From an uncultured Bdellovibrionales bacterium (GTDB lineage: Bacteria > Bdellovibrionota > Bdellovibrionia > Bdellovibrionales > UBA1609), in contig CAILEP010000022.1 in the NCBI GenBank assembly GCA_903833275.1, positions 62,001-126,000 on the forward strand: a DNA stretch of 64,000 nt, read 5' to 3'. The translations under genes and the position numbers were made by a program. Positions 1-64,000 of this stretch are shown here, piece after piece (position 1 is the first letter of the stretch; each line of letters opens with the position of its first letter). A model generated the notes under the pieces. That model searched no databases and was not told where the DNA came from. It worked only from the letters and a program-made list of their open reading frames with translations.

Positions 1-2
1 AA

Positions 3-899
3 GCCGAAAAGGGCTTGGGGTTTCAACAATTCATTACTGATAAATACTCGACACTCACAAGAAATGCCAAGTTCAGTGCCGACCAAGAAAAAATTCGCGT
101 TGATTTTGCCTTGTGGCCCGAAACGGCTTTCCCTTACCGAGTCGATCAGCGCTGGTGGCTGAAAACCCCAAATTACCCGTTTATCACCGAACCTATTCGA
201 AACTTGGCCAAAGAATTGGAAATTGCCTTAATAACGGGCGGCTACGGCACCTCGCCGGTTGACGGTGAAATCGCCAACACACTTTTTGTCATCGAGAAGT
301 CAGGCGTGATTCAGCCTGACCCCTATTTTAAAACCCATCTTTTGGCTTTCGGCGAATACATCCCGTTTGGCAATATTTGGCCGCAACTTTATGATTGGAT
401 ACCGGCCTCCCATTTTTCGATCGGGCCCGGGCCTCAAGTCAAAGATCTACCTCTCACTCCGTACGCAGACGGAACACCCCGCGCCGCCAATGTCAAATTC
501 GGGCCCCAGATTTGTTACGAAGGTCTCTTCGCATTTTTTGCCCGCGACCTTGCTGATCAAGGCGCCGAAATTTTTGTCAATGTCACCAACGACTCTTGGT
601 ACGGCACATGGCAACAGCCCTATCAGCATCTCTACAACACTCTGGGCCGCGCCATTGAGTTTCGACGCCCACTGATTCGCGCCACCAACACTGGCATCAC
701 GACCGTTGTCACAGCCCTCGGTGAAGTCATGGATTTCTCGCCGCTACACGCCGAATGGGCCCATGTCTACCAAGTGCCCTATCGCCAATCGCCCTCCCAA
801 ACGATTTATCAAAAATATCCTTGGCTGATGACGACTCTGCTTATAATTACTCTCTTATGGATTTGCATTCGCCCCACTCTCAGAAAGCGCCAAACATGA
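3..899 (+). CDS. lnt: Apolipoprotein N-acyltransferase, C-terminal part (5' truncated by window edge)
   Basis: Lnt adds the third acyl chain to the N-terminal cysteine of lipoproteins in the inner membrane. Only the nitrilase-like periplasmic domain and the last membrane helix are in the window; the reading frame is open at the left edge, so the N-terminal membrane helices lie upstream. Counting from the ATG at 15, the expected catalytic triad is visible: Glu36 in WPETAFPY, Lys106 in YFKTHLLAFGEYIPFG and Cys167 in ICYEGLF. A hydrophobic helix (YPWLMTTLLIITLLWI) followed by a basic tail ends the protein, as in the family. The stop overlaps the mutS2 start as ATGA, so the two genes are likely co-translated. 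The many lipoproteins nearby are natural substrates. Confidence 0.93.
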   Translation, partial: AEKGLGFQQFITDKYSTLTRNAKFSADQEKIRVDFALWPETAFPYRVDQRWWLKTPNYPFITEPIRNLAKELEIALITGGYGTSPVDGEIANTLFVIEKSGVIQPDPYFKTHLLAFGEYIPFGNIWPQLYDWIPASHFSIGPGPQVKDLPLTPYADGTPRAANVKFGPQICYEGLFAFFARDLADQGAEIFVNVTNDSWYGTWQQPYQHLYNTLGRAIEFRRPLIRATNTGITTVVTALGEVMDFSPLHAEWAHVYQVPYRQSPSQTIYQKYPWLMTTLLIITLLWICIRPTLRKRQT

Positions 900-3334
900 T
901 TCAGCCCACATCGAGACACGAGAATAATATCGTACGGCGAAATCTCGCCTTGCAAAACCTCGATTGGGTTGAGGTTTTGAAACGACTCGCCCATTTTGCA
1001 ACCAGCGAAATGGTGCGCCAAAAAATTCGTAATTTGCCAGATCATGAATCGCCGGCCACAGCCGAAATTATGTTGGGCGAAATTGCCGAATGGTCGCATA
1101 TTTTTGTCTCGGGCTCGCGCCCGCGCGCCGAGAGTCTTGATCTCTTTTCACCCTGGCATCAACGACTCAATCGAAATGCCGTACTCAAAACACTCGAACT
1201 AAAAGACGTTAGACACTTCTGCATTGAGATTATTAATCTCAAAGAAGCTCTCGAAGAAACAACAGAGGCGGCTGCCGCACACACCTTCGCCCACTTGCGC
1301 GAAGTCGAAGGCGCCATCTTTGAAGCCACCGAGCCACTCGCCGCGATTGATCAGATTATGACTGCGGCGGGCGACATTCGTACTGATGCCAGCGAGAAAC
1401 TCTATCAACTGCACGGTGAAAAAAATCAATTGGCTCGACAAGTTCAGAGCATTCTTGATCGCCTGGTTAAAAGCTATCACATCGAACACTTGCTTCAAGA
1501 TCGCTACGTCACAACCCGAGAAGGCCGTTGGGTTTTGCCAATTAAAAGCGGAATGCAACATGGCTTCGAGGGTATCATTCACGACGCCAGCCACACCAAG
1601 CAAACTGTTTTTATGGAACCTCAGGAGGCGGTGCCGCTCAATAATCGTCTTCGCGAAATCGAAGTCGAGATTGATCTCGAAATCGAAAGATTACTCACTG
1701 AGCTTTCGCAATATCTTTCTGAACGTTGCGACGATTTCGATCATGCCCGCACCCTATTGTTAAAGGCTGATGAGCGTCTTGCCGAGGGCGAGCTCGCCAC
1801 CAAGCTGAAAGCCGTAGCCCCTAAAATCGATGGCACCCACATCAATCTTAAAAATGTTCGGCACCCCCTCCTTGTTCTCAACGAAATGGCGGTCGTGCCG
1901 AATTCGATTGAACTGCAACCAGACCGTAGGCTTCTGCTGCTCTCGGGCCCGAATGCCGGCGGCAAAACTGTGCTGCTCAAATCGATTGGCCTCGCGGCCC
2001 AAATGGTGAGATGCGGTCTGCCGATTTGTGCAGATGACGGCTCGAAAATCCCATTTTTTTCTCAGCTTGTCGTGGCGCTGGGTGATTCGCAAAGTGTTGA
2101 TGCCAACCTCAGCACCTTTGCCGCGCATTTAAAAACTCTCGAGCGCGCGGCAGATGCAACAGGCGCCGACTCTTTGATTTTGATCGATGAAATTTGCGGC
2201 TCAACCGACCCCGAAGAAGGCGCCGCACTGGCTCGAAGTTTTCTTGATGCTTACTGCGACAATGGCGTCTTTGGCGTCGTCACTTCGCATTTGGGTGCGC
2301 TCAAAAGTGGTTGGAAAGAAGGCTCGGGCCTAGTCAACGGCTCGCTCGAATTCGACCCAAAAAGCGGGCCCACCTATCGTTTTATTATGGGCATACCCGG
2401 CCAGTCGCTGGCGATTCAAACCGCTCAGCGAGTTGGAGTGCAAAAGGTTATTGTCGAACGCGCTCTTCATTATCTTTCGCCCGAACGGCGCAAATACGAA
2501 GAGACTCTTTCTGAAGTTGAGCGCATGAAAAAAGATATTTTACGCATTCAAGATAGCCTCAATACTGAAATCAAAGCTTCGACGGAGGCTAAAGAAAAAT
2601 ATGAATCGATGCTGGCCAAGATCGAGACTGAGAAAGACCAAAAGATTGAACGTGAAGTTCGCGCCGCTCAAAAGCAAGTCGAAGAACTGATACAAGAGGC
2701 CAAGGCTCAAGAAGTTTTTCGACGTCATGATAGTTTACAAAAAATTAAATTTGACCTGCCAAAATTGATAAAGGCCTCTGGGGCTACGGGCGGCTCGACC
2801 GCGACTGGTCAGACGGGGGTCGCGCGATCGACCTCGGCAAATATCGAGATCCAATCACCCGAAGATTTTGCGTTGCACTTTAAACCCGGCACGGCCGTGC
2901 ATGTCGAGAGTCTCGGCCGCGACGGCATCGTGCAGGGCGTGCCCAACGCGCGCGGCGTTGTTCCGATACTTTCAAATTCGATGCGCCTGATGATCAGTTG
3001 GCGCGACCTAAAACCGACCTCACAGCAAGGCGTGGCACTGACGGCTCGACTCAAAAAAATAGCCACGACAAAGTTCACTTCAGCAGAAACCGATCGCGTT
3101 GTTGATGTGCGCGGCCTCACTGCCGAAGAGGCCATTTCGCAACTTGAAATTCAACTCGACACCGCCTCCATGGGCGATGAAGATCGCATTAAAGTTGTAC
3201 ACGGCCACGGCACCGATACGCTGAAGCGCGCCGTGCGCAGTTATCTTTCACGCAGTGTTTATGTAAAAAAATGGCAAGCGGGCAATGCTGACACTGGCGG
3301 CGACGGCATCACCTGGGTTGAACTCAAAGGCTGA
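896..3334 (+). CDS. mutS2: MutS2 family endonuclease/ATPase with Smr domain
   Basis: About 812 residues, normal for MutS2. The family acts on branched DNA or stalled ribosomes and does not do mismatch repair. Visible in order: N-terminal core helices, the ATPase with Walker A GPNAGGKT near residue 351 and Walker B LILIDEICGSTDP, a long charged coiled coil (clamp region), then a C-terminal Smr nuclease domain with VDVRGLTAEEA and KVVHGHGTDTLK. The frame is open further upstream to an ATG at 755, but that would overlap lnt by 145 bases. The ATG at 896 is preferred because it forms the ATGA overlap with the lnt stop and starts just before the conserved N-terminus. Ends 9 bases from the convergent gene that follows. 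Confidence 0.93.
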   Translation: MIQPTSRHENNIVRRNLALQNLDWVEVLKRLAHFATSEMVRQKIRNLPDHESPATAEIMLGEIAEWSHIFVSGSRPRAESLDLFSPWHQRLNRNAVLKTLELKDVRHFCIEIINLKEALEETTEAAAAHTFAHLREVEGAIFEATEPLAAIDQIMTAAGDIRTDASEKLYQLHGEKNQLARQVQSILDRLVKSYHIEHLLQDRYVTTREGRWVLPIKSGMQHGFEGIIHDASHTKQTVFMEPQEAVPLNNRLREIEVEIDLEIERLLTELSQYLSERCDDFDHARTLLLKADERLAEGELATKLKAVAPKIDGTHINLKNVRHPLLVLNEMAVVPNSIELQPDRRLLLLSGPNAGGKTVLLKSIGLAAQMVRCGLPICADDGSKIPFFSQLVVALGDSQSVDANLSTFAAHLKTLERAADATGADSLILIDEICGSTDPEEGAALARSFLDAYCDNGVFGVVTSHLGALKSGWKEGSGLVNGSLEFDPKSGPTYRFIMGIPGQSLAIQTAQRVGVQKVIVERALHYLSPERRKYEETLSEVERMKKDILRIQDSLNTEIKASTEAKEKYESMLAKIETEKDQKIEREVRAAQKQVEELIQEAKAQEVFRRHDSLQKIKFDLPKLIKASGATGGSTATGQTGVARSTSANIEIQSPEDFALHFKPGTAVHVESLGRDGIVQGVPNARGVVPILSNSMRLMISWRDLKPTSQQGVALTARLKKIATTKFTSAETDRVVDVRGLTAEEAISQLEIQLDTASMGDEDRIKVVHGHGTDTLKRAVRSYLSRSVYVKKWQAGNADTGGDGITWVELKG

Positions 3335-3343
3335 TTTCTAAAT

Positions 3344-4369
3344 TCAGATTAAATTATTCATCAAGTCAATAGACTCGACTACGCGATGCCAAATTTGATA
3401 AATCAAATTTGTATCATGATGCCCGCCGCGCGAGTCGCCGCTCTCAGCTTTACCCACTGGTGAGAATCGTGTGTCCTTTAGGCGCTGCAAATCGCTGCTA
3501 CTGAGGCCGCTTCGGTCGGCACTCGCACCGTCACCGTCATCCACCGAAGCAGGTATGCGACCGCCAGCTGTCGCCATTTGAGCGCAGATCTGATTCGCCG
3601 CTGCTGTATAGCTCGCATCGGTTAAACCCAAACTCACGTTCGACATAAACGGATGCAAAGAATAGAGATCTGAAATTGGATAATACTGTTTGAACGTCGC
3701 CGGGTTGACATCAAATGGCGGCAGCAATAAACTACCAGAACTTTGCGCCGTCGTGCTCACCGACGTATCGTAATAGGCGACCGTCATGGCCTCCCAATTC
3801 ATATCTACACCAATAAGCACAATCATCATGCGCGAAAAAAACTGATCAATCGTAATGCCAAGTGCCGAGAGGTTTAATTGAGTCATCGCCTGCTGCAGAC
3901 TTGCCCGGGTTAAAACATTTATGGGTTGCGACGGCGCCGTCGCTCCGTTCAGTTTATCCATAAAATAAAAAGAGTACCCGGTGGCGTTGTAGACTTTCGA
4001 GCCGCCGACTTTTTCGTACCAGCCAATAAATTTGATTTGGGCGGTGCTTGAGACAAATAGGCTTGATGAAACACCTGTCACATTAACCGCCATATAGCTC
4101 GGTACGATTTGACCGGTCGTGGGGCTATAATAGGTGCTGATTTGACCGGAGACCCCTCCGCCTGAAATATTATTGCATTCTGCGAGGGGTATCGCCGAGC
4201 CGGTGCCCACACTCGTTGATGGCGTCGGCGCAATGCTTGAACCCGAGCTCGTCATCGTGCTCGAAGTCGGAGTACATGCACTCAGCACGACGGCCAATAC
4301 AAATGCCAACGCAGATCCGGTTATCGAATTCGCCGATATTAACGCCGCTCGCTTGCCACGAATGTTCAT
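3344..4369 (-). CDS. Predicted lipoprotein, function unknown
   Basis: 341 residues. The N-terminus has a basic start, a hydrophobic stretch (SALAFVLAVVL) and a lipobox LSAC, so Cys32 is the likely lipidated residue; a Ser/Thr-rich linker follows, typical of surface or periplasmic lipoproteins. The remainder, including a segment with GWYEKVGGSKVYNATGYSF, is not a family I recognise. The C-terminal tail is polar and Gly/Asp/Ser-rich. The gene is divergent from the lipoprotein at 4435. A perfect TATAAT lies only 6 bases before the ATG and there is no ribosome binding site in the usual place, so the transcript may be leaderless. Confidence 0.75.
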   Translation of the reverse strand: MNIRGKRAALISANSITGSALAFVLAVVLSACTPTSSTMTSSGSSIAPTPSTSVGTGSAIPLAECNNISGGGVSGQISTYYSPTTGQIVPSYMAVNVTGVSSSLFVSSTAQIKFIGWYEKVGGSKVYNATGYSFYFMDKLNGATAPSQPINVLTRASLQQAMTQLNLSALGITIDQFFSRMMIVLIGVDMNWEAMTVAYYDTSVSTTAQSSGSLLLPPFDVNPATFKQYYPISDLYSLHPFMSNVSLGLTDASYTAAANQICAQMATAGGRIPASVDDGDGASADRSGLSSSDLQRLKDTRFSPVGKAESGDSRGGHHDTNLIYQIWHRVVESIDLMNNLI

Positions 4370-4375
4370 GTTTTG

Positions 4376-4428
4376 ATTATAACTCCCCCTGACGCGAGCT
4401 TGTAAGTCCAGGCCCGATTGGCTACCAT
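4376..4428. promoter_or_regulatory. Divergent sigma70-like promoters sharing one -35 element
   Basis: Leftward promoter: TATAAT (complement of 4376-4381), 18-base spacer, TTACAA (complement of 4400-4405). Rightward promoter: TTGTAA (4400-4405), 17-base spacer, TACCAT (4423-4428). The two would use the same hexamer as -35 on opposite strands. Each -10 ends 6 bases before its ATG (4369 leftward, 4435 rightward). The leftward -10 is a perfect match; the others match at 3-4 of 6 positions, so the shared -35 is inference. Confidence 0.5.
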
Positions 4429-4434
4429 TATCTG

Positions 4435-5367
4435 ATGAAAAATAAATTTAGATCGAACGTCTTGTTGGTCGCGTTGCTATTAGCTCTCACTGGCTGCACT
4501 CATCTTTCGCTTTCGCAAAGTTTGAAAGTGCTACCAGACCAAGGGCCCGTTCGCCTTGAAATGCGGCCGACAATCGGCACGGGCGACACCAGTGATTATC
4601 GCTCGGTGACCGTGACAAAATCGAAACCCAATGCGCAGGCCCAACAAGAAACCACCGACGAATTTAATTTTACCGTCGACACCAAAGTCACCCATGTTGA
4701 CAATGTCAACAATCTCGCGACCTATAGAATTAACGTTCTGAAAAAAGACGGCCCAGGCGAATTGGCCGATTTTGCAATGCCCGATATCGGTGAGACGCTT
4801 GACCTAGTGCTGACCCGTGACGGTCAGGTGGTGAAAGCCGGCGATTATCCGCCCGGCTCGCTGTATTATGTCGCCCCAACCTCATTGCCGAAAGACGACG
4901 TTAAGGTCGGCGACACCTGGCTTATGCGAGCCGAGTGGGTCAGTCTAAAATCAGGCGTGCCGATGCACCTCGAAGTGGTTTCAACGCTAAAATCTATACG
5001 TGATTGTGGAGCCATCGGCCGCTGTGCCGAAATTGAAATTTCAGGCGACGAGACTATTATTGGCGCTGCCTCAAACCCCCTAAGCTCAAAAGTTGTCACC
5101 GGCAAAACCCCAAAAAAAGCTCAGCCTATAGTTGAAGATGTCAAAATGCGCTTCAAGAGTGAGATGAAAGGCCGCGTGCTTTTCTCAATTGAAAAAGGCG
5201 CCGTTTTGTTTTCGTATATGAGATCAGAAGAACATATGACGGGCGAAAAAGACACTCTTGATTCAGACTCATGTATGACTTCAACCTTAGTAAAACCCGA
5301 GGCCGAGCGCTCGCCGATTCAAGCCCCTGCTAAGTGCGACCCACACGGCGAGATCCAGTCGTTCTAA
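4435..5367 (+). CDS. Predicted lipoprotein, function unknown
   Basis: 310 residues with an unambiguous lipoprotein signal: MKNKFR, a hydrophobic core and lipobox LTGC, lipidated at Cys21. The mature part is predicted to be periplasmic or outer-membrane attached. Segments such as YYVAPTSLPKDDVKVGDTW and LKSIRDCGAIGRCAEIEISG suggest a beta-rich fold with a possible disulfide, and the pattern of a stated property being measured (KVGDTW) resembles uncharacterised delta-proteobacterial lipoproteins; I cannot name a family. No ribosome binding site precedes the ATG; a -10-like hexamer ends 6 bases upstream, so translation may be leaderless. The stop lies 7 bases from the end of the convergent gene at 5375. 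Confidence 0.75.
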   Translation: MKNKFRSNVLLVALLLALTGCTHLSLSQSLKVLPDQGPVRLEMRPTIGTGDTSDYRSVTVTKSKPNAQAQQETTDEFNFTVDTKVTHVDNVNNLATYRINVLKKDGPGELADFAMPDIGETLDLVLTRDGQVVKAGDYPPGSLYYVAPTSLPKDDVKVGDTWLMRAEWVSLKSGVPMHLEVVSTLKSIRDCGAIGRCAEIEISGDETIIGAASNPLSSKVVTGKTPKKAQPIVEDVKMRFKSEMKGRVLFSIEKGAVLFSYMRSEEHMTGEKDTLDSDSCMTSTLVKPEAERSPIQAPAKCDPHGEIQSF

Positions 5368-5374
5368 TTTAGTG

Positions 5375-6232
5375 CTAGTGAGACGCTTCTTGGGTGACTT
5401 CTTCAGCTTGCAAGTTCTCGCCGTGACGGTATCGCCCAACTAAGGCTTCGTCTGCTGTCGGAAATGAGAATAGCAGCGCATGACTATTGGTCGGCATGTC
5501 CTCAAGAGTGACGACAACATAATGCATTGTTCGGTCACCTTCATCCGAAAACTCTTTTATAAAGCTAACAAGCACATTGCCCATTGAATCGTTGCTGCGC
5601 CAGATTTCATCGGGCTGCTCAATCGATTCTTCGCGCAGATGCCCATACTTTCTGAAGTCTTCTTCTTTAATATCGCTTTCAGAACGAACCTTCATCATAG
5701 CGGCGTAGAGCCCATGAGCAAAATCATCGCCCTCGTGAAGTGCATCGCCATCGATCGCACCAAACGGAATATTTTCTTCGATTCGGTCGTAGGTTTTTTC
5801 ACCACGACGATACTTTGCCACCAAGACATCACTTTTGGTCGGAAAGTGCAGATAAACAAAACTGGGTATCTTGTCTGTTAGATAAACAATCGCGACGTGG
5901 TATAGCGGAGTCTCATTATCTTCGCTTTTAAACTTCTTAATGTAGGCGTTAAGCTCAATACCCTTAAGGGTTTCAGAGTCTTTCCAGATCTCATCAGGGT
6001 TTTCGAGCAAGGCATTTAAATTGTCTTCGTATTGGTCAAAATCTTTTTCAGCGATATCATCGTCGGCCCGTTGGTCGAAAAACTCTTTTTCGAGCTTCGT
6101 GATTTCTTTATAGAAATGATGGTAGAGGTCTTCTTCAGAATCGAACACGAGGTCCTTCGACTCATCGATAACGATTTTCTCAATATCACTGTCTGGCAAT
6201 TTGCTTGGCTTTTTTGCAGACTGTTTACTCAT
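5375..6232 (-). CDS. Acidic protein with two PDEIW repeats (possible PBECR/barnase-like fold)
   Basis: 285 residues, strongly acidic, with no signal peptide, so probably cytoplasmic. It contains an internal duplication: residues 79-145 and 207-271 each begin with PDEIW, continue through a beta-rich stretch (YHVAIVYL / MHYVVVTL, then FPTKSDVLV / FPTADEALV) and end with YRRGE or YRHGE. A P-x-E-I-W start followed by strands is reminiscent of the phage barnase/EndoU/colicin/RelE-like (PBECR) nuclease families; this is a tentative resemblance and I do not see a clear catalytic set. Upstream, a GTCTC-N5-GAGAC inverted repeat lies 14 bases before the start codon. Confidence 0.7.
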   Translation of the reverse strand: MSKQSAKKPSKLPDSDIEKIVIDESKDLVFDSEEDLYHHFYKEITKLEKEFFDQRADDDIAEKDFDQYEDNLNALLENPDEIWKDSETLKGIELNAYIKKFKSEDNETPLYHVAIVYLTDKIPSFVYLHFPTKSDVLVAKYRRGEKTYDRIEENIPFGAIDGDALHEGDDFAHGLYAAMMKVRSESDIKEEDFRKYGHLREESIEQPDEIWRSNDSMGNVLVSFIKEFSDEGDRTMHYVVVTLEDMPTNSHALLFSFPTADEALVGRYRHGENLQAEEVTQEASH

Positions 6233-6245
6233 AAATTAAACCCCA

Positions 6246-6262
6246 TGTCTCGAGATGAGACA
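6246..6262. promoter_or_regulatory. Inverted repeat TGTCTC-N5-GAGACA, copy A (possible operator)
   Basis: Perfect 6-bp inverted repeat with a 5-base spacer, just upstream of the leftward gene at 5375-6232. The 229-base gap 6233-6461 between divergent genes also holds copy B; apart from these two and the ribosome binding site of the gene at 6462 I see nothing else in it. Confidence 0.4.
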
Positions 6263-6383
6263 CACCAAGACCTAGACTCTCTCATCTTTAATGATAGGTT
6301 TTGCTTACCCCCATGTCAAATTCAGTAGCTTTTTACTTGCGCTCTGGCCCTTTTGTTTTTCTAATCAATCTAGAGGGTTCTCG

Positions 6384-6400
6384 CGTCTCAGGCAGAGACA
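6384..6400. promoter_or_regulatory. Inverted repeat GTCTC-N5-GAGAC, copy B (possible operator)
   Basis: CGTCTC, AGGCA, GAGACA: a 5-bp inverted repeat with the same 5-base spacing as copy A, located 62 bases before the gene at 6462. The third similar site is at 7327-7343. Confidence 0.4.
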
Positions 6401-6461
6401 CCTGGCCCTAATAGAGACTTTTGTCATAGGCCGATCGAGTTGAACATGGAGGTTAGCAACG

Positions 6462-6818
6462 ATGGACGACACCCAAGGCAACCAGCGCAGTACGACCAAA
6501 GCCGATTTCAGCAACGACAAGAATATTGCTCATCTAGAGAAACTTCTAGATCAGTCGATGATGGGGTTTCATCACCTATTTGATAATATTCAAATTGCCG
6601 AAATTTTGAAAACTCCGACTGAAAAAATGGATTTCTTCACCAATGAAAACATGGAGGTCATCCAAAAAGTTTTCGATCGCTTAATTCTAAAACACTCTGT
6701 TGAAGAAAAACGCGCCTACATCGAAAGCCTTCACCCCAAAGAATTCGAGATTTTGTTACGCACTTATTTTCACATTGTTGATTCGACTATCATGTCGAGC
6801 GAACACACCAAGCACTAA
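6462..6818 (+). CDS. Small hypothetical protein
   Basis: 118 residues, no signal peptide or membrane segment. The ATG is preceded by GGAGG at a 9-base distance, a strong ribosome binding site. The first 20 residues are polar and probably disordered; the rest looks all-helical (HLEKLLDQSMMGFHHLFDNI, VIQKVFDRLILKHSVEEKRAYI, FEILLRTYFHIVDSTIM). I recognise no family. It reads as an authentic gene from its coding pattern and ribosome binding site. It is followed by a hairpin (6836-6866) that overlaps the start of the next gene, so the two may be linked through that structure. Confidence 0.7.
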   Translation: MDDTQGNQRSTTKADFSNDKNIAHLEKLLDQSMMGFHHLFDNIQIAEILKTPTEKMDFFTNENMEVIQKVFDRLILKHSVEEKRAYIESLHPKEFEILLRTYFHIVDSTIMSSEHTKH

Positions 6819-6835
6819 CGGACTGCTTTGAGTTC

Positions 6836-6866
6836 ATCACGAGATCGACCGAATAGGTCTCGTGAT
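6836..6866 (+). promoter_or_regulatory. Hairpin overlapping the start codon of the next gene
   Basis: A perfect 9-bp inverted repeat, ATCACGAGA (6836-6844) and TCTCGTGAT (6858-6866), with a 13-base loop. The right arm contains both possible start codons (GTG at 6862, ATG at 6865) of the downstream gene, and the only purine-rich candidate ribosome binding site (TAGG) is in the loop. It could limit translation initiation or end the upstream transcript; no T-run follows, which argues against an ordinary terminator. Confidence 0.45.
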
Positions 6867-7305
6867 GGCAAAGCCAATTTCAAAAACCCAAACTAGACTC
6901 GACCAAAAGACAGGTCTTCAGCTTTTGACGTTTGTTTTAACGTTTGTTTTAACGTTTGCGGTCGCGATGTTTTGTTTGCCAGCCTCAAAAGCCCAGGCTG
7001 AATACCGCGCCTACGAACTCAAAATTGAGAACACCGAAACCAACAAAGGGCGAACCACCATTTCGAGTCTTGATCATTTGCAATACGCTCGTTATTACCC
7101 CGTCAGCAAAGGCGAACGTGTACTTTACGTCGATTCGTGGATGTGCCGCGAGAACACCAGTCACTTCAAAAGGGTCTGCCCGAAACCCGAAAGAGCCCCC
7201 GCCGGAGCCAAGCCGGCAGCAAACCCACCAGCAAACCCGGCAGTAAACCCCGCATCGAATACCCCGACCAACACCTCGGCCGCAAAAACCCCGCCCCCGA
7301 CGTAG
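6862..7305 (+). CDS. Small exported protein with Pro/Ala/Asn-rich tail
   Basis: 147 residues if begun at GTG 6862; the ATG at 6865 is equally possible. A signal peptide is clear: basic N-terminus, a hydrophobic core built from a short tandem DNA repeat (LTFVLTFVLTF, from repeated ACGTTTGTTTTA), then cleavage near SKAQA|EY. The mature domain is about 75 residues (YELKIENTETNKGRTTISS ... WMCRENTSHFKRVC) with two cysteines; a low-complexity tail rich in Pro, Ala, Asn and Thr ends the protein. No family recognised. The start codon is buried in a hairpin, which may control its expression. Confidence 0.7.
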   Translation: MMAKPISKTQTRLDQKTGLQLLTFVLTFVLTFAVAMFCLPASKAQAEYRAYELKIENTETNKGRTTISSLDHLQYARYYPVSKGERVLYVDSWMCRENTSHFKRVCPKPERAPAGAKPAANPPANPAVNPASNTPTNTSAAKTPPPT

Positions 7306-7326
7306 GTTCAATCTCTCACCAGCTAG

Positions 7327-7343
7327 ACTCTCAATATGAGACA
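7327..7343. promoter_or_regulatory. Inverted repeat ACTCTC-N5-GAGACA, copy C (possible operator)
   Basis: Third site with the same GAGACA half and 5-base spacing as the sites at 6246 and 6384; the left half is degenerate (ACTCTC). It lies 20 bases before the GTG of the Hsp20-domain gene, close to where a -35 would be if TAAGAT (7353-7358) is the -10. Confidence 0.35.
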
Positions 7344-7363
7344 CTCAAGTGATAAGATAAAGC

Positions 7364-8914
7364 GTGGCTGATGCTTTAACGACTCGCTCTCAATCTAATT
7401 CTTCAGAACTCGCGGATCTCGCGGAGAGCTACCGTCGTAAACGGCAAGAGATTGTTGAGCAAAACGAAGAGGCCATAAAATCTTTGAAAAGTGAATACCG
7501 CGAAAAGCAGGCCAACGAACGAGAATCGGGCGAGGCCGCGGTCAATCATATTCGCAAAGAAGTTCGTTCGCGAATCGAAACCGCCCGCAATAACGAGGCC
7601 GAAGCACTCGAGGGCGAAAATAAACAAGAGACCGCGCAGATTAAATCCATGCGATCTCACAATTTGTCCGAAGAAGAGGCGCTGAAAACCCAACGCGACA
7701 ACCAAGACAAGTTCTACACCGACGCGATCGCGAAGGCGCGCCAAGAAAAAGCTCGCGCGCTTGGGCAAGAATACGAACAGACAAAAACCTTTCAGGCCGG
7801 CCAAGCCGTCAGGCGATCTGAGATCCAAAAATCAACGACCCAAGAACTCAGCGAACTTCAGCAAAAAGTGGCCTTAGAAAAAGCCAAGACGGTCGCTTCA
7901 AATCGCAGTGAAATGAACACTATCGACCACGAGCACCGCGAGCAATTGAGCAAATCGCAAGAAGATTTTAAAAATAAAATCGAAAATGAACGCACTCGCA
8001 CCTTTTCAACTATCCAGCATCAACGCGACACTACCGAAAAAGCATTTGAGTCTGAAACCCAGAAGCAGTCGCAGATGATTAATAACATGCGCGCCAAACT
8101 TTCTGAAGAGTACAAAAAAACCCGAACCGACGGCGAGCAGAAGATTGAAGTTCAACGCAAAACCGACGATAAAGTTTTAAATGCTGAGGTCAATCGGGGC
8201 ACTCAAGAACTCGATATCACCCGGCAGCGTTACGATGCCGAGATTAAAGATGTGCACGCCCGCGGTCGTGGCGAAGTCGATCTGAGAAAAAACGACTACA
8301 CTCAGCAGTTGAAAAAAGAAGACAACTACTACCAAGGTGAAATTAAAAAGCGCAATACCGATCACGAAGTCGGACTGCAAAAAAACGAAGAGCTTTATCG
8401 ACAAAAGTTAATTGAACAAGGCGACCTCAATAATAAGGCCATGAAAAATCAAACCGAAGAGTACCAAAAGTCTTTTAATATTAATGAAAAGGCGAATCAG
8501 CACTCGCTACACGAACAACACGACCGTTTTGTCGACTCGGCGATAAAACAAAAAAGCAATCTCATCGAGCGTTTCGGCAAATACGAAGACGCCAAAGACG
8601 ACCCTTTTTACAAAATGCATGAGTTTGAAACCCGCATCTCTGAAAATGATAATTTCTATGTTGTGAAAACCAAAGTGCCGGCCCACGAAAAACACAATGT
8701 TGACGTCATTGTAAAAAATGATCGCGTCGTTGTTAGCGGCCAGCGCGAATTTGCCGAAAAAGTCGACAAAGAAGGCCGCAAGGTCGCGACCAATACGGTC
8801 GAATCTTTTCGCGAAGAAATACCACTTAAACACCCCACCATCGCCAAAGCCGTCGACAAAAGATATGAAGACGGCGCGATTGTCGTGAAGGTTCCGAAAA
8901 TACCTATTGCTTAA
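7364..8914 (+). CDS. Long coiled-coil protein with C-terminal Hsp20/alpha-crystallin domain
   Basis: 516 residues beginning at GTG; there is no earlier in-frame start close by and no clear ribosome binding site. Residues of about 10 to 400 are almost continuous heptad-rich, highly charged helix (Glu, Lys, Gln, Arg), with no signal peptide. From about residue 415 the sequence changes to a small heat-shock domain: FETRISENDNFYVVKTKVP, VDVIVKNDRVVVSGQREF, SFREEIPL and the closing GAIVVKVPKIP. Bacterial Hsp20 proteins are normally about 150 residues with a short N-terminal arm, so the 400-residue coiled coil in front is unusual. It may be a structural filament-like protein with a chaperone head, or a scaffold; the function is unknown. 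Confidence 0.8.
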   Translation: MADALTTRSQSNSSELADLAESYRRKRQEIVEQNEEAIKSLKSEYREKQANERESGEAAVNHIRKEVRSRIETARNNEAEALEGENKQETAQIKSMRSHNLSEEEALKTQRDNQDKFYTDAIAKARQEKARALGQEYEQTKTFQAGQAVRRSEIQKSTTQELSELQQKVALEKAKTVASNRSEMNTIDHEHREQLSKSQEDFKNKIENERTRTFSTIQHQRDTTEKAFESETQKQSQMINNMRAKLSEEYKKTRTDGEQKIEVQRKTDDKVLNAEVNRGTQELDITRQRYDAEIKDVHARGRGEVDLRKNDYTQQLKKEDNYYQGEIKKRNTDHEVGLQKNEELYRQKLIEQGDLNNKAMKNQTEEYQKSFNINEKANQHSLHEQHDRFVDSAIKQKSNLIERFGKYEDAKDDPFYKMHEFETRISENDNFYVVKTKVPAHEKHNVDVIVKNDRVVVSGQREFAEKVDKEGRKVATNTVESFREEIPLKHPTIAKAVDKRYEDGAIVVKVPKIPIA

Positions 8915-8917
8915 AAA

Positions 8918-9190
8918 TTACTTCTTTTTAATGAGGCCGACGACTTCATTCATCATAAAGCCGAGTCGTGAATTGAGCTCTTCGAGTTGGTTTAAGTTCG
9001 CACGCAATTGGCTGAACACATCAACTTCGTAGGAGTGAGTTTCTTGAGCATTCGTCAATGGGGCTATCAAAGGTGAAGAACTCAAATTGGTATTTGCAGT
9101 TGGCGCTGGCAAGCCCGAGCTAACTGCAACGGTATTTACCGCGGCCGTATTCTTATCGCTCATTTTTGCTAAGCTAATTTGTGCGCTCAT
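8918..9190 (-). CDS. Small hypothetical protein
   Basis: 90 residues. An Ala/Ser/Thr/Pro-rich N-terminal half is followed by a short amphipathic helix (VFSQLRANLNQLEELNSRLGFMMNEVVGLI) and a KKK end. The helix is a likely coiled coil; no motif identifies a function. Its stop lies 3 bases from the stop of the convergent Hsp20-coiled-coil gene, so it could be a partner, but nothing in the sequence shows that. The AAGATG context gives a reasonable start with a purine-rich stretch before it. Confidence 0.6.
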   Translation of the reverse strand: MSAQISLAKMSDKNTAAVNTVAVSSGLPAPTANTNLSSSPLIAPLTNAQETHSYEVDVFSQLRANLNQLEELNSRLGFMMNEVVGLIKKK

Positions 9191-9283
9191 CTTCTTACCT
9201 CTACTTTGCTGTCTTTAATGGTAGGCCCAACTTCAAAGTTCCTAAACTTAAATCATCTTAAAAACCGATAATCTTTTTTACTC

Positions 9284-9305
9284 AGTTCCAAATTGGAACT
9301 TTTTT
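9284..9305 (+). terminator. Terminator-like hairpin with T-run
   Basis: AGTTCCAA / TTGGAACT (9284-9300) forms a 6-bp stem with a 5-base loop and is followed by five T on the + strand. Both flanking genes run leftward, so on the + strand it could only end read-through from the Hsp20 gene, antisense to 8918-9190. On the - strand no T-run follows directly. Confidence 0.4.
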
Positions 9306-9318
9306 CTAAAAACCAAAA

Positions 9319-10002
9319 TCAGTATTCACAGTTAAGTGATTGAATATCCACCACACCTGGCGTTATTCGTAACAACCCGTTCGCCAGGCTGGGCTGCATC
9401 ACACTTGTTGCTTCTTGATCATGCGCCATACCAAGCACGTGACCGAGTTCATGCAAAACTAAGCTCTGTAGGTTGACCTTTGCGTTATCAGGCTGCGTGT
9501 TGTCGGTATAAAACTGAAAGTTAAAACCATTAAGTCTCATGTCGGCTTCATAGATTTTAGCGCCGGTCCAATAAATCGTTGTACGCGCCTGTTCGTTGGG
9601 GCGGTCAGCTTCCCAATTGTTAAGATAATAGATTTTCGAATAGCCATCGACGCCGGGGCTGCCCGAACCAGGGCTACCAGTGCCTAGTTTAAAATAGTCC
9701 TTTTGGATTGTCGCCTGCCCTTGAGCATTCCAGATATTCATAGCCGCTTGTATGGCTTGAACATAGTTATAAGGCACGCTTGCATCTAGATACATAGTGA
9801 TCGGCAGGTCGGTCTTCCAAGAAACGCGTTGAAGCTCAGAGTTCTGCACAAAGTTGCATGATGGCTGGCTGGGCAGTTTACGACCGCAGGCTTGCACTAA
9901 TATGAGGCCGGCGATAATCCCGAGGGTTGCGAATATTCGCAGCTGGCCTAAAGACCTGACCCAACCGTCGCTTTTAACTTTATTTGGATTATGACCGCTC
10001 AA
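9319..10002 (-). CDS. Matrixin-like zinc metalloprotease lipoprotein
   Basis: 227 residues. A zinc site of the metzincin type, HELGHVLGMAHD (HExxHxxGxxHD), lies in the C-terminal third, followed by a Met in SVMQPS that can serve as the Met-turn. The pattern matches matrixins (M10). The N-terminus has a membrane segment (LGIIAGLILVQACG) with a lipobox VQAC, so the protease is probably anchored as a lipoprotein. The start is TTG, supported by a GGAGG seven bases upstream (complement of 10009-10013). The segment GSPGSGSPGVDGYSKIYYLN is a Gly/Ser/Pro-rich insertion. A second metzincin, astacin-like, lies at 62572. Confidence 0.85.
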   Translation of the reverse strand: MSGHNPNKVKSDGWVRSLGQLRIFATLGIIAGLILVQACGRKLPSQPSCNFVQNSELQRVSWKTDLPITMYLDASVPYNYVQAIQAAMNIWNAQGQATIQKDYFKLGTGSPGSGSPGVDGYSKIYYLNNWEADRPNEQARTTIYWTGAKIYEADMRLNGFNFQFYTDNTQPDNAKVNLQSLVLHELGHVLGMAHDQEATSVMQPSLANGLLRITPGVVDIQSLNCEY

Positions 10003-10530
10003 TCTAGCCTCCGTAAATTCGATCTGACACCTTACCCTATCGCAAGGTTGATGCCGGCCGACCCACAGTACAAATGCTTGTTTTTATTGATGTTTATGCT
10101 ATAGCCAGCAACCCCAGGTTCAGCACCAGCTGGCTGCCAATTTTGGCTCGGCGCATTGCCGGGGCCAACAAATCACCCCTAAGGCCCGCACTGCCCTGAA
10201 ACAACTAAGGTTTTTAGGTCTGTTTAGAATTCTGACAGCCGTCAGACCCCAAAATGACAAATTTTGTGCGTTGCAGCCGGTTTTCTGCGCCAAATGGCCA
10301 AACGGTGCGAAGTGCTACCGAGTTCAACTTCCGATACCTATAAGCAAAACTTTCGTCTGCATCCTAGACCACCCTTTTAGGCAAAGTGGCCCCGAAAATG
10401 TTGGTCTCGGAACTGCAATTGTATCAATACAGCAAGTTCATTTAAGAGCTTGGCCCACCTGCTCCTTCCTTCGATCGAAGGGTTCTTTTAAGGAGCAACC
10501 AAACCCGTCGAATTCCCACCAACACCGCAA

Positions 10531-10548
10531 GGGGAGGCAAGCCTCCCC
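10531..10548. promoter_or_regulatory. GC-rich palindrome upstream of putA promoter
   Basis: GGGGAGGC, AA, GCCTCCCC: perfect 8-bp inverted repeat with a two-base centre, ending 17 bases before the putative -35. A T-run (10558-10564) follows after nine bases, so it could be an intrinsic terminator of an upstream transcript or an operator for putA. Confidence 0.4.
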
Positions 10549-10565
10549 GGGACCTTGTTTTTTTG

Positions 10566-10595
10566 TTGCAACTGACATTGAGGGCGCGACATAAT
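10566..10595 (+). promoter_or_regulatory. Putative putA promoter
   Basis: TTGCAA (10566-10571), 18-base spacer, CATAAT (10590-10595). The -10 ends eight bases before the ATG and there is no ribosome binding site, so the putA transcript would be leaderless or nearly so. Confidence 0.45.
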
Positions 10596-10603
10596 CCCGC
10601 GCT

Positions 10604-13600
10604 ATGAACAATACCACTCCCCCGTCTGATTTTGACCTACAGGTGCGCCGTCACGGCGAAGAGATTTTCAAGCTGATCGAAGACGATTCGAAATCGATCT
10701 TCAATAAAGATTGGTGGTATGGGCGCATTATGGATTGGAGCATGAAAAACGATCGCTTCAAGAACCAGATGTTTCGTTTCGTAGACGTACTCCCCTACTT
10801 AAACTCGAGCAGCGAAGTGGCGCGCCACTTAAAAGAATATTTCGCCGATATGGGCGAAGAGGCTTCTGGCATTTTAAATTTCGGCCTCGGTATCGGCAGC
10901 TTTGCGCCGGGCCTAATGGCGGCGGCGATTCGCAAAAATATCACTCAGATGGCGAAAATGTTTATCACCGGCGAAAGCCCCGAAGACGCCCTGCCGGTGC
11001 TGCGAAAAGCTCGCGAGAACTCGTTGTGCTTCACTGTCGACATTCTTGGCGAAGCCACACTTTCTGAAAAAGAAGCGCAAGAATATCAATCGCGCTATCT
11101 TGATTTAATCAATTGGCTCTGCCGCGACAGCGTCAATTGGAAGGACAATGACCTCATCGACCGCGACGACAAAGGCGCCATTCCGAAAGTGAATGTTTCG
11201 GTCAAATTGACCGCGCTCTACTCGCAGGTCTCTGATAAAGCTTGGAGCGAATCTGTGCGCATCTTGAAAGAGCGCCTTCGCCCGATATTTTCGCTGGCGC
11301 GCGATCGCCAAGTTTTCGTCAATATCGATATGGAGCAATACAAATACAAAAACCTCACCCTGCAGGTTTTTGAAGAAATGCTGCTCGAGCCTGAGTTTAA
11401 AACTTACCCGCATTTTGGTATCGTTATTCAAGCTTACTTGCGCGACTCGCTGGCCGACACCGAGCGCTTGGTTGATTTTGCAAGCCGACGGGGCACCCCG
11501 ATCACCGTGCGCTTAGTAAAAGGCGCCTATTGGGATTACGAAACTCTCAACGCCGATCAACAAGGCTGGCCGATACCGGTTTATACCAATAAAAAAGAAA
11601 GTGATTACAACTACGAACGTTGTGCCGAGTTTTTGCTCAAAAACACCTCGTGGGCAAGGCTGGCTGCTGGCACTCACAATGTGCGCTCGATGGCAGCGGT
11701 GATTGCGGCCGCCGAACGACTGGGCGTTGATCATCGCGCGTTTGAAATTCAAATGCTTTACGGGATGGCTGAGCCGATCAAAAGATCTCTGGTGAAAAAA
11801 GGCTACCGCGTGCGCGAGTACGCCACCATTGGCGAATTGATACCCGGCATGGCCTATCTCGTGCGCCGCTTACTTGAAAACACCTCGAACGAATCGTTTC
11901 TGCGCTCGAAGTTTGCCGACAACTTGGCGAGTGATGTGTTGTTGAAAAACCCTGGCGACGAATTGCGACCGACACTGGCACAAGCTGAGCGCCAGAGCGG
12001 GCGCTTTTACAATGAACCCCTTGTCGATTTTGGTATCGCCTCAAATCGCGCCGAAATGTTGTCGGCGCTGAAACGCGCTCGCGCTCGTTTCGGCGAGAGC
12101 ATTCGGCCCATCATCGATGGGCGCGAAGTGACCCCGGCGGCCCCGGTGGCGATGGCGCCGACTGATGGCCGCATGCGCGTCACTGAAATCAAGCGCGAGA
12201 ACCCCTCAAATGTGACTGAAACTGTCGGCGTCGTGCAACTCGCCGGCATTCGCGAGGCCGATCTCGCTCTCGACGTGGCCAAAAAATCTTTCGCCGCTTG
12301 GCGCGACAAAACCGCCAGTGAGCGCGCTCAAGTTTTGCGCAATCTCGCGGCTATTTTTCGTCGCGAAAGATTTAATTTGATTGCGCTTGAAGTTTTCGAA
12401 GTCGGCAAAACCTGGTCCGAGGCCGATGGCGACATTGGCGAGGCCATTGATTTCTGCGAGTTTTACGCCAATGAGGCCGAGCGCCTAGCTGGTGGCTCGC
12501 GAGACGCGAGCAATCGCAACAGCGGCGAGCGCGTCAGTTTTGTTATGGGCGAAGACAGCTTCACCCAGTGGGTGCCTCGTGGCGTGGCGCTCGTGATTGC
12601 CCCATGGAACTTTCCGCTTGCGATATTGTGCGGCCAAGTGGCCGGCGCCATTGTCGCAGGCAACACCTGTTTGATGAAACCCGCCGAGCAAAGTTCGCTG
12701 ATCGGCTCTCGATTGATGAAGCACCTGCTCGAGGCTGGTTGCCCCAAAGGCGTCGTTCAATTTCTGCCCGGCCTCGGCGAAGAAATCGGGCGCTATCTTG
12801 TGGCCCACAAAGATGTTTCGACAATTGCGTTCACCGGTTCAAAAGCCGTCGGCCTTGAGATTGCAAAACAGGCCGCTCTGGTACACTCCGGGCAAAATTT
12901 TGTAAAACGTTGCGTGATTGAAATGGGCGGCAAAAACGCCATCATCATTGATTCAGATGCTGATCTCGATGAAGCCGTCGTCGGAGTTCTCTATTCGGCC
13001 TTTGGCTTTCAAGGCCAAAAATGCTCGGCCTGCTCTCGCGTGATCGTGCTCGAAGAAAATTACGAGCGCTTTCTCACGCGCTTGGTTGAAGCGGCAAAAA
13101 GTTTATTCGTGCGGGACGCCAGCGACCCGCATGCCTTTATGGGGCCCGTTGTTGACGAAGAGTCTTACCAACGAATTGTCAGCACGATCGAGCGCATGAA
13201 GTCGCAAGCGCGATTAGTTTTTCAAGGCGAAACCCCTGCCGGTGGTTATTATGTCGGCCCGACCATATTTGCTGATGTCGACCCACGCAAAGAGAGCTGC
13301 CGCGACCTCACCCAAGATGAGATTTTTGGGCCGGTGCTGGCGGTGATCAAAGCTAAAGACCTCGACGAGGCACTCGAAATCGCCAACTCGACGGCCTATG
13401 CCCTCACAGGCGCCGTCTACTCGCGCTCGCCCGCCAACATTGCACGGGCGCGAAAAGAATTTGAGTGTGGCAATTTATATATCAATCGCGGCTCAACCGG
13501 GGCGATGGTCGGTCGTCACCCGTTCGGCGGCTACAAGCTCTCAGGGATGGGCAGCAAAACCGGCGGCCACGATTATCTACAACACTTTATGGACCCTCGC

Positions 13601-13645
13601 GTGGTCACCGAAAATACGATCCGCCGGGGTTTTGCTCCGAAGTAA
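10604..13645 (+). CDS. putA: Bifunctional proline dehydrogenase / glutamate-semialdehyde dehydrogenase (minimal PutA)
   Basis: 1013 residues. PutA oxidises proline to glutamate in two steps using FAD then NAD+. The proline dehydrogenase barrel occupies about residues 80-470 and shows NVSVKLTALYSQ, RLVKGAYWDYE, GTHNVRS, QMLYGMAEP and YLVRRLLENTSNESF. The aldehyde dehydrogenase half follows (about 500-1005) with PWNFPLAI, EMGGKNAIIID, the catalytic cysteine (Cys807) in GQKCSACSR and EIFGPVLAV. There is no N-terminal ribbon-helix-helix DNA-binding domain and no C-terminal extension, so it belongs to the short type of about 1000 residues and cannot self-repress. It stands alone; no proline transporter adjoins it. 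Regulation must come from another factor, possibly through the palindromes upstream. Confidence 0.96.
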   Translation: MNNTTPPSDFDLQVRRHGEEIFKLIEDDSKSIFNKDWWYGRIMDWSMKNDRFKNQMFRFVDVLPYLNSSSEVARHLKEYFADMGEEASGILNFGLGIGSFAPGLMAAAIRKNITQMAKMFITGESPEDALPVLRKARENSLCFTVDILGEATLSEKEAQEYQSRYLDLINWLCRDSVNWKDNDLIDRDDKGAIPKVNVSVKLTALYSQVSDKAWSESVRILKERLRPIFSLARDRQVFVNIDMEQYKYKNLTLQVFEEMLLEPEFKTYPHFGIVIQAYLRDSLADTERLVDFASRRGTPITVRLVKGAYWDYETLNADQQGWPIPVYTNKKESDYNYERCAEFLLKNTSWARLAAGTHNVRSMAAVIAAAERLGVDHRAFEIQMLYGMAEPIKRSLVKKGYRVREYATIGELIPGMAYLVRRLLENTSNESFLRSKFADNLASDVLLKNPGDELRPTLAQAERQSGRFYNEPLVDFGIASNRAEMLSALKRARARFGESIRPIIDGREVTPAAPVAMAPTDGRMRVTEIKRENPSNVTETVGVVQLAGIREADLALDVAKKSFAAWRDKTASERAQVLRNLAAIFRRERFNLIALEVFEVGKTWSEADGDIGEAIDFCEFYANEAERLAGGSRDASNRNSGERVSFVMGEDSFTQWVPRGVALVIAPWNFPLAILCGQVAGAIVAGNTCLMKPAEQSSLIGSRLMKHLLEAGCPKGVVQFLPGLGEEIGRYLVAHKDVSTIAFTGSKAVGLEIAKQAALVHSGQNFVKRCVIEMGGKNAIIIDSDADLDEAVVGVLYSAFGFQGQKCSACSRVIVLEENYERFLTRLVEAAKSLFVRDASDPHAFMGPVVDEESYQRIVSTIERMKSQARLVFQGETPAGGYYVGPTIFADVDPRKESCRDLTQDEIFGPVLAVIKAKDLDEALEIANSTAYALTGAVYSRSPANIARARKEFECGNLYINRGSTGAMVGRHPFGGYKLSGMGSKTGGHDYLQHFMDPRVVTENTIRRGFAPK

Positions 13646-13647
13646 CT

Positions 13648-13760
13648 ACCCGGCCTGTTTTCTGGTGGACACTGCAGCATAAGACCAACGCGCGTGCCGA
13701 TGGGCGCACTCCCGCATAGATTCTATTTTAACGCGATGTCCACCAGAAAACAGGCCGGGT
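13648..13760. repeat. 24-bp perfect inverted repeat filling the gap between convergent stop codons
   Basis: Left arm 13648-13671 begins ACCCGGCC and ends GGTGGACA; right arm 13737-13760 is its exact reverse complement. The 65-base interior is not coding. The arms begin two bases after the putA stop and end two bases before the stop of the gene at 13763. It could be a bidirectional terminator or a MITE-like remnant. No T-run is visible beyond the TTTT within the arm. Confidence 0.7.
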
Positions 13761-13762
13761 GG

Positions 13763-14761
13763 TTACTGCCAGACTTGGTAAATCTTCGGCCAGGGCAATG
13801 CTAGATAAATCTGGTGGCCGATAACTTTTAAGATTTCTTCGCGCGAGATAGGCTTAGTGGCGCCAGCCTGAACAGCGGCCTCGGTGGTCTCGTAAATTTC
13901 AAAACCGTGATAGGGCGACAGTGGTATTTGAATGTCGACAGCCGATCGTGCGGCTCGAAGATGAAACTGATAAGAGCCCTTCGACGCCGAAACATGAGTA
14001 ACGTAGTCATCCGAAACGACCAAATCACTCAACAGCGACAAAACCGTCGATTTTGTACTATGGCGCGAAGAAACACACTCGGCCCAGTCGATCGGTCGAC
14101 CATTAAAACCAAGCTCTGAAAATATCGTCCGATAGGCTTCAAACTGAATTGTCGGGTCGCGCTTATCACCGCTGTGCGAAGGTAAATAAAAATATTTTTC
14201 GACCTTCTGCACGCGATCGCCGAGCACATCTTTGGCCTGAGCAAAACGCGCTCTCAATATGTCTAAGTCGAGCTGAAGAGCACCGATAACCCCGGCCACA
14301 TAAATTGCCGAAATGTCTGCTAGCGCATTTGGGGCCTGCACGATTTCGTAATATTTCACATTTTGCTGCCAAGCTTGCGGCACAACGTTGGCAAATTTAA
14401 TCGGCAAAATCATTTTTGATTGAAGCCCCTTCGGGCTCGGGATCGTTTTAAAAAACCACATCAGCGGTATTAATCCATCACGAAAAAGCCAGATCGGGCG
14501 ACTGCGCAATGTCGTAAGCGACAGCACTTGGGCCGAAAAAACCGCATTTAGGGGGTTAAAATACTCTTGAGTCGCTGGCCAAAAATGCCCAAGAAGTTGT
14601 TTTAATTCAGGAGTATTTATCAATGGCGCTTGATTGGCAAAGTCAGGGTGCCCATTAAGCCATATGTGTGGATCTTGATCAGGGCTGCGCTGGCTCTTTA
14701 GTTTGTCACTTAATTTGGTATTGCCGGCCTTTTTTCTTTTTTGCGTTCTTTCGACTTCCAT
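13763..14761 (-). CDS. Hypothetical protein
   Basis: 332 residues, no signal peptide. The first 30 residues are basic and polar; the rest contains several hydrophobic and aromatic stretches (PIWLFRDGLIPLMWFFKTIP, AIYVAGVIGALQLDL) that look like globular core rather than clear membrane helices. I recognise no family. The start has GAGG seven bases upstream. It is divergent from the glycosyltransferase at 14785 with only 23 bases between start codons, so the two are probably co-regulated and may share a surface polysaccharide role, which is inference from position only. Confidence 0.65.
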   Translation of the reverse strand: MEVERTQKRKKAGNTKLSDKLKSQRSPDQDPHIWLNGHPDFANQAPLINTPELKQLLGHFWPATQEYFNPLNAVFSAQVLSLTTLRSRPIWLFRDGLIPLMWFFKTIPSPKGLQSKMILPIKFANVVPQAWQQNVKYYEIVQAPNALADISAIYVAGVIGALQLDLDILRARFAQAKDVLGDRVQKVEKYFYLPSHSGDKRDPTIQFEAYRTIFSELGFNGRPIDWAECVSSRHSTKSTVLSLLSDLVVSDDYVTHVSASKGSYQFHLRAARSAVDIQIPLSPYHGFEIYETTEAAVQAGATKPISREEILKVIGHQIYLALPWPKIYQVWQ

Positions 14762-14784
14762 AATAGCCTCGGTTTAATACATAT

Positions 14785-16212
14785 ATGAAAAAAAATCGCC
14801 CAAACTTGCAGATGCTCAAAAACGGTAAGCCACGCTCAATGCGATGTCAAAAAATTGCTTTGGTTTATTCGGCTGGGGCGCCCATCTGGCAAAGTGCACA
14901 AACCATACGCGGCAATATACTGCGAGCCTACGCTTTCTTGCCGACTGAATGCAAAATTGAAAAGTTTGAAACCGCCTATAATTCAGATGACGTCAAAGCC
15001 ACCATTGCCGCCCTCGAAACCTTACGGCCCGATATCATCGTGATACCTGAATCTTACCCGGTGCCGACCCTTTTTCTGCAACAACTCGCGGCTTCAGTCG
15101 CTGTGAGCTGGGGGCCTGAGATCCATATCCATTTGTATGGCGATTTTACTTTCGCATCGGCCAAATGGTTGGCCCTCGAGTCGACGCTGAAACAATTTGC
15201 GGTGCGGTTTTATGTCGCAAGCACGGCACAGAAACGGTTGATTGGGTCATTTCTGAATTGTACCGAAAACAGCGCACTTGAACTTTGCCCATTTCCGATT
15301 CGCGAAGATGTATTTAAATTTGAACCTGAAATCACCTCAGCGGCTGCGTTCATACAAACCTCGGCTCCCTCAAGCACGCACATCGAAAACTCAGGCCCAT
15401 TGAATCTCTTGTACACCGGTCGGCTGTCGCGCCAAAAAGGTGTTTTTCTTTTTCTGCAGTGGCTGGCGCGACTTCGCAGCGAGAGTATCTGGGCGCAAAA
15501 TATTCGAATAAAATTCGCCGGAGTCTTCGACGATATTGGCACTCCGTTATGGGGCGATTCCGATCTTTCTGGCACCTCATTTTCGCTGTGGCAAACGATG
15601 CTGAAAAATCATGACTTCGGCTCGGCCGTCGAATACGTCGGCAACCTCGACAAGGCCGCGCTCAAACGCGCCTATGGCGAAGCCGATGCGTACGTCAGCT
15701 TGTCGCTCTACCACGACGAAGACTACGGCATGTCGCCGCTTGAGGCCTTGTCATGCGGCACACCGTGCGTTCTTACAGACTGGGGCGGCTTTGGCTCGTT
15801 TGCGGTGCGCCCTTACGAGCAACACAAGGACGTCGCACTTTGTCGAACCCATATCGACGAAGGCGGCGTCGGCGTTTCATATCAAGACTTTGCAAAAGCC
15901 CTTGAGGCCCTTTGGTTGCAAAAGCAGGCGGCCCAGATGATTGGTGATCGCCACGGGACAATAAAAAAAAACAGATCTGATTTTTATCACAACCATTTTG
16001 GTGTGCGCGCTACTGGTCAAAGATTGGCCGACTTTCTAAAAACGCCGGCGACAGGCTTCGCCGGGTTTACGAAAGCCCTTCGAAATCACGCCTTACGAGC
16101 GCAACGACTCGACGAAGGCCAGCCGCCCTACACAGCTGCCAGCAAACAAGATCGGGTTTATTACGAAACTTACAGAAATTATGTGACGCCGAAATCCGGT
16201 CTAATTTACTGA
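14785..16212 (+). CDS. Glycosyltransferase, GT4-type (group 1)
   Basis: 475 residues. The C-terminal half shows the GT-B nucleotide-sugar site: LLYTGRLSRQKGVFLFL and later YVSLSLYHDEDYGMSPLEALSCGTPCVLTDWGGF, the usual EX7E-type region of GT4 enzymes. It would transfer a sugar to an acceptor at the cytoplasmic face of the membrane; donor and acceptor cannot be read. There is a C-terminal extension of about 60 residues after the catalytic domain. Nearest neighbours are a hypothetical gene and the prepilin-like operon, so it might modify pilins or a surface polymer. The ATG at 14785 is the likely start, with the second one at 14812 also possible. Confidence 0.85.
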   Translation: MKKNRPNLQMLKNGKPRSMRCQKIALVYSAGAPIWQSAQTIRGNILRAYAFLPTECKIEKFETAYNSDDVKATIAALETLRPDIIVIPESYPVPTLFLQQLAASVAVSWGPEIHIHLYGDFTFASAKWLALESTLKQFAVRFYVASTAQKRLIGSFLNCTENSALELCPFPIREDVFKFEPEITSAAAFIQTSAPSSTHIENSGPLNLLYTGRLSRQKGVFLFLQWLARLRSESIWAQNIRIKFAGVFDDIGTPLWGDSDLSGTSFSLWQTMLKNHDFGSAVEYVGNLDKAALKRAYGEADAYVSLSLYHDEDYGMSPLEALSCGTPCVLTDWGGFGSFAVRPYEQHKDVALCRTHIDEGGVGVSYQDFAKALEALWLQKQAAQMIGDRHGTIKKNRSDFYHNHFGVRATGQRLADFLKTPATGFAGFTKALRNHALRAQRLDEGQPPYTAASKQDRVYYETYRNYVTPKSGLIY

Positions 16213-16230
16213 AAACAGCAATTACTCACA

Positions 16231-16267
16231 CCTTGTATTTTCGTATGTCATGTATGAAAAAACAAGG
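16231..16267. terminator. Hairpin between convergent genes
   Basis: CCTTGTATTTTCGTA (16231-16245) pairs with TATGAAAAAACAAGG (16253-16267), 13 of 15 pairs plus one G-T, loop of seven bases. It sits between the convergent glycosyltransferase and the last prepilin-like gene and would act as a terminator for either strand, with T or A runs inside the stem. Confidence 0.55.
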
Positions 16268-16299
16268 TCTTCCCCATCTGAAAACTCATAGAATTTAGG

Positions 16300-18264
16300 T
16301 TACGGGCAACCGCCTGGGCCTGAGCTATGATTAGTCCAAAACAATTCGGCCACGTTGTTCTTCATGCAACAAAAGTACCCCTGCCCCATAGGCACAAAAA
16401 GACTTCTGACCTGCGCCATGCAACTTGCTGCATCCGGATAAGTACCATTCAAAGAAAAGGTGGTGCCCGCGCGACAGGTACCTGGTTGCACCGTGCAGTT
16501 CGCCATGCGCGGGGTAGTGTTATTCGCGTCAGCGGCGCAAGTGAACCTTGCTGAAGTCGGCCCGGTTGAAACTTGTGTGCAAACCGTATCCCCCGTATTG
16601 GCCTGGCAAACACATCTGCTACAAGCGCTCCAACCACAGATTTTTGAATGGCCGATAAGCAAATCCCAATCTGATTCGTCCATCCCTTGCCCGGAGCAGG
16701 TACCGATCCAATGCGAAAGAAGGCAATCACCAGCGGCAGTTGTGACTGGCGTAGTGCCGCACGCGCCTTGAGAACAGGTGCCCGTACCGGTACTACCCGC
16801 ATTTGTAACTGATTTATTTGCAAAAGCGAGCGTGTAACTGTGGCCTGCCACAGTATTAAACAAAAGATAGTTATTGTCGGTTTCCGTCAGGCTCGCCGTG
16901 CACGTAGAAGCCGGCGACAATGTCAGCGCACCTGCAGCCACACCGGTCGTGGTGTCAGTTACCGTCGCAGTACATGTCTGACAAGCTGTTGGAGTCGCGC
17001 CGGCATTATCAGAGGTGCCGATATATTGAATGTCGACCGATGTCGGCCCGCTACCAGTGGCAGCATACGGCAACACCACGCAAGGCTGCGGGGGTGGCGG
17101 TGGCGCACAAATTGGTGTTGGCGAGGCCATTACCGATGCGACACCGTTTTGACAAACGAAAGTTGCTGACCCCTGATTGGCGCCACTTGTTGCTGATAAA
17201 ACTGCCGTGGCGCCATTAAGCATACTGATCGCAGCATTCGAATAACAGGTGTTACCCCCGATCGACCATGGGGTGTTAATCGCCGCGATACAATTCAATG
17301 TAGGTGGTGGTATCGTTGGCCCGTCACCGGTCAAACCTTCGGAGCAATAATTTATGCCGAAACAAATTTTTTGACCACCGGCCGGATAAGTTATACACGC
17401 GGCCGAAGCTGCGTTTGTATTTAGCCCAATGCCTATTAGATATGTTTGAATGCCATTTGCATCGACCGGACACTGAGATTGTAGCCCGCCGCCGCCCAAT
17501 TCTGAGCAAATAAAAGTGCCGTTCACCATTGTTATTGGATACGTGTAGGGCGGGCACCCCGTTGGGTAGCTTGGGCAATTACATGCGAGTGCGACAGGGT
17601 CCCATGCGCATTTTGCCGCTTGGCAGGCCGCCGCCTGCGACTGGCTCGTAGCCGTGCTACAGCTAGTTATCGCACCACTGGCTTTATTTCTAACCAACGT
17701 AAGGCCGGTTACCAAGTGAGCGGGCAATATTCTGGTGCCGGCGCCAGACAAGTTATTCGCCCGAATGAAAATCTCAGCCATAAATTCTTCAAGACCCGGC
17801 GCCAAATTACCATTTTGAGTAGGCACTAAGTTAGTCATAGTCAGTGACATGACGGTCAAATTCGCATTTACAAAAATCTGGCCCGCCACCACGTTATTCT
17901 GATTGGCACCGACCCCGCCCCCTGCGTTGGGTATAAAAAGGGTTATTTCGCCAGGGTCCGCTGGCACTGCCCCTGGCAATAATAAATTATTGCCGCCTGG
18001 CCCATTAATTGCGGCGAGGCAAGAATCACCGTAAGCCAATTGGCTTTGTATGGCCTGCATGAGCCACGTGAAGTTTGTTTTAGCCCTTGTATCGGTCTGA
18101 TAAGATGAAACTGTGGTGGTCAATTGCGCAGCCCCGAGCAACAAAATGCCCATAACCCCAGTGGCCACCATGAGCTCCATGAGCCCGGCGCCAACACAGT
18201 TCAGGTGTCGAAGAGTTTTAATAATTTTCGAAGGCATCTTAAAATCTTTCATAAACACGCGCAA
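16300..18264 (-). CDS. Large prepilin-like protein with one 4-Cys module (third gene of operon)
   Basis: 654 residues. A type III (prepilin) signal is visible: CVG|AGLMELMVATG followed by a long hydrophobic helix, with Gly at -1 and Glu at +5 (Glu30). A pilin-type neck follows (SSYQTDTRAKTNFTWLMQAIQ). The body is very large for a pilin, Gly/Thr/Asn-rich and rich in cysteine. Residues 325-386 form one copy of the shared module (C-x-W-C-C-C arrangement). A Pro-rich linker (APPPPPPQPC) and a further Cys-rich C-terminal domain end it. The start overlaps the end of the preceding gene by 16 bases. It probably acts as a minor pilin or pseudopilin with a disulfide-stabilised head; adhesion is a reasonable guess. 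Confidence 0.8.
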   Translation of the reverse strand: MRVFMKDFKMPSKIIKTLRHLNCVGAGLMELMVATGVMGILLLGAAQLTTTVSSYQTDTRAKTNFTWLMQAIQSQLAYGDSCLAAINGPGGNNLLLPGAVPADPGEITLFIPNAGGGVGANQNNVVAGQIFVNANLTVMSLTMTNLVPTQNGNLAPGLEEFMAEIFIRANNLSGAGTRILPAHLVTGLTLVRNKASGAITSCSTATSQSQAAACQAAKCAWDPVALACNCPSYPTGCPPYTYPITMVNGTFICSELGGGGLQSQCPVDANGIQTYLIGIGLNTNAASAACITYPAGGQKICFGINYCSEGLTGDGPTIPPPTLNCIAAINTPWSIGGNTCYSNAAISMLNGATAVLSATSGANQGSATFVCQNGVASVMASPTPICAPPPPPQPCVVLPYAATGSGPTSVDIQYIGTSDNAGATPTACQTCTATVTDTTTGVAAGALTLSPASTCTASLTETDNNYLLFNTVAGHSYTLAFANKSVTNAGSTGTGTCSQGACGTTPVTTAAGDCLLSHWIGTCSGQGMDESDWDLLIGHSKICGWSACSRCVCQANTGDTVCTQVSTGPTSARFTCAADANNTTPRMANCTVQPGTCRAGTTFSLNGTYPDAASCMAQVRSLFVPMGQGYFCCMKNNVAELFWTNHSSGPGGCP

Positions 18265-20819
18265 TTGGCTGAGAAGTTACCCGCTACACACGAAACAAAT
18301 GAAGCCTGTTGGCTAAAACATTTAACCGAACCCATCCTCGACCACTGGGTGGCCGCCGTACATGCGGCGTTGGCCGCCACAGGGTCGAGCGCTAAACTCG
18401 CGCAAGTCGGTAAGGTGATTGTACCTCCCATGCCAGTACCCCTGTCGACCGAAGTGCCGATTGTGAATGCAAGGCCCGGGCAGGCGAAGTTACCAACGGT
18501 GCCAGAATTATTGCAAACGGTGGGGTTTGCCATAGTCGCGCCGATATGAAAAGTCTCGGGGCAAGAACGCGCGCCTACGCATTGGGTTGGTGAACCCCAA
18601 CAGCCCCCACCGGTTAACCAATCATTTGAAGCGTAGTAATTATATGATGCCCAGTGCTCGCCAGTGGCACATGAGTAATACCGATTCGAGTTCATATGAT
18701 TATGGGCTCGAAAACAATTAAATTGTGTGCCGTAACTCGAAGTTGCATTCCAAATCGAACCACCCTGCCCAGTCATCGTCATTCTTATTGTACCGGCAGG
18801 CCCATCGCCGTCCCAACAAGATGTACCGATGGGGTAAAAGTGAATGCAATTTGGGCAAAGCGGGTTATCATAAACATTTTGAAAGCCAGGGTTCACCTGT
18901 TGATCGGGGGCATTGCTACCCCACGCATTACGAACTGCCAGGCAATCATGCAGCGTCGTCATGTACCAGCCTGAAGGCGTGTACGGCACATTGCTACTTG
19001 TAAAATCGCTCGGGTATTCGCAATATCCCGTGACCGTGGTCGCCGCACAGCTATTTGTGCCGGCAACAGGTGCAGCATTGCCGCAAGCATCACATGAATA
19101 CTGCACACTACCTGTGACGGGCACCAAAGTGTCGTTCAGAGTGCCCGTAGACGATGGCAATATTGTCACGGCCGCATCTGAAACACATGAATTGCCTTTG
19201 TTTACCGGGTCTGACCACTTGGTGCCAGCTGGTATAATGCAATTTCTGAGAGTGCAACCACCGCAGGTGTTCGAGCCGGCAACGGGCGTCGCAACCCCGG
19301 CTGCACAACTATACGACTGCTGACCGGTTAAAGGAGCTGTATTGTCGTAAGCGATGCCGACGGCACCATCGGCAATCGTAATCGCCGCATCATTGAAACA
19401 ATTATTGGCGGGCGTAACTGAATCAACCCAAGGGTCACCTGCAGGCACTGTGCACGTCGACGGAACGCAAGACGCCAACGTGTAAGGGTTAAAAACTCCC
19501 GCCGTACAGGTAAAAGTCGCGGCGCCTTGGTTCGGTGGCGTATTATTGGTAACAACTTGGGTGCCGCCATCGCTGATTGAAACCGCTACATCATTGGTGC
19601 ATGGCAACGCTGTCACTGGGTCGACCCAAGAAAGAGCGCCAATCGCGGCAGAACATATTGCTGGTGGGCCACAGGTCGCACCCGTCGGCCCAGTCATTAC
19701 CGCTTTGCCCGCTACCAATGTGCAAGTATAGGTCGCCGCGCCCTGAATCGGCGCAGTTTGATCAATCGCAACGAGAGTTGTACCGGCGGCGCTTGCCGCC
19801 CAAGCGACGGTGTTATCCGAAAAACAAGTATTTGCCCCCACCGTCCAAGATGTTGAACCTGCCGCAAGCGAACATGCTTCGAAACGATGAATGGGTTGGC
19901 AGACTAATGGCCACCCCGGCGTCGCGACTGGCAATGATGGGTCAATACCTATAACTGTCTGTCGTTGGTTATCGGCACATGCGAGCTTCGGCAAACCCGT
20001 TGCTGGGTCGATGTCACATGGGCACATAAAGTTACCGGCTGCACAAGTTGGCACCGCACATGGCCCAGCTGCATTAGCACTTGGGGTCAATGCCGTAATA
20101 TATTGGCCCACGGCGCATTCGTTACATAAATCGGTGATACCAAAACGACAAGGGGTCGCCGGTAGGTTCGGAAACCATCGCCCGCCAAGCTGGGTACAAA
20201 TAACTTGAGGTGTTAATGGCGAAGAACAACCGGCGATTGTATAGTCCCCCCCACCATTTACAGAAATAATTAACTTACCGACAACCTTTCGGGCACTGCC
20301 GCCACCAAAACCGAGGCCGACAGGGGCCGTCACAACGAGCAGGTCACCCTGATAGGTCGATTGATTTGGCAAAGCGCCTGGGTCGGCTTTAAAATAAAAC
20401 CCACCGACCTGAACATTCGCACCCGGTATTACCGGTTTGGTCACCGAGTTGATTGGATTTACCCCGGCTGCGTAAAAGGGCAGGGTAAAACTTAACTCTT
20501 GGCCGAAAAGTGAATCTGCGTTTGGTGCTGAAGAATTAAAGCCCGTGAAATGCAATTGGGTATTTGGCGGTAACCCAGAAATGGCCGCACTACATACGAC
20601 GGGGTTTGAAATCACCGACAACATCAAATTAGCAAAAGCATAAGAGTCTGTTTGAAAATTTCGGGTACGGTCTGGTCGCAACGCTGACAAGACGCCCATG
20701 CTGATAACCGCAAAAACACCCGCCGCCACCATGACCTGAATTAATGCCTGGCCCGAACGATTTGCCAGCTGTCCAACCTGCAATTTCTTAATTAAAAATT
20801 TTGGTACGGAATTTAACAT
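18249..20819 (-). CDS. Large prepilin-like protein with four 4-Cys modules (second gene of operon)
   Basis: 856 residues. The signal reads RSG|QALIQVMVAAGVFAVI: Gly at -1 is kept, but position +5 is Gln28 where most type IV pilins have Glu. The N-terminal helix is followed by a globular region, a Cys-rich segment (residues 205-310), then four tandem modules at about 316-383, 389-451, 456-519 and 527-591. Each has C, a Trp four to six residues later, a second C, a block like SDAAVTI, then G-x-x-x-(Y/F)-x-C-x-x-G and a fourth C. The last 260 residues are rich in Trp, Tyr and Asn (MNSNRYYSCATGEHWASYNYY). The layout is that of a long stalk with an exposed tip. It would be exported and held by the type IV pilus machinery, none of which is in this window. 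Confidence 0.8.
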   Translation of the reverse strand: MLNSVPKFLIKKLQVGQLANRSGQALIQVMVAAGVFAVISMGVLSALRPDRTRNFQTDSYAFANLMLSVISNPVVCSAAISGLPPNTQLHFTGFNSSAPNADSLFGQELSFTLPFYAAGVNPINSVTKPVIPGANVQVGGFYFKADPGALPNQSTYQGDLLVVTAPVGLGFGGGSARKVVGKLIISVNGGGDYTIAGCSSPLTPQVICTQLGGRWFPNLPATPCRFGITDLCNECAVGQYITALTPSANAAGPCAVPTCAAGNFMCPCDIDPATGLPKLACADNQRQTVIGIDPSLPVATPGWPLVCQPIHRFEACSLAAGSTSWTVGANTCFSDNTVAWAASAAGTTLVAIDQTAPIQGAATYTCTLVAGKAVMTGPTGATCGPPAICSAAIGALSWVDPVTALPCTNDVAVSISDGGTQVVTNNTPPNQGAATFTCTAGVFNPYTLASCVPSTCTVPAGDPWVDSVTPANNCFNDAAITIADGAVGIAYDNTAPLTGQQSYSCAAGVATPVAGSNTCGGCTLRNCIIPAGTKWSDPVNKGNSCVSDAAVTILPSSTGTLNDTLVPVTGSVQYSCDACGNAAPVAGTNSCAATTVTGYCEYPSDFTSSNVPYTPSGWYMTTLHDCLAVRNAWGSNAPDQQVNPGFQNVYDNPLCPNCIHFYPIGTSCWDGDGPAGTIRMTMTGQGGSIWNATSSYGTQFNCFRAHNHMNSNRYYSCATGEHWASYNYYASNDWLTGGGCWGSPTQCVGARSCPETFHIGATMANPTVCNNSGTVGNFACPGLAFTIGTSVDRGTGMGGTITLPTCASLALDPVAANAACTAATQWSRMGSVKCFSQQASFVSCVAGNFSANCACL

Positions 20820-20844
20820 TTACCGCCTACTCCTTAAACTTTTG

Positions 20845-22713
20845 CTACTGCGATATCGTACATGTTAGCGAGGCAGGGTCACAATTCAACACCTGCCGCA
20901 AGCCCGACTGACAAAAGGCTGGGTCCGCAGGCACACTCAATTTCATATTGCTCAGATAGGTAAGCCCGCCGTCCTGACATTGCTCAACACGGGTATATGG
21001 CATTTGCGAAGTTGTGCCGCCACCGTATCCAATATCGAGCAAGTACGCGCAAAAACCGCAATACTGCAAAGGCTGAATCGTCGTCGAACCACACGCACAG
21101 GTTGTAACCGCCGCCCCCAACTTTGGCTGGGGAGCTAAAGCTGCTGGAGCCGCCGGAGCTTCTACAATGTTACTTCCGCAGGTTTGCGGCGGGGTTGGCG
21201 GCGCTGGCAACTGGCATGCGATCCCGGTTATGGCGGCTTGGGCCACGCATGTTGTATACGCCAATGCATAGGCCTGGCATGAAGGGTCGACAACTGTGAG
21301 TGTTGTGGCAGGCTGCTGCCCTGGGGTCATACAAACTGCGGTGCCCCCAACAACTGTCGCTACGCCCGCCGTACATGAATATTGTATTGTGCCACGATTA
21401 ACACCAGATGTTGCGTCACCAAGTGTGCCCAATTGATTTGATTGAATAACAACCGCAGCGTCACTAGTGCAAGCATTACTGCCTTGAGAATCTGTCCATG
21501 CTGTGCCTGCCGGCAATGTACATCCACCCGTGAAAACGACCTGCGTTGGGCCCTGATGGCAAACGCCAGCCCCGCTCGGTACGCCGGCCGTGCAGGTAAT
21601 TGCAATTGAACCGCGGTTCGGTGAAGCGGGGTTGGCCGAATCCACTGCGGTACCAATACCTCCGTCCAAAATCAGCAAGGCCGAATCTGCAACACAAGGC
21701 AGAAGAGTAATACTATCTGTCCATGGGTAGCCCACCGGTATAGAGCAACTTCCGCCCGGCCCAGGTGGGGGGCCGCCACTATTTGTGAATGGTTTAGTCA
21801 AAGAGCAAACCGGCACGAGACCGTCCACACCCACGGCGGCGCGCCCGCTATTACAGAGGCCTGCCGATGGCGTAACACATTGGGCTGGCGTGAGCCCATC
21901 GTAATAGGTCGTAAGAGTACCGGCCGGGCAAAGAGTCAATGCGCCCGCAACAGAGCCGGCTGGCGTTTGATGAAAACATTTACCGGTCACAGTGTTAAAT
22001 CCGATTTGCTGTGAATTCGTACAGGGGCCCTTTGATGCAGTTGGCGTAGAAATAATATTGAACTTACTGATTGTCGGCGGCACTTGTGCGCCACTTGTGC
22101 TAACTTGCAAAACCATTCTGGTTATAAAAACTTGGTTCACTCGTGATGGCCCTCCACTGACTGCAATGTCATAATAGAGGTCGCCAGCGTAAGTTTTGGT
22201 TTGAGCAGCGGCGTCCGTGGCAACTACCGCCGTGTTAGTAAATCTCAAGTTATTTATAGTGAGCCCTGCAGTCGTCGAATTGATTGGGTTTAGCACGGTA
22301 TTGGTGTCGAAGACTGTGCCGTCGGGCAATGAAAAACAAAGCGGAACCCAGCCCCCGCCGCCGGCCAAACTAGCATCAATATTTGCAATTGTTGAGACCT
22401 GTGCCGCGTGCGCAGCTTGAGGGCTGAAACTCGCGTTACTTCCGTTAGCACAAGCGCCGGCTACAACCGCCCCTACTCCTGAACTTTGCTCAGTGAACTC
22501 AACACTTCTGAGCTGGCCCCGCAACCAAATCGCTTGAGTTTGCGCTTGCTGCACTTGATTTACATTAACGCCCATGTTGTTGACATGTGCGATGATTGCG
22601 CCGGTGCCCAAAGCTACAATTGACGAAACACCCATGACCACCATGAGCTCAACCAAACTGTAGGCTGCTTGCTCACGCAGTTTTCTCAAATCAAGACGCA
22701 AAGTACACACCAT
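20845..22713 (-). CDS. Large prepilin-like protein with two 4-Cys modules (first gene of operon)
   Basis: 622 residues. The N-terminus ends REQAA|YSLVELMVVMG: a classic YSLVELMVV start with Glu at +5 (Glu22), but the residue before the cleavage site is Ala17 rather than Gly. After the pilin helix and a pilin-like domain come two copies of the shared 4-Cys module at about 323-385 and 398-461, then a Cys/Pro-rich C-terminal domain. It is the first gene of a three-gene leftward operon, 25 bases before the next start. A possible promoter (TTAAGA, 18 bases, GATAGT) ends six bases before the ATG, again without a ribosome binding site. Confidence 0.8.
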   Translation of the reverse strand: MVCTLRLDLRKLREQAAYSLVELMVVMGVSSIVALGTGAIIAHVNNMGVNVNQVQQAQTQAIWLRGQLRSVEFTEQSSGVGAVVAGACANGSNASFSPQAAHAAQVSTIANIDASLAGGGGWVPLCFSLPDGTVFDTNTVLNPINSTTAGLTINNLRFTNTAVVATDAAAQTKTYAGDLYYDIAVSGGPSRVNQVFITRMVLQVSTSGAQVPPTISKFNIISTPTASKGPCTNSQQIGFNTVTGKCFHQTPAGSVAGALTLCPAGTLTTYYDGLTPAQCVTPSAGLCNSGRAAVGVDGLVPVCSLTKPFTNSGGPPPGPGGSCSIPVGYPWTDSITLLPCVADSALLILDGGIGTAVDSANPASPNRGSIAITCTAGVPSGAGVCHQGPTQVVFTGGCTLPAGTAWTDSQGSNACTSDAAVVIQSNQLGTLGDATSGVNRGTIQYSCTAGVATVVGGTAVCMTPGQQPATTLTVVDPSCQAYALAYTTCVAQAAITGIACQLPAPPTPPQTCGSNIVEAPAAPAALAPQPKLGAAVTTCACGSTTIQPLQYCGFCAYLLDIGYGGGTTSQMPYTRVEQCQDGGLTYLSNMKLSVPADPAFCQSGLRQVLNCDPASLTCTISQ

Positions 22714-22741
22714 AAGTTTACTATCGGACTAAGGTCGGGTT

Positions 22742-22775
22742 TTCTTAATGAAAGACACTCAATTCTCATTAAGAA
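22742..22775. promoter_or_regulatory. 10-bp perfect inverted repeat upstream of the prepilin-like operon
   Basis: TTCTTAATGA (22742-22751) and TCATTAAGAA (22766-22775) with a 14-base spacer, 28 bases before the first start codon and overlapping the proposed -35 region. It could be an operator for the prepilin operon or a hairpin ending the transcript from the gene at 22902; no T-run follows it on the minus strand. Confidence 0.45.
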
Positions 22776-22901
22776 CCAATGCTAATTTTCTGTCACGTGT
22801 TTATTTTTGGTACAGACTCATTCTATTGTGTCATTTCGAGATTGGCATAACGTTAAATATTGCAGAGAAATCGAAACCCGTGGGATGGCTTTTTGCATCA
22901 A

Positions 22902-23879
22902 TCAAACCAACTGCGAGAGCTTTTCTAAATACTCTAAATCACTAAATGATCTTTTTAAATTAGCCGCATGGTTGCGAAAACTCATTTGGTCATTGGGGCC
23001 GCGCCAACGATACTGTCGCCATTGGCTCATGAGCCCCCAGGTCTCCCATCGCAATTGGGCCAACTGAACCGCACGAAGCTCGGGCGCAAGTTTAATTTTT
23101 GACAAATCGAGAAGGCAAAAACTATTCGGGTAAAAGGCGATAACCGTCAGGTTGCTGGTCAAAAGATGATGAGGGGTGCCGGCGATGCGCTGGCGAAAGT
23201 ACTCCATAAGATTTTGAAAGTGCTCGCGGCTCGGGTGCTCTTGCAAAAGTTGAGCGAGAACCTGGTCGACCAATGCTGGTAGGGTCAGAATCGTTGGCAA
23301 TTTCAAGTCGCAATTCTCTAAATGAAGTCGCCACTTCTTTACTTGCAACTCGGGGCGCTCGGCAAGAGCCACCAAATTAGCCTCGATGTGCCGAAATAAA
23401 TAGGCCAACTTTTCGCCATTCTCGGCGTCGACACTAGTGGTGTGTTCGGGCACGAAATCGCGCAAGCGCGGGTCACGATGAGCCTCAAATTGATTGAGAC
23501 AAGTCGAAAAATTGAGGCAGTCGTTCGGCGAATAAGAATTGCACTCTCGAACAATTTTAAAAACCTGCGTAAAGCGCCTCAAGAAATCAAAGGTGATGGC
23601 AATTTGCTCAGGCGTCGCCGAATCTGAAAACATTATGGTTATGTCGAGATCACTCAAGAACGGCGCAAATGAACTTGTTAAAACACTATTGCGCGGCCAA
23701 AGACGCAAAATATCGTGCCCGCCCAGCGCCGGCAAATTTCTCAACTGATAAAAGCCGGCTAGAAAAAATCGAACGGTCAGGCCGAGTTCTAGTAAGGTGA
23801 ATATTATAAAATAAACTGCTCGGCCTACGCGCTGAGGTGTCATTCGACTGAGCCACAATCGCGTATTGTAATCGATCAT
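22902..23879 (-). CDS. Nucleotidyltransferase-fold-like protein
   Basis: 325 residues. A membrane-like stretch (AVYFIIFTLLELGLTVRFFLAGF) near the N-terminus is followed by WPRNSVLTSSFAPFLSDLDITIMF. The SDLDI element with a serine-rich block before it is the usual signature of nucleotidyltransferase-fold enzymes, where the two Asp residues bind metal. The rest, with a Cys/Asn-rich insertion (NSYSPNDCLNFSTCLNQF) and an all-helical C-terminal half, is not one I can name. The start has GAGG eight bases upstream. It is the last gene of the long leftward run that includes the twitch radical SAM protein. Nucleotidyltransferase-like proteins occur in HprK/PqqD-associated gene sets, which fits the context but is not proof. 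Confidence 0.6.
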   Translation of the reverse strand: MIDYNTRLWLSRMTPQRVGRAVYFIIFTLLELGLTVRFFLAGFYQLRNLPALGGHDILRLWPRNSVLTSSFAPFLSDLDITIMFSDSATPEQIAITFDFLRRFTQVFKIVRECNSYSPNDCLNFSTCLNQFEAHRDPRLRDFVPEHTTSVDAENGEKLAYLFRHIEANLVALAERPELQVKKWRLHLENCDLKLPTILTLPALVDQVLAQLLQEHPSREHFQNLMEYFRQRIAGTPHHLLTSNLTVIAFYPNSFCLLDLSKIKLAPELRAVQLAQLRWETWGLMSQWRQYRWRGPNDQMSFRNHAANLKRSFSDLEYLEKLSQLV

Positions 23880-23891
23880 ATCACTCGCCTC

Positions 23892-25331
23892 TTAAGGGGC
23901 TAACCCAAGAAATATTTGAGCCCTTGCCGTTTTGCAAAGGCCAAAGAACTCAGACATCTCTGGGAAGGCCTTGTTAAAATCAAGGCCACGCCGGCGATCA
24001 TATTCGTTTATAAACATAAAAAAATCGGTTCTCATTGTACCGAGCCAACGCGCTTGGGTGGGCACGCCCATATAGTCAATCAGGCGCCGCATCTTTGATA
24101 TTTCGTGCTCGCTAAAACCGCGATTAACCCCAAGCTTCTCTTCTGAAAGCTCGAGCATCAAGCTCAGACTTTGTTCAAAATATCGAATGTAACTGTCGGG
24201 TAAAATTTTAATCGATAGAAAACTCGGCAGTCGCAAATAAGAAATATCGATAGTCAAAGCGGGGCCATAACGGCGCTCGTCGTAAAATTCTTGTTTGATG
24301 CGCGCCACTTCTGTCAAAAGCCCTTTAAACCCAGTGACACTTAAGGCATTGGTGGTGCACATAATCACAATCTGAAGACTCGGGATTCGCTTTAATAGAC
24401 TTTCGACATTTCTAACGAACTCGTCGTATTTTTGACCGGTGCGAATGTATTCAGATTGCGCACCATAGGTGTCAACGCTGGTAAAAAGGGTGAACGACTT
24501 CACTTTTCTTGTTCGATCGGGCCCCAACCCCAAAAGGTTCTCAGCGTGTGTCGCCATTTTATCAATCAAGCCCACCGGCACACCAAGATTCGAATTAATC
24601 GCAAAATCGAGATTTAAATTTGGGTTGGCCTCTAAATGCTCGAACACCCGAAAGGTGCTGCGCGCAAGTAATGGTTCGCCGCCAGTAATTCGAAAAACTT
24701 TGAGACTCTGACAAACTTCAGGCCACCAAAGCCAAAAGGCGTCGATATAGGGGTTGGGCTCGTCTGGCGCATATGGCATCTTATCGATAAGCTTATAGTT
24801 ATCAAAGCTGTTAAAGTTTTGTGACGTTGGGTAAGAGCCAAATTGCTTTATCTCTTCAAACCATTTCGACGAAATATCGGGGCTACAATAAGCACATTTG
24901 AAATTGCAAGCGTTGCTGAAACTGACTTCAAGATAAGTCGGGTTGATATTTTCTTCGGGTGCGAGATTTTTTATTTCTTCGAGATTCGGCGCCGCCCAGT
25001 CTTCGTTTGATTTATGGGCGCGGTCACTCAGGTTGTCGCCAGGGGCGTCTTCGATATTCCAACAAAAATCACATTCTGACGGCCGCTCACCTCTGAGCAT
25101 CATTTCGCGCTGTTTTTTCTTAAATAACGTATTGTGAAGGGCACTCGGGTTATTTTTAATCTCATCGAGCGGTATTTTGTGCGGTATTGGGTGATGGCAC
25201 GAGTGGGTAAACCCAGTTTGCAAATGCATTGTCACTTGCAGCCACTTGGCGGCACAGAATGACGGCGAAATGCCATTTAATTTGTCGCGCATTTGCCGCG
25301 ACGTCAGATTGTGCGGTTTAGATTCGGCCAT
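23892..25331 (-). CDS. Twitch-domain radical SAM protein
   Basis: 479 residues. An N-terminal Cys-rich part resembles the twitch domain of this group (FCAAKWLQVTMHLQTGFTHSC ... ECDFCWNIED), then the radical SAM core has the 4Fe-4S motif CNFKCAYC (CxxxCxxC) near residue 140 and RITGGEPLL in the next strand. Such proteins commonly modify peptides or tRNA-like substrates; the substrate is unknown. The gene starts three bases after the stop of the methyltransferase at 25335 and is 12 bases from the next gene, so they are one operon. The neighbouring methyltransferase could act with it. Confidence 0.85.
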   Translation of the reverse strand: MAESKPHNLTSRQMRDKLNGISPSFCAAKWLQVTMHLQTGFTHSCHHPIPHKIPLDEIKNNPSALHNTLFKKKQREMMLRGERPSECDFCWNIEDAPGDNLSDRAHKSNEDWAAPNLEEIKNLAPEENINPTYLEVSFSNACNFKCAYCSPDISSKWFEEIKQFGSYPTSQNFNSFDNYKLIDKMPYAPDEPNPYIDAFWLWWPEVCQSLKVFRITGGEPLLARSTFRVFEHLEANPNLNLDFAINSNLGVPVGLIDKMATHAENLLGLGPDRTRKVKSFTLFTSVDTYGAQSEYIRTGQKYDEFVRNVESLLKRIPSLQIVIMCTTNALSVTGFKGLLTEVARIKQEFYDERRYGPALTIDISYLRLPSFLSIKILPDSYIRYFEQSLSLMLELSEEKLGVNRGFSEHEISKMRRLIDYMGVPTQARWLGTMRTDFFMFINEYDRRRGLDFNKAFPEMSEFFGLCKTARAQIFLGLAP

Positions 25332-25334
25332 AAA

Positions 25335-26024
25335 TTAGCCCTTTACGAAAAGTAAAGCCGAACCCGTCGCCCCGGCAAGAATTGAAAACCCCGCGTCTTT
25401 GGCGATGCCGCGAACGGCGTCTGCCGATTGCCACTGTACAAGCAAAGGCAACCCCACGGGGTAGTCTTTATAAAGCTGGGCCATTTCTAGAAAAAGCGCG
25501 TTGGGGGCTGACTTCAATTCGCTCGCGTGCGCGATATCAAACCAAACGCGGCCACCCGGCGCCACAACTCGCGCGAACTCTTTAAAATACCAATATATGT
25601 CGAAAAGATTTAAATGAATAAAGACATTATAAGCGTAAACCACATCTATCGTCGAAGACTCGATAAAAGACAAATCTCGCTTGGTAATTTGATGAAAGCT
25701 AATATTCTTTCTTAACCGGCATTCGTTTTTAGCGGCCTCAAGAAAACTGGCGCTAATATCGGCACAATGCAGGCGCTTAACTTCGCCGGCGACGACGTTT
25801 GCCAAAAAACCACAGCCCGAGCCAATCTCTAAGGCCACATTTTCAGGCGACATTTGCGCTTCAAACTTTATGCCCTGTGCAATCGCCGCCTTTGACATGC
25901 GAATTTCAGCGAGTTTCTTCTCAGGTTCAGCGCCATAACTTTGCCCCACCAAATGAGACATCATTTGTTCTGAACTTTCAAATTCCCACAAAGAAGGGTT
26001 TGGCTGATTTGGCATATTTGGCAT
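25335..26024 (-). CDS. Class I SAM-dependent methyltransferase
   Basis: 229 residues. Motif I is VALEIGSGCGF and the later YAYNVFIHLNLFDIYWYFKEFARVVAPGGRVWFDIAH fits the post-II and motif III region of class I methyltransferases. No N- or C-terminal fusion. Two possible starts (26024 and 26015) are close; the first is used here. The gene precedes the radical SAM gene and follows cysNC by 61 bases. Substrate unknown. In context it is one of several methyltransferases of the leftward run (also 29952 and 33421), suggesting a multiply decorated product. Confidence 0.82.
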   Translation of the reverse strand: MPNMPNQPNPSLWEFESSEQMMSHLVGQSYGAEPEKKLAEIRMSKAAIAQGIKFEAQMSPENVALEIGSGCGFLANVVAGEVKRLHCADISASFLEAAKNECRLRKNISFHQITKRDLSFIESSTIDVVYAYNVFIHLNLFDIYWYFKEFARVVAPGGRVWFDIAHASELKSAPNALFLEMAQLYKDYPVGLPLLVQWQSADAVRGIAKDAGFSILAGATGSALLFVKG

Positions 26025-26085
26025 GCCTAAAAATGTAGTCTTACATCTAATATAATGTCAAATGATGCGGGCTTCGGTCGCGACT

Positions 26086-27987
26086 TCACAACTCGCGATC
26101 AAAACTCGTCGCAATCCCAAGAGTTTTGATCAAGCCAAAAACCTGATCAACAGCCTCGTCTACCGAAGATTTGGCCGTATCGATAGTGACATCGGGGTGC
26201 TGCGGCACTTCGTAAGGCGAATTGATGCCGGTAAAGTCTCTGATCTCACCGCTGCGAGCTTTCTTATAGAGCCCTTTGGGGTCACGGCCCTCACAAACGG
26301 CAAGGTCGGTATTAAGATAAATCTCGCAGAAGTTCTCGCAAGTGTTACGAGCGTAATCACGCGACTCAGCAAACGGAGTAATCAAAGAAACAATCACCAC
26401 CCCGCCCTCGCGCTCAAGTTCGGCGGCACGCTCGGCAACGTACTTCGAGTGTTGAACCCGGTCGGTGCGCGAAAAGCCAATCTGAGGCCGTAGCGCGCGA
26501 ATGGCATCGCCATCGAGCAGGTGCGCTTCGATATTTGAAGCCTTCAATCGCCGCGCGACACCCTCGGCAATTGTGGTCTTACCCGAAGCCGAAAGACCCG
26601 TGAGCCACAACACAACGGGCTGAAATTCGTGGGCGGTAAATACTCCGGCTGCATCGGCCGAATTGAGCCTTCGCACCTGGGCCAATGCTAGCTCTGGCAA
26701 ATTCGGGCTGAAAGCGAAAAACGTCGGCTCGCTTAGCCGCAATGTCACTTGGCCGATTTCGTTTCGGCCAATTTCACGACGGTCTGGTGCGCTTCGGCCA
26801 ATTTCACGACGGTCTGGCGAGGCGCCTCGATCTTTGCCTAAAACGGCGATGTTCACTACTGTTGCCGTCACTTCTTTGGCAGCTCGCGAAAGCACAAGTG
26901 TTTCGCCAATCGCGAGCGGCTCGCTCAAATGCCAAAATAACGAGCCCACAAGATTTTTGGTCGATGCCCGTCGCTGATTCGCAACGGTCGACAACACATC
27001 ACCGCGTTTAAATAAAATTGGCGCAGACTTTTCGCTCGTCTCGAAAACAATACTTGCCGCCTGACCTTCGCCAACTTGATTTCTCTCTTCGAAACCACAA
27101 AAGATTTTTAGAATTTTACAATCTAGGATATTTTGGGCGTCGCCACCTGCCATCAAATTCGAAACTGTATCGCCGACTCGAATCTGGCCCTTCAAAACTT
27201 GCGTATAGAACAATCGAGCGCCCTCAGGCCAATTTTTTGACATTGCTTGGGGGCCGGCCTCGCCTTGAATTAAAATTATCGGGTCGCCGCCTGGTTGAAC
27301 GTTTCTGGATTGACCACTTCTTGTTATATCGCTCGCAGCGCGAGCCGCCCGCACGATTATTTCACGAAGCGAAGGGCCTTTGTACCACGGCAATTGATCG
27401 GTCGCTTCTGCTACATTCCAGCCGCGCAGGGCGCTCGCCACCACAAATTGAGGTGGGTTGGCCCCAAGGCCCGCCATAAACCCAGTAACCTCGTCGATTA
27501 GATTTTGATAAATAACGGGGGCGACCGCACCGCCGCAACCTGCAACCTGATCAATCTTATTTAGGCACACGATAAATTTTTGAATACCGAAGACGTGAAG
27601 AAGTCGCAGTTGCCTTTGAGTCTGCTCGCGAAAACCGCGAGTTAAATCTAAAACGATGACGGCAAAATCAGCCTGTACGGCCCCTGCCACCATTTTTGCT
27701 GTAAATTCGAAATGCCCCGGCGAATCGATGACCACTAAGGATTGTTTTTGACCGTTTTCGCTCTGCAATTGAATATATTTGTAGGCCAAATCGTAGGTGA
27801 TGCCCTCGGCTCGCTCAGAACGCAAACCATCTGACACATGCGAAAAATCGATCGCACCGTTTTCGCCTTCGATAAAGTCGGGCATTTGATCGGCAAACAA
27901 GCAGCCCGTGTCATGCATCAGTCGGCCGAGCAAAGTGCTTTTGCCGTCGTCAACGTTGCCAACAATGATAAACTTAGGCGCGCGCAT
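26086..27987 (-). CDS. cysNC: Bifunctional sulfate adenylyltransferase GTPase subunit / APS kinase
   Basis: 633 residues. The N-terminal GTPase has GNVDDGKSTLLGRLMHD (G1), DSPGHFEFTAKMVAGA (G3) and LNKID (G4), as in CysN; the C-terminal APS kinase has GLSASGKTTIAEGVARRL and DGDAIRALR. Together with CysD it would make APS and then PAPS. The single start ATG overlaps the last base of the cysD stop (TAATG). A linker near residue 400 carries a 30-bp tandem repeat (26763-26822) that repeats the peptide DRREIGR. No cysH, cysI or cysJ gene is nearby, so PAPS is more likely used for sulfation than for sulfate assimilation; the sulfotransferase at 30785 is the natural user. Confidence 0.95.
   Translation of the reverse strand: MRAPKFIIVGNVDDGKSTLLGRLMHDTGCLFADQMPDFIEGENGAIDFSHVSDGLRSERAEGITYDLAYKYIQLQSENGQKQSLVVIDSPGHFEFTAKMVAGAVQADFAVIVLDLTRGFREQTQRQLRLLHVFGIQKFIVCLNKIDQVAGCGGAVAPVIYQNLIDEVTGFMAGLGANPPQFVVASALRGWNVAEATDQLPWYKGPSLREIIVRAARAASDITRSGQSRNVQPGGDPIILIQGEAGPQAMSKNWPEGARLFYTQVLKGQIRVGDTVSNLMAGGDAQNILDCKILKIFCGFEERNQVGEGQAASIVFETSEKSAPILFKRGDVLSTVANQRRASTKNLVGSLFWHLSEPLAIGETLVLSRAAKEVTATVVNIAVLGKDRGASPDRREIGRSAPDRREIGRNEIGQVTLRLSEPTFFAFSPNLPELALAQVRRLNSADAAGVFTAHEFQPVVLWLTGLSASGKTTIAEGVARRLKASNIEAHLLDGDAIRALRPQIGFSRTDRVQHSKYVAERAAELEREGGVVIVSLITPFAESRDYARNTCENFCEIYLNTDLAVCEGRDPKGLYKKARSGEIRDFTGINSPYEVPQHPDVTIDTAKSSVDEAVDQVFGLIKTLGIATSFDREL
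26763..26822. repeat. 30-bp tandem repeat inside cysNC linker
   Basis: Two 30-base units (26763-26792 and 26793-26822), identical over the first 25 bases, each beginning TTCGGCCAATTTCACGACGG. They encode DRREIGR twice in the linker between the GTPase and APS kinase halves, so the reading frame is kept. A third degenerate unit may precede them. Confidence 0.8.
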
Positions 27988-28937
27988 TAGAAATACCCTT
28001 CGCGCTTGCGTTCTTCCATTGAAAATCGCGAAGTCTTGTCGTCCATGCGCAATCCGCGCTCAGAAATTTCAGAGGTTTTCAATTCGGCGATCACGTCATC
28101 AACATTGCGCGCGGCCGATTCGAAGAGTGCCGTGCAAGCCATGTCACCGACGGTGCGAACGCGAACACCCGAAACACGATGCGTGCTTTTGATAGCGCTG
28201 CCTTGGTCTGCGACTGGAGCCATCCACACGTCGCCCACTTTGAAACAATCTCGTTCGTGGCTAAAATAAATCGACGGCACTTCGAGTTTTTCGTCACGAA
28301 TGTAGTTCCAAATATCAAGCTCAGTCCAATTGCTGAGGGCAAAAACGCGCATGTGTTCGCCGGCCTGAAGTTTCGAATTTAGAATCGGCCAAAGTTCAGG
28401 CTCTTGGTTTTCGGGCTGCCATCCAGCAGCGACCCTCGCGCCTTTGGCCGAAGATAACGCGAGCCCTACATTTGCTGCCGGTGAAAAGCTCGGGTTTTGG
28501 CGACGAGAAAAAATGCGCTCTTTAGCGCGGGCCTTATCTTCATCGCGCCGAGCGCCACTAATAAGGGCGTCGATATTAAGTTCAGTGATCGCGTCATTGA
28601 GCGCATGTGATTGCAATTGATTGCGCGAAGCAATGGGGTCAAGCGTCACCCCTCGCCTGGCCATGGCATCAGAAACCGTGCGCACATAAAAAGGTCGGCC
28701 AATGCCCGACATACGTCGCTCGACAAAACTGAGAGCCTCTGAAAAATTATGACCGGTGTCGACCATCAGAAATTCAAAAGGCATTTGAGCCGGGTAAAAA
28801 GCTTTTTCAGCTAACCGGGCCAATACAACAGAGTCTTTGCCGCCAGAAAACAAAATAACCGGGCGGCGAAAGCCGGCCGCAGATTCGCGCAATATGTAGA
28901 TCGATTCAGCTTCAAGATTTGCGAAAGCAGTGTTCAA
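27987..28937 (-). CDS. cysD: Sulfate adenylyltransferase subunit 2
   Basis: 316 residues. The PP-loop motif FSGGKDSVVLARLAEKAF near residue 30 is diagnostic for the ATP sulfurylase small subunit, which activates sulfate to APS with CysN. FEFLMVDTGHNF and ALSNWTELDIWNYI also fit. The start is TTG, preceded by a run of G (GGGGGG) at about seven bases, a good ribosome binding site. It couples to cysNC by a one-base stop/start overlap. Upstream by about 120 bases is the smaller PqqD-like gene, so the sulfation genes continue the accessory run. Confidence 0.94.
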   Translation of the reverse strand: MNTAFANLEAESIYILRESAAGFRRPVILFSGGKDSVVLARLAEKAFYPAQMPFEFLMVDTGHNFSEALSFVERRMSGIGRPFYVRTVSDAMARRGVTLDPIASRNQLQSHALNDAITELNIDALISGARRDEDKARAKERIFSRRQNPSFSPAANVGLALSSAKGARVAAGWQPENQEPELWPILNSKLQAGEHMRVFALSNWTELDIWNYIRDEKLEVPSIYFSHERDCFKVGDVWMAPVADQGSAIKSTHRVSGVRVRTVGDMACTALFESAARNVDDVIAELKTSEISERGLRMDDKTSRFSMEERKREGYF

Positions 28938-29058
28938 GATTGCCCCCCATCTGTTTGTAGCTTTGAACTTGTGATTGTCAAGGCCCTATCGACCCAGGCG
29001 CGGTAGTTCTCGGATGCGAACTATAGAACGTCAATTTCGAGAGAGGGTCGTCTAGACC

Positions 29059-29346
29059 TCACGTGCTCATCAACAGATGGTGTTTCAACAGCTTACTGAT
29101 TAGTTTATCAATATTTTTTGAAGCTACTTCGCTCGAGGCAGAATATTTTTTGCTAATATTTTTTGTAATTTCTGTCACTGAACGACCCTTTGCTAGCTGC
29201 AGCCAAACTACTGCGGCAGGCCCATCTATTTCAAAATAGTCGCCCGTGTCATTGAAGTTCATTACGGTAACTAGCTCAGGGTTTTCAACTCTCGTCAAAA
29301 CTGAACCAGGGACAATATATTTTATATTTTTTCTCTTCTTGCTCAT
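29059..29346 (-). CDS. PqqD-like RiPP recognition element protein
   Basis: 95 residues from an ATG at 29346 with GAGGG upstream; a longer open frame to 29466 has no support. The layout matches PqqD family proteins: SVLTRVENPELVTVMNF, DYFEIDGPAAVVWLQLAKGRSVTEI, then helices KYSASSEVASKNIDKLISKLLKHHLL. Such proteins bind leader peptides and hand them to tailoring enzymes, or serve in HprK-associated peptide systems. It lies between cysD and an S26-type peptidase. A second, divergent PqqD-like protein is at 32833. Which peptide this one binds is not shown; the small Lys-rich gene at 33135 is a candidate. Confidence 0.75.
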   Translation of the reverse strand: MSKKRKNIKYIVPGSVLTRVENPELVTVMNFNDTGDYFEIDGPAAVVWLQLAKGRSVTEITKNISKKYSASSEVASKNIDKLISKLLKHHLLMST

Positions 29347-29564
29347 TGTCACACCCTCAATATCAGCAGTGATAAAACTAATCTTACCTTTTAAAAATAA
29401 TAGAAATAGGCTCGACAGTGTGTCAATGAGTTTCGCCGAACCATCACCGCGAACCAGAGAGCCCAATATTTTTTAACGAACGCCCGTTTGCGTCCGGCGT
29501 CATATTGTAATTTCAAAGTTGGTGAATACGTACTGTCAGCAAATAGGACAATCAATCGCCTTGA

Positions 29565-29948
29565 TTACGACGATGCCAAAATACGCCAGACACGATACGT
29601 TTCGCGAATTTTATAATATAGCGGCATTTGAAGACCTACGCGGCCAAGAATCAACGACTCTCGCACTGGGCGATCAAGTTCGGCCGAGGCCAAACCCATT
29701 GTTAACAGCGTGGGCTCACCTTCAACGGCAAATGACGAATGGCCCAATACATAATGGCAAACAGGTTTTTCGCCATCCCAAAAGACGACAATATCAAACT
29801 TAGCCAGGCTCGAGAGCTTAGCAATGGGCTCGATAACAATTTCGTCACCAATACGAATCAGTGGTGCCATTGACCCCGTAACAACTCTTGCTCGAATGTA
29901 TCGGTGACGTGAGAGTTCGCTGCGTAGACTGCCGATGGTGTGGCTCAC
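29565..29948 (-). CDS. Signal-peptidase-like (S24/S26 family) short protease
   Basis: 127 residues beginning at GTG three bases after the stop of the preceding gene. The motif RVVTGSMAPLIRIGDEIVIEP has the Ser of the signal peptidase I motif in GSM and the characteristic P-L-I-x-x-G-D, followed by KFDIVVFWDGEKPVCHYVLGHSSF. A conserved basic residue is not obvious, so the general base could be a Lys of the KFD or GEKP segment; I cannot tell. No membrane helix is seen. In gene clusters with PqqD-like proteins such short S26-like proteases are used as maturation proteases. About 220 bases then separate it from the PqqD gene at 29059; no further gene is seen there. Confidence 0.7.
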   Translation of the reverse strand: MSHTIGSLRSELSRHRYIRARVVTGSMAPLIRIGDEIVIEPIAKLSSLAKFDIVVFWDGEKPVCHYVLGHSSFAVEGEPTLLTMGLASAELDRPVRESLILGRVGLQMPLYYKIRETYRVWRILASS

Positions 29949-29951
29949 GGC

Positions 29952-30773
29952 TTAAACTTCTTCAAAGTAGCGATACAAGTAAAAATCATGTTTCGCGGCC
30001 TTTAGTTTTAATTTTGGGATTTTGAGAGGCCCCCTCGCACGCTTGAGAAACACCACACTCTCACCCGAAAACTGGCCCCTCATTTTTTGAACCACACAAT
30101 GCACACCAATTAGTCTCGACAGCCATTGCTCAAGAGTTACAAGCTGGCCATTCTTAAGCCGTACAAAGGTTTTTTTAAATGGAGCATGAAGCAAAATTCG
30201 ACCACTTCGAGTTAGTAACTTAAAATACTTTTTTAGCACAAAGTCTATTGTGGTCGTGTAGGTTAAAACGCCAGTGTAATCCGTAATTAAATTAGCTGGG
30301 CCGATCTTAGCCAGCGAAAGTGTTTCAAATTTTCGACCTGATAACATTCTGTACTTCTCACCAAAATTTTGCGGCACGCCCGCTGAAACTCGAAAAGAAA
30401 TTGATGTCATTCGGGGCAGAGGCCGTCGAGTTTGTACCGCTTTTGGCCAACCCGCCCGTTGAAGTTGAGCAAGCCCTTCGCCGGCACCGCAATCGAGCCA
30501 GTGCCCCCGAGAGCCGAATTTTTTGAGCTCTTCTAAAAGAGCACGTTTAAAAAGCGGCCGATAATCTACGCACGTTCGATCGACAGTATAGGGGTTTTGC
30601 TCAATGAGTCTCTCAACAATTGCTTTTGGTCTGACTTTTTCATTTCTGCTAAAAAATGAACCCAAAAACTTTTTAGACTCATTCGGGTTATTTAGCCGAC
30701 TGATCTCAAAATCGCGGGTGCGACCCTTCGGCCGCTTGATTAAAATTAAATTTGGCAATGAATCTGAGCGCAA
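29952..30773 (-). CDS. Class I methyltransferase-like protein
   Basis: 273 residues. Motif I-like HWLDCGAGEGLAQL near residue 93 is the strongest evidence, then PANLITDYTGVLTYTTTIDFVLKKYFKLLTRSGRILLHAP fits the end of the Rossmann fold. The first 80 and last 60 residues are basic and poorly conserved, so the assignment is moderate. The start used is TTG at 30773, 11 bases after the stop of the sulfotransferase; another in-frame TTG follows five codons later. It is one of three methyltransferases in the leftward run. Confidence 0.65.
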   Translation of the reverse strand: MRSDSLPNLILIKRPKGRTRDFEISRLNNPNESKKFLGSFFSRNEKVRPKAIVERLIEQNPYTVDRTCVDYRPLFKRALLEELKKFGSRGHWLDCGAGEGLAQLQRAGWPKAVQTRRPLPRMTSISFRVSAGVPQNFGEKYRMLSGRKFETLSLAKIGPANLITDYTGVLTYTTTIDFVLKKYFKLLTRSGRILLHAPFKKTFVRLKNGQLVTLEQWLSRLIGVHCVVQKMRGQFSGESVVFLKRARGPLKIPKLKLKAAKHDFYLYRYFEEV

Positions 30774-30784
30774 ATTGTCGATGG

Positions 30785-31735
30785 CTAACCTCTTGGCGGT
30801 TCAGAAAAAAATCTCTCTTGCGCCCGCCGAACCCGCTCAAGATCACGATAAATTTTTATTATTTCGCGCGGCACCTTTGCGATGGCACGCTTTTCTTCGC
30901 GCCAAAGCGTCTTTTCATTTGATTTCGAATAAAAATCGAATCTTGAACGCATCGCCACCAAAGTCGATTTCGAAAGCCCCTTTAAATTTAAAAACTGAAT
31001 AAGCTCTGGCAGAAAACTCGCTCTAATCTGTTTATAATTCAATAACGCGGCCGAGGGCCCCTTCGATTTTGCGAAGACTTTCATTTGATACTCTAAACTC
31101 TCAATTAACTTTATTCGACGGTCTTTTTTTGGTAACCGCAAAAGTCGATCGGGCGGCCCTCGAAGATTAGAATCAATCACGGCTACTGGCTCTCGATAAA
31201 CAATTAAAAATTTCGATTTTGGGTAAATTTTTTGTAAATGCCTTAACCATTCTGTAGAACTCGCAAACTTAATAATGATTCGACCTTCGCCATCTAACAT
31301 CGCGGCTTTAAACGCCTCAATAGCAGCAACGAAAAGAGCCAATTTCATGCTTACGCTTAAAGATTTCGCAAGCGAAATATCGTTAAAAATACTCGGCTCA
31401 GACAATACTAAATTTTTCGAGTCTTGAGATAGTACCTGCGATAAAAGTGTCGAGCCGCAGCGTGAAATATGAAAGATAAAGGCTGCGGGGCAGGTATGTT
31501 TTGTTTGGGTTGAAAATTTCAAAAGCGAATCGACATCGGTAACAATTTTAACCGCCCGCCGACCGCCTTTCGACCGAATTCGGTCTACAGTTTGGCCAAA
31601 AAAGGGGTCTGTAAACTTGATTTGATCGCGTCGCAGCCATTCGACAAAATATGAATTATTCTTTTTAAATAATCGCACGGGCAAAAAAGTCGAAAGCTCA
31701 GCCGTTTCAGCTTGTTGACTCGCTTTAGATCTCAA
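30785..31735 (-). CDS. Sulfotransferase-like P-loop protein
   Basis: 316 residues. AFIFHISRCGSTLLSQVLS near residue 82 is a PAPS-binding 5'-phosphosulfate loop (HISRCGST), and LVLSEPSIFNDI and FLIVYREPVAVIDSNLRGP fit the rest of the fold, including the Arg and Ser used at the 3'-phosphate. Sulfotransferases move sulfate from PAPS to hydroxyl or amino groups of sugars, peptides or lipids. The nearby cysD and cysNC can supply PAPS. A C-terminal Arg-rich tail follows. The start is TTG and overlaps the end of the GT2 gene by 11 bases. Acceptor unknown; with GT2 and peptide genes around, a sulfated sugar or peptide is the leading guess. Confidence 0.78.
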   Translation of the reverse strand: MRSKASQQAETAELSTFLPVRLFKKNNSYFVEWLRRDQIKFTDPFFGQTVDRIRSKGGRRAVKIVTDVDSLLKFSTQTKHTCPAAFIFHISRCGSTLLSQVLSQDSKNLVLSEPSIFNDISLAKSLSVSMKLALFVAAIEAFKAAMLDGEGRIIIKFASSTEWLRHLQKIYPKSKFLIVYREPVAVIDSNLRGPPDRLLRLPKKDRRIKLIESLEYQMKVFAKSKGPSAALLNYKQIRASFLPELIQFLNLKGLSKSTLVAMRSRFDFYSKSNEKTLWREEKRAIAKVPREIIKIYRDLERVRRAQERFFSEPPRG

Positions 31736-32858
31736 TGAAAAACCCCGTTTTTTTTAATTTAGAAAAACTACTTGCGTCTATGGGGCGCCCCTCACGTACG
31801 CCACGCACGCATTTCTTTAATTGTGGCGAAAGCTTCTCACCTGTCATTTTTCTTTGAAAACCGAATACGTCATCGTCAATCCAAATAAAAGAAGCCCCCG
31901 GCCTCAAAGCATATTTTCTCTTTTTATAATCAAACGAGTATCGCAACGTACCCGGGCCTATTTTGGGCTGCCAACTTTCGAAGCGCCACCTTTTTCGCTT
32001 AGGCCGAGACAAATTTAAAGCCAGCCCGAATAAATCTGACACTTCAACCAACGCGGCATAAATTTTCAAATTCAGATCTTCTTCAGACGAAAGAATTTGC
32101 CCAATAAATCGCCACTCTGGGTAGCGAATTAAACTCTTTGGCGTTGGCGACTCTTTTGCCACTTCAACTTGCCGCCCAAGATAAGCAATCTCTCGCGCGA
32201 ACAAGCCGCTTCGCTCACACTCGAACTGTACCGTGGCCTTTGCTTTGCTGACCCCACCAATTAAAAACGAATTTGCGAAAAGCCGTCGTGAAAGCTCGGT
32301 GTCTTCAAACCTTTTAAGAGACTCATTAAAGCCCGAAACTTTTAAAAAAGCTGTTTTTGAGATAAGAAAGGCCGCGGCATTCACAACCACCCTCGCCTTT
32401 TCACGATTCTGTAAACTAATAAAACGGCCCTTGCTTCGCCAATTGGCCCATAAATAGCGATATCTGTCGGTTAGTGTGGTTTGATCGCCAACCGGCATGA
32501 CTTTGGTAGCCGCAACATCAATTTTAAGCTCTTGCATCGCGGCCAAAGTATTTCGAAGCCAATGACGATCTAGCACCACATCACAATCAACAAAGGCTAA
32601 GTAATCACCTTTAGCGCTCGCAGCCCCACAATTTCGTGCGCTGCCTCGCCCGATTTTGCTACACGACAATATTTTAACGTTTTTAAATCTTTTAACGACT
32701 TTAGTCGTTTCATCAAAAGATTGGTTATCTACGACAATAACTTCAAAATTCTTTTCAGATTGTTCGAAAATAGAAGCCAGCGTATTCGAAATCGTTTTTT
32801 GACCATTTCGAACCGGTACAACAAATGAAACCTTAGGCCTTTTTATGCCGAGACCCAT
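31725..32858 (-). CDS. Glycosyltransferase family 2
   Basis: 377 residues. The N-terminal VSFVVPVRNGQKTISNTLASI and the metal-binding FVDCDVVLDRHWL (DxD-like) define a GT-A fold of family 2. The Asn-rich start and SKIGRGSARNCGAA also fit. The C-terminal third contains no membrane helix, so it is soluble or peripheral. The start overlaps the end of the PqqD-like gene by 26 bases. In context it would glycosylate an acceptor in the peptide or polysaccharide pathway of this locus. Confidence 0.85.
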   Translation of the reverse strand: MGLGIKRPKVSFVVPVRNGQKTISNTLASIFEQSEKNFEVIVVDNQSFDETTKVVKRFKNVKILSCSKIGRGSARNCGAASAKGDYLAFVDCDVVLDRHWLRNTLAAMQELKIDVAATKVMPVGDQTTLTDRYRYLWANWRSKGRFISLQNREKARVVVNAAAFLISKTAFLKVSGFNESLKRFEDTELSRRLFANSFLIGGVSKAKATVQFECERSGLFAREIAYLGRQVEVAKESPTPKSLIRYPEWRFIGQILSSEEDLNLKIYAALVEVSDLFGLALNLSRPKRKRWRFESWQPKIGPGTLRYSFDYKKRKYALRPGASFIWIDDDVFGFQRKMTGEKLSPQLKKCVRGVREGRPIDASSFSKLKKTGFFIEI

Positions 32859-33138
32859 TAGATTCTAGCTCGATAAGATTCTTATTTACCATAAAGGCAA
32901 TCGCCTCGTTTAAACCGTCATTGTTCGCCTTCAATTGTCTTTCAATATCGCCAACAGCAAGCGCGCCTTTTGATTTTACCATTGCCTTATTGAGTAGAAC
33001 TACAAGCTTTGAGGCTTCACCTTCAAACTGATACAGACAATCATCATCAATATTTAAAACGATTGACGTATGATCGCCATTGTCTTTTACAAGAACCGCC
33101 TGTTTAAGACGGTATTTTGAATTATTTGAATTTTTCAT
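32833..33138 (-). CDS. PqqD-like / RRE-like small protein coupled to the peptide gene
   Basis: 101 residues from the ATG at 33138. That start forms an ATGA overlap with the stop of the preceding 66-residue gene, so the pair is translationally coupled. The body (SKYRLKQAVLVKDNGDHTSIVLNIDDDCLYQFEG, then EASKLVVLLNKAM and ALAVGDIERQLKANNDGLNEAIAFMVNKNLIELES) has the strand-strand-helix pattern of PqqD-type peptide recognition domains, although it is divergent. It could recognise the peptide encoded just before it. An earlier in-frame ATG at 33174 would give a short extra tail inside the upstream gene and is less likely. Confidence 0.65.
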   Translation of the reverse strand: MKNSNNSKYRLKQAVLVKDNGDHTSIVLNIDDDCLYQFEGEASKLVVLLNKAMVKSKGALAVGDIERQLKANNDGLNEAIAFMVNKNLIELESNGSRHKKA

Positions 33139-33335
33139 GTGCCCGTCATTGTTATCGTCCCGGTCCCGGCACAAGCAAATACTGACACCGGCGCGTTTGA
33201 AACTGACAGTTTACCAAACATCTTTACTCTACCAAAGCCACCTTTAAATACTTTAATGTCATTCTGACTTTTTTTTTTGACCTTGGTTTTTTTTGCCTTA
33301 GCCGTCTTTTTCTTAGCGTTCTTATTCTTAGCCAT
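33135..33335 (-). CDS. Lys-rich small protein, candidate RiPP precursor
   Basis: 66 residues with a strong ribosome binding site (AAAGGA, complement of 33345-33350). The N-terminal half is almost all Lys and Ala; the middle has a KGGFGRVKMFG segment with a Gly-Gly at residues 32-33; the C-terminal 20 residues are NAPVSVFACAGTGTITMTGT, rich in Thr with a Ser, a Cys and a C-terminal Thr. This leader-then-core shape next to a PqqD-like gene is what a modified-peptide precursor would look like. It lies at the centre of genes for methyl, glycosyl, sulfo and hydroxyl transfer. It is not certain: it could instead be a small basic nucleic-acid-binding protein. Confidence 0.6.
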   Translation of the reverse strand: MAKNKNAKKKTAKAKKTKVKKKSQNDIKVFKGGFGRVKMFGKLSVSNAPVSVFACAGTGTITMTGT

Positions 33336-33420
33336 TTAAAAATCCTTTTTGAATATTAAGAATTCTACTTAGAAATAGCCTAAAGTCAAAAATTCACAGG
33401 CGGCAGGCGAGTTCTAATCA

Positions 33421-34104
33421 TTATGGATGCGGCGTGTTAGCGCGAGCACGACATTTATAGATCTGAAACTTATCCGATAACTCAAAGGGTTTACCGTTAA
33501 AATCACCCCATCGCTCGACAACTTCGAAGTCATTGTTCAAAAGAATTTCTTCAATCTCTTTCGGAAAGAAATTATTAATTCGCTCAGGGTAAGTTGGGCC
33601 TTGCTCGCCATTAACATTATACCAATTTATTCGGCTTATCCGCGGCGAAGCTCGACCAACATCAGGCACGGGATTATACCAGTTGAAAACAAGGGCATTT
33701 GTAACGTCAAAGATAAAATGCCCGCCTTCTGCCAAATGTGCTCTGACCCGGCCCAAAAGCTGTTCGATTTTTTCTTTCGTTTGAAAAAAAATACTAAAGC
33801 CATTGTAGGGCAATAAAATGGCGTCAAATTTTTGATCGATTTCAAGGGTTAAACAATCTTCGAAAATAAATCTTGGTGAGTTACCCAATAAACGCGATTT
33901 TTTAATCGCCGTTCGTAAACGCAATAATGAATTGTCGACACCCACCGCCGACAATCCGCCTTCAGCCAATGGTATGGTAATTCGGCCCGTACCACAGGTG
34001 AGCTCGAGCACTTGCTGACCACACTTGCGTGCTTCACTAACATAAAATTCAATGTCGCAGGTGCGGCGGCCCCAATGTTCGTCATAGTTTTCAAATGACT
34101 GCAT
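33421..34104 (-). CDS. Class I SAM-dependent methyltransferase
   Basis: 227 residues. Motif I is VLELTCGTGRITIPLAEGG near residue 34, the acidic strand-2 end VGVDNS fits, and AILLPYNGFSIFFQTKEKIEQLLGRVRAHLAEGGHFIFDVTN completes the fold. The ATG has GGAG eight bases upstream. The stop is 86 bases before the Lys-rich small gene. No substrate can be read. In context it would modify the same product as the other methyltransferases of the run. Confidence 0.82.
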   Translation of the reverse strand: MQSFENYDEHWGRRTCDIEFYVSEARKCGQQVLELTCGTGRITIPLAEGGLSAVGVDNSLLRLRTAIKKSRLLGNSPRFIFEDCLTLEIDQKFDAILLPYNGFSIFFQTKEKIEQLLGRVRAHLAEGGHFIFDVTNALVFNWYNPVPDVGRASPRISRINWYNVNGEQGPTYPERINNFFPKEIEEILLNNDFEVVERWGDFNGKPFELSDKFQIYKCRARANTPHP

Positions 34105-34119
34105 CAGCGGGCTCCAAAA

Positions 34120-35286
34120 TTAACGAAATTTATGATCATAAAGAAGTGTCACATTAATGCGGCGATTTTCGTAACCTTCTTTGAATTTTAAATTATCGGT
34201 CTTGTGCAAATATTGTGAATCAAAAATAACCATCCGGTTTTGCCGATACGTAACTTTTATCGGCGCCTGTTTCGACTTTTTAAGTAATTCAAACCTCTGC
34301 GTTTCTTTGGCACTTTCTTGCGAATTGTAGTCACGAAAAGACCAGTTACCTGGCGGCTTACAAGGCCAAACAATCATACCGCCGCTTTGGCTGTCGAGAT
34401 TCGCCTCATTGGGTGAAAGCCAAAAATTACTGTTAACGCGAGCGTCGTCTGCATGCACGCCAATACCACTAAGTTTAGAGTCATATTTATAAGCCCACGC
34501 CAATCGTAAGGCATCATTATCGTATATTTTTGAAAATTTCGTCTTTAGCTCTTCGGCAATTTGAAATAACAAACCACAAGTAAAACCATCATCAATATAG
34601 GCCCCGAGATACCCCGCCGCCTTTGAATCATACCAAAAGGTAGATTCTAAACAAAACCGGCGCATCTGAGCCAGGGCCTTGGGGTTCAAAAAATCATCAA
34701 AATAGACAATTCGGCGATCTTTAGCAAAATAGGCCTTTTCAATTTCTCGAATACGTAATTTTGGGTTAAGCGCACCACCCTTAATCGCTTCAGGTAAATA
34801 TAAGTTAACCGCTTTGTCATAAAAATCTTTGATCATCTCTTTAATCGTGCCGGTAACCTCAAAACCGCCGCCAGCGTAACCGACGCTGTCTGCCATCTGC
34901 AGCAGGCTCTTCAAGTCTCGGGTCTTATTCTGAAAACTTTTTGAAATTCGACCGTTCGCAACGAGATACTCGAGTTGTTCAAGATCATGCCTTAGTCGCG
35001 AAATAGTTAAAGAGCTTGGCGGCTGCCGCTCAAAGGCTCGATTCGCAATTGTAGACCGAACCCCTCGTCGCATCATATAGGCCTTATTTAGCTCTGAATG
35101 CGCCCCCTGCCATTTGCCCTGGCGTAATTTAATTACCCCCATGGCAATGTGGGCCGATGGCAAATGTGGGGCCATTCGAATCGCTTTTGAGGCAAGTACT
35201 TCAGCACCCTCAAAATTGCCAGTTGCATGGGCCTTTCGCGCCGCCGCAACTAGATCCATATAAAAAACCACATCAATGTCTTTCAT
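34120..35286 (-). CDS. TPR protein fused to a 2-oxoglutarate/Fe(II) oxygenase-like domain (paralogue 1)
   Basis: 388 residues. The first 80 residues form about two TPR-like repeats (LVAAARKAHATGNFEGAEVLASKAIRMAPHLPSAHIAMGV). The C-terminal part has an oxygenase signature: GVHADDARVNSNFWLS (HxD) and VIFDSQYLHKTDN with the second His, then RRINVTLLYD with the Arg that would bind 2-oxoglutarate. Such enzymes hydroxylate proteins, peptides or small molecules. It begins directly at the base after the stop of its paralogue at 35287, so the two are co-translated. The pair share long blocks, for example IVWPCKPP and NSNFW. A TPR can hold the substrate peptide. Confidence 0.75.
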   Translation of the reverse strand: MKDIDVVFYMDLVAAARKAHATGNFEGAEVLASKAIRMAPHLPSAHIAMGVIKLRQGKWQGAHSELNKAYMMRRGVRSTIANRAFERQPPSSLTISRLRHDLEQLEYLVANGRISKSFQNKTRDLKSLLQMADSVGYAGGGFEVTGTIKEMIKDFYDKAVNLYLPEAIKGGALNPKLRIREIEKAYFAKDRRIVYFDDFLNPKALAQMRRFCLESTFWYDSKAAGYLGAYIDDGFTCGLLFQIAEELKTKFSKIYDNDALRLAWAYKYDSKLSGIGVHADDARVNSNFWLSPNEANLDSQSGGMIVWPCKPPGNWSFRDYNSQESAKETQRFELLKKSKQAPIKVTYRQNRMVIFDSQYLHKTDNLKFKEGYENRRINVTLLYDHKFR

Positions 35287-36462
35287 CTACTCAACTCGCC
35301 CAATATTTTCACTATGAAGAAGGGTTACATTCATGCGCCGATTTTCATAACCTTCTTTAAATTGAAACTTATCTGTTTTATGTAAAAACTTAGAGTCAAA
35401 AATAACCATTCGATTTTGCCGATAGGGCACATAAATTGGCGACACTTTTGATTTACCAAGCATTTCGAGACGCTTCTTCTCGGGCTTCGGCTCAACCGAA
35501 TTATAATCTCGAAACGACCAACTTTGAGGTGGTTTGCACGGCCAAACTATAATGCCGCCACCCTTTGCGCTTAAGCGAGCCGAGTCGGGGGTTATCCAAA
35601 AATTACTATTTACACTCGCTTCGTCGGCATGCAAAGGGGTGCCCGGCATTTTTGAATCACATTTAACTGACCAGGCCATGCTCAATGAATTGTCGCCATA
35701 TATTTTAGGCAGTTTTTCTTGAAGCTCAGCAGCGATTTGATGCAACAGACCACATGAAAAGCCATCATACAAAGTCGCCATTAAATAACCATCGAGCTTA
35801 ACATTGTGCCAAAAAGTTGATTCAAGGCAGAAAGCACGAACCTGCTCAAGAGCTTGAGGCTTTAGAAAATCATCAAAATAAACAACTCCACGACCGTTGC
35901 CGAGGTAAGTTTTTTCGATGTCTCTAAATCGAAGCTTTGGATTCAATGCGCCGCCCTTGATTGGCTCTGGCAAATAAAGGTGAATGGCTTTACCGTAGAA
36001 TTCTTTTATGATCTGCCGGGTAGCCAATGATACGCTAATGCTACCCCCCTTAAGGCCATCAGCAATAGACTCTTGAACAAGCCTCTTCAAAGATCGAAGC
36101 TTGGATTGCGTTATTTTTAAACGCACACCTTTTGCCATTAAATATTCGATTTGCTCGAGATCATGCATAAGTTTTGGCAAAGTTATAAACGCCGGCGTTC
36201 GGCGCCGCTCGGTATCTTTGGTGAAAGCGGCGCGGGGCCCCCGACGCAGCAAATACGACCCATGCATGGCGGGCACCGCCGCCTTCCAATCGCCTTTGCC
36301 AAGTTTTATGGCCCCAAGCAATTGGTGGGCGGCTGGCAACTTAGGGGCCATTGCTACCGCCTGGGCCGCAAAAAACTCAGCAGCCTCTATACTCCCCTGC
36401 ATTTGGGCTTTTTGTGCCGAAAGAAAAAGGTCCATATATAAAATGACTTCTTCATCCTTCAT
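35287..36462 (-). CDS. TPR protein fused to a 2-oxoglutarate/Fe(II) oxygenase-like domain (paralogue 2)
   Basis: 391 residues, closely related to the gene at 34120 and immediately upstream of it: the same TPR-like start (MDLFLSAQKAQMQGSIEAAEFFAAQAVAMAPKLPAAHQLLGA), HxD in PLHADEASVNSNFW and the second His in VIFDSKFLHKTDKF, Arg in RRMNVTLLH. The two are a tandem duplication that has diverged, with full metal ligands in both, so both are likely active. A strong ribosome binding site (AAAGGGGG) precedes its ATG. Probably hydroxylases of the locus product; the substrate is unknown. Confidence 0.75.
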   Translation of the reverse strand: MKDEEVILYMDLFLSAQKAQMQGSIEAAEFFAAQAVAMAPKLPAAHQLLGAIKLGKGDWKAAVPAMHGSYLLRRGPRAAFTKDTERRRTPAFITLPKLMHDLEQIEYLMAKGVRLKITQSKLRSLKRLVQESIADGLKGGSISVSLATRQIIKEFYGKAIHLYLPEPIKGGALNPKLRFRDIEKTYLGNGRGVVYFDDFLKPQALEQVRAFCLESTFWHNVKLDGYLMATLYDGFSCGLLHQIAAELQEKLPKIYGDNSLSMAWSVKCDSKMPGTPLHADEASVNSNFWITPDSARLSAKGGGIIVWPCKPPQSWSFRDYNSVEPKPEKKRLEMLGKSKVSPIYVPYRQNRMVIFDSKFLHKTDKFQFKEGYENRRMNVTLLHSENIGRVE

Positions 36463-36488
36463 TAAGGCCCCCTTTCGAAATAACTCAA

Positions 36489-38087
36489 CTACATCCTAAA
36501 AAGAAAATCTGAATTGTTCGTATTGTCAGTAAATACACCAAATTTATCGATGGCTTTCAAATCAAGCGATTGCAAAAATGAGCGCCTAATCGTCGCAGTT
36601 GATTGGCTATTCAACTGAAACGGGCCCGCCGCCGCTATCGGATTTTTGTCATCATGAATACCTGGCTTCAGATGACTTAAAACCACAATCAGATTGGCCG
36701 TGCCAGCTTCAGAAATGCCATTTTCTCGAGCGAAAGAAAATAACTCTACCGCCATCTCGGGGTGGTGTGCCCTTAGCCCATTTACAATCTTGGCTACCAT
36801 CACAGTTTTTGCTGAAGGTTTTTTGGCCTCGGGGCCCCATTGGCCAATTGTGTCCATTAAAATTGCCCCGCCCGGGGCGAGATGCTTATGCAATAAATCG
36901 TAAAATTCAATCGATAGCAAATGGGTGGGCACCATGCCCGAAAAAAATGCGTCGACAAATATTGCGTCATACTGATCGCCATTAGCGGCCAACCACCGGC
37001 GCGCATCACCGACTATATATTTGTGTCTCGCATTCATCGGGTTAAAAAACTGGCTCGCAATTCGAGGCAAAAATGGGTCAATATCTAAAAGATCAACTTC
37101 AACTTTAAGCCCCATACGCTGAGCGTCTTTTTCGATTTGTTGTGATTGGCAACCCTCGCCGCCACCGACAATCAGAATTTTTCTTGGGTTTTCGACGCGA
37201 CTGAGCGCATACTCACCCACCACAACCGGAAAGAACGTAGAATCGAGCAACTGGCCGGCCGTATCAAACTTCATTATGCATGCCCACAGGCCCAAGTAGT
37301 TTGCCGCTAAACCGCGCGCAGTAATCGAGTCATCTCTTTTTAAATCAAAAATTCTAAAATTCGCATAAGGTGTTTCAACATGGTGTTTTAGATTTGGTTC
37401 AACCTTGAGGTCATTGGCGACAAAAATTGCAAGTATTGTAAGACCCGCAGCCAAGAATATTTTTTTCTTTTGTACGGCAACACCTGACGCAAAAAGCAGC
37501 GCCAGCCCTAAAAATACCAACTGGTACTCAGAGGTAAAATGATCGATATTTGAAATTGCCAAAATATGACCTATACAGCCGACCGCTGAACCGAGCGCAC
37601 CCACTATCAATACTCTTGAAATAGCGCGAACGGGTTCGCTCGACACTTCGACAGAACGCTTGTAAAGCAAAAAGCTCAAGGCACCAATCTGAATTGTTAT
37701 CGGCACTACGAACAACACGTATACCAAACATTCATCCAAAATACTTGGCGGCAAACTTTTCTGCGCCAGTGCCACAACCCAAGATTTCGTGCTCAAAATT
37801 AGAAATACAAAGGCGGCGCAACCGGTGAAAAGCGCAGCGATCACCCGCCAAACTGGCTTATTGGCATCTGCACCCACATAAAGAAACGCCAAGTACTGAC
37901 CAATTGAAAAACCGATAACGAAGGCGCTTATCAGCAGGCACCAAGAAATTATTGATGCTCCAAAAAAACCAGCATAGAAACGCCCCAATAAAAACTCGAT
38001 ATTTAAAAAGAAAAAACTCGTAAAACCCACAAGGGCAATGAGTCGCTTTTGCTCTGCAGTGAGAACTTCTGATCCTTGCGGTTTCAT
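36489..38087 (-). CDS. Membrane protein with spermidine-synthase-like domain
   Basis: 532 residues. The N-terminal 230 residues carry about six to eight hydrophobic helices (LIALVGFTSFFFLNIEFLL, LISAFVIGFSIGQYLAFLYV, ALFTGCAAFVFLIL and others). The C-terminal domain is spermidine-synthase-like: ILIVGGGEGCQSQQIEKDA, VDLLDIDPFLPRIASQFF, GDARRWLAANGDQYDAIFVDAFF and LAPGGAILMDTIG. Membrane-fused SpeE-like proteins are common and their substrates are mostly unknown; they do not necessarily make spermidine. It is the first gene of the long leftward run, 26 bases before the oxygenase pair and divergent from the ABC transporter. Confidence 0.8.
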   Translation of the reverse strand: MKPQGSEVLTAEQKRLIALVGFTSFFFLNIEFLLGRFYAGFFGASIISWCLLISAFVIGFSIGQYLAFLYVGADANKPVWRVIAALFTGCAAFVFLILSTKSWVVALAQKSLPPSILDECLVYVLFVVPITIQIGALSFLLYKRSVEVSSEPVRAISRVLIVGALGSAVGCIGHILAISNIDHFTSEYQLVFLGLALLFASGVAVQKKKIFLAAGLTILAIFVANDLKVEPNLKHHVETPYANFRIFDLKRDDSITARGLAANYLGLWACIMKFDTAGQLLDSTFFPVVVGEYALSRVENPRKILIVGGGEGCQSQQIEKDAQRMGLKVEVDLLDIDPFLPRIASQFFNPMNARHKYIVGDARRWLAANGDQYDAIFVDAFFSGMVPTHLLSIEFYDLLHKHLAPGGAILMDTIGQWGPEAKKPSAKTVMVAKIVNGLRAHHPEMAVELFSFARENGISEAGTANLIVVLSHLKPGIHDDKNPIAAAGPFQLNSQSTATIRRSFLQSLDLKAIDKFGVFTDNTNNSDFLFRM

Positions 38088-38211
38088 AGTGGGTTGCCTA
38101 CCTTATAAAAGTACATTCAACGATTAGAGTTTTTTAAAATCAAGCGGTGCGATTGCAATATTACCGTTAAACCCCTTGCGTCGCGTGGGGTCTACCCGCT
38201 ACGCTTAAAAA

Positions 38212-39030
38212 ATGACACCTCACGCAAGCGCACTCCCAAGCCAATTGCCAGGCCCTTACTCGCGCCAAAGCCAGTGGCGCACCAAGATGCGCCAGGCGGT
38301 GATTTTAACCGCGGCCAGTCTTAAAACTCGCTACCGCAATACGGTTTCTGGGCTCGTTTGGGTGATTTTAAACCCGCTGCTTATTTTTGGCGCCCAGGCC
38401 TTCGTTTTTCACAATGTACTGCACATCAATGTCGCAAATTATCCACTTTTTCTTCTCAGCGGCTTACTACCGTGGGTTTTTCTCGTGCAATCCGTCGAAA
38501 TGGGCACCGGCGCGTTTACCCAGTCGGGTAAATTGCTGAAATCCTTTCCGGTGCATCCGTTTGTCATTTTAAGTTCCCAGATTCTCGACAATCTTTTTAA
38601 TTTTTTGCTTTCATTTACCATTATACTTCTGCCGACCGCCCTGGCCTTTCATTTTGACTGGCCCCGGTATCTACTCGTGCCGCTGTCGATTATCCCGCTT
38701 TTTATTTTCGTCATCTCGTTTGTGTTTCTGCTCGCCACGGTTCAGGTTTTCTTTTGGGACACCCGTTTTGTCATGTCTTTTGCCATGAGTGTCGCCTTTT
38801 ACATGACCCCAATTATTTACCCGATCGAGTTTATCGAAGAAAAATATCGCTGGATTATCAGCCTCAACCCCTTTTGGCAGGTGCTTCACCCCTTTCAGAT
38901 CGCCATTTCGGGCGACCTGCATTTGTACAGTGCGAGCCTTGCGAACTCGTTTCTGACCGCCGCTTTGATGGCCGGCCTCGCTTTTATAAATTGGGGGCGT
39001 TCAAAAAATGAATTCTACTTCTACATTTGA
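38212..39030 (+). CDS. ABC-2 type exporter permease (Wzm/TagG-like)
   Basis: 272 residues with six predicted membrane helices and the start pattern AVILTAASLKTRYRNTVSGLVWVILNPLLIFGAQAFVF of polysaccharide or teichoic acid exporters. Paired with the ATPase at 39008, with a 23-base overlap. It would export a polymer or a lipid-linked or peptide product across the inner membrane; family precedent favours polysaccharide. No ribosome binding site is visible; a weak -35/-10 pair (TTGCGT, 18 bases, TACGCT) ends six bases before the ATG. This promoter would be in the 124-base gap to the divergent gene at 38087. Confidence 0.88.
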   Translation: MTPHASALPSQLPGPYSRQSQWRTKMRQAVILTAASLKTRYRNTVSGLVWVILNPLLIFGAQAFVFHNVLHINVANYPLFLLSGLLPWVFLVQSVEMGTGAFTQSGKLLKSFPVHPFVILSSQILDNLFNFLLSFTIILLPTALAFHFDWPRYLLVPLSIIPLFIFVISFVFLLATVQVFFWDTRFVMSFAMSVAFYMTPIIYPIEFIEEKYRWIISLNPFWQVLHPFQIAISGDLHLYSASLANSFLTAALMAGLAFINWGRSKNEFYFYI

Positions 39031-39922
39031 GCCGACATCAGAAAGCCCTTCAGAAAGCCCGTCAGAAAGCCAAAAAGGTGCCGAACCAATGACGCGGCAA
39101 GGGTTTGTGGCTAGCCCTGTCACTGGAGCTGATGCCCAAACCCCCATTTCAGCGCCCATAATCGCCCAATGCAATGATATTGATCTGGTTTATCGGGTTC
39201 GGCTTTTTCGCGATCGAACTCTTCGCGACATCTTTGTCAGCCTTTCGCGCGACCCCTTAGGCTTTCTGCTCAAGAAAAAAGACCGCCTTCATGTGCTTCG
39301 AAAAGTGTCACTGAACATCTACAGGGGCGACCGAATTGGCATTCTGGGCTTTAACGGCGCCGGCAAGACCTCGCTGTGCCGCTGTTTTGCCAATGTTTAT
39401 ACTCCGAATAGTGGTAAAATTAAGGTGTTTGGCCGAACGCGAGCCGTTTTTGATACGAGCGTCGGCATTTACCCCGAGCTCACCGGTCGCGAGAACGCTG
39501 AAATACTGGCGCAGTTTATGTATCCTGACGTCAGCGACTCTGAGCGCAAGCAGCTTATTCTTGAGGCCCTCGAGTTTTCTGAGCTCGGCAACTTTGTCGA
39601 TGCGCCCTTTAAAACCTACAGCAACGGCATGCAGGCCCGCCTGTGCCTGTCGATTATCTCATGCCGGTCGCCCGATTTGTTAATTTTGGATGAAGTGTTT
39701 GATGGGGCCGACAAATTCTTTCGCGAAAAAGTCTCGCATCGAATCGTTCAGCTTATCGAAAATTCGGGCGCGGTGATGTTTGTTTCGCACTCCCCCGAGC
39801 AGGTCGATCGCATTTGCAACCGCGTGATTGTCATCCATGACGGGCTGATCGCCTTCGACGGCCCCAAAGATGACGGAATAAAGTACTTCAATTCGCTCAA
39901 ACCTCGCGCTACGATCGGCTAA
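39008..39922 (+). CDS. ABC transporter ATP-binding protein (Wzt/TagH-like)
   Basis: 304 residues. Walker A is GFNGAGKTSL, the signature motif is the variant SNGMQARL seen in Wzt/TagH-type exporters, and Walker B is LLILDEVFDGAD. An N-terminal extension of about 45 residues contains SES-PSES repeats and a Pro/Ala-rich linker before the domain. Wzt-type ATPases often carry a C-terminal carbohydrate-binding domain; that is absent here, so export does not depend on a cap reader of that type. It forms one transporter with the permease before it. Confidence 0.88.
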   Translation: MNSTSTFEPTSESPSESPSESQKGAEPMTRQGFVASPVTGADAQTPISAPIIAQCNDIDLVYRVRLFRDRTLRDIFVSLSRDPLGFLLKKKDRLHVLRKVSLNIYRGDRIGILGFNGAGKTSLCRCFANVYTPNSGKIKVFGRTRAVFDTSVGIYPELTGRENAEILAQFMYPDVSDSERKQLILEALEFSELGNFVDAPFKTYSNGMQARLCLSIISCRSPDLLILDEVFDGADKFFREKVSHRIVQLIENSGAVMFVSHSPEQVDRICNRVIVIHDGLIAFDGPKDDGIKYFNSLKPRATIG

Positions 39923-39960
39923 GTGATCAATCTAATAAAAAGTTCGGCGAGGTGCCGCCC

Positions 39961-41175
39961 ATGAGCGAGCTTGAAACATTTGAAAATGCGTCGCCAATTG
40001 AGCCCGAAACCCCCGCGAAAAAAGCCTTCGCCTCGCCTTCACGAACCGCAGGTTATTCGAGCCAACCAATAAAAGCCCCGGCCCCCGCGCGCGGTGAAGT
40101 TCGTTTTTCTATTTACGGTCAACGCGTGCGTCTGATTGGGCCCGTCGCGCTGACACAAGATCTTGCCGAAGATTTTTCATATTTCGTCACAGCTGCTGGA
40201 CAACGGCCGGCGCCGGCCGCCGATCTCACAATCGAAATTCGACAGCATAAATTCATAATTAAGCCCGAGAAGTTTTTTAAAACTAAGAACTACACGATTT
40301 ATGGCCGCTCGCTGCAACGCTACGTCGAGTACGAAGATGGCAGTAAAGTGATTGTCACTCACAATCTCGTCGATGGCCGACTGGTTAGCATCATGGCCCA
40401 CGAAGCGGCTCGCTCTTACGAACTTGCCTATTTAGTTTTGCACTCGTTTGTTGGCGAAAAACTCGAAGCGCGCGGGCTTTTACGATTGCACGCCCTGGCG
40501 TTTAACCGCCAAAACTGCGACGTAATTTTATTTTTACCCTCGGGCGGCGGCAAATCTTCTCTCGCGGCAATGATGCTCAAGCGCCCCGATTGCCAAATCT
40601 ATTCTGACGAAGTAACGCTGCTCGAAAATTCGTGTTTGCGCCCGTACCCTTGGCGAATTGGTCTCGACCAAAAAAGCGCCTCCAAACTCGGCCCGGCTCT
40701 CGGGCTCGACACCACACATTCTAGAACAGCCCAACGCACAGATGGCCGCGCCAAATACCTTTTGCCTATACCAACAGAGAAAATTGCCAGCCCGGCGAAT
40801 GAACCCGCCGAAATAAATACTAACGACGATACGACGCTCACGACGACACCCAATATTTATTGGGGTGTTTTAAATCTTGTCGCTAACAACGCCGACCAGA
40901 AGGGCGAGCCCGTTGTACGCCTAGCACTCTTTAAAGAAAAGCTTCAATTTCTAACTTCGGTCGTTCTGGGCTTGGGCCTTATGCAAATGGCTGAGTACAT
41001 TGTGCGCACCGATAATTTTCAGCAAATGATACGCACTGGTTTTCGCCGCCTCATCTGGGCGCTAAAAGCCGTTCGCAGTCTACGCGTAATTGAAGTCACC
41101 CGCGACTACGACAAAGTGCTTTCGGTTTTGGGCGAAGACCTCGCAACAAAACCCCACCACCAGCCCAATACATAG
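39961..41175 (+). CDS. HprK-like P-loop kinase
   Basis: 404 residues from the ATG at 39961, which has GAGG eight bases upstream; a GTG three codons earlier is in frame but less likely. The P-loop FLPSGGGKSSLAAMM near residue 192 and IYSDEVTLLE shortly after are the HprK/P pattern; the N-terminal 180 residues do not resemble the HPr-binding part. HprK-related proteins without PTS partners occur beside PqqD-type genes, and one has been shown to phosphorylate the end of a lasso precursor peptide, so this one might phosphorylate a Ser or Thr of the small peptide. The C-terminus overlaps the convergent GT2 gene by 70 bases. Confidence 0.72.
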   Translation: MSELETFENASPIEPETPAKKAFASPSRTAGYSSQPIKAPAPARGEVRFSIYGQRVRLIGPVALTQDLAEDFSYFVTAAGQRPAPAADLTIEIRQHKFIIKPEKFFKTKNYTIYGRSLQRYVEYEDGSKVIVTHNLVDGRLVSIMAHEAARSYELAYLVLHSFVGEKLEARGLLRLHALAFNRQNCDVILFLPSGGGKSSLAAMMLKRPDCQIYSDEVTLLENSCLRPYPWRIGLDQKSASKLGPALGLDTTHSRTAQRTDGRAKYLLPIPTEKIASPANEPAEINTNDDTTLTTTPNIYWGVLNLVANNADQKGEPVVRLALFKEKLQFLTSVVLGLGLMQMAEYIVRTDNFQQMIRTGFRRLIWALKAVRSLRVIEVTRDYDKVLSVLGEDLATKPHHQPNT

Positions 41176-42122
41176 GCGACGTGCACCGTTACGAATAGCA
41201 GCGGCGCACGCCATGGGGCTTGATACTCACCTTCACCCTTAGCTTTCGTCAAAGTCAAAGTCGCAACGACCAATGCCACTTTGTAGAGAAGCAACAAAAC
41301 TCCATAGACAATTGCAATTGTAGCGACGGGCCAAAACAAACTTCCGACAATCATGGCCACCAATGCAGCCGGCACGAAATGAAACCAGCTGAATGAAAAC
41401 CCATCACGCACCATTTGCCCTCGGCCTCGACCATAACGAAAAATCTGCCAGGCAAAAGCTAGCCAGGTTTTACGACGTTCATGATAAACAAAAAGCTCGC
41501 CGAAATAATAAATCTCGTGAAATCCGGCCTGTCGCACCCGATGCAAAAACGCATTTTCTTCAGCGGTCTGAAACTCGATCGGAAACTCAACCTTCGCAAT
41601 AACCTCGGCCCGCACAAAAAGGTGGGTCGACGTGAGCTCAACATCGGTGCAGCGAAAATACTCTTCGTTTTCTCTATAGCGCCACGCACTTCGCAGCGAA
41701 GCAAAGCTGTGACCCAACACCTGACCGCAGGCCTGTTCAAACGGCGTCGCCCCAGGCGGAGTCAGATTTGGACCACCAATGGCCTGAGCCCCCGGTATCC
41801 GCTCGCTCACTATTTTTTTAAATTGAACAAAAAATTGCTCAGGCAATACACAGTCGTCATCCAGAAAAAGCACCCAAGGCGCCGAAGACCTTTTGGCTAA
41901 AAAATTTCGTGCCGCCGAAGGCCCAAGGGTTATCGGGCTTTCAAAATACTCCAGAGATTGGGCCCGCAACCATTCACGACTTGTATCATCCGGCCCGTTG
42001 AGTAGAATTTTAATATGTGCCGAAATCGCCGCACGCCGAACCTCAGCCGTGACGCTGGCAATAGTCAGCTTCAGCGTTTCGGGGCGCCGATGTGTCACAA
42101 TTAGAACTTCAAGTTCGCGCAT
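41106..42122 (-). CDS. Glycosyltransferase family 2, membrane-associated
   Basis: 338 residues from the ATG at 42122 (a longer frame to 42191 has no support). VLIVTHRRPETLKLTIASV and FLDDDCVLPEQF give the GT-A fold and DxD. The C-terminal part contains two or three hydrophobic stretches (FHFVPAALVAMIVGSLFWPVATIAIVYGVLLLL and APLLFVTVHVAYVLGWWWGF), so it is probably membrane bound. Convergent with the HprK-like gene, overlapping it by 70 bases, and divergent from the GT39-like gene with overlapping start codons. It would glycosylate a lipid-linked or exported acceptor. Confidence 0.82.
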   Translation of the reverse strand: MRELEVLIVTHRRPETLKLTIASVTAEVRRAAISAHIKILLNGPDDTSREWLRAQSLEYFESPITLGPSAARNFLAKRSSAPWVLFLDDDCVLPEQFFVQFKKIVSERIPGAQAIGGPNLTPPGATPFEQACGQVLGHSFASLRSAWRYRENEEYFRCTDVELTSTHLFVRAEVIAKVEFPIEFQTAEENAFLHRVRQAGFHEIYYFGELFVYHERRKTWLAFAWQIFRYGRGRGQMVRDGFSFSWFHFVPAALVAMIVGSLFWPVATIAIVYGVLLLLYKVALVVATLTLTKAKGEGEYQAPWRAPLLFVTVHVAYVLGWWWGFVARSSPKTESTLS

Positions 42123-42132
42123 GAGGCATTTT

Positions 42133-43569
42133 ATGACCGAGACCCAAAAACTTGAAACAAAAAAGTACCTGCCGTGGGTCGTTGGCCTCATTATTTTGCT
42201 CGACAGCCTCTATTTTCGAACTGCGGCACTGAGGCACACCGGTTACTGGATCGACGAAATGTCATCTGTGCACTTTGCCGGCCATGAGCGGTGGTCGGCG
42301 CTCTTTTGGGATAACTCACCGCCGCTCTATCATTTTATTCTTAAGTTTTGGATGAAGGCCTTCGGCAACTTCGAAGTCGCCACCCGAAGCTTGTCGGCAA
42401 TCTTTTCGACAACCTGCACGGTGCTCTGGATGCGCTTTGGGTTTAAGCGCCACGGCCTTATCGGCTTGGTGTTCTTTGGGCTCTGCCACGCCATTTACTC
42501 ACTCAGCATTAGCCATGGTCGTGAAACTCGAATGTATGCGCTTTTCGAGCTCGCCAGCACCAATCTGTTTTTTATTTTCGTCGATCTTTTTGAAGGCACG
42601 GCCGTTTCGAAAACTCGAAAATTTTCATCAGTTCTATTTGCGCTCTTGACCCACGCTCTCGCTCTACTGCCTATTTTAGTTGGTTTCGGATTTTTAATAT
42701 TTAAAAATAAAATTTCTCTCTCAATCCGCCAGAAATGGGCTCTCGGCAGCGCCACAATATTCGTTATCAGCATCACACTCTACTATGTGCGACTCGATAA
42801 CTTAGGCTGGCAGCAGTTTAAATTTGAAATGGAGCCAGCCTCGCACTGGCCTTGGCTGGTGATATACGAGATCCTTCAAGGGGCTGTAGGTGCCACCGCC
42901 GCAGTTTTAGCTCTTCTGCTTGCTATCGCTACGGCCCGCAAAGGGCAAAGGACGTCTTCACTTACAATTTTATTCTGGGCTTTTTTTGTTACTATATTTG
43001 CCGCGGCTACGCTTGCCGGTTTTATCAGCGCCCGCTCTGTCTTTTTGACTCGTTACTTCTTCTTTCTCACCCCACTTTTGATCTACCTAATGGTCAACCC
43101 CTTTTTAGAATATAGAGGTCAACCCGCGCGATTCTATAAAATGACGGCTGCACTTTTTTTATTGCTTTTTATGAGCGGCGAATTGATGGCATCTCTAAAA
43201 GTTGTCGAAGCCGAGAATGCTGACTGGCGGGGGGCCGCCGATATTGTCGCCCAGACCGATCGGCCCAAGATTTATACGACTCTGCCACTTTCAATGCGCT
43301 CGCCCTATTTCGATGCCTACAAAATAGAATTTGAAAAAATCGCGATCTACACCCCGACAATTTTTGAGCCGCTTCTCGAAGGCTTTAAACAAAAATATGA
43401 TGTTTGGATCATAGAAAACTATTGGGGCTTTTATGTGGTGGCCCAATCGTTTAATGAATTTACTAAAAAACATAACTGCACGTGGCGTGATTATACCCTT
43501 CGCTCTGACAAGGCTGAGCCAGTCGTACTAATTCAAGTTTTTTGTGGTGATTCTGCTATTGGCCTATAA
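42133..43569 (+). CDS. Multispanning glycosyltransferase (GT39/ArnT-like)
   Basis: 478 residues from the ATG at 42133, with GAGG six bases upstream; 42121 is the alternative. The pattern TGYWIDEMSSVHFA with Asp and Glu in the first periplasmic loop is like that of PMT/ArnT-type GT-C enzymes, which use a polyprenyl-phosphate sugar donor. About ten hydrophobic helices follow (LIGLVFFGLCHAIYSLSI, TAAVLALLLAIAT and others), then a C-terminal soluble domain of about 120 residues. It would transfer a sugar to a protein, peptide or lipid at the outer face of the inner membrane. It overlaps the convergent rhomboid gene by 14 bases. Confidence 0.8.
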   Translation: MTETQKLETKKYLPWVVGLIILLDSLYFRTAALRHTGYWIDEMSSVHFAGHERWSALFWDNSPPLYHFILKFWMKAFGNFEVATRSLSAIFSTTCTVLWMRFGFKRHGLIGLVFFGLCHAIYSLSISHGRETRMYALFELASTNLFFIFVDLFEGTAVSKTRKFSSVLFALLTHALALLPILVGFGFLIFKNKISLSIRQKWALGSATIFVISITLYYVRLDNLGWQQFKFEMEPASHWPWLVIYEILQGAVGATAAVLALLLAIATARKGQRTSSLTILFWAFFVTIFAAATLAGFISARSVFLTRYFFFLTPLLIYLMVNPFLEYRGQPARFYKMTAALFLLLFMSGELMASLKVVEAENADWRGAADIVAQTDRPKIYTTLPLSMRSPYFDAYKIEFEKIAIYTPTIFEPLLEGFKQKYDVWIIENYWGFYVVAQSFNEFTKKHNCTWRDYTLRSDKAEPVVLIQVFCGDSAIGL

Positions 43570-44566
43570 GCACCGAATGTCGAGTCTCGGCGGCTGTGGC
43601 CATGGTGAGACTCGCATCAGGCAGCGGGACATTGCGAATCTTGCGGATTAAAATAAATGAGAGCGCCGCCACCACACCGGCCAACTCGCCCCCAAGGTGG
43701 GCTGAGTAAGCCACTCCGCCAAGCTCACTCGGCGTAGCCCATTGCCCAGCAAGATCGGAGAGCACCCAAAGCACGAGCGTAATCCAAGCCGGCAAATTTA
43801 TAATCCCGACAAATTCGCGGCGCGGTAAAAAGAGAAAATAAGCGTAACGCACATTTTTTGTCCAAAGCAGAACACTAAAAAAAGCCATAAGCCCGCTGAT
43901 CGCCCCACTGGCACCAATCAAAGGCACCGCTGAGGCATCACTCGTCGCCAAAAAGAACATCGCGGCGATGACCCCGCAAGAGAGGTAAAGCACCAATAAT
44001 GCCAGACCCCCGATCATCGTTTCGAGGGCTGCAGCAAAAATAAGAAAGAACAACATATTGCCAATAAAATGTGAAAATCCGCTGTGCGAAAATTGATAGG
44101 TCAAAAGAGAATTGCTGTCTTGTTGGGCCAACGTAAGGCCCAGGCCATAACTTGGGTGCGAAGCGCGCACCTCTTTTAGTTCATTAAATTTTTTAAGCCA
44201 CCAGGTATGGATTATATCATCGAGTTGCGTGCTAAGCGTTTCAGCGTCTTGCAAAAAGTGACTGTCGCGCATCGAGAGACTGCCCAAAAGCTGTCGGCGA
44301 TCGGCTTGTGATGGGCCGCGGGCCTGAGTCGCTAATTTTACAAAGCTCGCCGGATAACGTTCGGCGTGACTCTCTATATACTGCGCAAACACGACACCCT
44401 CGACTTCACTAAAAGTCTTGTCGTGCATATAGTCTTCGAGTGCAGATTGCGATTTTTCAGAATCGTAGAATGTCGAGGTGAATACAAAGAGATTAATAAA
44501 AAATAAAACCCACGTGATCGGCGCTCTCAACAATCCCTGCAACCCCGAAAGTATCGGAAAGATCAC
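43556..44566 (-). CDS. Rhomboid family intramembrane serine protease
   Basis: 336 residues. The catalytic Ser is in LIGASGAISGLMAFF (GxSG) and the His is in YSAHLGGELAGVVAAL, each in a membrane helix; six to seven helices are seen in total. A soluble segment of about 90 residues sits between the first helix and the core. The GTG start overlaps the stop of the RDD gene (GTGA). Rhomboids cut membrane proteins; the substrate is not shown, but its partner gene is the RDD protein upstream in the same operon. Confidence 0.9.
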   Translation of the reverse strand: MIFPILSGLQGLLRAPITWVLFFINLFVFTSTFYDSEKSQSALEDYMHDKTFSEVEGVVFAQYIESHAERYPASFVKLATQARGPSQADRRQLLGSLSMRDSHFLQDAETLSTQLDDIIHTWWLKKFNELKEVRASHPSYGLGLTLAQQDSNSLLTYQFSHSGFSHFIGNMLFFLIFAAALETMIGGLALLVLYLSCGVIAAMFFLATSDASAVPLIGASGAISGLMAFFSVLLWTKNVRYAYFLFLPRREFVGIINLPAWITLVLWVLSDLAGQWATPSELGGVAYSAHLGGELAGVVAALSFILIRKIRNVPLPDASLTMATAAETRHSVLIGQ

Positions 44567-46539
44567 AGGCCACCGCCTCGCAAGCTGCGCACGACCACTT
44601 GAAATGGATCTTCGCTCGCCGTCATTCGTAACTGATCCGTGCTTGAGGACGTTCGAGAAACCGGCATCGGAAAGTATTTTTCATAGCGCGCGAAAATAAC
44701 TCGGGCGTGTTCAACATCCCCTGACTTAAACGCCGAAACGATGAACTTCTCAAAAAGATTCTTGTTAGCTGGGGCCGGGTCAATTTGACTATTCATGAGG
44801 TCCGCAACCTCTGTGCCCAATTTGTATTCGTGCATGTCGTAGAATTTTCTAAATAAAGTCGCGCCCACTTTTTGCCACGAACGGGTCGCAGGTCGGTCTC
44901 GCCATTCTGCCTCGAGCTGTTTTAACAGAGAGACACTTTTGGCCCGCTCGACAAGACGACGTGAAACTTCGGCCGCAAAAGGGCCTGAAGTGTCGGCCTC
45001 ATCAAGAAGGTCAGTAAACCCATCCGTGCCTGGAGAATTAAGGGCGGCAGCCAACGCCTTCACATTTTCATTCAATGGGAAGTTTAGGATTTTCTCGTAG
45101 TTGGGGTTCGCGCCGCCTTTGCACTCATACAGCCGCAAAAATGCCAGTGATGCCTCGGTTGAACCGAGAACGTCATCGTAGCCATTGGCAATTTTCGAAA
45201 ACGTCTCGCAACTGTGTTCAGAAGCGGCGTCACAGTTGAACCAAATTTTCTCAAAACACATGTAACTTGAAAGTTCGAGCTTCGACTCAACCCCGAGTGT
45301 CGAGTATGCTACCGATTCGACTCCGCTGGCCTCATCTCGACGATTGAGTGCCCAGAGTATTTTAGCGCGTGATGGGTTGATAAACTCGCTGAGCGCGCGA
45401 CTGTCGGGTATCTCATCCAAAAAAACTTCGGCCGACTGATAGTCTTCGTGGCGAAGATACTGCTTCACCGCCCAAATCGCCGGGTAAACCAACCCCGATT
45501 TTTTGAGATGCTCAAACTCAGACTGCATTGTGTCCCAATCTTCGTCAGCCACTGCACGAATGACCACACTCATGTGACACTCCGGCGAATCGGCAAATCG
45601 ACTGCACACGCGATCTAAATATTTGTCTGAAAGCTCAGGGCGATCTGAATACACAAAAGATTTAACTAGATAGAGCCCAGGCCCGGCTTCATCAAGCTTA
45701 TGAAGGTTCTCAACTTCAGCCTGCAAACATTTACGATCAATGGCGCCCGCTGCAAACAATGACATGGCGACGCTCAGTCGGTCAGCCGGGGCCTCGTTTT
45801 TCTGCGGCCAATCGGCCTGCGCTTCGCTAACCAATTCGCAAAGAGTGTCTTCTGATTCGAGTGTCGAGATCAAATCTTTTTGCTGATCAAACCCACGAAA
45901 CGAAGAGACCAAAACATTGCCAAGAACAAAAACGAGCATAGCGCATAGGGCCCACATGAGGCTGCGTATAAGCGCCGATTCGCGCAACGTCGGGGCCTTT
46001 ACCGCACGCTCAGAACGAGTCGAGATGACGTAGGTGTCGGCGACTCGATCGTGAAAAGGGCGACGCAGACGATTTGAAAAAATCGCAAGCAATGGCACGC
46101 CCAGCATAAGCCATGAAACGCCCCAAAGCGTCGCGCGTAAAAAGGCCTGCGAAAGGCGAATTTTTTCGTCGGCCCAAATTGAACGCACTCGCAAACCCAA
46201 AATAAGTTGGCCGACAGTCCCGCCCCAGGCCCAAATTAAAAGCGATTGATAAAGAATAATAAAACTGCAACCCGACAAAACCGCGAATACGGTCGTAAAG
46301 GTCGTTGAGGCTTGGTCGCTATAAAGCGCTGTCTCTTTGGTGATGCGTTCAAATGGCGCCAGTATTAGATATACGAAGGGCATCGCGACAATAAGATAGT
46401 CGATCACGCCCGAGGCGAAGCGATCTAGGGGTGACGCTGACCTCAGATCAGTATTGACGTGAGCATGAGAGTGAGCGCCCGCATCACCTGCCGGTAAAGA
46501 ATTTGAATTAGACTGAGTGTCGTCGTCCCGAATAACCAC
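44563..46539 (-). CDS. RDD family membrane protein with large C-terminal region
   Basis: 658 residues. After a short polar N-terminus comes an RDD domain (RFASGVIDYLIVAMPFVYLI, WGGTVGQLILGLRVRSI, and a third helix pair), followed by one more membrane helix near residue 190 and about 450 mostly helical residues that look like TPR-type repeats (HLKKSGLVYPAIWAVKQYL). The RDD domain suggests a membrane carrier or regulator; the soluble part is probably a periplasmic or cytoplasmic scaffold. The start codon is GTG. It is co-transcribed with the rhomboid protease. Confidence 0.75.
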   Translation of the reverse strand: MVIRDDDTQSNSNSLPAGDAGAHSHAHVNTDLRSASPLDRFASGVIDYLIVAMPFVYLILAPFERITKETALYSDQASTTFTTVFAVLSGCSFIILYQSLLIWAWGGTVGQLILGLRVRSIWADEKIRLSQAFLRATLWGVSWLMLGVPLLAIFSNRLRRPFHDRVADTYVISTRSERAVKAPTLRESALIRSLMWALCAMLVFVLGNVLVSSFRGFDQQKDLISTLESEDTLCELVSEAQADWPQKNEAPADRLSVAMSLFAAGAIDRKCLQAEVENLHKLDEAGPGLYLVKSFVYSDRPELSDKYLDRVCSRFADSPECHMSVVIRAVADEDWDTMQSEFEHLKKSGLVYPAIWAVKQYLRHEDYQSAEVFLDEIPDSRALSEFINPSRAKILWALNRRDEASGVESVAYSTLGVESKLELSSYMCFEKIWFNCDAASEHSCETFSKIANGYDDVLGSTEASLAFLRLYECKGGANPNYEKILNFPLNENVKALAAALNSPGTDGFTDLLDEADTSGPFAAEVSRRLVERAKSVSLLKQLEAEWRDRPATRSWQKVGATLFRKFYDMHEYKLGTEVADLMNSQIDPAPANKNLFEKFIVSAFKSGDVEHARVIFARYEKYFPMPVSRTSSSTDQLRMTASEDPFQVVVRSLRGGGL

Positions 46540-46613
46540 GACTTTTTATCGGTCTGGTTAGACCAAAGGATTAAGACTTTTTAGCAGTCTAGTCGCATTA
46601 TTTTTGAGTTGAG

Positions 46614-47390
46614 TTATTTTGAGTTAGCCGGGTTACGCCGCGACTCGTCTGAAAGCTCGACTTTCATCAAGTGCAATTCGTAATTGTTCTTAAATTTAAA
46701 GTAGACCTTCGCCACAGCCTCGCCCCTCACCGCCAAGTCGTAATCTTCGGTTAGGCTTTCGTTGTCTCGAATTGATTCAGTTTTTTTAACACTGTCAAAA
46801 TCGAGACGAAAGAGGTCTTTGTGATTCATCAGAAATTGAGCTGGGTCGGTCACTCGCCGTGGCTGCCCACCCGCTTGAAGAGCAAATTCGATTTGTCTCA
46901 AGGCGCCATCTTTATCGTACTGAATCGCATAGGCACTCGCCAATTCGCCATGGCTTAAAAGTTCTTGCGCCGTTGGCTCACGACCGCCGCTTGCCGGCTC
47001 GCGAAGTGACTGACGGGCAATTTTTTTTGCCAGCATCAAATCTTCATCCAGCTCTCGACGCTGAGCCTGCTGAGCCACACTTGCCAAATTTCTATTTTGA
47101 TCGGTATCAATTCTCACGACATCGCGATTTTTATTCACCCGCGAGGCCATAAACGTCGCCACTAGCATTGTTGAAAGCAAAGAAACAACGAGAGTTTTTT
47201 TACGATTTTCACTGAGCCCACTGCGGCTGTCGGGCCCACCCGTAACAACGTTGGGCGCATCGCCATTCGCCTTGGGTTTACGAATTTTATGAGTCGGGAA
47301 TGGCACAACTTTATTGTCATTGGCTGGCAGGTTGGCGCTTTCGCTTTTCGGTTTGCCGTCGCTTTTTCGATCATTGCCGTCGTCGCCCAT
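46614..47390 (-). CDS. Single-pass membrane protein of unknown function
   Basis: 258 residues. A polar N-terminal region of about 65 residues is followed by one membrane helix (TLVVSLLSTMLVATFMA) and a mostly helical soluble domain (LDEDLMLAKKIARQSL, QELLSHGELASAYAIQYD, FALQAGGQPRRV). The topology suggests the C-terminus faces the periplasm, with a small Arg/Lys-rich cytoplasmic domain. No family recognised. The ATG has GGGGAG about five bases upstream. A palindromic element and the PfkB kinase lie upstream of it; the RDD gene is downstream by 74 bases. Confidence 0.65.
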   Translation of the reverse strand: MGDDGNDRKSDGKPKSESANLPANDNKVVPFPTHKIRKPKANGDAPNVVTGGPDSRSGLSENRKKTLVVSLLSTMLVATFMASRVNKNRDVVRIDTDQNRNLASVAQQAQRRELDEDLMLAKKIARQSLREPASGGREPTAQELLSHGELASAYAIQYDKDGALRQIEFALQAGGQPRRVTDPAQFLMNHKDLFRLDFDSVKKTESIRDNESLTEDYDLAVRGEAVAKVYFKFKNNYELHLMKVELSDESRRNPANSK

Positions 47391-47421
47391 GATACTCCCC
47401 TGATAAGGTTCGTATCGGACT

Positions 47422-47483
47422 AAAAAAGGTACGCCGTAACTTTTTTCACATATTTGATGGAAAAAAGTTACGGCGTACCTTTT
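47422..47483. repeat. GGTACGCCGTAAC palindrome, copy 1 (terminator-like)
   Basis: Left arm 47422-47446 is A6-GGTACGCCGTAAC-T6; right arm 47461-47483 is its reverse complement with a shortened T-run; a 14-base loop separates them. The arms would form a stem of about 23 bp with a T-run at the end of either strand, a bidirectional terminator. The right arm supplies the last codons and the stop of the PfkB kinase gene (LKGTP then TAA). Other copies are at 50255 and 51494. Confidence 0.8.
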
Positions 47484-48400
47484 AGCGAGACCACTTGCAT
47501 ATACTCGACCATGCGGCGTTCGACGGCGGCCAAATTGACTTTTGCTAAGGCCCTAATACCAAAGTCCTGAACACAAAAACTTGCGACAATTGAGCCTTGA
47601 ATGCAGGCATCTTGAAGCGTTCGGTAATTGATGCCTTTGCCCGCCTGGCAAAGGTGCCCCATAAAGCCACCGGCAAAAGAATCGCCAGCACCAGTGGGGT
47701 CAACAACGTTTTCAACCGGCACGGCAGGTAATACAAAAAATCGGTTTTCACTGAACATGAAAAAACCGTACTCACCACGCTTGACCACAATAATTTTGGG
47801 CCCCATGCCGGCCAATTTTTTAGTCGCCACGACGATATTCGATTCGCCGGTCATTTTGAGAGCCTCTGTTTCGTTTACCAAAAAAGCGTCAACTCGTGCC
47901 AATACTTTTTTTAGATCAGGTAATTTTGAATCGATCCAGTAGTTCATAGTATCAAGGCCAACAAAATCGGCGGACTCTATTTGATCGAGCACCCGCATCT
48001 GCAAAATCGGGTCGATATTGGCCAAAAATACAAATGAAGCCTGACGATGAGCTTCACTCAATTTCGGATCAAAATTTCGAAAAACATTTAATTCAGTTTT
48101 AAGTGTGACCGCTTCGTTGAGGTCAGCGACATAACTTCCTGCCCAACGAAAAGTTTCGCCTTTTTGAACCTGAACGCCTTCGGTGTCGACGCCGTGGTCT
48201 TGTAATACCTTAAAGTGCTGGGGCCCGTAATCTTCACCGACGACTCCGACCACAGAAACAGGAGCATAGAGCGACGCCGGTAGAGAAAAATAATTGGCCG
48301 AACCACCCAATAAATTGTCAACGTGACCACTTGGTGAAGTAATTGTGTCAAAGCCCATACTGCCCACTACCAAAATCGAATCGCTCGCTTTTGACGCCAT
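47468..48400 (-). CDS. PfkB family carbohydrate kinase
   Basis: 310 residues. The N-terminal GGSANYFSLPASLY fits the family's first signature and DPTGAGDSFAGGFMG carries the catalytic Asp of the second. The substrate is not clear: members include ribokinase, adenosine kinase and inosine kinases, and no residue singles one out. The ATG has GGAG seven bases upstream. The C-terminal codons lie inside the palindromic element, so the protein end is unusual and may have been added when the element arrived. rlmN is upstream by 28 bases in the same direction. Confidence 0.85.
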   Translation of the reverse strand: MASKASDSILVVGSMGFDTITSPSGHVDNLLGGSANYFSLPASLYAPVSVVGVVGEDYGPQHFKVLQDHGVDTEGVQVQKGETFRWAGSYVADLNEAVTLKTELNVFRNFDPKLSEAHRQASFVFLANIDPILQMRVLDQIESADFVGLDTMNYWIDSKLPDLKKVLARVDAFLVNETEALKMTGESNIVVATKKLAGMGPKIIVVKRGEYGFFMFSENRFFVLPAVPVENVVDPTGAGDSFAGGFMGHLCQAGKGINYRTLQDACIQGSIVASFCVQDFGIRALAKVNLAAVERRMVEYMQVVSLKGTP

Positions 48401-48428
48401 CTTTTCTCCGCTGTTAGGCCAAAGTTAC

Positions 48429-49613
48429 CTAAACATTTGATGCTGAAGAAGATGGCGAGGCAATCGGTGACGCGCCACGCGGCGCCTCGAGCCCTGTCGA
48501 GGTTTTCGTCACATCGAATTTCTTAGGATGATCTTTATAGGCCGACCGCAGCTGACCGCAGGCGGCATAAATGTCTCGACCCATGGTTTTTCGGCGTAGA
48601 ACATGCGAACCAAGGTCTATAAGTTCGTTTTGAAATCTCACAATCTGTGATTCGCTCGGCCTGAAAAAGCCTGACCCAGGGTGCTCATTAAACGGGATAA
48701 TATTGATTTTGCACGGCACATCTTTGGTCAGCTTATAAAGCGCGCGCGCATCCTCGAGCGAATCTGTTACGCCTTTAAGCAAAACGTACTCTAGCGTCAC
48801 CAGATCGCCGGTTTCTCGCGAGTATTCGCGACAGGCCTCAAGCAACTCGGCTATGGGCCAGCGTTTGTTGATCGGCATAATTTCATCTCGAACGCGATCA
48901 TTAACAGCGTTTAGACTCACTGCCAAGCGAGCACCTGATGCCGTTACGCGTGGGATGAGTGGCACAATCCCCGAAGTTGAAACCGTGATTTTCTTTCGCG
49001 ATAAATTATAACCACCCGGCTCGTGCAAAATCTCGATACTATCAAAAACGGCATCTGGGTTATCCAGTGGTTCGCCCATCCCCATAAAAACAATATTGCT
49101 AATGCGACGTTCGCCCTTCATTTCTTTTCTGGCGAGCATATATTGCGCCACAATTTCGCCAGCAGTCAGACGCCGTTTCATTTTCTGTTTACCGGTAAAA
49201 CAAAACTTGCAGGCCATATTGCAGCCCACTTCTGACGACACACACAATGTCAGCCGCTCGCCCGAAGGTATCAAAACCGCCTCGACTGTTTGTCGGGCCG
49301 CCGCAGACGCGGGCATGGCCACGCCTGTGTCTCCGTTGCCATCAACGGGCGCGGCATCTTCAGGAGTTAAATCAAAAAGAAATTTTTCGGTGCCATCAGC
49401 GCTCACGAGATGGGTCACCATCTTAGGCAATTTAAATTCAAAAAATTTCGGCAGTTCTTCGCGAACCTTCTTAGACATATTTGTCATCTGAGAAAAGTCG
49501 GTTTGCCCATAGCCATGCACCCAGCGAAAAAGTTGGTCAGCACGAAACCGCTCAAAACCGTTTGCGACAACGTATTCGCGCAATTTGATTAAGGTAAAAT
49601 CATAGAAATTCAT
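48429..49613 (-). CDS. rlmN: 23S rRNA A2503 / tRNA A37 C2-methyltransferase
   Basis: 394 residues. RlmN methylates C2 of A2503 in 23S rRNA and A37 in some tRNAs, a radical SAM reaction. The iron-sulfur motif CNMACKFC (CxxxCxxC) follows SSEVG near residue 130, ISNIVFMGMGEPLDN fits, and the later KTMGRDIYAACGQLR carries the second catalytic cysteine (Cys near residue 353). An insertion of about 30 residues rich in Ala, Gly and Asp (DLTPEDAAPVDGNGDTGVAM) precedes the core, not typical of the family. The tail beyond residue 360 is long and Ser/Ala rich. Confidence 0.94.
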   Translation of the reverse strand: MNFYDFTLIKLREYVVANGFERFRADQLFRWVHGYGQTDFSQMTNMSKKVREELPKFFEFKLPKMVTHLVSADGTEKFLFDLTPEDAAPVDGNGDTGVAMPASAAARQTVEAVLIPSGERLTLCVSSEVGCNMACKFCFTGKQKMKRRLTAGEIVAQYMLARKEMKGERRISNIVFMGMGEPLDNPDAVFDSIEILHEPGGYNLSRKKITVSTSGIVPLIPRVTASGARLAVSLNAVNDRVRDEIMPINKRWPIAELLEACREYSRETGDLVTLEYVLLKGVTDSLEDARALYKLTKDVPCKINIIPFNEHPGSGFFRPSESQIVRFQNELIDLGSHVLRRKTMGRDIYAACGQLRSAYKDHPKKFDVTKTSTGLEAPRGASPIASPSSSASNV

Positions 49614-49860
49614 GGTTGCGGCATATATAACACGCCATGCGATAGATCGCCAGTTGTGCGCTGGGTTCGGGCGAAATTCAGCTAGTCTATTGAAAAGAAT
49701 AGCCTATTTGATACTCCTGACGGGCCTGACCGGTGGCTCGCCGTTAGGGTTCAATTTGAGGCCGCAATTTTATTGCCAGACTTCAGATCAAACCTGATAT
49801 AACGCCCCTATTCCAAATTTCTTAAACGCAACCTTAAGAATAACGTCAGGAGCAACCCGC

Positions 49861-50256
49861 ATGAACAGCCTGTTTCGCCTTCTCACAATCGCCGGCCTTT
49901 TAGCATTTAGTCTTACCGCGAAAGCCACTGTCACCGCCAACGACGGCGAGGGCAACACCACCACTCTACAAGTGGTCGGCGCCAAAACAGAAGTCACTGT
50001 AAAAATCGACGCGGCGTTGGCACCCAACTACCAAATCAAGGTTTTTTACAATACCAGCTTAAACGCAAAAAGATGCACCGGCGCTCAATCTGCCACGCTA
50101 GCTGGGCCCAATATCCACTGGAGCAATTCATACGCCTATCGAAGCATGAGCGGCTCATTGATCTACGTTTCAGCCTGCGTCTACAACGTCACCGATCGCG
50201 GCACGTACCTCATTCGAGAAATCTCTGATTACGGTTACGTTCAAGGCATCGACTAG
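49861..50256 (+). CDS. Small secreted protein
   Basis: 131 residues with a signal peptide (MNSLFRLLTIAGLLAFSLTAKA|TV) and an AGGAG ribosome binding site ten bases upstream. The mature part is beta-rich, with GEGNTTTLQVVGAKTEVTVKID, and two cysteines (KRCTG and SACVY) that could pair. No family recognised. The stop codon TAG is the first three bases of the palindrome's GGAAAAAAGG flank, so the gene ends exactly at the element. Confidence 0.7.
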   Translation: MNSLFRLLTIAGLLAFSLTAKATVTANDGEGNTTTLQVVGAKTEVTVKIDAALAPNYQIKVFYNTSLNAKRCTGAQSATLAGPNIHWSNSYAYRSMSGSLIYVSACVYNVTDRGTYLIREISDYGYVQGID

Positions 50257-50320
50257 GAAAAAAGGTACGCCGTAACTTTTTTCCAAAGGGTGCAAAAAGT
50301 TACGGCGTACCTTTTTTCCT
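50255..50320. repeat. GGTACGCCGTAAC palindrome, copy 2 (terminator-like)
   Basis: Left arm 50255-50282 and right arm 50294-50320; the reverse complement of the right arm matches the left over 25 or more bases. The core is GGTACGCCGTAAC flanked by A6 and T5-6. It fills the 65-base gap between the stops of two convergent genes, and includes the last bases of the stop codon of the gene at 49861. Confidence 0.85.
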
Positions 50321-50321
50321 T

Positions 50322-51101
50322 TTAGTTACACCCTAAATTAACGCCGGCGCGCTGTTGAATCCAGCAGAGCTGCGATAGTAAATTGACGGCCGTGGCTCGC
50401 TGAGTCGCTTTACCACAACTATTTAGAATGGCCGAACTCAGGCCGATCAATACCGGATGCCTGGCCGAATCCAAATAAAACACTCCGCCGCCGCTATCAC
50501 CAGAGCAAAGAGTACCGGTCGGCCCGGCAAGCGCGAGCATGAAAATATTGTTATTCTCAAATGATTGCAGCCCAGCCACTAATGATTTTTTAATTACGCC
50601 TTTGCCGTCTTTTTTGTCGGCCCCAAAGGCCACGACCATCACATTATGACCGACGAGCCGCTTTGAGATGCTTTCAGAAAGATTTAGGCGAGCAATCGAC
50701 GCGCCAACCTTGCTCGCAGCATCAGCGTCAGCAAGCACAATGATCGCCAAGTCATAACCTGACATCTTCAATTTAAAAGAGTGGTCAGCACTCATTCTAA
50801 AGTCAGGCTGAACGACAATTTTATTTTTTAACTTAAATGTTTTCGAATGCTCTCTTCGCTGAAGACTTAAATCAACAAAATCACGCGCCACCCGCATATC
50901 TTGATTTAGCACGCAATGAGCTGCGGTCAGCAGCACACTCGGGGCGATAAATACCGCCGAGCAAAGCCCCGCGTCGGTTTCGATCCCGACGACTTCTGTC
51001 CATTGACCGGGGGCGATTCTTTGACCGTTATCGATCGCCCATACTCCTGGCGAAAAAAATATGACCTGGAGTGCGAAAATTAAATTCTTCAGTTTATTCA
51101 C
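50322..51101 (-). CDS. Secreted trypsin-like serine protease
   Basis: 259 residues from a GTG at 51101; a longer frame to 51191 would bury the signal peptide. The start gives a signal sequence (NLIFALQVIFFSPGVWA|IDN). The catalytic triad is complete: His in LLTAAHC, Asp in GYDLAIIVL and Ser in CSGDSGGGVFY. IDNGQRIAPGQWTEVVG resembles the mature N-terminus of the trypsin fold. Two to three disulfides are possible. Exported to periplasm or medium; it fits a predator-like or scavenging lifestyle, though that is inference. Its stop lies two bases after the palindrome copy 2. Confidence 0.88.
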   Translation of the reverse strand: MNKLKNLIFALQVIFFSPGVWAIDNGQRIAPGQWTEVVGIETDAGLCSAVFIAPSVLLTAAHCVLNQDMRVARDFVDLSLQRREHSKTFKLKNKIVVQPDFRMSADHSFKLKMSGYDLAIIVLADADAASKVGASIARLNLSESISKRLVGHNVMVVAFGADKKDGKGVIKKSLVAGLQSFENNNIFMLALAGPTGTLCSGDSGGGVFYLDSARHPVLIGLSSAILNSCGKATQRATAVNLLSQLCWIQQRAGVNLGCN

Positions 51102-51126
51102 CCTCGGGAATTGTTTAGAACCCGGG

Positions 51127-51429
51127 CTATTCGTCACAAAGACTTTTATTATCGGCCGGGCTGCTGCTGACAGCCAACGGGCCATCGCCAATGCAGATCT
51201 CTTTCAATTGTTTGTCTGTCAGGTCTTTGTTGCCGAGCCGATAGTAACAATAAGCCGCATCACCAACGGGGTCGCGGCGAAACCAATTGCGCGCGCAATA
51301 AAGTCTTGAGTTCAGGTGAGAGACGCAAAACGGCTGCGAACCAATCGCCTTTACGCAGTTTGGGTCGACGACAACGGCAAAAACCGAACCCGAAATTGTC
51401 ATGAGCAATGCAAAAACTACAGTCTTCAT
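51127..51429 (-). CDS. Small secreted Cys-rich protein
   Basis: 100 residues from the ATG at 51429, which has GAGGAGG eight bases upstream; the longer frame to 51525 reads through the palindromic element and is not credible. A signal peptide is clear (MKTVVFALLMTISGSVFA|VV). The mature part has six cysteines (DPNC, PFC, LYC, AYC, KEIC and SLC), so it is probably disulfide-rich. No family recognised. It runs leftward toward the trypsin-like gene with 25 bases between them, so the two may be one transcript, and an inhibitor or partner of that protease is possible but not shown. Confidence 0.7.
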   Translation of the reverse strand: MKTVVFALLMTISGSVFAVVVDPNCVKAIGSQPFCVSHLNSRLYCARNWFRRDPVGDAAYCYYRLGNKDLTDKQLKEICIGDGPLAVSSSPADNKSLCDE

Positions 51430-51493
51430 ACCGTCGCCTCCTCGCCAATTGATCCCTGAGCTTCGGTTGAACACAGTGCGAAGGGCATGCCAA

Positions 51494-51580
51494 TAGGAAA
51501 AAAGGTACGCCGTAACTTTTTGCATCTTAATCTGAGATTTAGAATATTCGGAAAAAAGTTACGGCGTACCTTTTTTCCTA
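51494..51580. repeat. GGTACGCCGTAAC palindrome, copy 3 (terminator-like)
   Basis: Left arm 51494-51521 (TAGG-A6-GGTACGCCGTAAC-T5) and right arm 51551-51580, its reverse complement, with a 29-base loop. The right arm ends with the complement of TAG, which is the stop codon of the kinase gene at 51578. It is the third copy; the loop differs from the other two in length and sequence, so the arms, not the loop, are conserved. Confidence 0.85.
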
Positions 51581-52591
51581 GAGCACCGACAGCAGCTCTT
51601 GCTGGCTGCAGGGGACGCAGCCGATTTTGCCAACGACAATGCCAGCGGCAGAGTTAGCCATGACAGCGGCAACTTCGGGCGAAAGGCCGCCGAACCAGGC
51701 GAGACAGAATGCCGCGACGTAGGTGTCGCCAGCTCCGGTGACATCGTAAACTTGCTGAGATTCAGTCGGGATTACTGTTGCTGAGTCGCCCGAGAAGAAC
51801 ACCACGCCGTCTTTGCCTTGAGTGATAATCACGTTGGGCGCGCCGGTCTGTTTCTGAATGGCGTGCGCCACTTCCGTCACCGAGTTTTTGCTGACCCTTA
51901 AATCATCGAGATTCAACCCTGACAAAATAAAAGCTTCGTCGCGATTGGGCTTAATCAAATCGGCATCGCGATAATAGCGCACCGGCGTCGTACGATGCGG
52001 GTCAACGACCACCCGCTTCGAAGCTTTCTTCGCAGCCGCAATCAACCGCTGGCAAAGTGCCTCGCTAAAAACCCCTTTGCCGTAATCCTGCAAAATAACG
52101 CCGGTCGAACTTGGCAATAACGCTGAAAATTTATCAAACACTGCTCGCTCAATATCGGCCGATAGAAATTTTCGCTCTTCAAAATCGACGCGCACGATAT
52201 GATGCTGCCCTGACATGACCCGCACCTTGCGCGTGGTCGGGCGAGCCTTATCGGCCACCAAATGTTGGTCCGAAACGCCATTTTGCTTCATTAGGGCGCC
52301 GAGATCGGTGGCGGAAGGGTCGACACCGACGACCCCAACCAGAAGGCCTTGCCCACCCAGTGAGCTTACGTTTTGGGCCACATTGGCCGCGAGACCCACA
52401 CGAAATTCGCGGGTTTGGACCTCAAGCACCGGCACTGGCGCTTCGGGGCTAATTCGATGAACCGTGCCGGTCAGGTACTCATCAAGCCCCACATCGCCCA
52501 CCACCAAAATCTTTTGGCCTTCAAATTGGGCGAGCTTTTCACGTATTTGGTTCTTCGCTTTGACTATTTGATCAACTGAAAATGTTTGCAT
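51578..52591 (-). CDS. rfaE1: D-glycero-beta-D-manno-heptose-7-phosphate kinase (HldE kinase half)
   Basis: 337 residues from the ATG at 52591; an open frame continues upstream to 52708 without support. It has the PfkB-family kinase pattern: VGDVGLDEYLTGTVHRISPEAPVPVLEV, then GLAANVAQNVSSLGG and the catalytic DVTGAGDTYVAAFCLA. It phosphorylates heptose-7-phosphate on the way to ADP-heptose for the LPS inner core. The adenylyltransferase half of bifunctional HldE is absent, so another gene must supply it. The stop codon is inside the palindrome copy 3. Confidence 0.88.
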   Translation of the reverse strand: MQTFSVDQIVKAKNQIREKLAQFEGQKILVVGDVGLDEYLTGTVHRISPEAPVPVLEVQTREFRVGLAANVAQNVSSLGGQGLLVGVVGVDPSATDLGALMKQNGVSDQHLVADKARPTTRKVRVMSGQHHIVRVDFEERKFLSADIERAVFDKFSALLPSSTGVILQDYGKGVFSEALCQRLIAAAKKASKRVVVDPHRTTPVRYYRDADLIKPNRDEAFILSGLNLDDLRVSKNSVTEVAHAIQKQTGAPNVIITQGKDGVVFFSGDSATVIPTESQQVYDVTGAGDTYVAAFCLAWFGGLSPEVAAVMANSAAGIVVGKIGCVPCSQQELLSVL

Positions 52592-52725
52592 GTCACATTT
52601 GTAGCAAACCACCCGGCGAGTGTCTAACGCAGCGAGAGAGTCAGACGCTATGAGGCGAACACTGCCGTTGATTTCTAGTTTAGAAGTTATAAGAATATGA
52701 CCTTTCAACTTTAAGGAGCATTAAT

Positions 52726-53982
52726 ATGGAAGGCCTAACCGACGGCGCGCTGTACAAGAACACCATCCGCAACATGGAACACGCGGCTAAAATCACCAAG
52801 CTCAGCCAGTCAGCTGTTGAGCGCCTCAGAAACCCACGCCGGGCCATAATTGTGAGCGTACCGGTTCGCATGGACGATGATTCAATAAAAGTATTCGCCG
52901 GCTATCGCGTTCAGCACAACCAAGTTCTTGGCCCATTTAAGGGCGGTATTCGCTATCACGAAACGGTCAATTTGAGCGAAGTGGCTGCCCTTGCGGCCCT
53001 TATGACCTTTAAAAATTCGCTATTGAACTTACCACTGGGCGGAGCAAAAGGCGGCGTCACCGTCGACCCCACCCAACTTTCTAAACGCGAGACCGAACAA
53101 CTTACGCGTAAATTTGTGTCAGAAATTGCACCCTGGATTGGCCCTGATCGCGACATCCCGGCCCCCGACGTGGGCACAAGCTCACAGACAATGGCTTGGA
53201 TGCTCGATCAGTACTCAAACGAAAGCGGCTTTTCGCAAACGGGCGTCGTCACTGGTAAACCGGTCGAAATTGGCGGCTCTGCGGGTCGTGAAGCGGCTAC
53301 TGGCCTTGGAGTGGTTTACATTATCGAGAAAGTCCTCGAAAAACAAAATCGCAAAATCAAAGGTGTCACAATTGCCATTCAGGGTTTCGGTAAAGTCGGT
53401 ATGCATGCCGCCATCGAGGCGCATTTGTTAGGCGCAAAAATTTTGGCCGTTAGCGATGTACACGCCGCTATTTATAATCCAGAGGGGCTGAATGTCCCCG
53501 AGCTTGTGACTTATTATAACGAAAAAATGACTCTTGATGGCTATCATGGCGCAAAAAAAATCACGAATGATGAGCTACTGGCTCTACCCGTCGAAGTTCT
53601 CGCACCGTGCGCCCTCGACGGCACGGTCAATTCAAACAACGCCGAAGGCGTAAAAGCAAAAATCATTGTTGAGGGCGCAAACGGCCCTGTCACCGCCAAT
53701 GCCAACGAAATTTTGCACGCCAAAAAATGCTTGATCGTACCTGACATTTTGGCCAACGGTGGCGGAGTGGTCGTGAGTTATTTCGAGTGGGTACAAGATA
53801 TCAGCTGGCTGTTCTGGGACGAAACCCAAGTTCGCGAAAAACTGCGCATGGTTATGGATCGCTCATTCGACAAAGTTTGGGATTTCTCTCAACGCAATAG
53901 CCTCGACATGCGAACTTCAGCGATGGCCGTTTCTCTTATGCGTTTAGAAGGCGCAATGAAATTACGGGGCCAGATTTGGTAA
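52726..53982 (+). CDS. gdhA: Glu/Leu/Phe/Val dehydrogenase (glutamate dehydrogenase)
   Basis: 418 residues with an AAGGAG ribosome binding site nine bases upstream of the ATG. The active-site lysine lies in LPLGGAKGGV and the dimer or coenzyme-binding block GFGKVGMHAAIEAHLLGAKI is the Rossmann nucleotide-binding loop. Reversible oxidative deamination of glutamate to 2-oxoglutarate and ammonia. The family is close to NAD-dependent GDH of about 420 residues. PutA at 10604 makes glutamate, so the two may be linked in amino-acid catabolism. The stop overlaps the pyrD start by seven bases, forming an operon with pyrD, mutT and the glycosyltransferase. Confidence 0.92.
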   Translation: MEGLTDGALYKNTIRNMEHAAKITKLSQSAVERLRNPRRAIIVSVPVRMDDDSIKVFAGYRVQHNQVLGPFKGGIRYHETVNLSEVAALAALMTFKNSLLNLPLGGAKGGVTVDPTQLSKRETEQLTRKFVSEIAPWIGPDRDIPAPDVGTSSQTMAWMLDQYSNESGFSQTGVVTGKPVEIGGSAGREAATGLGVVYIIEKVLEKQNRKIKGVTIAIQGFGKVGMHAAIEAHLLGAKILAVSDVHAAIYNPEGLNVPELVTYYNEKMTLDGYHGAKKITNDELLALPVEVLAPCALDGTVNSNNAEGVKAKIIVEGANGPVTANANEILHAKKCLIVPDILANGGGVVVSYFEWVQDISWLFWDETQVREKLRMVMDRSFDKVWDFSQRNSLDMRTSAMAVSLMRLEGAMKLRGQIW

Positions 53983-55013
53983 AACTAAGCCGGCTATGGG
54001 CGTCACCCTGGCTGTGCTTACCAGCTTCGCTAGCGCACGACCTGAGCCAAGTTTATTTAGGCCTTCGTAGCTATTTTGCTCGACCCAATATTAAGACGTG
54101 GGCTTCGCTCACTTGGCGAGGCCTTCACTTTAAAAATCCTCTCGGCATCGCTGGCGGAGTCGACAAAAACGCCGACCACCTCAATTCGTGGTGGTCCTAT
54201 GGCGTCGGCTTCATCGAGGTTGGCACGGTCACTCCGAAGCCTCAAAGCGCTAATCCGCCGCCGATAATTTCGCGCAATTCAGAGCGTGAAGCGGTGTGGA
54301 ACAAAATGGGCTTTCCGAACAAAGGCGCCGTGCATGTGGCCACCAATTTAAAAAAACTGGTGCGCCCCTATGCCACCCCCCTACTGGTCAATATTGGTAA
54401 AAATCGTGAAACCACCAATGTCGACGCTTACAAAGATTATCTTTCTCTGATCGATACTTTCGAAAATACAGCCGATGCATTTGTTATTAATATTTCAAGC
54501 CCCAACACCTCAGGCTTACGCGAACTTTTTAAACCCGAGTTTTTAACCGGTTTTTTGGCGCAACTTCGAGCCCACACTCGCCGACCACTGCTACTTAAAT
54601 TGAGCCCCGACTTAGCCGACGCGGCCTTTGCCGAAGTGCTCGACACCTCGCTCGCCGCCGGGGTTGACGGCTGGATTATTTCAAACACCACGACCGCCCG
54701 CGAAATAAACCCCGTCACCCAAGCCCCTTATTTTGAGGCAGCCGGTGGAGTCTCGGGCCGCCCACTCGCTCAACGCTCACTTTTTTTACTCAAATCGGCG
54801 GTGAACCACTTGGGGGCACGCCGTGGTGACCGCCTTTTAATTTCTGCCGGCGGAGTATCGTCCCCCGAAGATGTTTTCGAGCGCCTGGCGCTGGGCGCTG
54901 ACCTTGTACAAATTTATTCAGCTCTGATATTTTCAGGGCCAGGCTTTTTGAAAAAGGTCGCAGTGGCCGCTGAAAGTTTAGAGTTTTCGGCGATAAAGGC
55001 AAAAAATAAATGA
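53976..55013 (+). CDS. pyrD: Dihydroorotate dehydrogenase, quinone type
   Basis: 345 residues. Class 2 pattern: NPLGIAGGVDKNA, GFIEVGTVTPKPQ, LLVNIGKN, INISSPNTSGLREL (the catalytic Ser region), LLKLSPD, and LLISAGGVSSPED then GADLVQIYSALIFSGPG. The enzyme oxidises dihydroorotate and passes electrons to the quinone pool, on the pyrimidine pathway. The start codon is TTG, seven bases inside the end of gdhA; no earlier ATG is convincing. The stop overlaps mutT by ATGA. Confidence 0.92.
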   Translation: MVKLSRLWASPWLCLPASLAHDLSQVYLGLRSYFARPNIKTWASLTWRGLHFKNPLGIAGGVDKNADHLNSWWSYGVGFIEVGTVTPKPQSANPPPIISRNSEREAVWNKMGFPNKGAVHVATNLKKLVRPYATPLLVNIGKNRETTNVDAYKDYLSLIDTFENTADAFVINISSPNTSGLRELFKPEFLTGFLAQLRAHTRRPLLLKLSPDLADAAFAEVLDTSLAAGVDGWIISNTTTAREINPVTQAPYFEAAGGVSGRPLAQRSLFLLKSAVNHLGARRGDRLLISAGGVSSPEDVFERLALGADLVQIYSALIFSGPGFLKKVAVAAESLEFSAIKAKNK

Positions 55014-55447
55014 GCGAGAACCCGGCCCATAAATCTGATAAAAAACCAAAACGTCACCCCTGGCTGCCGGTGGTGGCTGGCATCATTCGTCGAGAAAAAA
55101 TGGTGCTGCTTGGGCAAAGGCCTGAGGGCGGCAATTTAGCCGGCCTTTGGGAGTTTCCGGGCGGCAAAATCGAACTTGGCGAACAACCCGATCGAGCCCT
55201 CGCCCGCGAACTTAAAGAAGAATTAAATATCGATGCCGAGATCGGCCAACTTAAGTTCGCAGCCACCCACAATTACGGTGATGTTGGCGTCTTGCTGCTC
55301 TTTTACGAAGTTAATTTCTGGAAGGGCCAGCCTGAAACGGCCCACCACACTGAATTGCGCTGGGTGCACATCGACGACCTGCCAAAAATGGCGCTACCTG
55401 AAGCCAATCGAAATGTACTCGACAGAATCATTGCGCTACTGAAATAA
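55010..55447 (+). CDS. mutT: 8-oxo-dGTP diphosphatase (MutT/Nudix)
   Basis: 145 residues. A complete Nudix box, GGKIELGEQPDRALARELKE followed by ELNID, matches GX5EX7REUXEEXGU closely. The start of the domain, VVAGIIRREKMVLLGQRPEGG, and HTELRWVHIDDLPKMALPEAN fit the MutT subfamily that cleans oxidised dGTP from the nucleotide pool. The ATG overlaps the pyrD stop (ATGA), so it is translationally coupled to pyrD. Confidence 0.92.
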   Translation: MSENPAHKSDKKPKRHPWLPVVAGIIRREKMVLLGQRPEGGNLAGLWEFPGGKIELGEQPDRALARELKEELNIDAEIGQLKFAATHNYGDVGVLLLFYEVNFWKGQPETAHHTELRWVHIDDLPKMALPEANRNVLDRIIALLK

Positions 55448-55453
55448 TCAACT

Positions 55454-56788
55454 ATGGCCAGTTTCTTTCGCTCGAAAAACGAGTTCGAAAAACTCAATAT
55501 TTGTTTGATCACCAAAAAATTCCCGTACCCGGGGCGGGGCGGTGAAGAAAACTATCTTTGGCCAATGGCCCGTGGCCTCGCAGATCGCGGTCATGACGTC
55601 ACGGTACTCACGTGGCAGAACCCGCGTGGCCGCACCGAAATTATCACTCAACACTTTCGAGCTTTTTTCTTGGGCGAGAAAAAGGGCGTCAACAACCGCC
55701 AATTTCCGACCCTTGCCTATCGTAAGTTTTTAGAATTACACGAAGCCCGCCCATTTCAGGTTGTGCATAGCCTTGACGAATCGGGCGAGCTTATCGGTCG
55801 CGATCACAAGAAGCTCAAATTCATAATGACCTATGACGTTTCGGCGACTCAAATGGCCCAACTCTTCTCGATTCTTGGCATGGCCCAAGAGACACTTGGT
55901 AGCTTGCTCTCAACTGGTATCGCCCTTTGTTATAAGTTTTTAACGACTTATTTTTCTTCAGACCGTCGGATTTTAAAGTCGGCTGACGGAATGTTCGTGG
56001 CGACCCCACAGCAGAAAATTATGCTCGAGCGCTACTACATGTACCCCGATATGAAAACTTTCGTTGTGCCATATGGGATGGACCATATCGAAACCGAAAT
56101 TCGCACTCCATCGGCCGAATTACGAGCGAAGCTCGCATTGCCAGAACACGCGCAAATTATTGTAACCCAAACCGATATGACCGAATTCGAAGAGGTGGCA
56201 AACCTCATGCGCGCTTTTCAAAAAGTGGTGATTAAAAAACCGAACGCGCGTCTTATTATTATGGGCAACGGGCCGCTCAAAAATGATATCGAATTTGAAT
56301 GCCTAAATCTGGTGCTGGGCAATAAAACTATTTTTGTTGGAACCCTCGGCGGCGACGAAGTTATCGATATGGTGGCGCTCTCTGACATTTACATAAATTT
56401 AAGTTCGCGCACCTCAGGTTTTGAACCCACGATGCTCGAAGCGATGGCCCAGAAAAAAACGGTCATCGGTTCTGAACTCAGCCCCATCGCGACAATTATC
56501 GAAGACGGCCAAAATGGCTTTCTTGTGCGACCCGCCGACATCGACACCCTTACCGAAATTGTAACTCGCCTTTTGAATAATGAGCTCTCACTTACCGACA
56601 TTGGTGAACGAGCCCATCAAAAAGTTATGGATCTTTTCAATATTGATAAAATGATCGATTTGATCGTTGGTGCCTACCAGACGCTTATCGAGAATCGGCC
56701 TTTTTGGCGCGGGCTGGCGAAAGGTCGAGGTTTGGCAGCCACTCAAAGCGGCTTTCTTCCGCCAGCGGCCACTCCACCACCGCAATAA
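55454..56788 (+). CDS. Glycosyltransferase, GT4-type
   Basis: 444 residues. The N-terminal ICLITKKFPYPGRGGEENYLWPMARGLADRG and the C-terminal ARLIIMGNGPLKNDI plus INLSSRTSGFEPTMLEAMAQKKTVIGSEL form the GT-B fold with the acidic GFEPTMLEA donor site. It is likely a cell-surface sugar transferase; donor and acceptor are unknown. It begins six bases after mutT and continues that operon. The C-terminal region ends in a Pro-rich tail. Confidence 0.85.
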   Translation: MASFFRSKNEFEKLNICLITKKFPYPGRGGEENYLWPMARGLADRGHDVTVLTWQNPRGRTEIITQHFRAFFLGEKKGVNNRQFPTLAYRKFLELHEARPFQVVHSLDESGELIGRDHKKLKFIMTYDVSATQMAQLFSILGMAQETLGSLLSTGIALCYKFLTTYFSSDRRILKSADGMFVATPQQKIMLERYYMYPDMKTFVVPYGMDHIETEIRTPSAELRAKLALPEHAQIIVTQTDMTEFEEVANLMRAFQKVVIKKPNARLIIMGNGPLKNDIEFECLNLVLGNKTIFVGTLGGDEVIDMVALSDIYINLSSRTSGFEPTMLEAMAQKKTVIGSELSPIATIIEDGQNGFLVRPADIDTLTEIVTRLLNNELSLTDIGERAHQKVMDLFNIDKMIDLIVGAYQTLIENRPFWRGLAKGRGLAATQSGFLPPAATPPPQ

Positions 56789-56874
56789 GTCGGCCGCCCA
56801 CCCCCAATTGCTATGCCGCCGTCATAATAGGTGCCCGATCAGCATAAATAAGCGAATTGCCGACAAAAAACCGC

Positions 56875-56903
56875 TTGGAAGCTGAAAAATCTTTACCTAC
56901 AAT
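56875..56903 (+). promoter_or_regulatory. Putative promoter of the HU/IHF gene
   Basis: TTGGAA (56875-56880), 17-base spacer, TACAAT (56898-56903), a good sigma70-like match (4/6 and 5/6). Transcription would start near 56910, giving a 50-base leader that carries the two direct repeats. Confidence 0.6.
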
Positions 56904-56913
56904 ATGTGTAGTT

Positions 56914-56944
56914 TCAACACGTTGTCTTATCTCAACACGTTGTC
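56914..56944 (+). repeat. Two direct copies of TCAACACGTTGTC in the leader
   Basis: 13-bp identical repeats at 56914-56926 and 56932-56944, 18 bases apart, each with a CAAC-AC-GTTG core. They follow the proposed transcription start of the HU/IHF gene, so an autoregulatory site or a leader element is possible. Confidence 0.5.
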
Positions 56945-56959
56945 ATAAAGGACTCTCCG

Positions 56960-57265
56960 ATGACCAAAGCCGACCTTATAAACATGATCGCAGACAAAGC
57001 GAGAATCACTCGGGTAAAGGCTGAAACCGTAGTCAATACAATCTTTGACTCGATGATTGAAGCTCTTATGCGCGACGATCGAATTGAAATTCGCGGCTTC
57101 GGCTCATTCGTAAATCGAGAGTACGAGGCCTACAAAGGTCGCAACCCCAGAACCGGCGAAGTGATTGAAGTTGATCAAAAGAAATTGCCCTTTTTCAAAG
57201 TCGGCAAAGAACTCAAAGAAGATATCAATAACGGCAATGATAAAGGCTCGTCGGGCCAGGCCTAG
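56960..57265 (+). CDS. HU/IHF family DNA-binding protein
   Basis: 101 residues. The fold is complete: MTKADLINMIADKARITRVKAE, then IEIRGFGSFVNREYE and the RNPRTGEVIEV arm motif that inserts into the DNA minor groove (the Pro of NPRTGE), then helix KKLPFFKVGKELKEDIN. The spacing and the GFGSF plus RNPRTGE forms fit the IHF alpha/beta-like side of the family. AAGGA lies eight bases upstream of the ATG. A short acidic/polar tail ends it. The convergent epmA gene stops 20 bases later. Confidence 0.93.
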   Translation: MTKADLINMIADKARITRVKAETVVNTIFDSMIEALMRDDRIEIRGFGSFVNREYEAYKGRNPRTGEVIEVDQKKLPFFKVGKELKEDINNGNDKGSSGQA

Positions 57266-57285
57266 TAAGCGGGCCATTTGGGCGG

Positions 57286-58617
57286 CTATTTTTTCTCCGC
57301 CACACCACGAATAACATGCGCGACCCCAAATGGGCGAGTCGCTAAAATACTTTTATACCCGTAAAGCGCCATAAATAATCGATCGAGCCCCAGAGCAATG
57401 CCTCCACTCGGTGGCAATCCCATTTCGAGAGCCGACATGAAGTTCTCATCGATCTTGAGTTCTGTGCGACCATATTCAATTCGTTTTTGCTGATCGTGCA
57501 CAAACCGCGCGCGCTGCTCTTGCGGATTGTTAAGTTCATTAAACGCATTGGCGATTTCAAAGCCATGCCAATAAAACTCACAGCGGTCAGCCCAGCCACT
57601 TGCGCCGATTCGGGCAAGTGCGGCTTGAGACGGCGGGTAATCCACCAAAAGAAACGGTTCGCTTGGCAATTTTGGCTCAATGAGAGCGACCCAAATGAGA
57701 TTGAATATATCGTTAAAATCAAATTTCTCGCTCGGGCCAAGTCCTTTTTTTGCTGCTAAATCGAATAACTCCTGCCGCTTGGTGGCGGGTGCCAGCTCAA
57801 AACCTGTGTGAAGGGCAAAAAGCTCGGCGACGGTAAAACGTGAAACCTGAGCCTGTCGCCCAGAAAATCTTTCGATCAAAGTCTGCACAAGAGTTTTAAG
57901 ATCAGCCTCAATCACCGAAAGATTGGCGAAAGCGCGATACCACTCAAGCATCAAAAATTCGGGCTCGTGTAGCGGCGTCAGCTCTTCGTTTCGAAAAACA
58001 GTTTTAATTTCGAAAATATCTGTCATGCCCCGACACAGAAGTTGCTTGAGGTGCAATTCGGGGCTGGTGGCGAAAAAAAGACCATGGTGCTGGCTGCCAT
58101 TTTTGAAATTCGTCGAGAAGGGCTCGAGCTCGGGCTCCATACCAGGATTACAAACAAGCGTCGGGGTTTGCACTTCAACCATCCCCAAGCCGACAAGAAT
58201 TGTGCGCACTTGCGCTAAAAAATCGGCCCAGCGATGCACTGGCAAAGAATTGAACGTTGTTAGCTCAGACCCCAGCTTATGACGGCAAACGATTTGAGCG
58301 TTTAGGTCACCCGAAACAACGCCGACAAGTTTCCCATGCAATTCAGTCTTAGCCTGAAGGCTTTTGGCCTCAACTTCGATAACCAGAATATCACCATGAC
58401 GGGCCTCAGCAATTGGGCCGGTTAACTGCAACGAGCCCCCACCATCGTTAATTGAAAAGTGATTAGCATCGAAAAGGTAACGTCCGCCAACTCGAAATTT
58501 AGGCGACAGGGGCCGCCCTGCGATCATTTGGCTCGCAAGCCGGCGCAATGAAAACACTTCGCCCTCGATTGCGGGATACTGATTTGTGAGCTCTGGGTGA
58601 GTCGCGTTCTTAGACAT
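57286..58617 (-). CDS. epmA: EF-P lysine lysyltransferase-like (EpmA/GenX), with N-terminal extension
   Basis: 443 residues from the ATG at 58617. Class II synthetase motifs are present: FRNEELTPLHEPEFLMLEWYRAFA (motif 2) and GIALGLDRLFMALYG (motif 3), plus VCNPGMEPELEPF. EpmA is a truncated LysRS that attaches lysine to elongation factor P, so bacteria with it need EF-P modification for polyproline translation. The usual protein is about 325 residues without anticodon domain; here about 100 extra N-terminal residues (YLFDANHFSINDGGGSLQLTG) may be a small OB-like domain. A full LysRS is less likely because the anticodon-binding part is too short. Genes for EpmB or EF-P are not in the window. 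Confidence 0.82.
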   Translation of the reverse strand: MSKNATHPELTNQYPAIEGEVFSLRRLASQMIAGRPLSPKFRVGGRYLFDANHFSINDGGGSLQLTGPIAEARHGDILVIEVEAKSLQAKTELHGKLVGVVSGDLNAQIVCRHKLGSELTTFNSLPVHRWADFLAQVRTILVGLGMVEVQTPTLVCNPGMEPELEPFSTNFKNGSQHHGLFFATSPELHLKQLLCRGMTDIFEIKTVFRNEELTPLHEPEFLMLEWYRAFANLSVIEADLKTLVQTLIERFSGRQAQVSRFTVAELFALHTGFELAPATKRQELFDLAAKKGLGPSEKFDFNDIFNLIWVALIEPKLPSEPFLLVDYPPSQAALARIGASGWADRCEFYWHGFEIANAFNELNNPQEQRARFVHDQQKRIEYGRTELKIDENFMSALEMGLPPSGGIALGLDRLFMALYGYKSILATRPFGVAHVIRGVAEKK

Positions 58618-58713
58618 GTTGCGTATTTGTACCCAAGCGCGATCAGAGTCAAATCCGGAATTGACTAAATGCCTATGAATTTGCGACATTGGGGCCCAAA
58701 ACAAGGAGTATTT

Positions 58714-59283
58714 ATGAGCAATTCTGGCAATAATACAAACTCTGGTACTACCACCGAAACGACCGCCAATAAAACAGCTGCTACCCACGCCGAACACGAA
58801 AAAACGCAGCACAAAACGAGCACGGCTGAAGGTCATGTAGGCGCCGACGAAAACCGTTGGGTTTTGCGCCTCGAAGAACTTTTAAAAGTTAAAAATCTTG
58901 ATGAACTCAAATCCGAACTCACCAAGTTAGCCGGTGAAATTCAAACTGAAATACAGAACTTCGATTTCAACGCGCACCTCAGCCCCTCGGCAAAAACGCG
59001 ACTGAAAACTCTTGAGCAAAGCTACTCAGAGGTCACTCGCGCCGTTTCAAAGGCACAAAAACAATTTGATCGTGAATTTAACAAAAGCCTGCGCGTTTTG
59101 AAAAAAACTCGCCAAGATGTTGAGAAGCAAATTCGTGATGTGCGCGCCAAAGTAACTAAACACCGCGGGACCCTTGTGAAGGCTTCAAAAACACTGACGA
59201 GCAAACTTAAAAAAACCGCGTCGACCGCTCGTCGAGCGCGCAAAACAACGAAAACCGCTGCACGTACGGCTAAAAAAGCCTAA
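58714..59283 (+). CDS. Basic coiled-coil protein with histone-H1-like Lys/Ala tail
   Basis: 189 residues from the ATG at 58714, which has AAGGAG ahead of it; an earlier ATG at 58669 has no ribosome binding site. The first 40 residues are Thr/Asn/Glu-rich and disordered. A charged helical middle (LEELLKVKNLDELKSELTKL, LEQSYSEVTRAVSKAQKQFDREF) is followed by a Lys/Ala/Thr/Arg tail like H1 or Hc1-type proteins (TLTSKLKKTASTARRARKTT). It could bind DNA or RNA through the tail, or be a structural protein; I cannot choose. Confidence 0.68.
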   Translation: MSNSGNNTNSGTTTETTANKTAATHAEHEKTQHKTSTAEGHVGADENRWVLRLEELLKVKNLDELKSELTKLAGEIQTEIQNFDFNAHLSPSAKTRLKTLEQSYSEVTRAVSKAQKQFDREFNKSLRVLKKTRQDVEKQIRDVRAKVTKHRGTLVKASKTLTSKLKKTASTARRARKTTKTAARTAKKA

Positions 59284-59312
59284 ATAGAAAAACCTAAAAT
59301 TTAGGGGTGACG

Positions 59313-62147
59313 ATGAATTCAGGTTTCGCCGACCGCCATATTGGGCCAAGTGATCGTGATATTGCGAATATGCTGGGCCTTTTGCGCCTACGAACTCTCG
59401 ACGAACTGACTGACACCGCCACCCCGGCCACCATCCGTTCTCATTTTAAATTCGATTTGGGCCCGGCTCTGGGCGAAGAAGCTTTTTTAAAGCGCGCCGC
59501 CCTGGTGGCTCGTAAAAACAAAATTTTTAAATCTTATATTGGGCAGGGTTATTACGACACATTCACTCCGCCGGTCATCTTGAGAAATATTCTTGAGAAC
59601 CCAGGTTGGTACACGGCGTACACTCCTTACCAAGCTGAAATTTCGCAGGGTCGAATGGAAGCCCTGCTCAACTTTCAAACCATGATTACCGATCTCACCG
59701 GTATGGCACTCGCCAACTCTTCACTTCTTGATGAAGGCACGGCAGCGGCAGAGGCCATGCTTGTCAGCTTTCATTCGCAAAAGAAAAATGTACGCACCAA
59801 GTTTTTGGTCGACGAAGATGTATTTACCCAAACACTTGAAGTGCTGCGCACCCGTGCGACCTCTCTCGGCATTGAAATTGTATTGGGCGATGTCAGCAAA
59901 TACGAAAATGGCAAAAATGAAATTGGCGAAAGTTTTTTCGCCGCGTTCGCCCAGTACCCGACCGCCTCGGGTCAAGTGCGAGACATGACCGCTCTGAGCG
60001 ATTCTTTACATAAAAATGGGGCCCACCTGATTCTAGCCTCGGATATTCTTGGTTTATGTTTACTAAAAAGCCCCGGTGAAATGGGCGCCGACATTGCCGT
60101 AGGCTCAACTCAGCGTTTTGGGGTCCCGATGGGTTTTGGCGGGCCTCACGCCGCCTATATGGCCGTGCGCGAAGAACTTACGCGCCTCATGCCAGGTCGA
60201 ATTATCGGTGTTTCGAAAGATTCGCACGGTCACCCGGCGCTACGACTTGCTTTGCAAACTCGCGAACAACATATTCGTCGAGAAAAAGCCACCAGCAACA
60301 TTTGCACCGCTCAAGTTCTTCTTGCGGTGATGGCCGCCATGTACGCCACCTATCATGGCCCCAACGGTCTAAAGAATATGGCCCGCGAGGTAAATGCCAA
60401 AGCCACCGAACTGGCGCGCCAGCTTAAGTCTTTGGGCCTTGCCATTCGCCATCAGAAATTTTTTGATACTCTGACTCTTTCTTTTTCGACTCGTGACGAA
60501 GCTGAAAAATGCGTTGCTCATTTTGCCGCCCACCAAATTAATTTGGGATTGGGCCGAAAAACCGAAGTTTATGTTTCAATAAATGAGACGACCACAAATG
60601 ATGATCTCGCCGAGTTGGTCGAGTTATTTCATGCATTGCTAGGCAAAAAGTTTTCGCCAGCTAGCGTGAACCTTGGCGCGGCTTCGAGCTCGACGCTCAA
60701 AGACAGCGATCTTCGCAAGACTGAGATTCTTACTCACCCGACTTTTAACCTTTATCATTCTGAAACTGAAATGCTGCGCTACATGCATCGCCTTGAACAA
60801 AAAGATCTCGCGCTTAACCAAGCGATGATCCCGCTCGGCTCGTGTACGATGAAACTAAACGCCACGAGCGAAATGATACCGGTAACTTGGGCCGAATTTG
60901 GCCGGCTTCACCCTCACGCGCCCCGCGAGCAAACGCTCGGGTTTATGGAGCTTGTTCACCAGCTCGAAAATTGGCTCTGCCAATTGACCGGGTTTGCGGC
61001 TGTAAATTTGCAACCAAACGCGGGCTCGCAGGGTGAGTACGCAGGCCTTCTGGTTATTCGTAAGTTTCAGCAGTCGAAAAACCAAGGTCATCGCCACATC
61101 TGCCTCATACCGACATCGGCCCATGGCACAAACCCCGCCAGTGCCGTCATGGCCGGCATGAAAGTTGTGCCGGTGGCCTGCGATAGCAACGGCAACGTCG
61201 ACGTCGCCGACCTCAAGGCCAAAGCCACTCAATACGAAAGCGACCTTTCGGCGTTGATGATCACCTACCCATCAACCCACGGTGTTTTCGAATCATCGAT
61301 TCGCGAAATTTGTGAAGTCATACATGCTCACGGCGGCCAGGTTTATCTCGACGGGGCCAATTTCAACGCTCTGGTCGGGGTCGCACGCCCCGGTGATTTT
61401 GGCGCCGATGTTTGCCATTTAAATTTACATAAAACCTTTTGTATCCCGCACGGTGGCGGCGGGCCTGGCGTCGGGCCCATTGGTGTTGCGACACATTTAA
61501 AACCTCATGTTAACGTCAGCGTCAGTTCAGCCGAATGGGGCTCCGCAAGCATTTTGCCCATCTCATGGGCTTACATCGCCATGATGGGTGCCGAGGGTTT
61601 GAAAAAAGCCACTCAAGTTGCCATTCTCAATGCCAATTATATTGCCAGCCGTTTGAGCGAACACTTTCCGGTGCTTTACAGAGGGGCTGGAGGCTTCGTC
61701 GCCCACGAATGCATTCTCGACGTTCGCGATTTTAAAACTACAGCCGATGTCTCTGTCGATGACATTGCAAAGCGGCTTATGGATTACGGTTTTCACGCCC
61801 CCACAATGTCGTGGCCGGTTGCTGGCACACTGATGGTTGAGCCGACAGAAAGTGAATCAAAAACTGAGCTTGATCGTTTTTGCGATGCCATGATCGCCAT
61901 CCGCAATGAAATTCGCGAAATCGAAAAGGGCCAAGCCGATCGCGCCGACAACGTCCTGAAGCACGCGCCACACACTTGCGGCGCGGTCACTAGCGATGCG
62001 TGGCCGCATAAATACTCGCGCGAGAAAGCCGCCTACCCCTTGCCGTGGGTGCGCGATCGAAAATTTTGGCCGAGCGTTGGCCGTGTTGACAATGTTTACG
62101 GCGATCGCAATCTCGTATGCAGTTGCCCGCCGATGTCGGATTACTAA
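59313..62147 (+). CDS. gcvP: Glycine dehydrogenase (decarboxylating), P-protein
   Basis: 944 residues from the ATG at 59313, preceded by AGGGG; a GTG two codons earlier is in frame. P-protein of the glycine cleavage system, which decarboxylates glycine and passes the aminomethyl group to the H-protein. The pyridoxal-phosphate lysine is Lys707 in [16 protein letters not shown], and [27 protein letters not shown] and the [13 protein letters not shown] block are family features. It is the full fused P-protein of about 950 residues. No gcvT or gcvH lies near, so the other parts are encoded elsewhere, and there is no room for a glycine riboswitch in the 29-base gap upstream. Confidence 0.95.
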
Positions 62148-62178
62148 TTTATTTGTTGTTAGGTCATTTTTAACCAAG

Positions 62179-62529
62179 GTGCACGCTTTGTCGAATCTAC
62201 CCGAAAAAACATGTTCAATAGATCAACTGGTTCGGCATCCGCGACTTGTTGCAGCCGCCATCGCCGGTCAGAAGACACAACAACGACGTGATGGCGTTTA
62301 CGCCCACCCCGGCGAAACCTTCGTACTTCAAGGCGTAAAATTTGTCGTGATGGCGCTTGATCGCCAACGGCTTGGCGATATGACCGAAAGCGATGCAACG
62401 GCCGAGGGTTATCCAAACTTAGGCGCCTATAAAGACATTATTTTGAAAATGCATGCCGGTATGACCTGGGACGATAACGGTTTAGTTTGGGTGCATCGCT
62501 TTCAACGCTCAGATTTACTTTCAAACTGA
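62179..62529 (+). CDS. ASCH-domain-like small protein
   Basis: 116 residues from a GTG at 62179; the open frame continues upstream through gcvP but that part is not coding. The region IAGQKTQQRRDGVYAHPGETFVLQGVKF, then VVMALDRQRLGDMTESDAT and MTWDDNGLVWVHRFQ resembles ASCH domains (beta-barrel with RNA-binding potential, for example in YqfB-type proteins). The assignment rests on pattern recognition only. It follows gcvP by 31 bases on the same strand, so it may be co-transcribed. Confidence 0.6.
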   Translation: MHALSNLPEKTCSIDQLVRHPRLVAAAIAGQKTQQRRDGVYAHPGETFVLQGVKFVVMALDRQRLGDMTESDATAEGYPNLGAYKDIILKMHAGMTWDDNGLVWVHRFQRSDLLSN

Positions 62530-62571
62530 TCTTCGACAAATTTTGTCTCTCTTAAACAAGGAGTTCTACCC

Positions 62572-63447
62572 GTGCCGAAACTAAAAAGACCCTCAATCCT
62601 AACATTAATGCTTGCACTGCTTTTGACCTTTTCAGCCCACGCCGAATCAACGACAGCACCTGCGCTTGGCAATAGTGCGGGCCTAAACTTGATCACAATC
62701 AACAAACACCAATTTATTCAAGTCGGCGATCAACTGATTGATGCTGACCGTCTGCAAAACCCCAATTACGCCGATCTCGAAAGAGGCCCCTTGGCTTCGA
62801 AGCTTGATAGCGTGCCTTTCGCGGCTCGACCGACAAAAGTTGAACTCTGGACTGACGGGGTCATACCCATCACTTTCGGCAAAGACATCGATGCCCCATT
62901 ACAGAAAACTGTTTTTGATGCGTGTCTTGAGTGGGCAAAATCGACGACGCATTTGCATTGCCAATTGGGTGCCTACAAGGGCCAAAAATTAAAAGTGACC
63001 CGCAGTTTTATGGGCAACAATGCCGGCTGTTGGTCGATGCTCGGCCAAGGCGCTTATTTTATGGGCATACGCCGGCACATGAATCTCGGCTACGGCTGCG
63101 ATCGATTCACCACCGTTTTGCATGAGATGGGCCACGTGCTTGGTCTCGCGCATGAGCACCAACGCTCAGATCGCGACAATTATGTTGTGATCCACCAAGA
63201 AAATATCGCTGACCCTTATGCGGGTTTTGGCATCAAATTGAATTTTGCCCGGCAAAAAACTGAGCTGGTCACCGCTTACGATTTTCTTTCGATAATGCAT
63301 TACCATCGTGATTCATTTTCAAAAAATGGTGGCGACACCATCGTACCGCGTGACCAATATTCCGCCTACATCGATAAAATTGGTCACGCCGAGGGCTTGT
63401 CTGAACTCGATCGCGAAGCCGTACGTCAACTTTACAGCGGCAAATAA
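62572..63447 (+). CDS. Secreted astacin-like metalloprotease (M12A)
   Basis: 291 residues. The signal peptide is clear (LTLMLALLLTFSAHA|ES), starting at GTG 62572 with AAGGAG (62559-62564) ahead. The zinc motif HEMGHVLGLAHE (HExxHxxGxxHE) and Met-turn SIMHYHRDSF are those of astacins; TFGKDIDAPLQKTVFDACLEWAKSTT and the disulfide-like cysteines (DACLEW, LHCQLG, NAGCWS, GYGCDR) also fit. A propeptide of about 60 residues precedes the catalytic domain. Secreted peptidases of this type suit a predator or scavenger; this is inference. Confidence 0.9.
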   Translation: MPKLKRPSILTLMLALLLTFSAHAESTTAPALGNSAGLNLITINKHQFIQVGDQLIDADRLQNPNYADLERGPLASKLDSVPFAARPTKVELWTDGVIPITFGKDIDAPLQKTVFDACLEWAKSTTHLHCQLGAYKGQKLKVTRSFMGNNAGCWSMLGQGAYFMGIRRHMNLGYGCDRFTTVLHEMGHVLGLAHEHQRSDRDNYVVIHQENIADPYAGFGIKLNFARQKTELVTAYDFLSIMHYHRDSFSKNGGDTIVPRDQYSAYIDKIGHAEGLSELDREAVRQLYSGK

Positions 63448-63471
63448 AAGCTAATTTAACCGGGGGTCACA

Positions 63472-64000
63472 ATGAAACAGCTTCTACGCAACTTAATAAT
63501 ACTGTCTTTGGCACTAGTGAGCGCGAAGGCCTTTGCCGGCGATAGCCTTAATTTCGGCGGCATACCAAAAGAGGATGCAGAAGCTCTTCATACAGCCTTT
63601 AAAGGCAGCCGAACCATGGACACCGGCGTTGCACTCGCCTTCGGCGACACCGTAACCGATGCCAGCGAACTTTCAAAACAAATTGGCGAGCGAATTAAAA
63701 CCTGCACGCTTCAAACTCAGATTGGTGATGGCAACACCTCAATTTTACGAACTGCAAACGGCCAGGGCTGCATCACTGACTACGTTTCAAAAGCTCAAAT
63801 CACCAATCCGACCCCAACCCAAACAAACCTCGTTTTGGGTTCTGGCACTCAAGTGCGAACCACAGACCTCTGGCCACTCCTTGGCATTATCAAAAGCTCT
63901 ATGGGAATAAATTTTGTATCGCATGATCACCCCGACAAAACTTGGGACTCAACTGGCGAAACCTCGCTTAATTTAACTTCAACTTCGAATACTGCGATTG
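63472..64000 (+). CDS. Exported protein, N-terminal part (3' truncated by window edge)
   Basis: The ATG at 63472 follows GGGGG by about five bases. The reading frame runs without a stop to the window edge (at least 176 residues). A signal peptide is clear: MKQLLRNLIILSLALVSAKAFA|GD. The mature part has two cysteines (IKTCTL, GQGCIT) and is rich in Thr, Asn and Gly; no family is visible in the available portion. It follows the astacin-like gene by 24 bases on the same strand, so it may be a partner of it. Confidence 0.75.
   Translation, partial: MKQLLRNLIILSLALVSAKAFAGDSLNFGGIPKEDAEALHTAFKGSRTMDTGVALAFGDTVTDASELSKQIGERIKTCTLQTQIGDGNTSILRTANGQGCITDYVSKAQITNPTPTQTNLVLGSGTQVRTTDLWPLLGIIKSSMGINFVSHDHPDKTWDSTGETSLNLTSTSNTAI

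Follow-up and report, generated by a model that had tools for sequence, protein, structure and literature searches.

Does a 66-residue reading frame that overlaps a gene for a PqqD-like protein encode the precursor of a ribosomally made, post-translationally modified peptide (RiPP)? RiPP precursors are short and are mostly overlooked by annotation. We examined this pair in a 64,000-nucleotide stretch of DNA from an uncultured Bdellovibrionales bacterium, here called the window (Table 1). The original prediction, made from sequence alone, took a precursor plus a recognition protein as the likely reading and left the core open. We found that this reading is supported and can be made more specific. 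The gene likely encodes a RiPP precursor, and conservation now places a proposed core boundary after VFA, at residue 54. The product, its modification, its cleavage, and its export are inferred, without expression or binding data.

The full peptide sequence is MAKNKNAKKKTAKAKKTKVKKKSQNDIKVFKGGFGRVKMFGKLSVSNAPVSVFACAGTGTITMTGT. As predicted, both reading frames are present and share an ATGA, which contains the stop codon TGA of the 66-aa frame and the start codon ATG (33138) of the 101-aa frame. The Gly-Gly at residues 32 and 33 also held, as did the Thr-rich end that contains Ser and Cys. The ribosome binding site (AAGGA), which had been called strong, is good and not exceptional. Among 20,000 versions of the 286-nt stretch shuffled by mononucleotide, 114 had an ATG-initiated frame of at least 66 aa, and thus the length of the frame alone is modest evidence. 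The gene is convincing because related peptides exist in similar clusters, as described below. It is present in a single copy in its own genome. We found no significant Pfam or NCBIfam family for the 66-aa peptide or the 101-aa protein, and neither had a match in viral contigs and plasmids.

Table 1. Features of the window, with strand and the basis for each assignment
Feature	Coordinates	Strand	Basis or remark
Nucleotidyltransferase-like protein, 325 aa	22902..23879	-	Sequence reading; no Pfam match; common to many family loci
Twitch-domain radical SAM protein	23892..25331	-	NF033640, 319.7 bits (cut-off, 170)
CysD and CysNC, sulfate activation to PAPS	26086..28937	-	PAPS is the donor for the sulfotransferase
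PqqD1, canonical PqqD, about 96 aa	29059..29349	-	Pfam PF05402, 39.1 bits (gathering cut-off, 23.4)
Short S26-like protease, 127 aa	29565..29948	-	Conserved Ser (GSM) and His (VCHY); without a strong membrane segment
SAM methyltransferase-like protein	29952..30773	-	Motif LDCGAGEG; no family match; similar proteins in genomes of the class
Sulfotransferase	30785..31735	-	PF13469, 29.7 bits (cut-off, 27)
GT2 glycosyltransferase	31725..32858	-	Kin of MftF (score below cut-off) and of the GT2 genes adjoining PqqD in L232 and L073
PqqD2, divergent PqqD-like (RRE-like) protein, 101 aa	32833..33138	-	Translationally coupled to the peptide through ATGA
Precursor peptide gene, 66 aa	33135..33335	-	Reading frame, family alignments, motif test
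Peptide parts (residues)	Lys/Ala-rich leader, 1-26; FGRVK, 34-38; VFA boundary, 52-54; proposed core CAGTGTITMTGT, 55-66
Class I methyltransferase	33421..34104	-	Best NCBIfam model daptide-type (NF041820), 71.3 bits (cut-off, 175)
Two paralogous TPR and 2OG-Fe(II)-oxygenase-like proteins	34120..36462	-	54% identical to each other
Fused membrane/spermidine-synthase-like protein	36489..38087	-	NF037959
Wzm/Wzt-type ABC transporter, candidate exporter	38212..39922	+	Divergently transcribed
HprK-related kinase-like protein	39952..41175	+	TIGR04352, 20.9 bits (far under cut-off, 200)

The window encodes two PqqD-type proteins, 3.7 kb apart. PqqD1 meets the gathering cut-off of PF05402. PqqD2 does not, and it has no PqqD domain in Pfam or NCBIfam. 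We found that PqqD2 scored 13.3 bits against a PqqD profile made from the phylum, for which the best of 2000 shuffles reached 8.3, and hhalign gave an E value of 5e-6. PqqD2 is therefore a divergent relative of the phylum's PqqD proteins, on the evidence of the phylum profile only, and the predicted PqqD-like assignment held in part. Two AlphaFold models of PqqD2 have the element order E-E-E-H-H-H, but their mean pLDDT is 43 to 46; at this low confidence they are too poor to decide if the protein has the peptide groove that the original prediction required. Foldseek with these unreliable models found no significant PDB match, a PDB sequence search found none, and PqqD2 was not found in 59 relatives.

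On the minus strand, the gene order is spermidine-synthase-like, two oxygenase-like, methyltransferase, peptide, PqqD2, GT2, sulfotransferase, methyltransferase-like, S26-like, PqqD1, CysD, CysNC, another methyltransferase, twitch radical SAM, and nucleotidyltransferase-like. We infer from this layout that the set is an operon; a single transcript has not been shown. Of the neighbors originally predicted, the methyl-, glycosyl-, and sulfo-transfer genes held. The hydroxyl-transfer enzyme and the S26-like protease held in part, as both score under curated cut-offs: one oxygenase-like protein (34120-35286) has only a weak Pfam match (E value, 0.009), and the S26-like protein reaches 17.5 bits against 22.9 for PF10502 and 32.9 against 51.85 for TIGR02228. 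GC content is 41 to 46% over 29 to 37.5 kb, with flanks of about 50%, and this dip coincides with the tailoring genes. None of 140 other genomes in the order has the window oxygenases. Because of the lower GC content and these missing oxygenases, the tailoring part of the operon looks acquired. Public genomes, those of Prochlorococcus among them, hold relatives of the oxygenases at 34 loci, and we found neither the peptide nor PqqD2 nearby. Separately, three large proteins with pilin-like N termini (one PF07963 match) and repeated Cys/Thr-rich blocks are encoded downstream of the operon (16300-22713, minus strand).

We searched the class with the neighboring proteins of the window and fetched two loci, L070 and L071, for sulfotransferase, PqqD, or S26 similarity. 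Their peptides were found by a scan for Lys-rich small reading frames in which the FG and V[FY]A motifs were not used. L070 encodes a homologous sulfotransferase (33% identical to that of the window), a PqqD-like protein, a full LanB dehydratase (PF04738, 143.9 bits; PF14028, 87.5), and then a 58-aa Lys-rich peptide ending in TTDPYGC. L071 encodes PqqD, an S26-like protein, CysD/CysNC, and two tandem Lys-rich peptides ending in PVYASPTGGT and PVYASPTVVGT. Both tandem copies retain FGxLKKKKI..LPVYASPT, and their differences are confined to the leader and the short tail. When we aligned the peptides of the window, L070, and L071, all had FG-x-[ILV]-K followed by V-[FY]-A, behind which comes a short variable tail. 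Related peptides near PqqD genes in other genomes were what the original prediction had called for as a check, and this check was passed.

A profile built from these four sequences matched only its own members strongly; it also flagged L140 and L189 and, upon inspection, L073, which has a full LanB dehydratase, as L070 does, and CysNC. We then ran a nine-sequence profile over 369 genomes of the phylum (inferred to be Bdellovibrionota) and found the family in 30 of them. Ten members, in eight genomes, are short-core precursors (G000, G084, G141 twice, G039, G048, G357, G330, and G261 twice). The short precursors of the seven genomes other than that of the window share FG-x-[ILV]-K and V-[FY]-A, and mostly the Lys-rich N terminus as well. 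Some motifs are inexact, with IIHG (G048) or VYG (G330) for V[FY]A and WG for FG (G357). The Gly-Gly at residues 32 and 33 is not conserved in the family, and we rejected it as a double-glycine cleavage site. The precursors of G261 (E value, 7.5e-5) and G357 (1.9e-5) were found by the profile alone, at previously unknown loci, which turned out to have PqqD genes at distances of 1.3 and 8.1 kb. G261 has a compact operon of PqqD, GT2, and two precursors, with a GT2 of the same group as that of the window. The minimal operon at L232 consists of PqqD, GT2, and two Cys-rich precursors. No NCBIfam or Pfam model and no description in the papers searched covers the precursor family, and this leader family, with its one recognition motif, has no name under those searches.

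The two L232 precursors (9770-10293, minus strand) lie in tandem right behind PqqD and GT2 and have Cys-rich cores of roughly 60 aa. The short precursor of L189 (2260-2439, minus strand) has a Tyr-containing acidic core, ETYPEYPNT, and a full signal peptidase I (1-786, minus strand; PF10502, 127 bits) is encoded 1.5 kb away. PqqD-linked small peptides of a different type (L112:231-404, minus strand; L114:8722-8883, plus strand; L111:8645-8842, plus strand) have a leader K.Y..P.....K, followed in two loci by FGALCNG...GGRK. These probably represent a second RiPP family in the class.

One could instead read the peptide as a small Lys-rich protein that binds nucleic acids or associates with ribosomes and lies upstream of the PqqD-like gene by chance. 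The composition of residues 1 to 26 fits this, and no family match contradicts it. However, the Lys-rich part is the variable element in relatives, being absent in L232, while FGxxK and V[FY]A are kept, and the loci are biosynthetic. The absence of any Pfam or NCBIfam link also passed the original prediction's check against ribosomal and histone-like families. We regard this explanation as all but ruled out.

A second objection is that the window peptide resembles the family only by chance, being an unrelated precursor or a spurious frame in a low-GC insert. The held-out scores are in its favor. When held out of the profile, the window peptide scored 5.1 bits, with 50 of 2000 shuffles equal or better; with S74-type members (described below) included, it scored 4.2 bits, with 131 of 5000 shuffles as good. 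The other short members scored above all 2000 shuffles when held out, except for G048 (1 of 2000). The window peptide is thus the most divergent member, with the weakest membership of the ten. The GC dip and the indecisive frame length also fit the chance explanation. Against it are the ribosome binding site, the ATGA coupling, the K-rich leader, and the double motif at matching spacing, as well as the CysD/CysNC, sulfotransferase, S26, PqqD, and GT2 neighbors that are common to family loci (CysD/CysNC likewise accompany the L071 peptides). The double motif FG.[ILV]K.{5,20}[VI][FY]A occurred in 33 of 200,000 shuffles of the C-terminal part of the window peptide. In a pool of 36,173 frames, it was found in nine distinct short frames, all nine of them family members. 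This test is partly circular, because the window had already been seen when the motif was chosen. Since the held-out score is weak, membership rests on the leader, double motif, ATGA coupling, and operon together, and a chance likeness appears very unlikely.

We compared gene content in 29 family loci and 11 control loci by Fisher tests. The controls are few and were not drawn at random; most are other stretches that had been fetched or false matches of the family profile. None of the 11 controls had PqqD (17/29 family loci; 6e-4), radical SAM (23/29; 5e-6), S26-like (13/29; 6e-3), Wzm (15/29; 2e-3), or nucleotidyltransferase-like genes (16/29; 1e-3). Wzt alone was not enriched in this comparison. 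Where enough of the surroundings is available, most members have PqqD, S26-like protease, radical SAM, or ABC genes nearby. The family combines a small peptide that has a conserved leader motif and a hypervariable C-terminal core, seen in alignments and tandem copies, with a PqqD (RRE) gene that adjoins it, as in the window overlap, or is fused to it. For the peptide of the window itself, the motif supports this well and the profile only weakly.

The fusions belong to a second kind of member. In 22 genomes, an S74 autoprotease domain comes after the N terminus FGxI/L...VFA|GSD. The domain bears SDxxxK, which is reported to be the catalytic signature of Bdellovibrio S74 proteins (PMC10769870). 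Pfam confirmed the domain on three members. These N termini are of the FGxxK/VFA kind, with an unconserved Lys-rich part of mixed charge. Two members have, upstream of the motif, a fused PqqD domain that scores above the PF05402 cut-off (L096, 29.3 bits; L225, 28.8 bits); these PqqD-leader-S74 proteins are about 245 to 275 aa (L096:1018-1842, minus strand; L225:1201-1935, plus strand). Among 18 S74-type genes, 8 directly adjoin a radical SAM gene and 7 a PqqD gene, within 200 nt; the one adjoining radical SAM protein scanned carries SPASM. S74 relatives on plasmids and viral contigs align mostly from residues 31 to 46 on, chiefly over the S74 domain, and four plasmid rows align from residues 15 to 19.

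These members raise a third alternative, in which the Lys-rich FGxxK N terminus is mainly an address tag that steers short peptides or S74-domain proteins to a shared export or surface assembly machine (Wzm/Wzt, S26-like) and most operon enzymes act on a glycan and not on the peptide. Genes for glycosyltransferases, a NodU-type carbamoyltransferase, and O-antigen-type ABC proteins are plentiful in S74-type loci, the S74 members are big enough to be scaffold proteins, and Bdellovibrio uses S74 fibres (PMC10769870). Against this, the LanB proteins of two loci and the SPASM radical SAM protein directly beside a precursor belong to peptide-modifying families, PqqD adjoins or is fused to the precursor, and the L071 copies vary only in leader and tail. 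We consider an address tag unlikely and favor the RiPP precursor.

For the RiPP precursor, leader recognition by PqqD is the best reading because the fusions put PqqD and leader in one chain. The PqqD-like protein would bind the leader around FGxxK and present the peptide to the GT2, the sulfotransferase (fed by CysD/CysNC), the oxygenases, and the methyltransferases. These enzymes may modify Thr, Ser, or Cys of the core; which residues and which enzymes is not established. Sulfation is tentatively favored, because dedicated PAPS genes and sulfotransferases occur in several short-core loci. The soluble Ser-His S26-like protease would then cut after VFA (FGRVK...VSVFA|CAGTGTITMTGT), and the Wzm/Wzt-type transporter would export the product. 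Signal peptidases prefer V or I at position -3 and A or G at -1 (V-x-A). All ten short members have V/I and A/G at these positions before the variable tail, and nearly all of 18 S26-like proteins conserve the Ser of SM-x-P and the Sec11-type His. The clusters' S26-like proteins are closest to archaeal/SipW-type signal peptidases and have no strong membrane segment. The S26-like protein of the window is a possible leader peptidase, with cleavage inferred. Against the RiPP reading as a whole, several short precursors (G261, G357) showed no S26-like gene in their vicinity, and PqqD2 and the oxygenases are missing from the 59 relatives and the 140 genomes, respectively, noted above.

A bolder, phylum-wide reading is conceivable. 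One leader grammar (a Lys-rich or charged N terminus, FGx[ILV]K, and V[FY]A) may serve a modular machine with exchangeable cargo, either S74 chaperones or short cores rich in Thr, Cys, or Tyr; interchangeable LanB, radical SAM, glycosyltransferase, and sulfotransferase enzymes; and O-antigen-type ABC export. The peptides would then carry exported sulfated or glycosylated surface material, and there would be two ways to cut near the same boundary, by an S26-like protease in trans or by S74 in cis. The analysis yields a leader motif that can be used in searches, proposes a leader protease, and points to a minimal cassette of four genes (PqqD, GT2, and two precursors in L232). Most of the hosts appear to be predatory, and little is known of the peptide chemistry of such bacteria. 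The fusions of PqqD to the precursor, together with the S74 variants, could give an unusual view of a RiPP recognition system adopting protein-sized cargo.

Several known systems were rejected for the window: a lasso peptide cluster (no AsnB homologue, the asparagine-synthetase-like cyclase, in the window), daptide (on the NF041820 score in Table 1), and mycofactocin, because the GT2 matches MftF TIGR03965 at 103.4 bits against a cut-off of 280 and no mycofactocin precursor was seen. A class I lanthipeptide was also rejected, as the full-length LanB of L070 and L073 is absent from the window. The discrete PqqD/RRE pathways (lasso B1, WgkC, ScmD, and GeoRSP) are alike in having a small precursor with leader and variable core, a separate PqqD-type protein, and tailoring enzymes, and the phylum's PqqDs match their NCBIfam models weakly. 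Unlike them, the window family has a leader that is rich in Lys and carries FGx[ILV]K and V[FY]A, and no NCBIfam model covers its precursor. The proteases of nickel SOD maturation and the Sec11/SipW-type S26 proteases resemble the window protein (32.9 bits for TIGR02228 and 19 for TIGR02754, both under cut-off) in being short S26 enzymes with Ser and His and in the proposed N-terminal removal at small residues. The window protein differs in that no membrane anchor was seen and its proposed substrate is a PqqD-linked peptide. Finally, the Bdellovibrio S74 fibres (MAT proteins; PMC10769870) have the S74 autoprotease domain with SDxxxK in common with the larger family members; in contrast to those fibres, these members are only about 145 to 165 aa, lack a large fibre domain, and carry the FGxxK...VFA leader at the N terminus.
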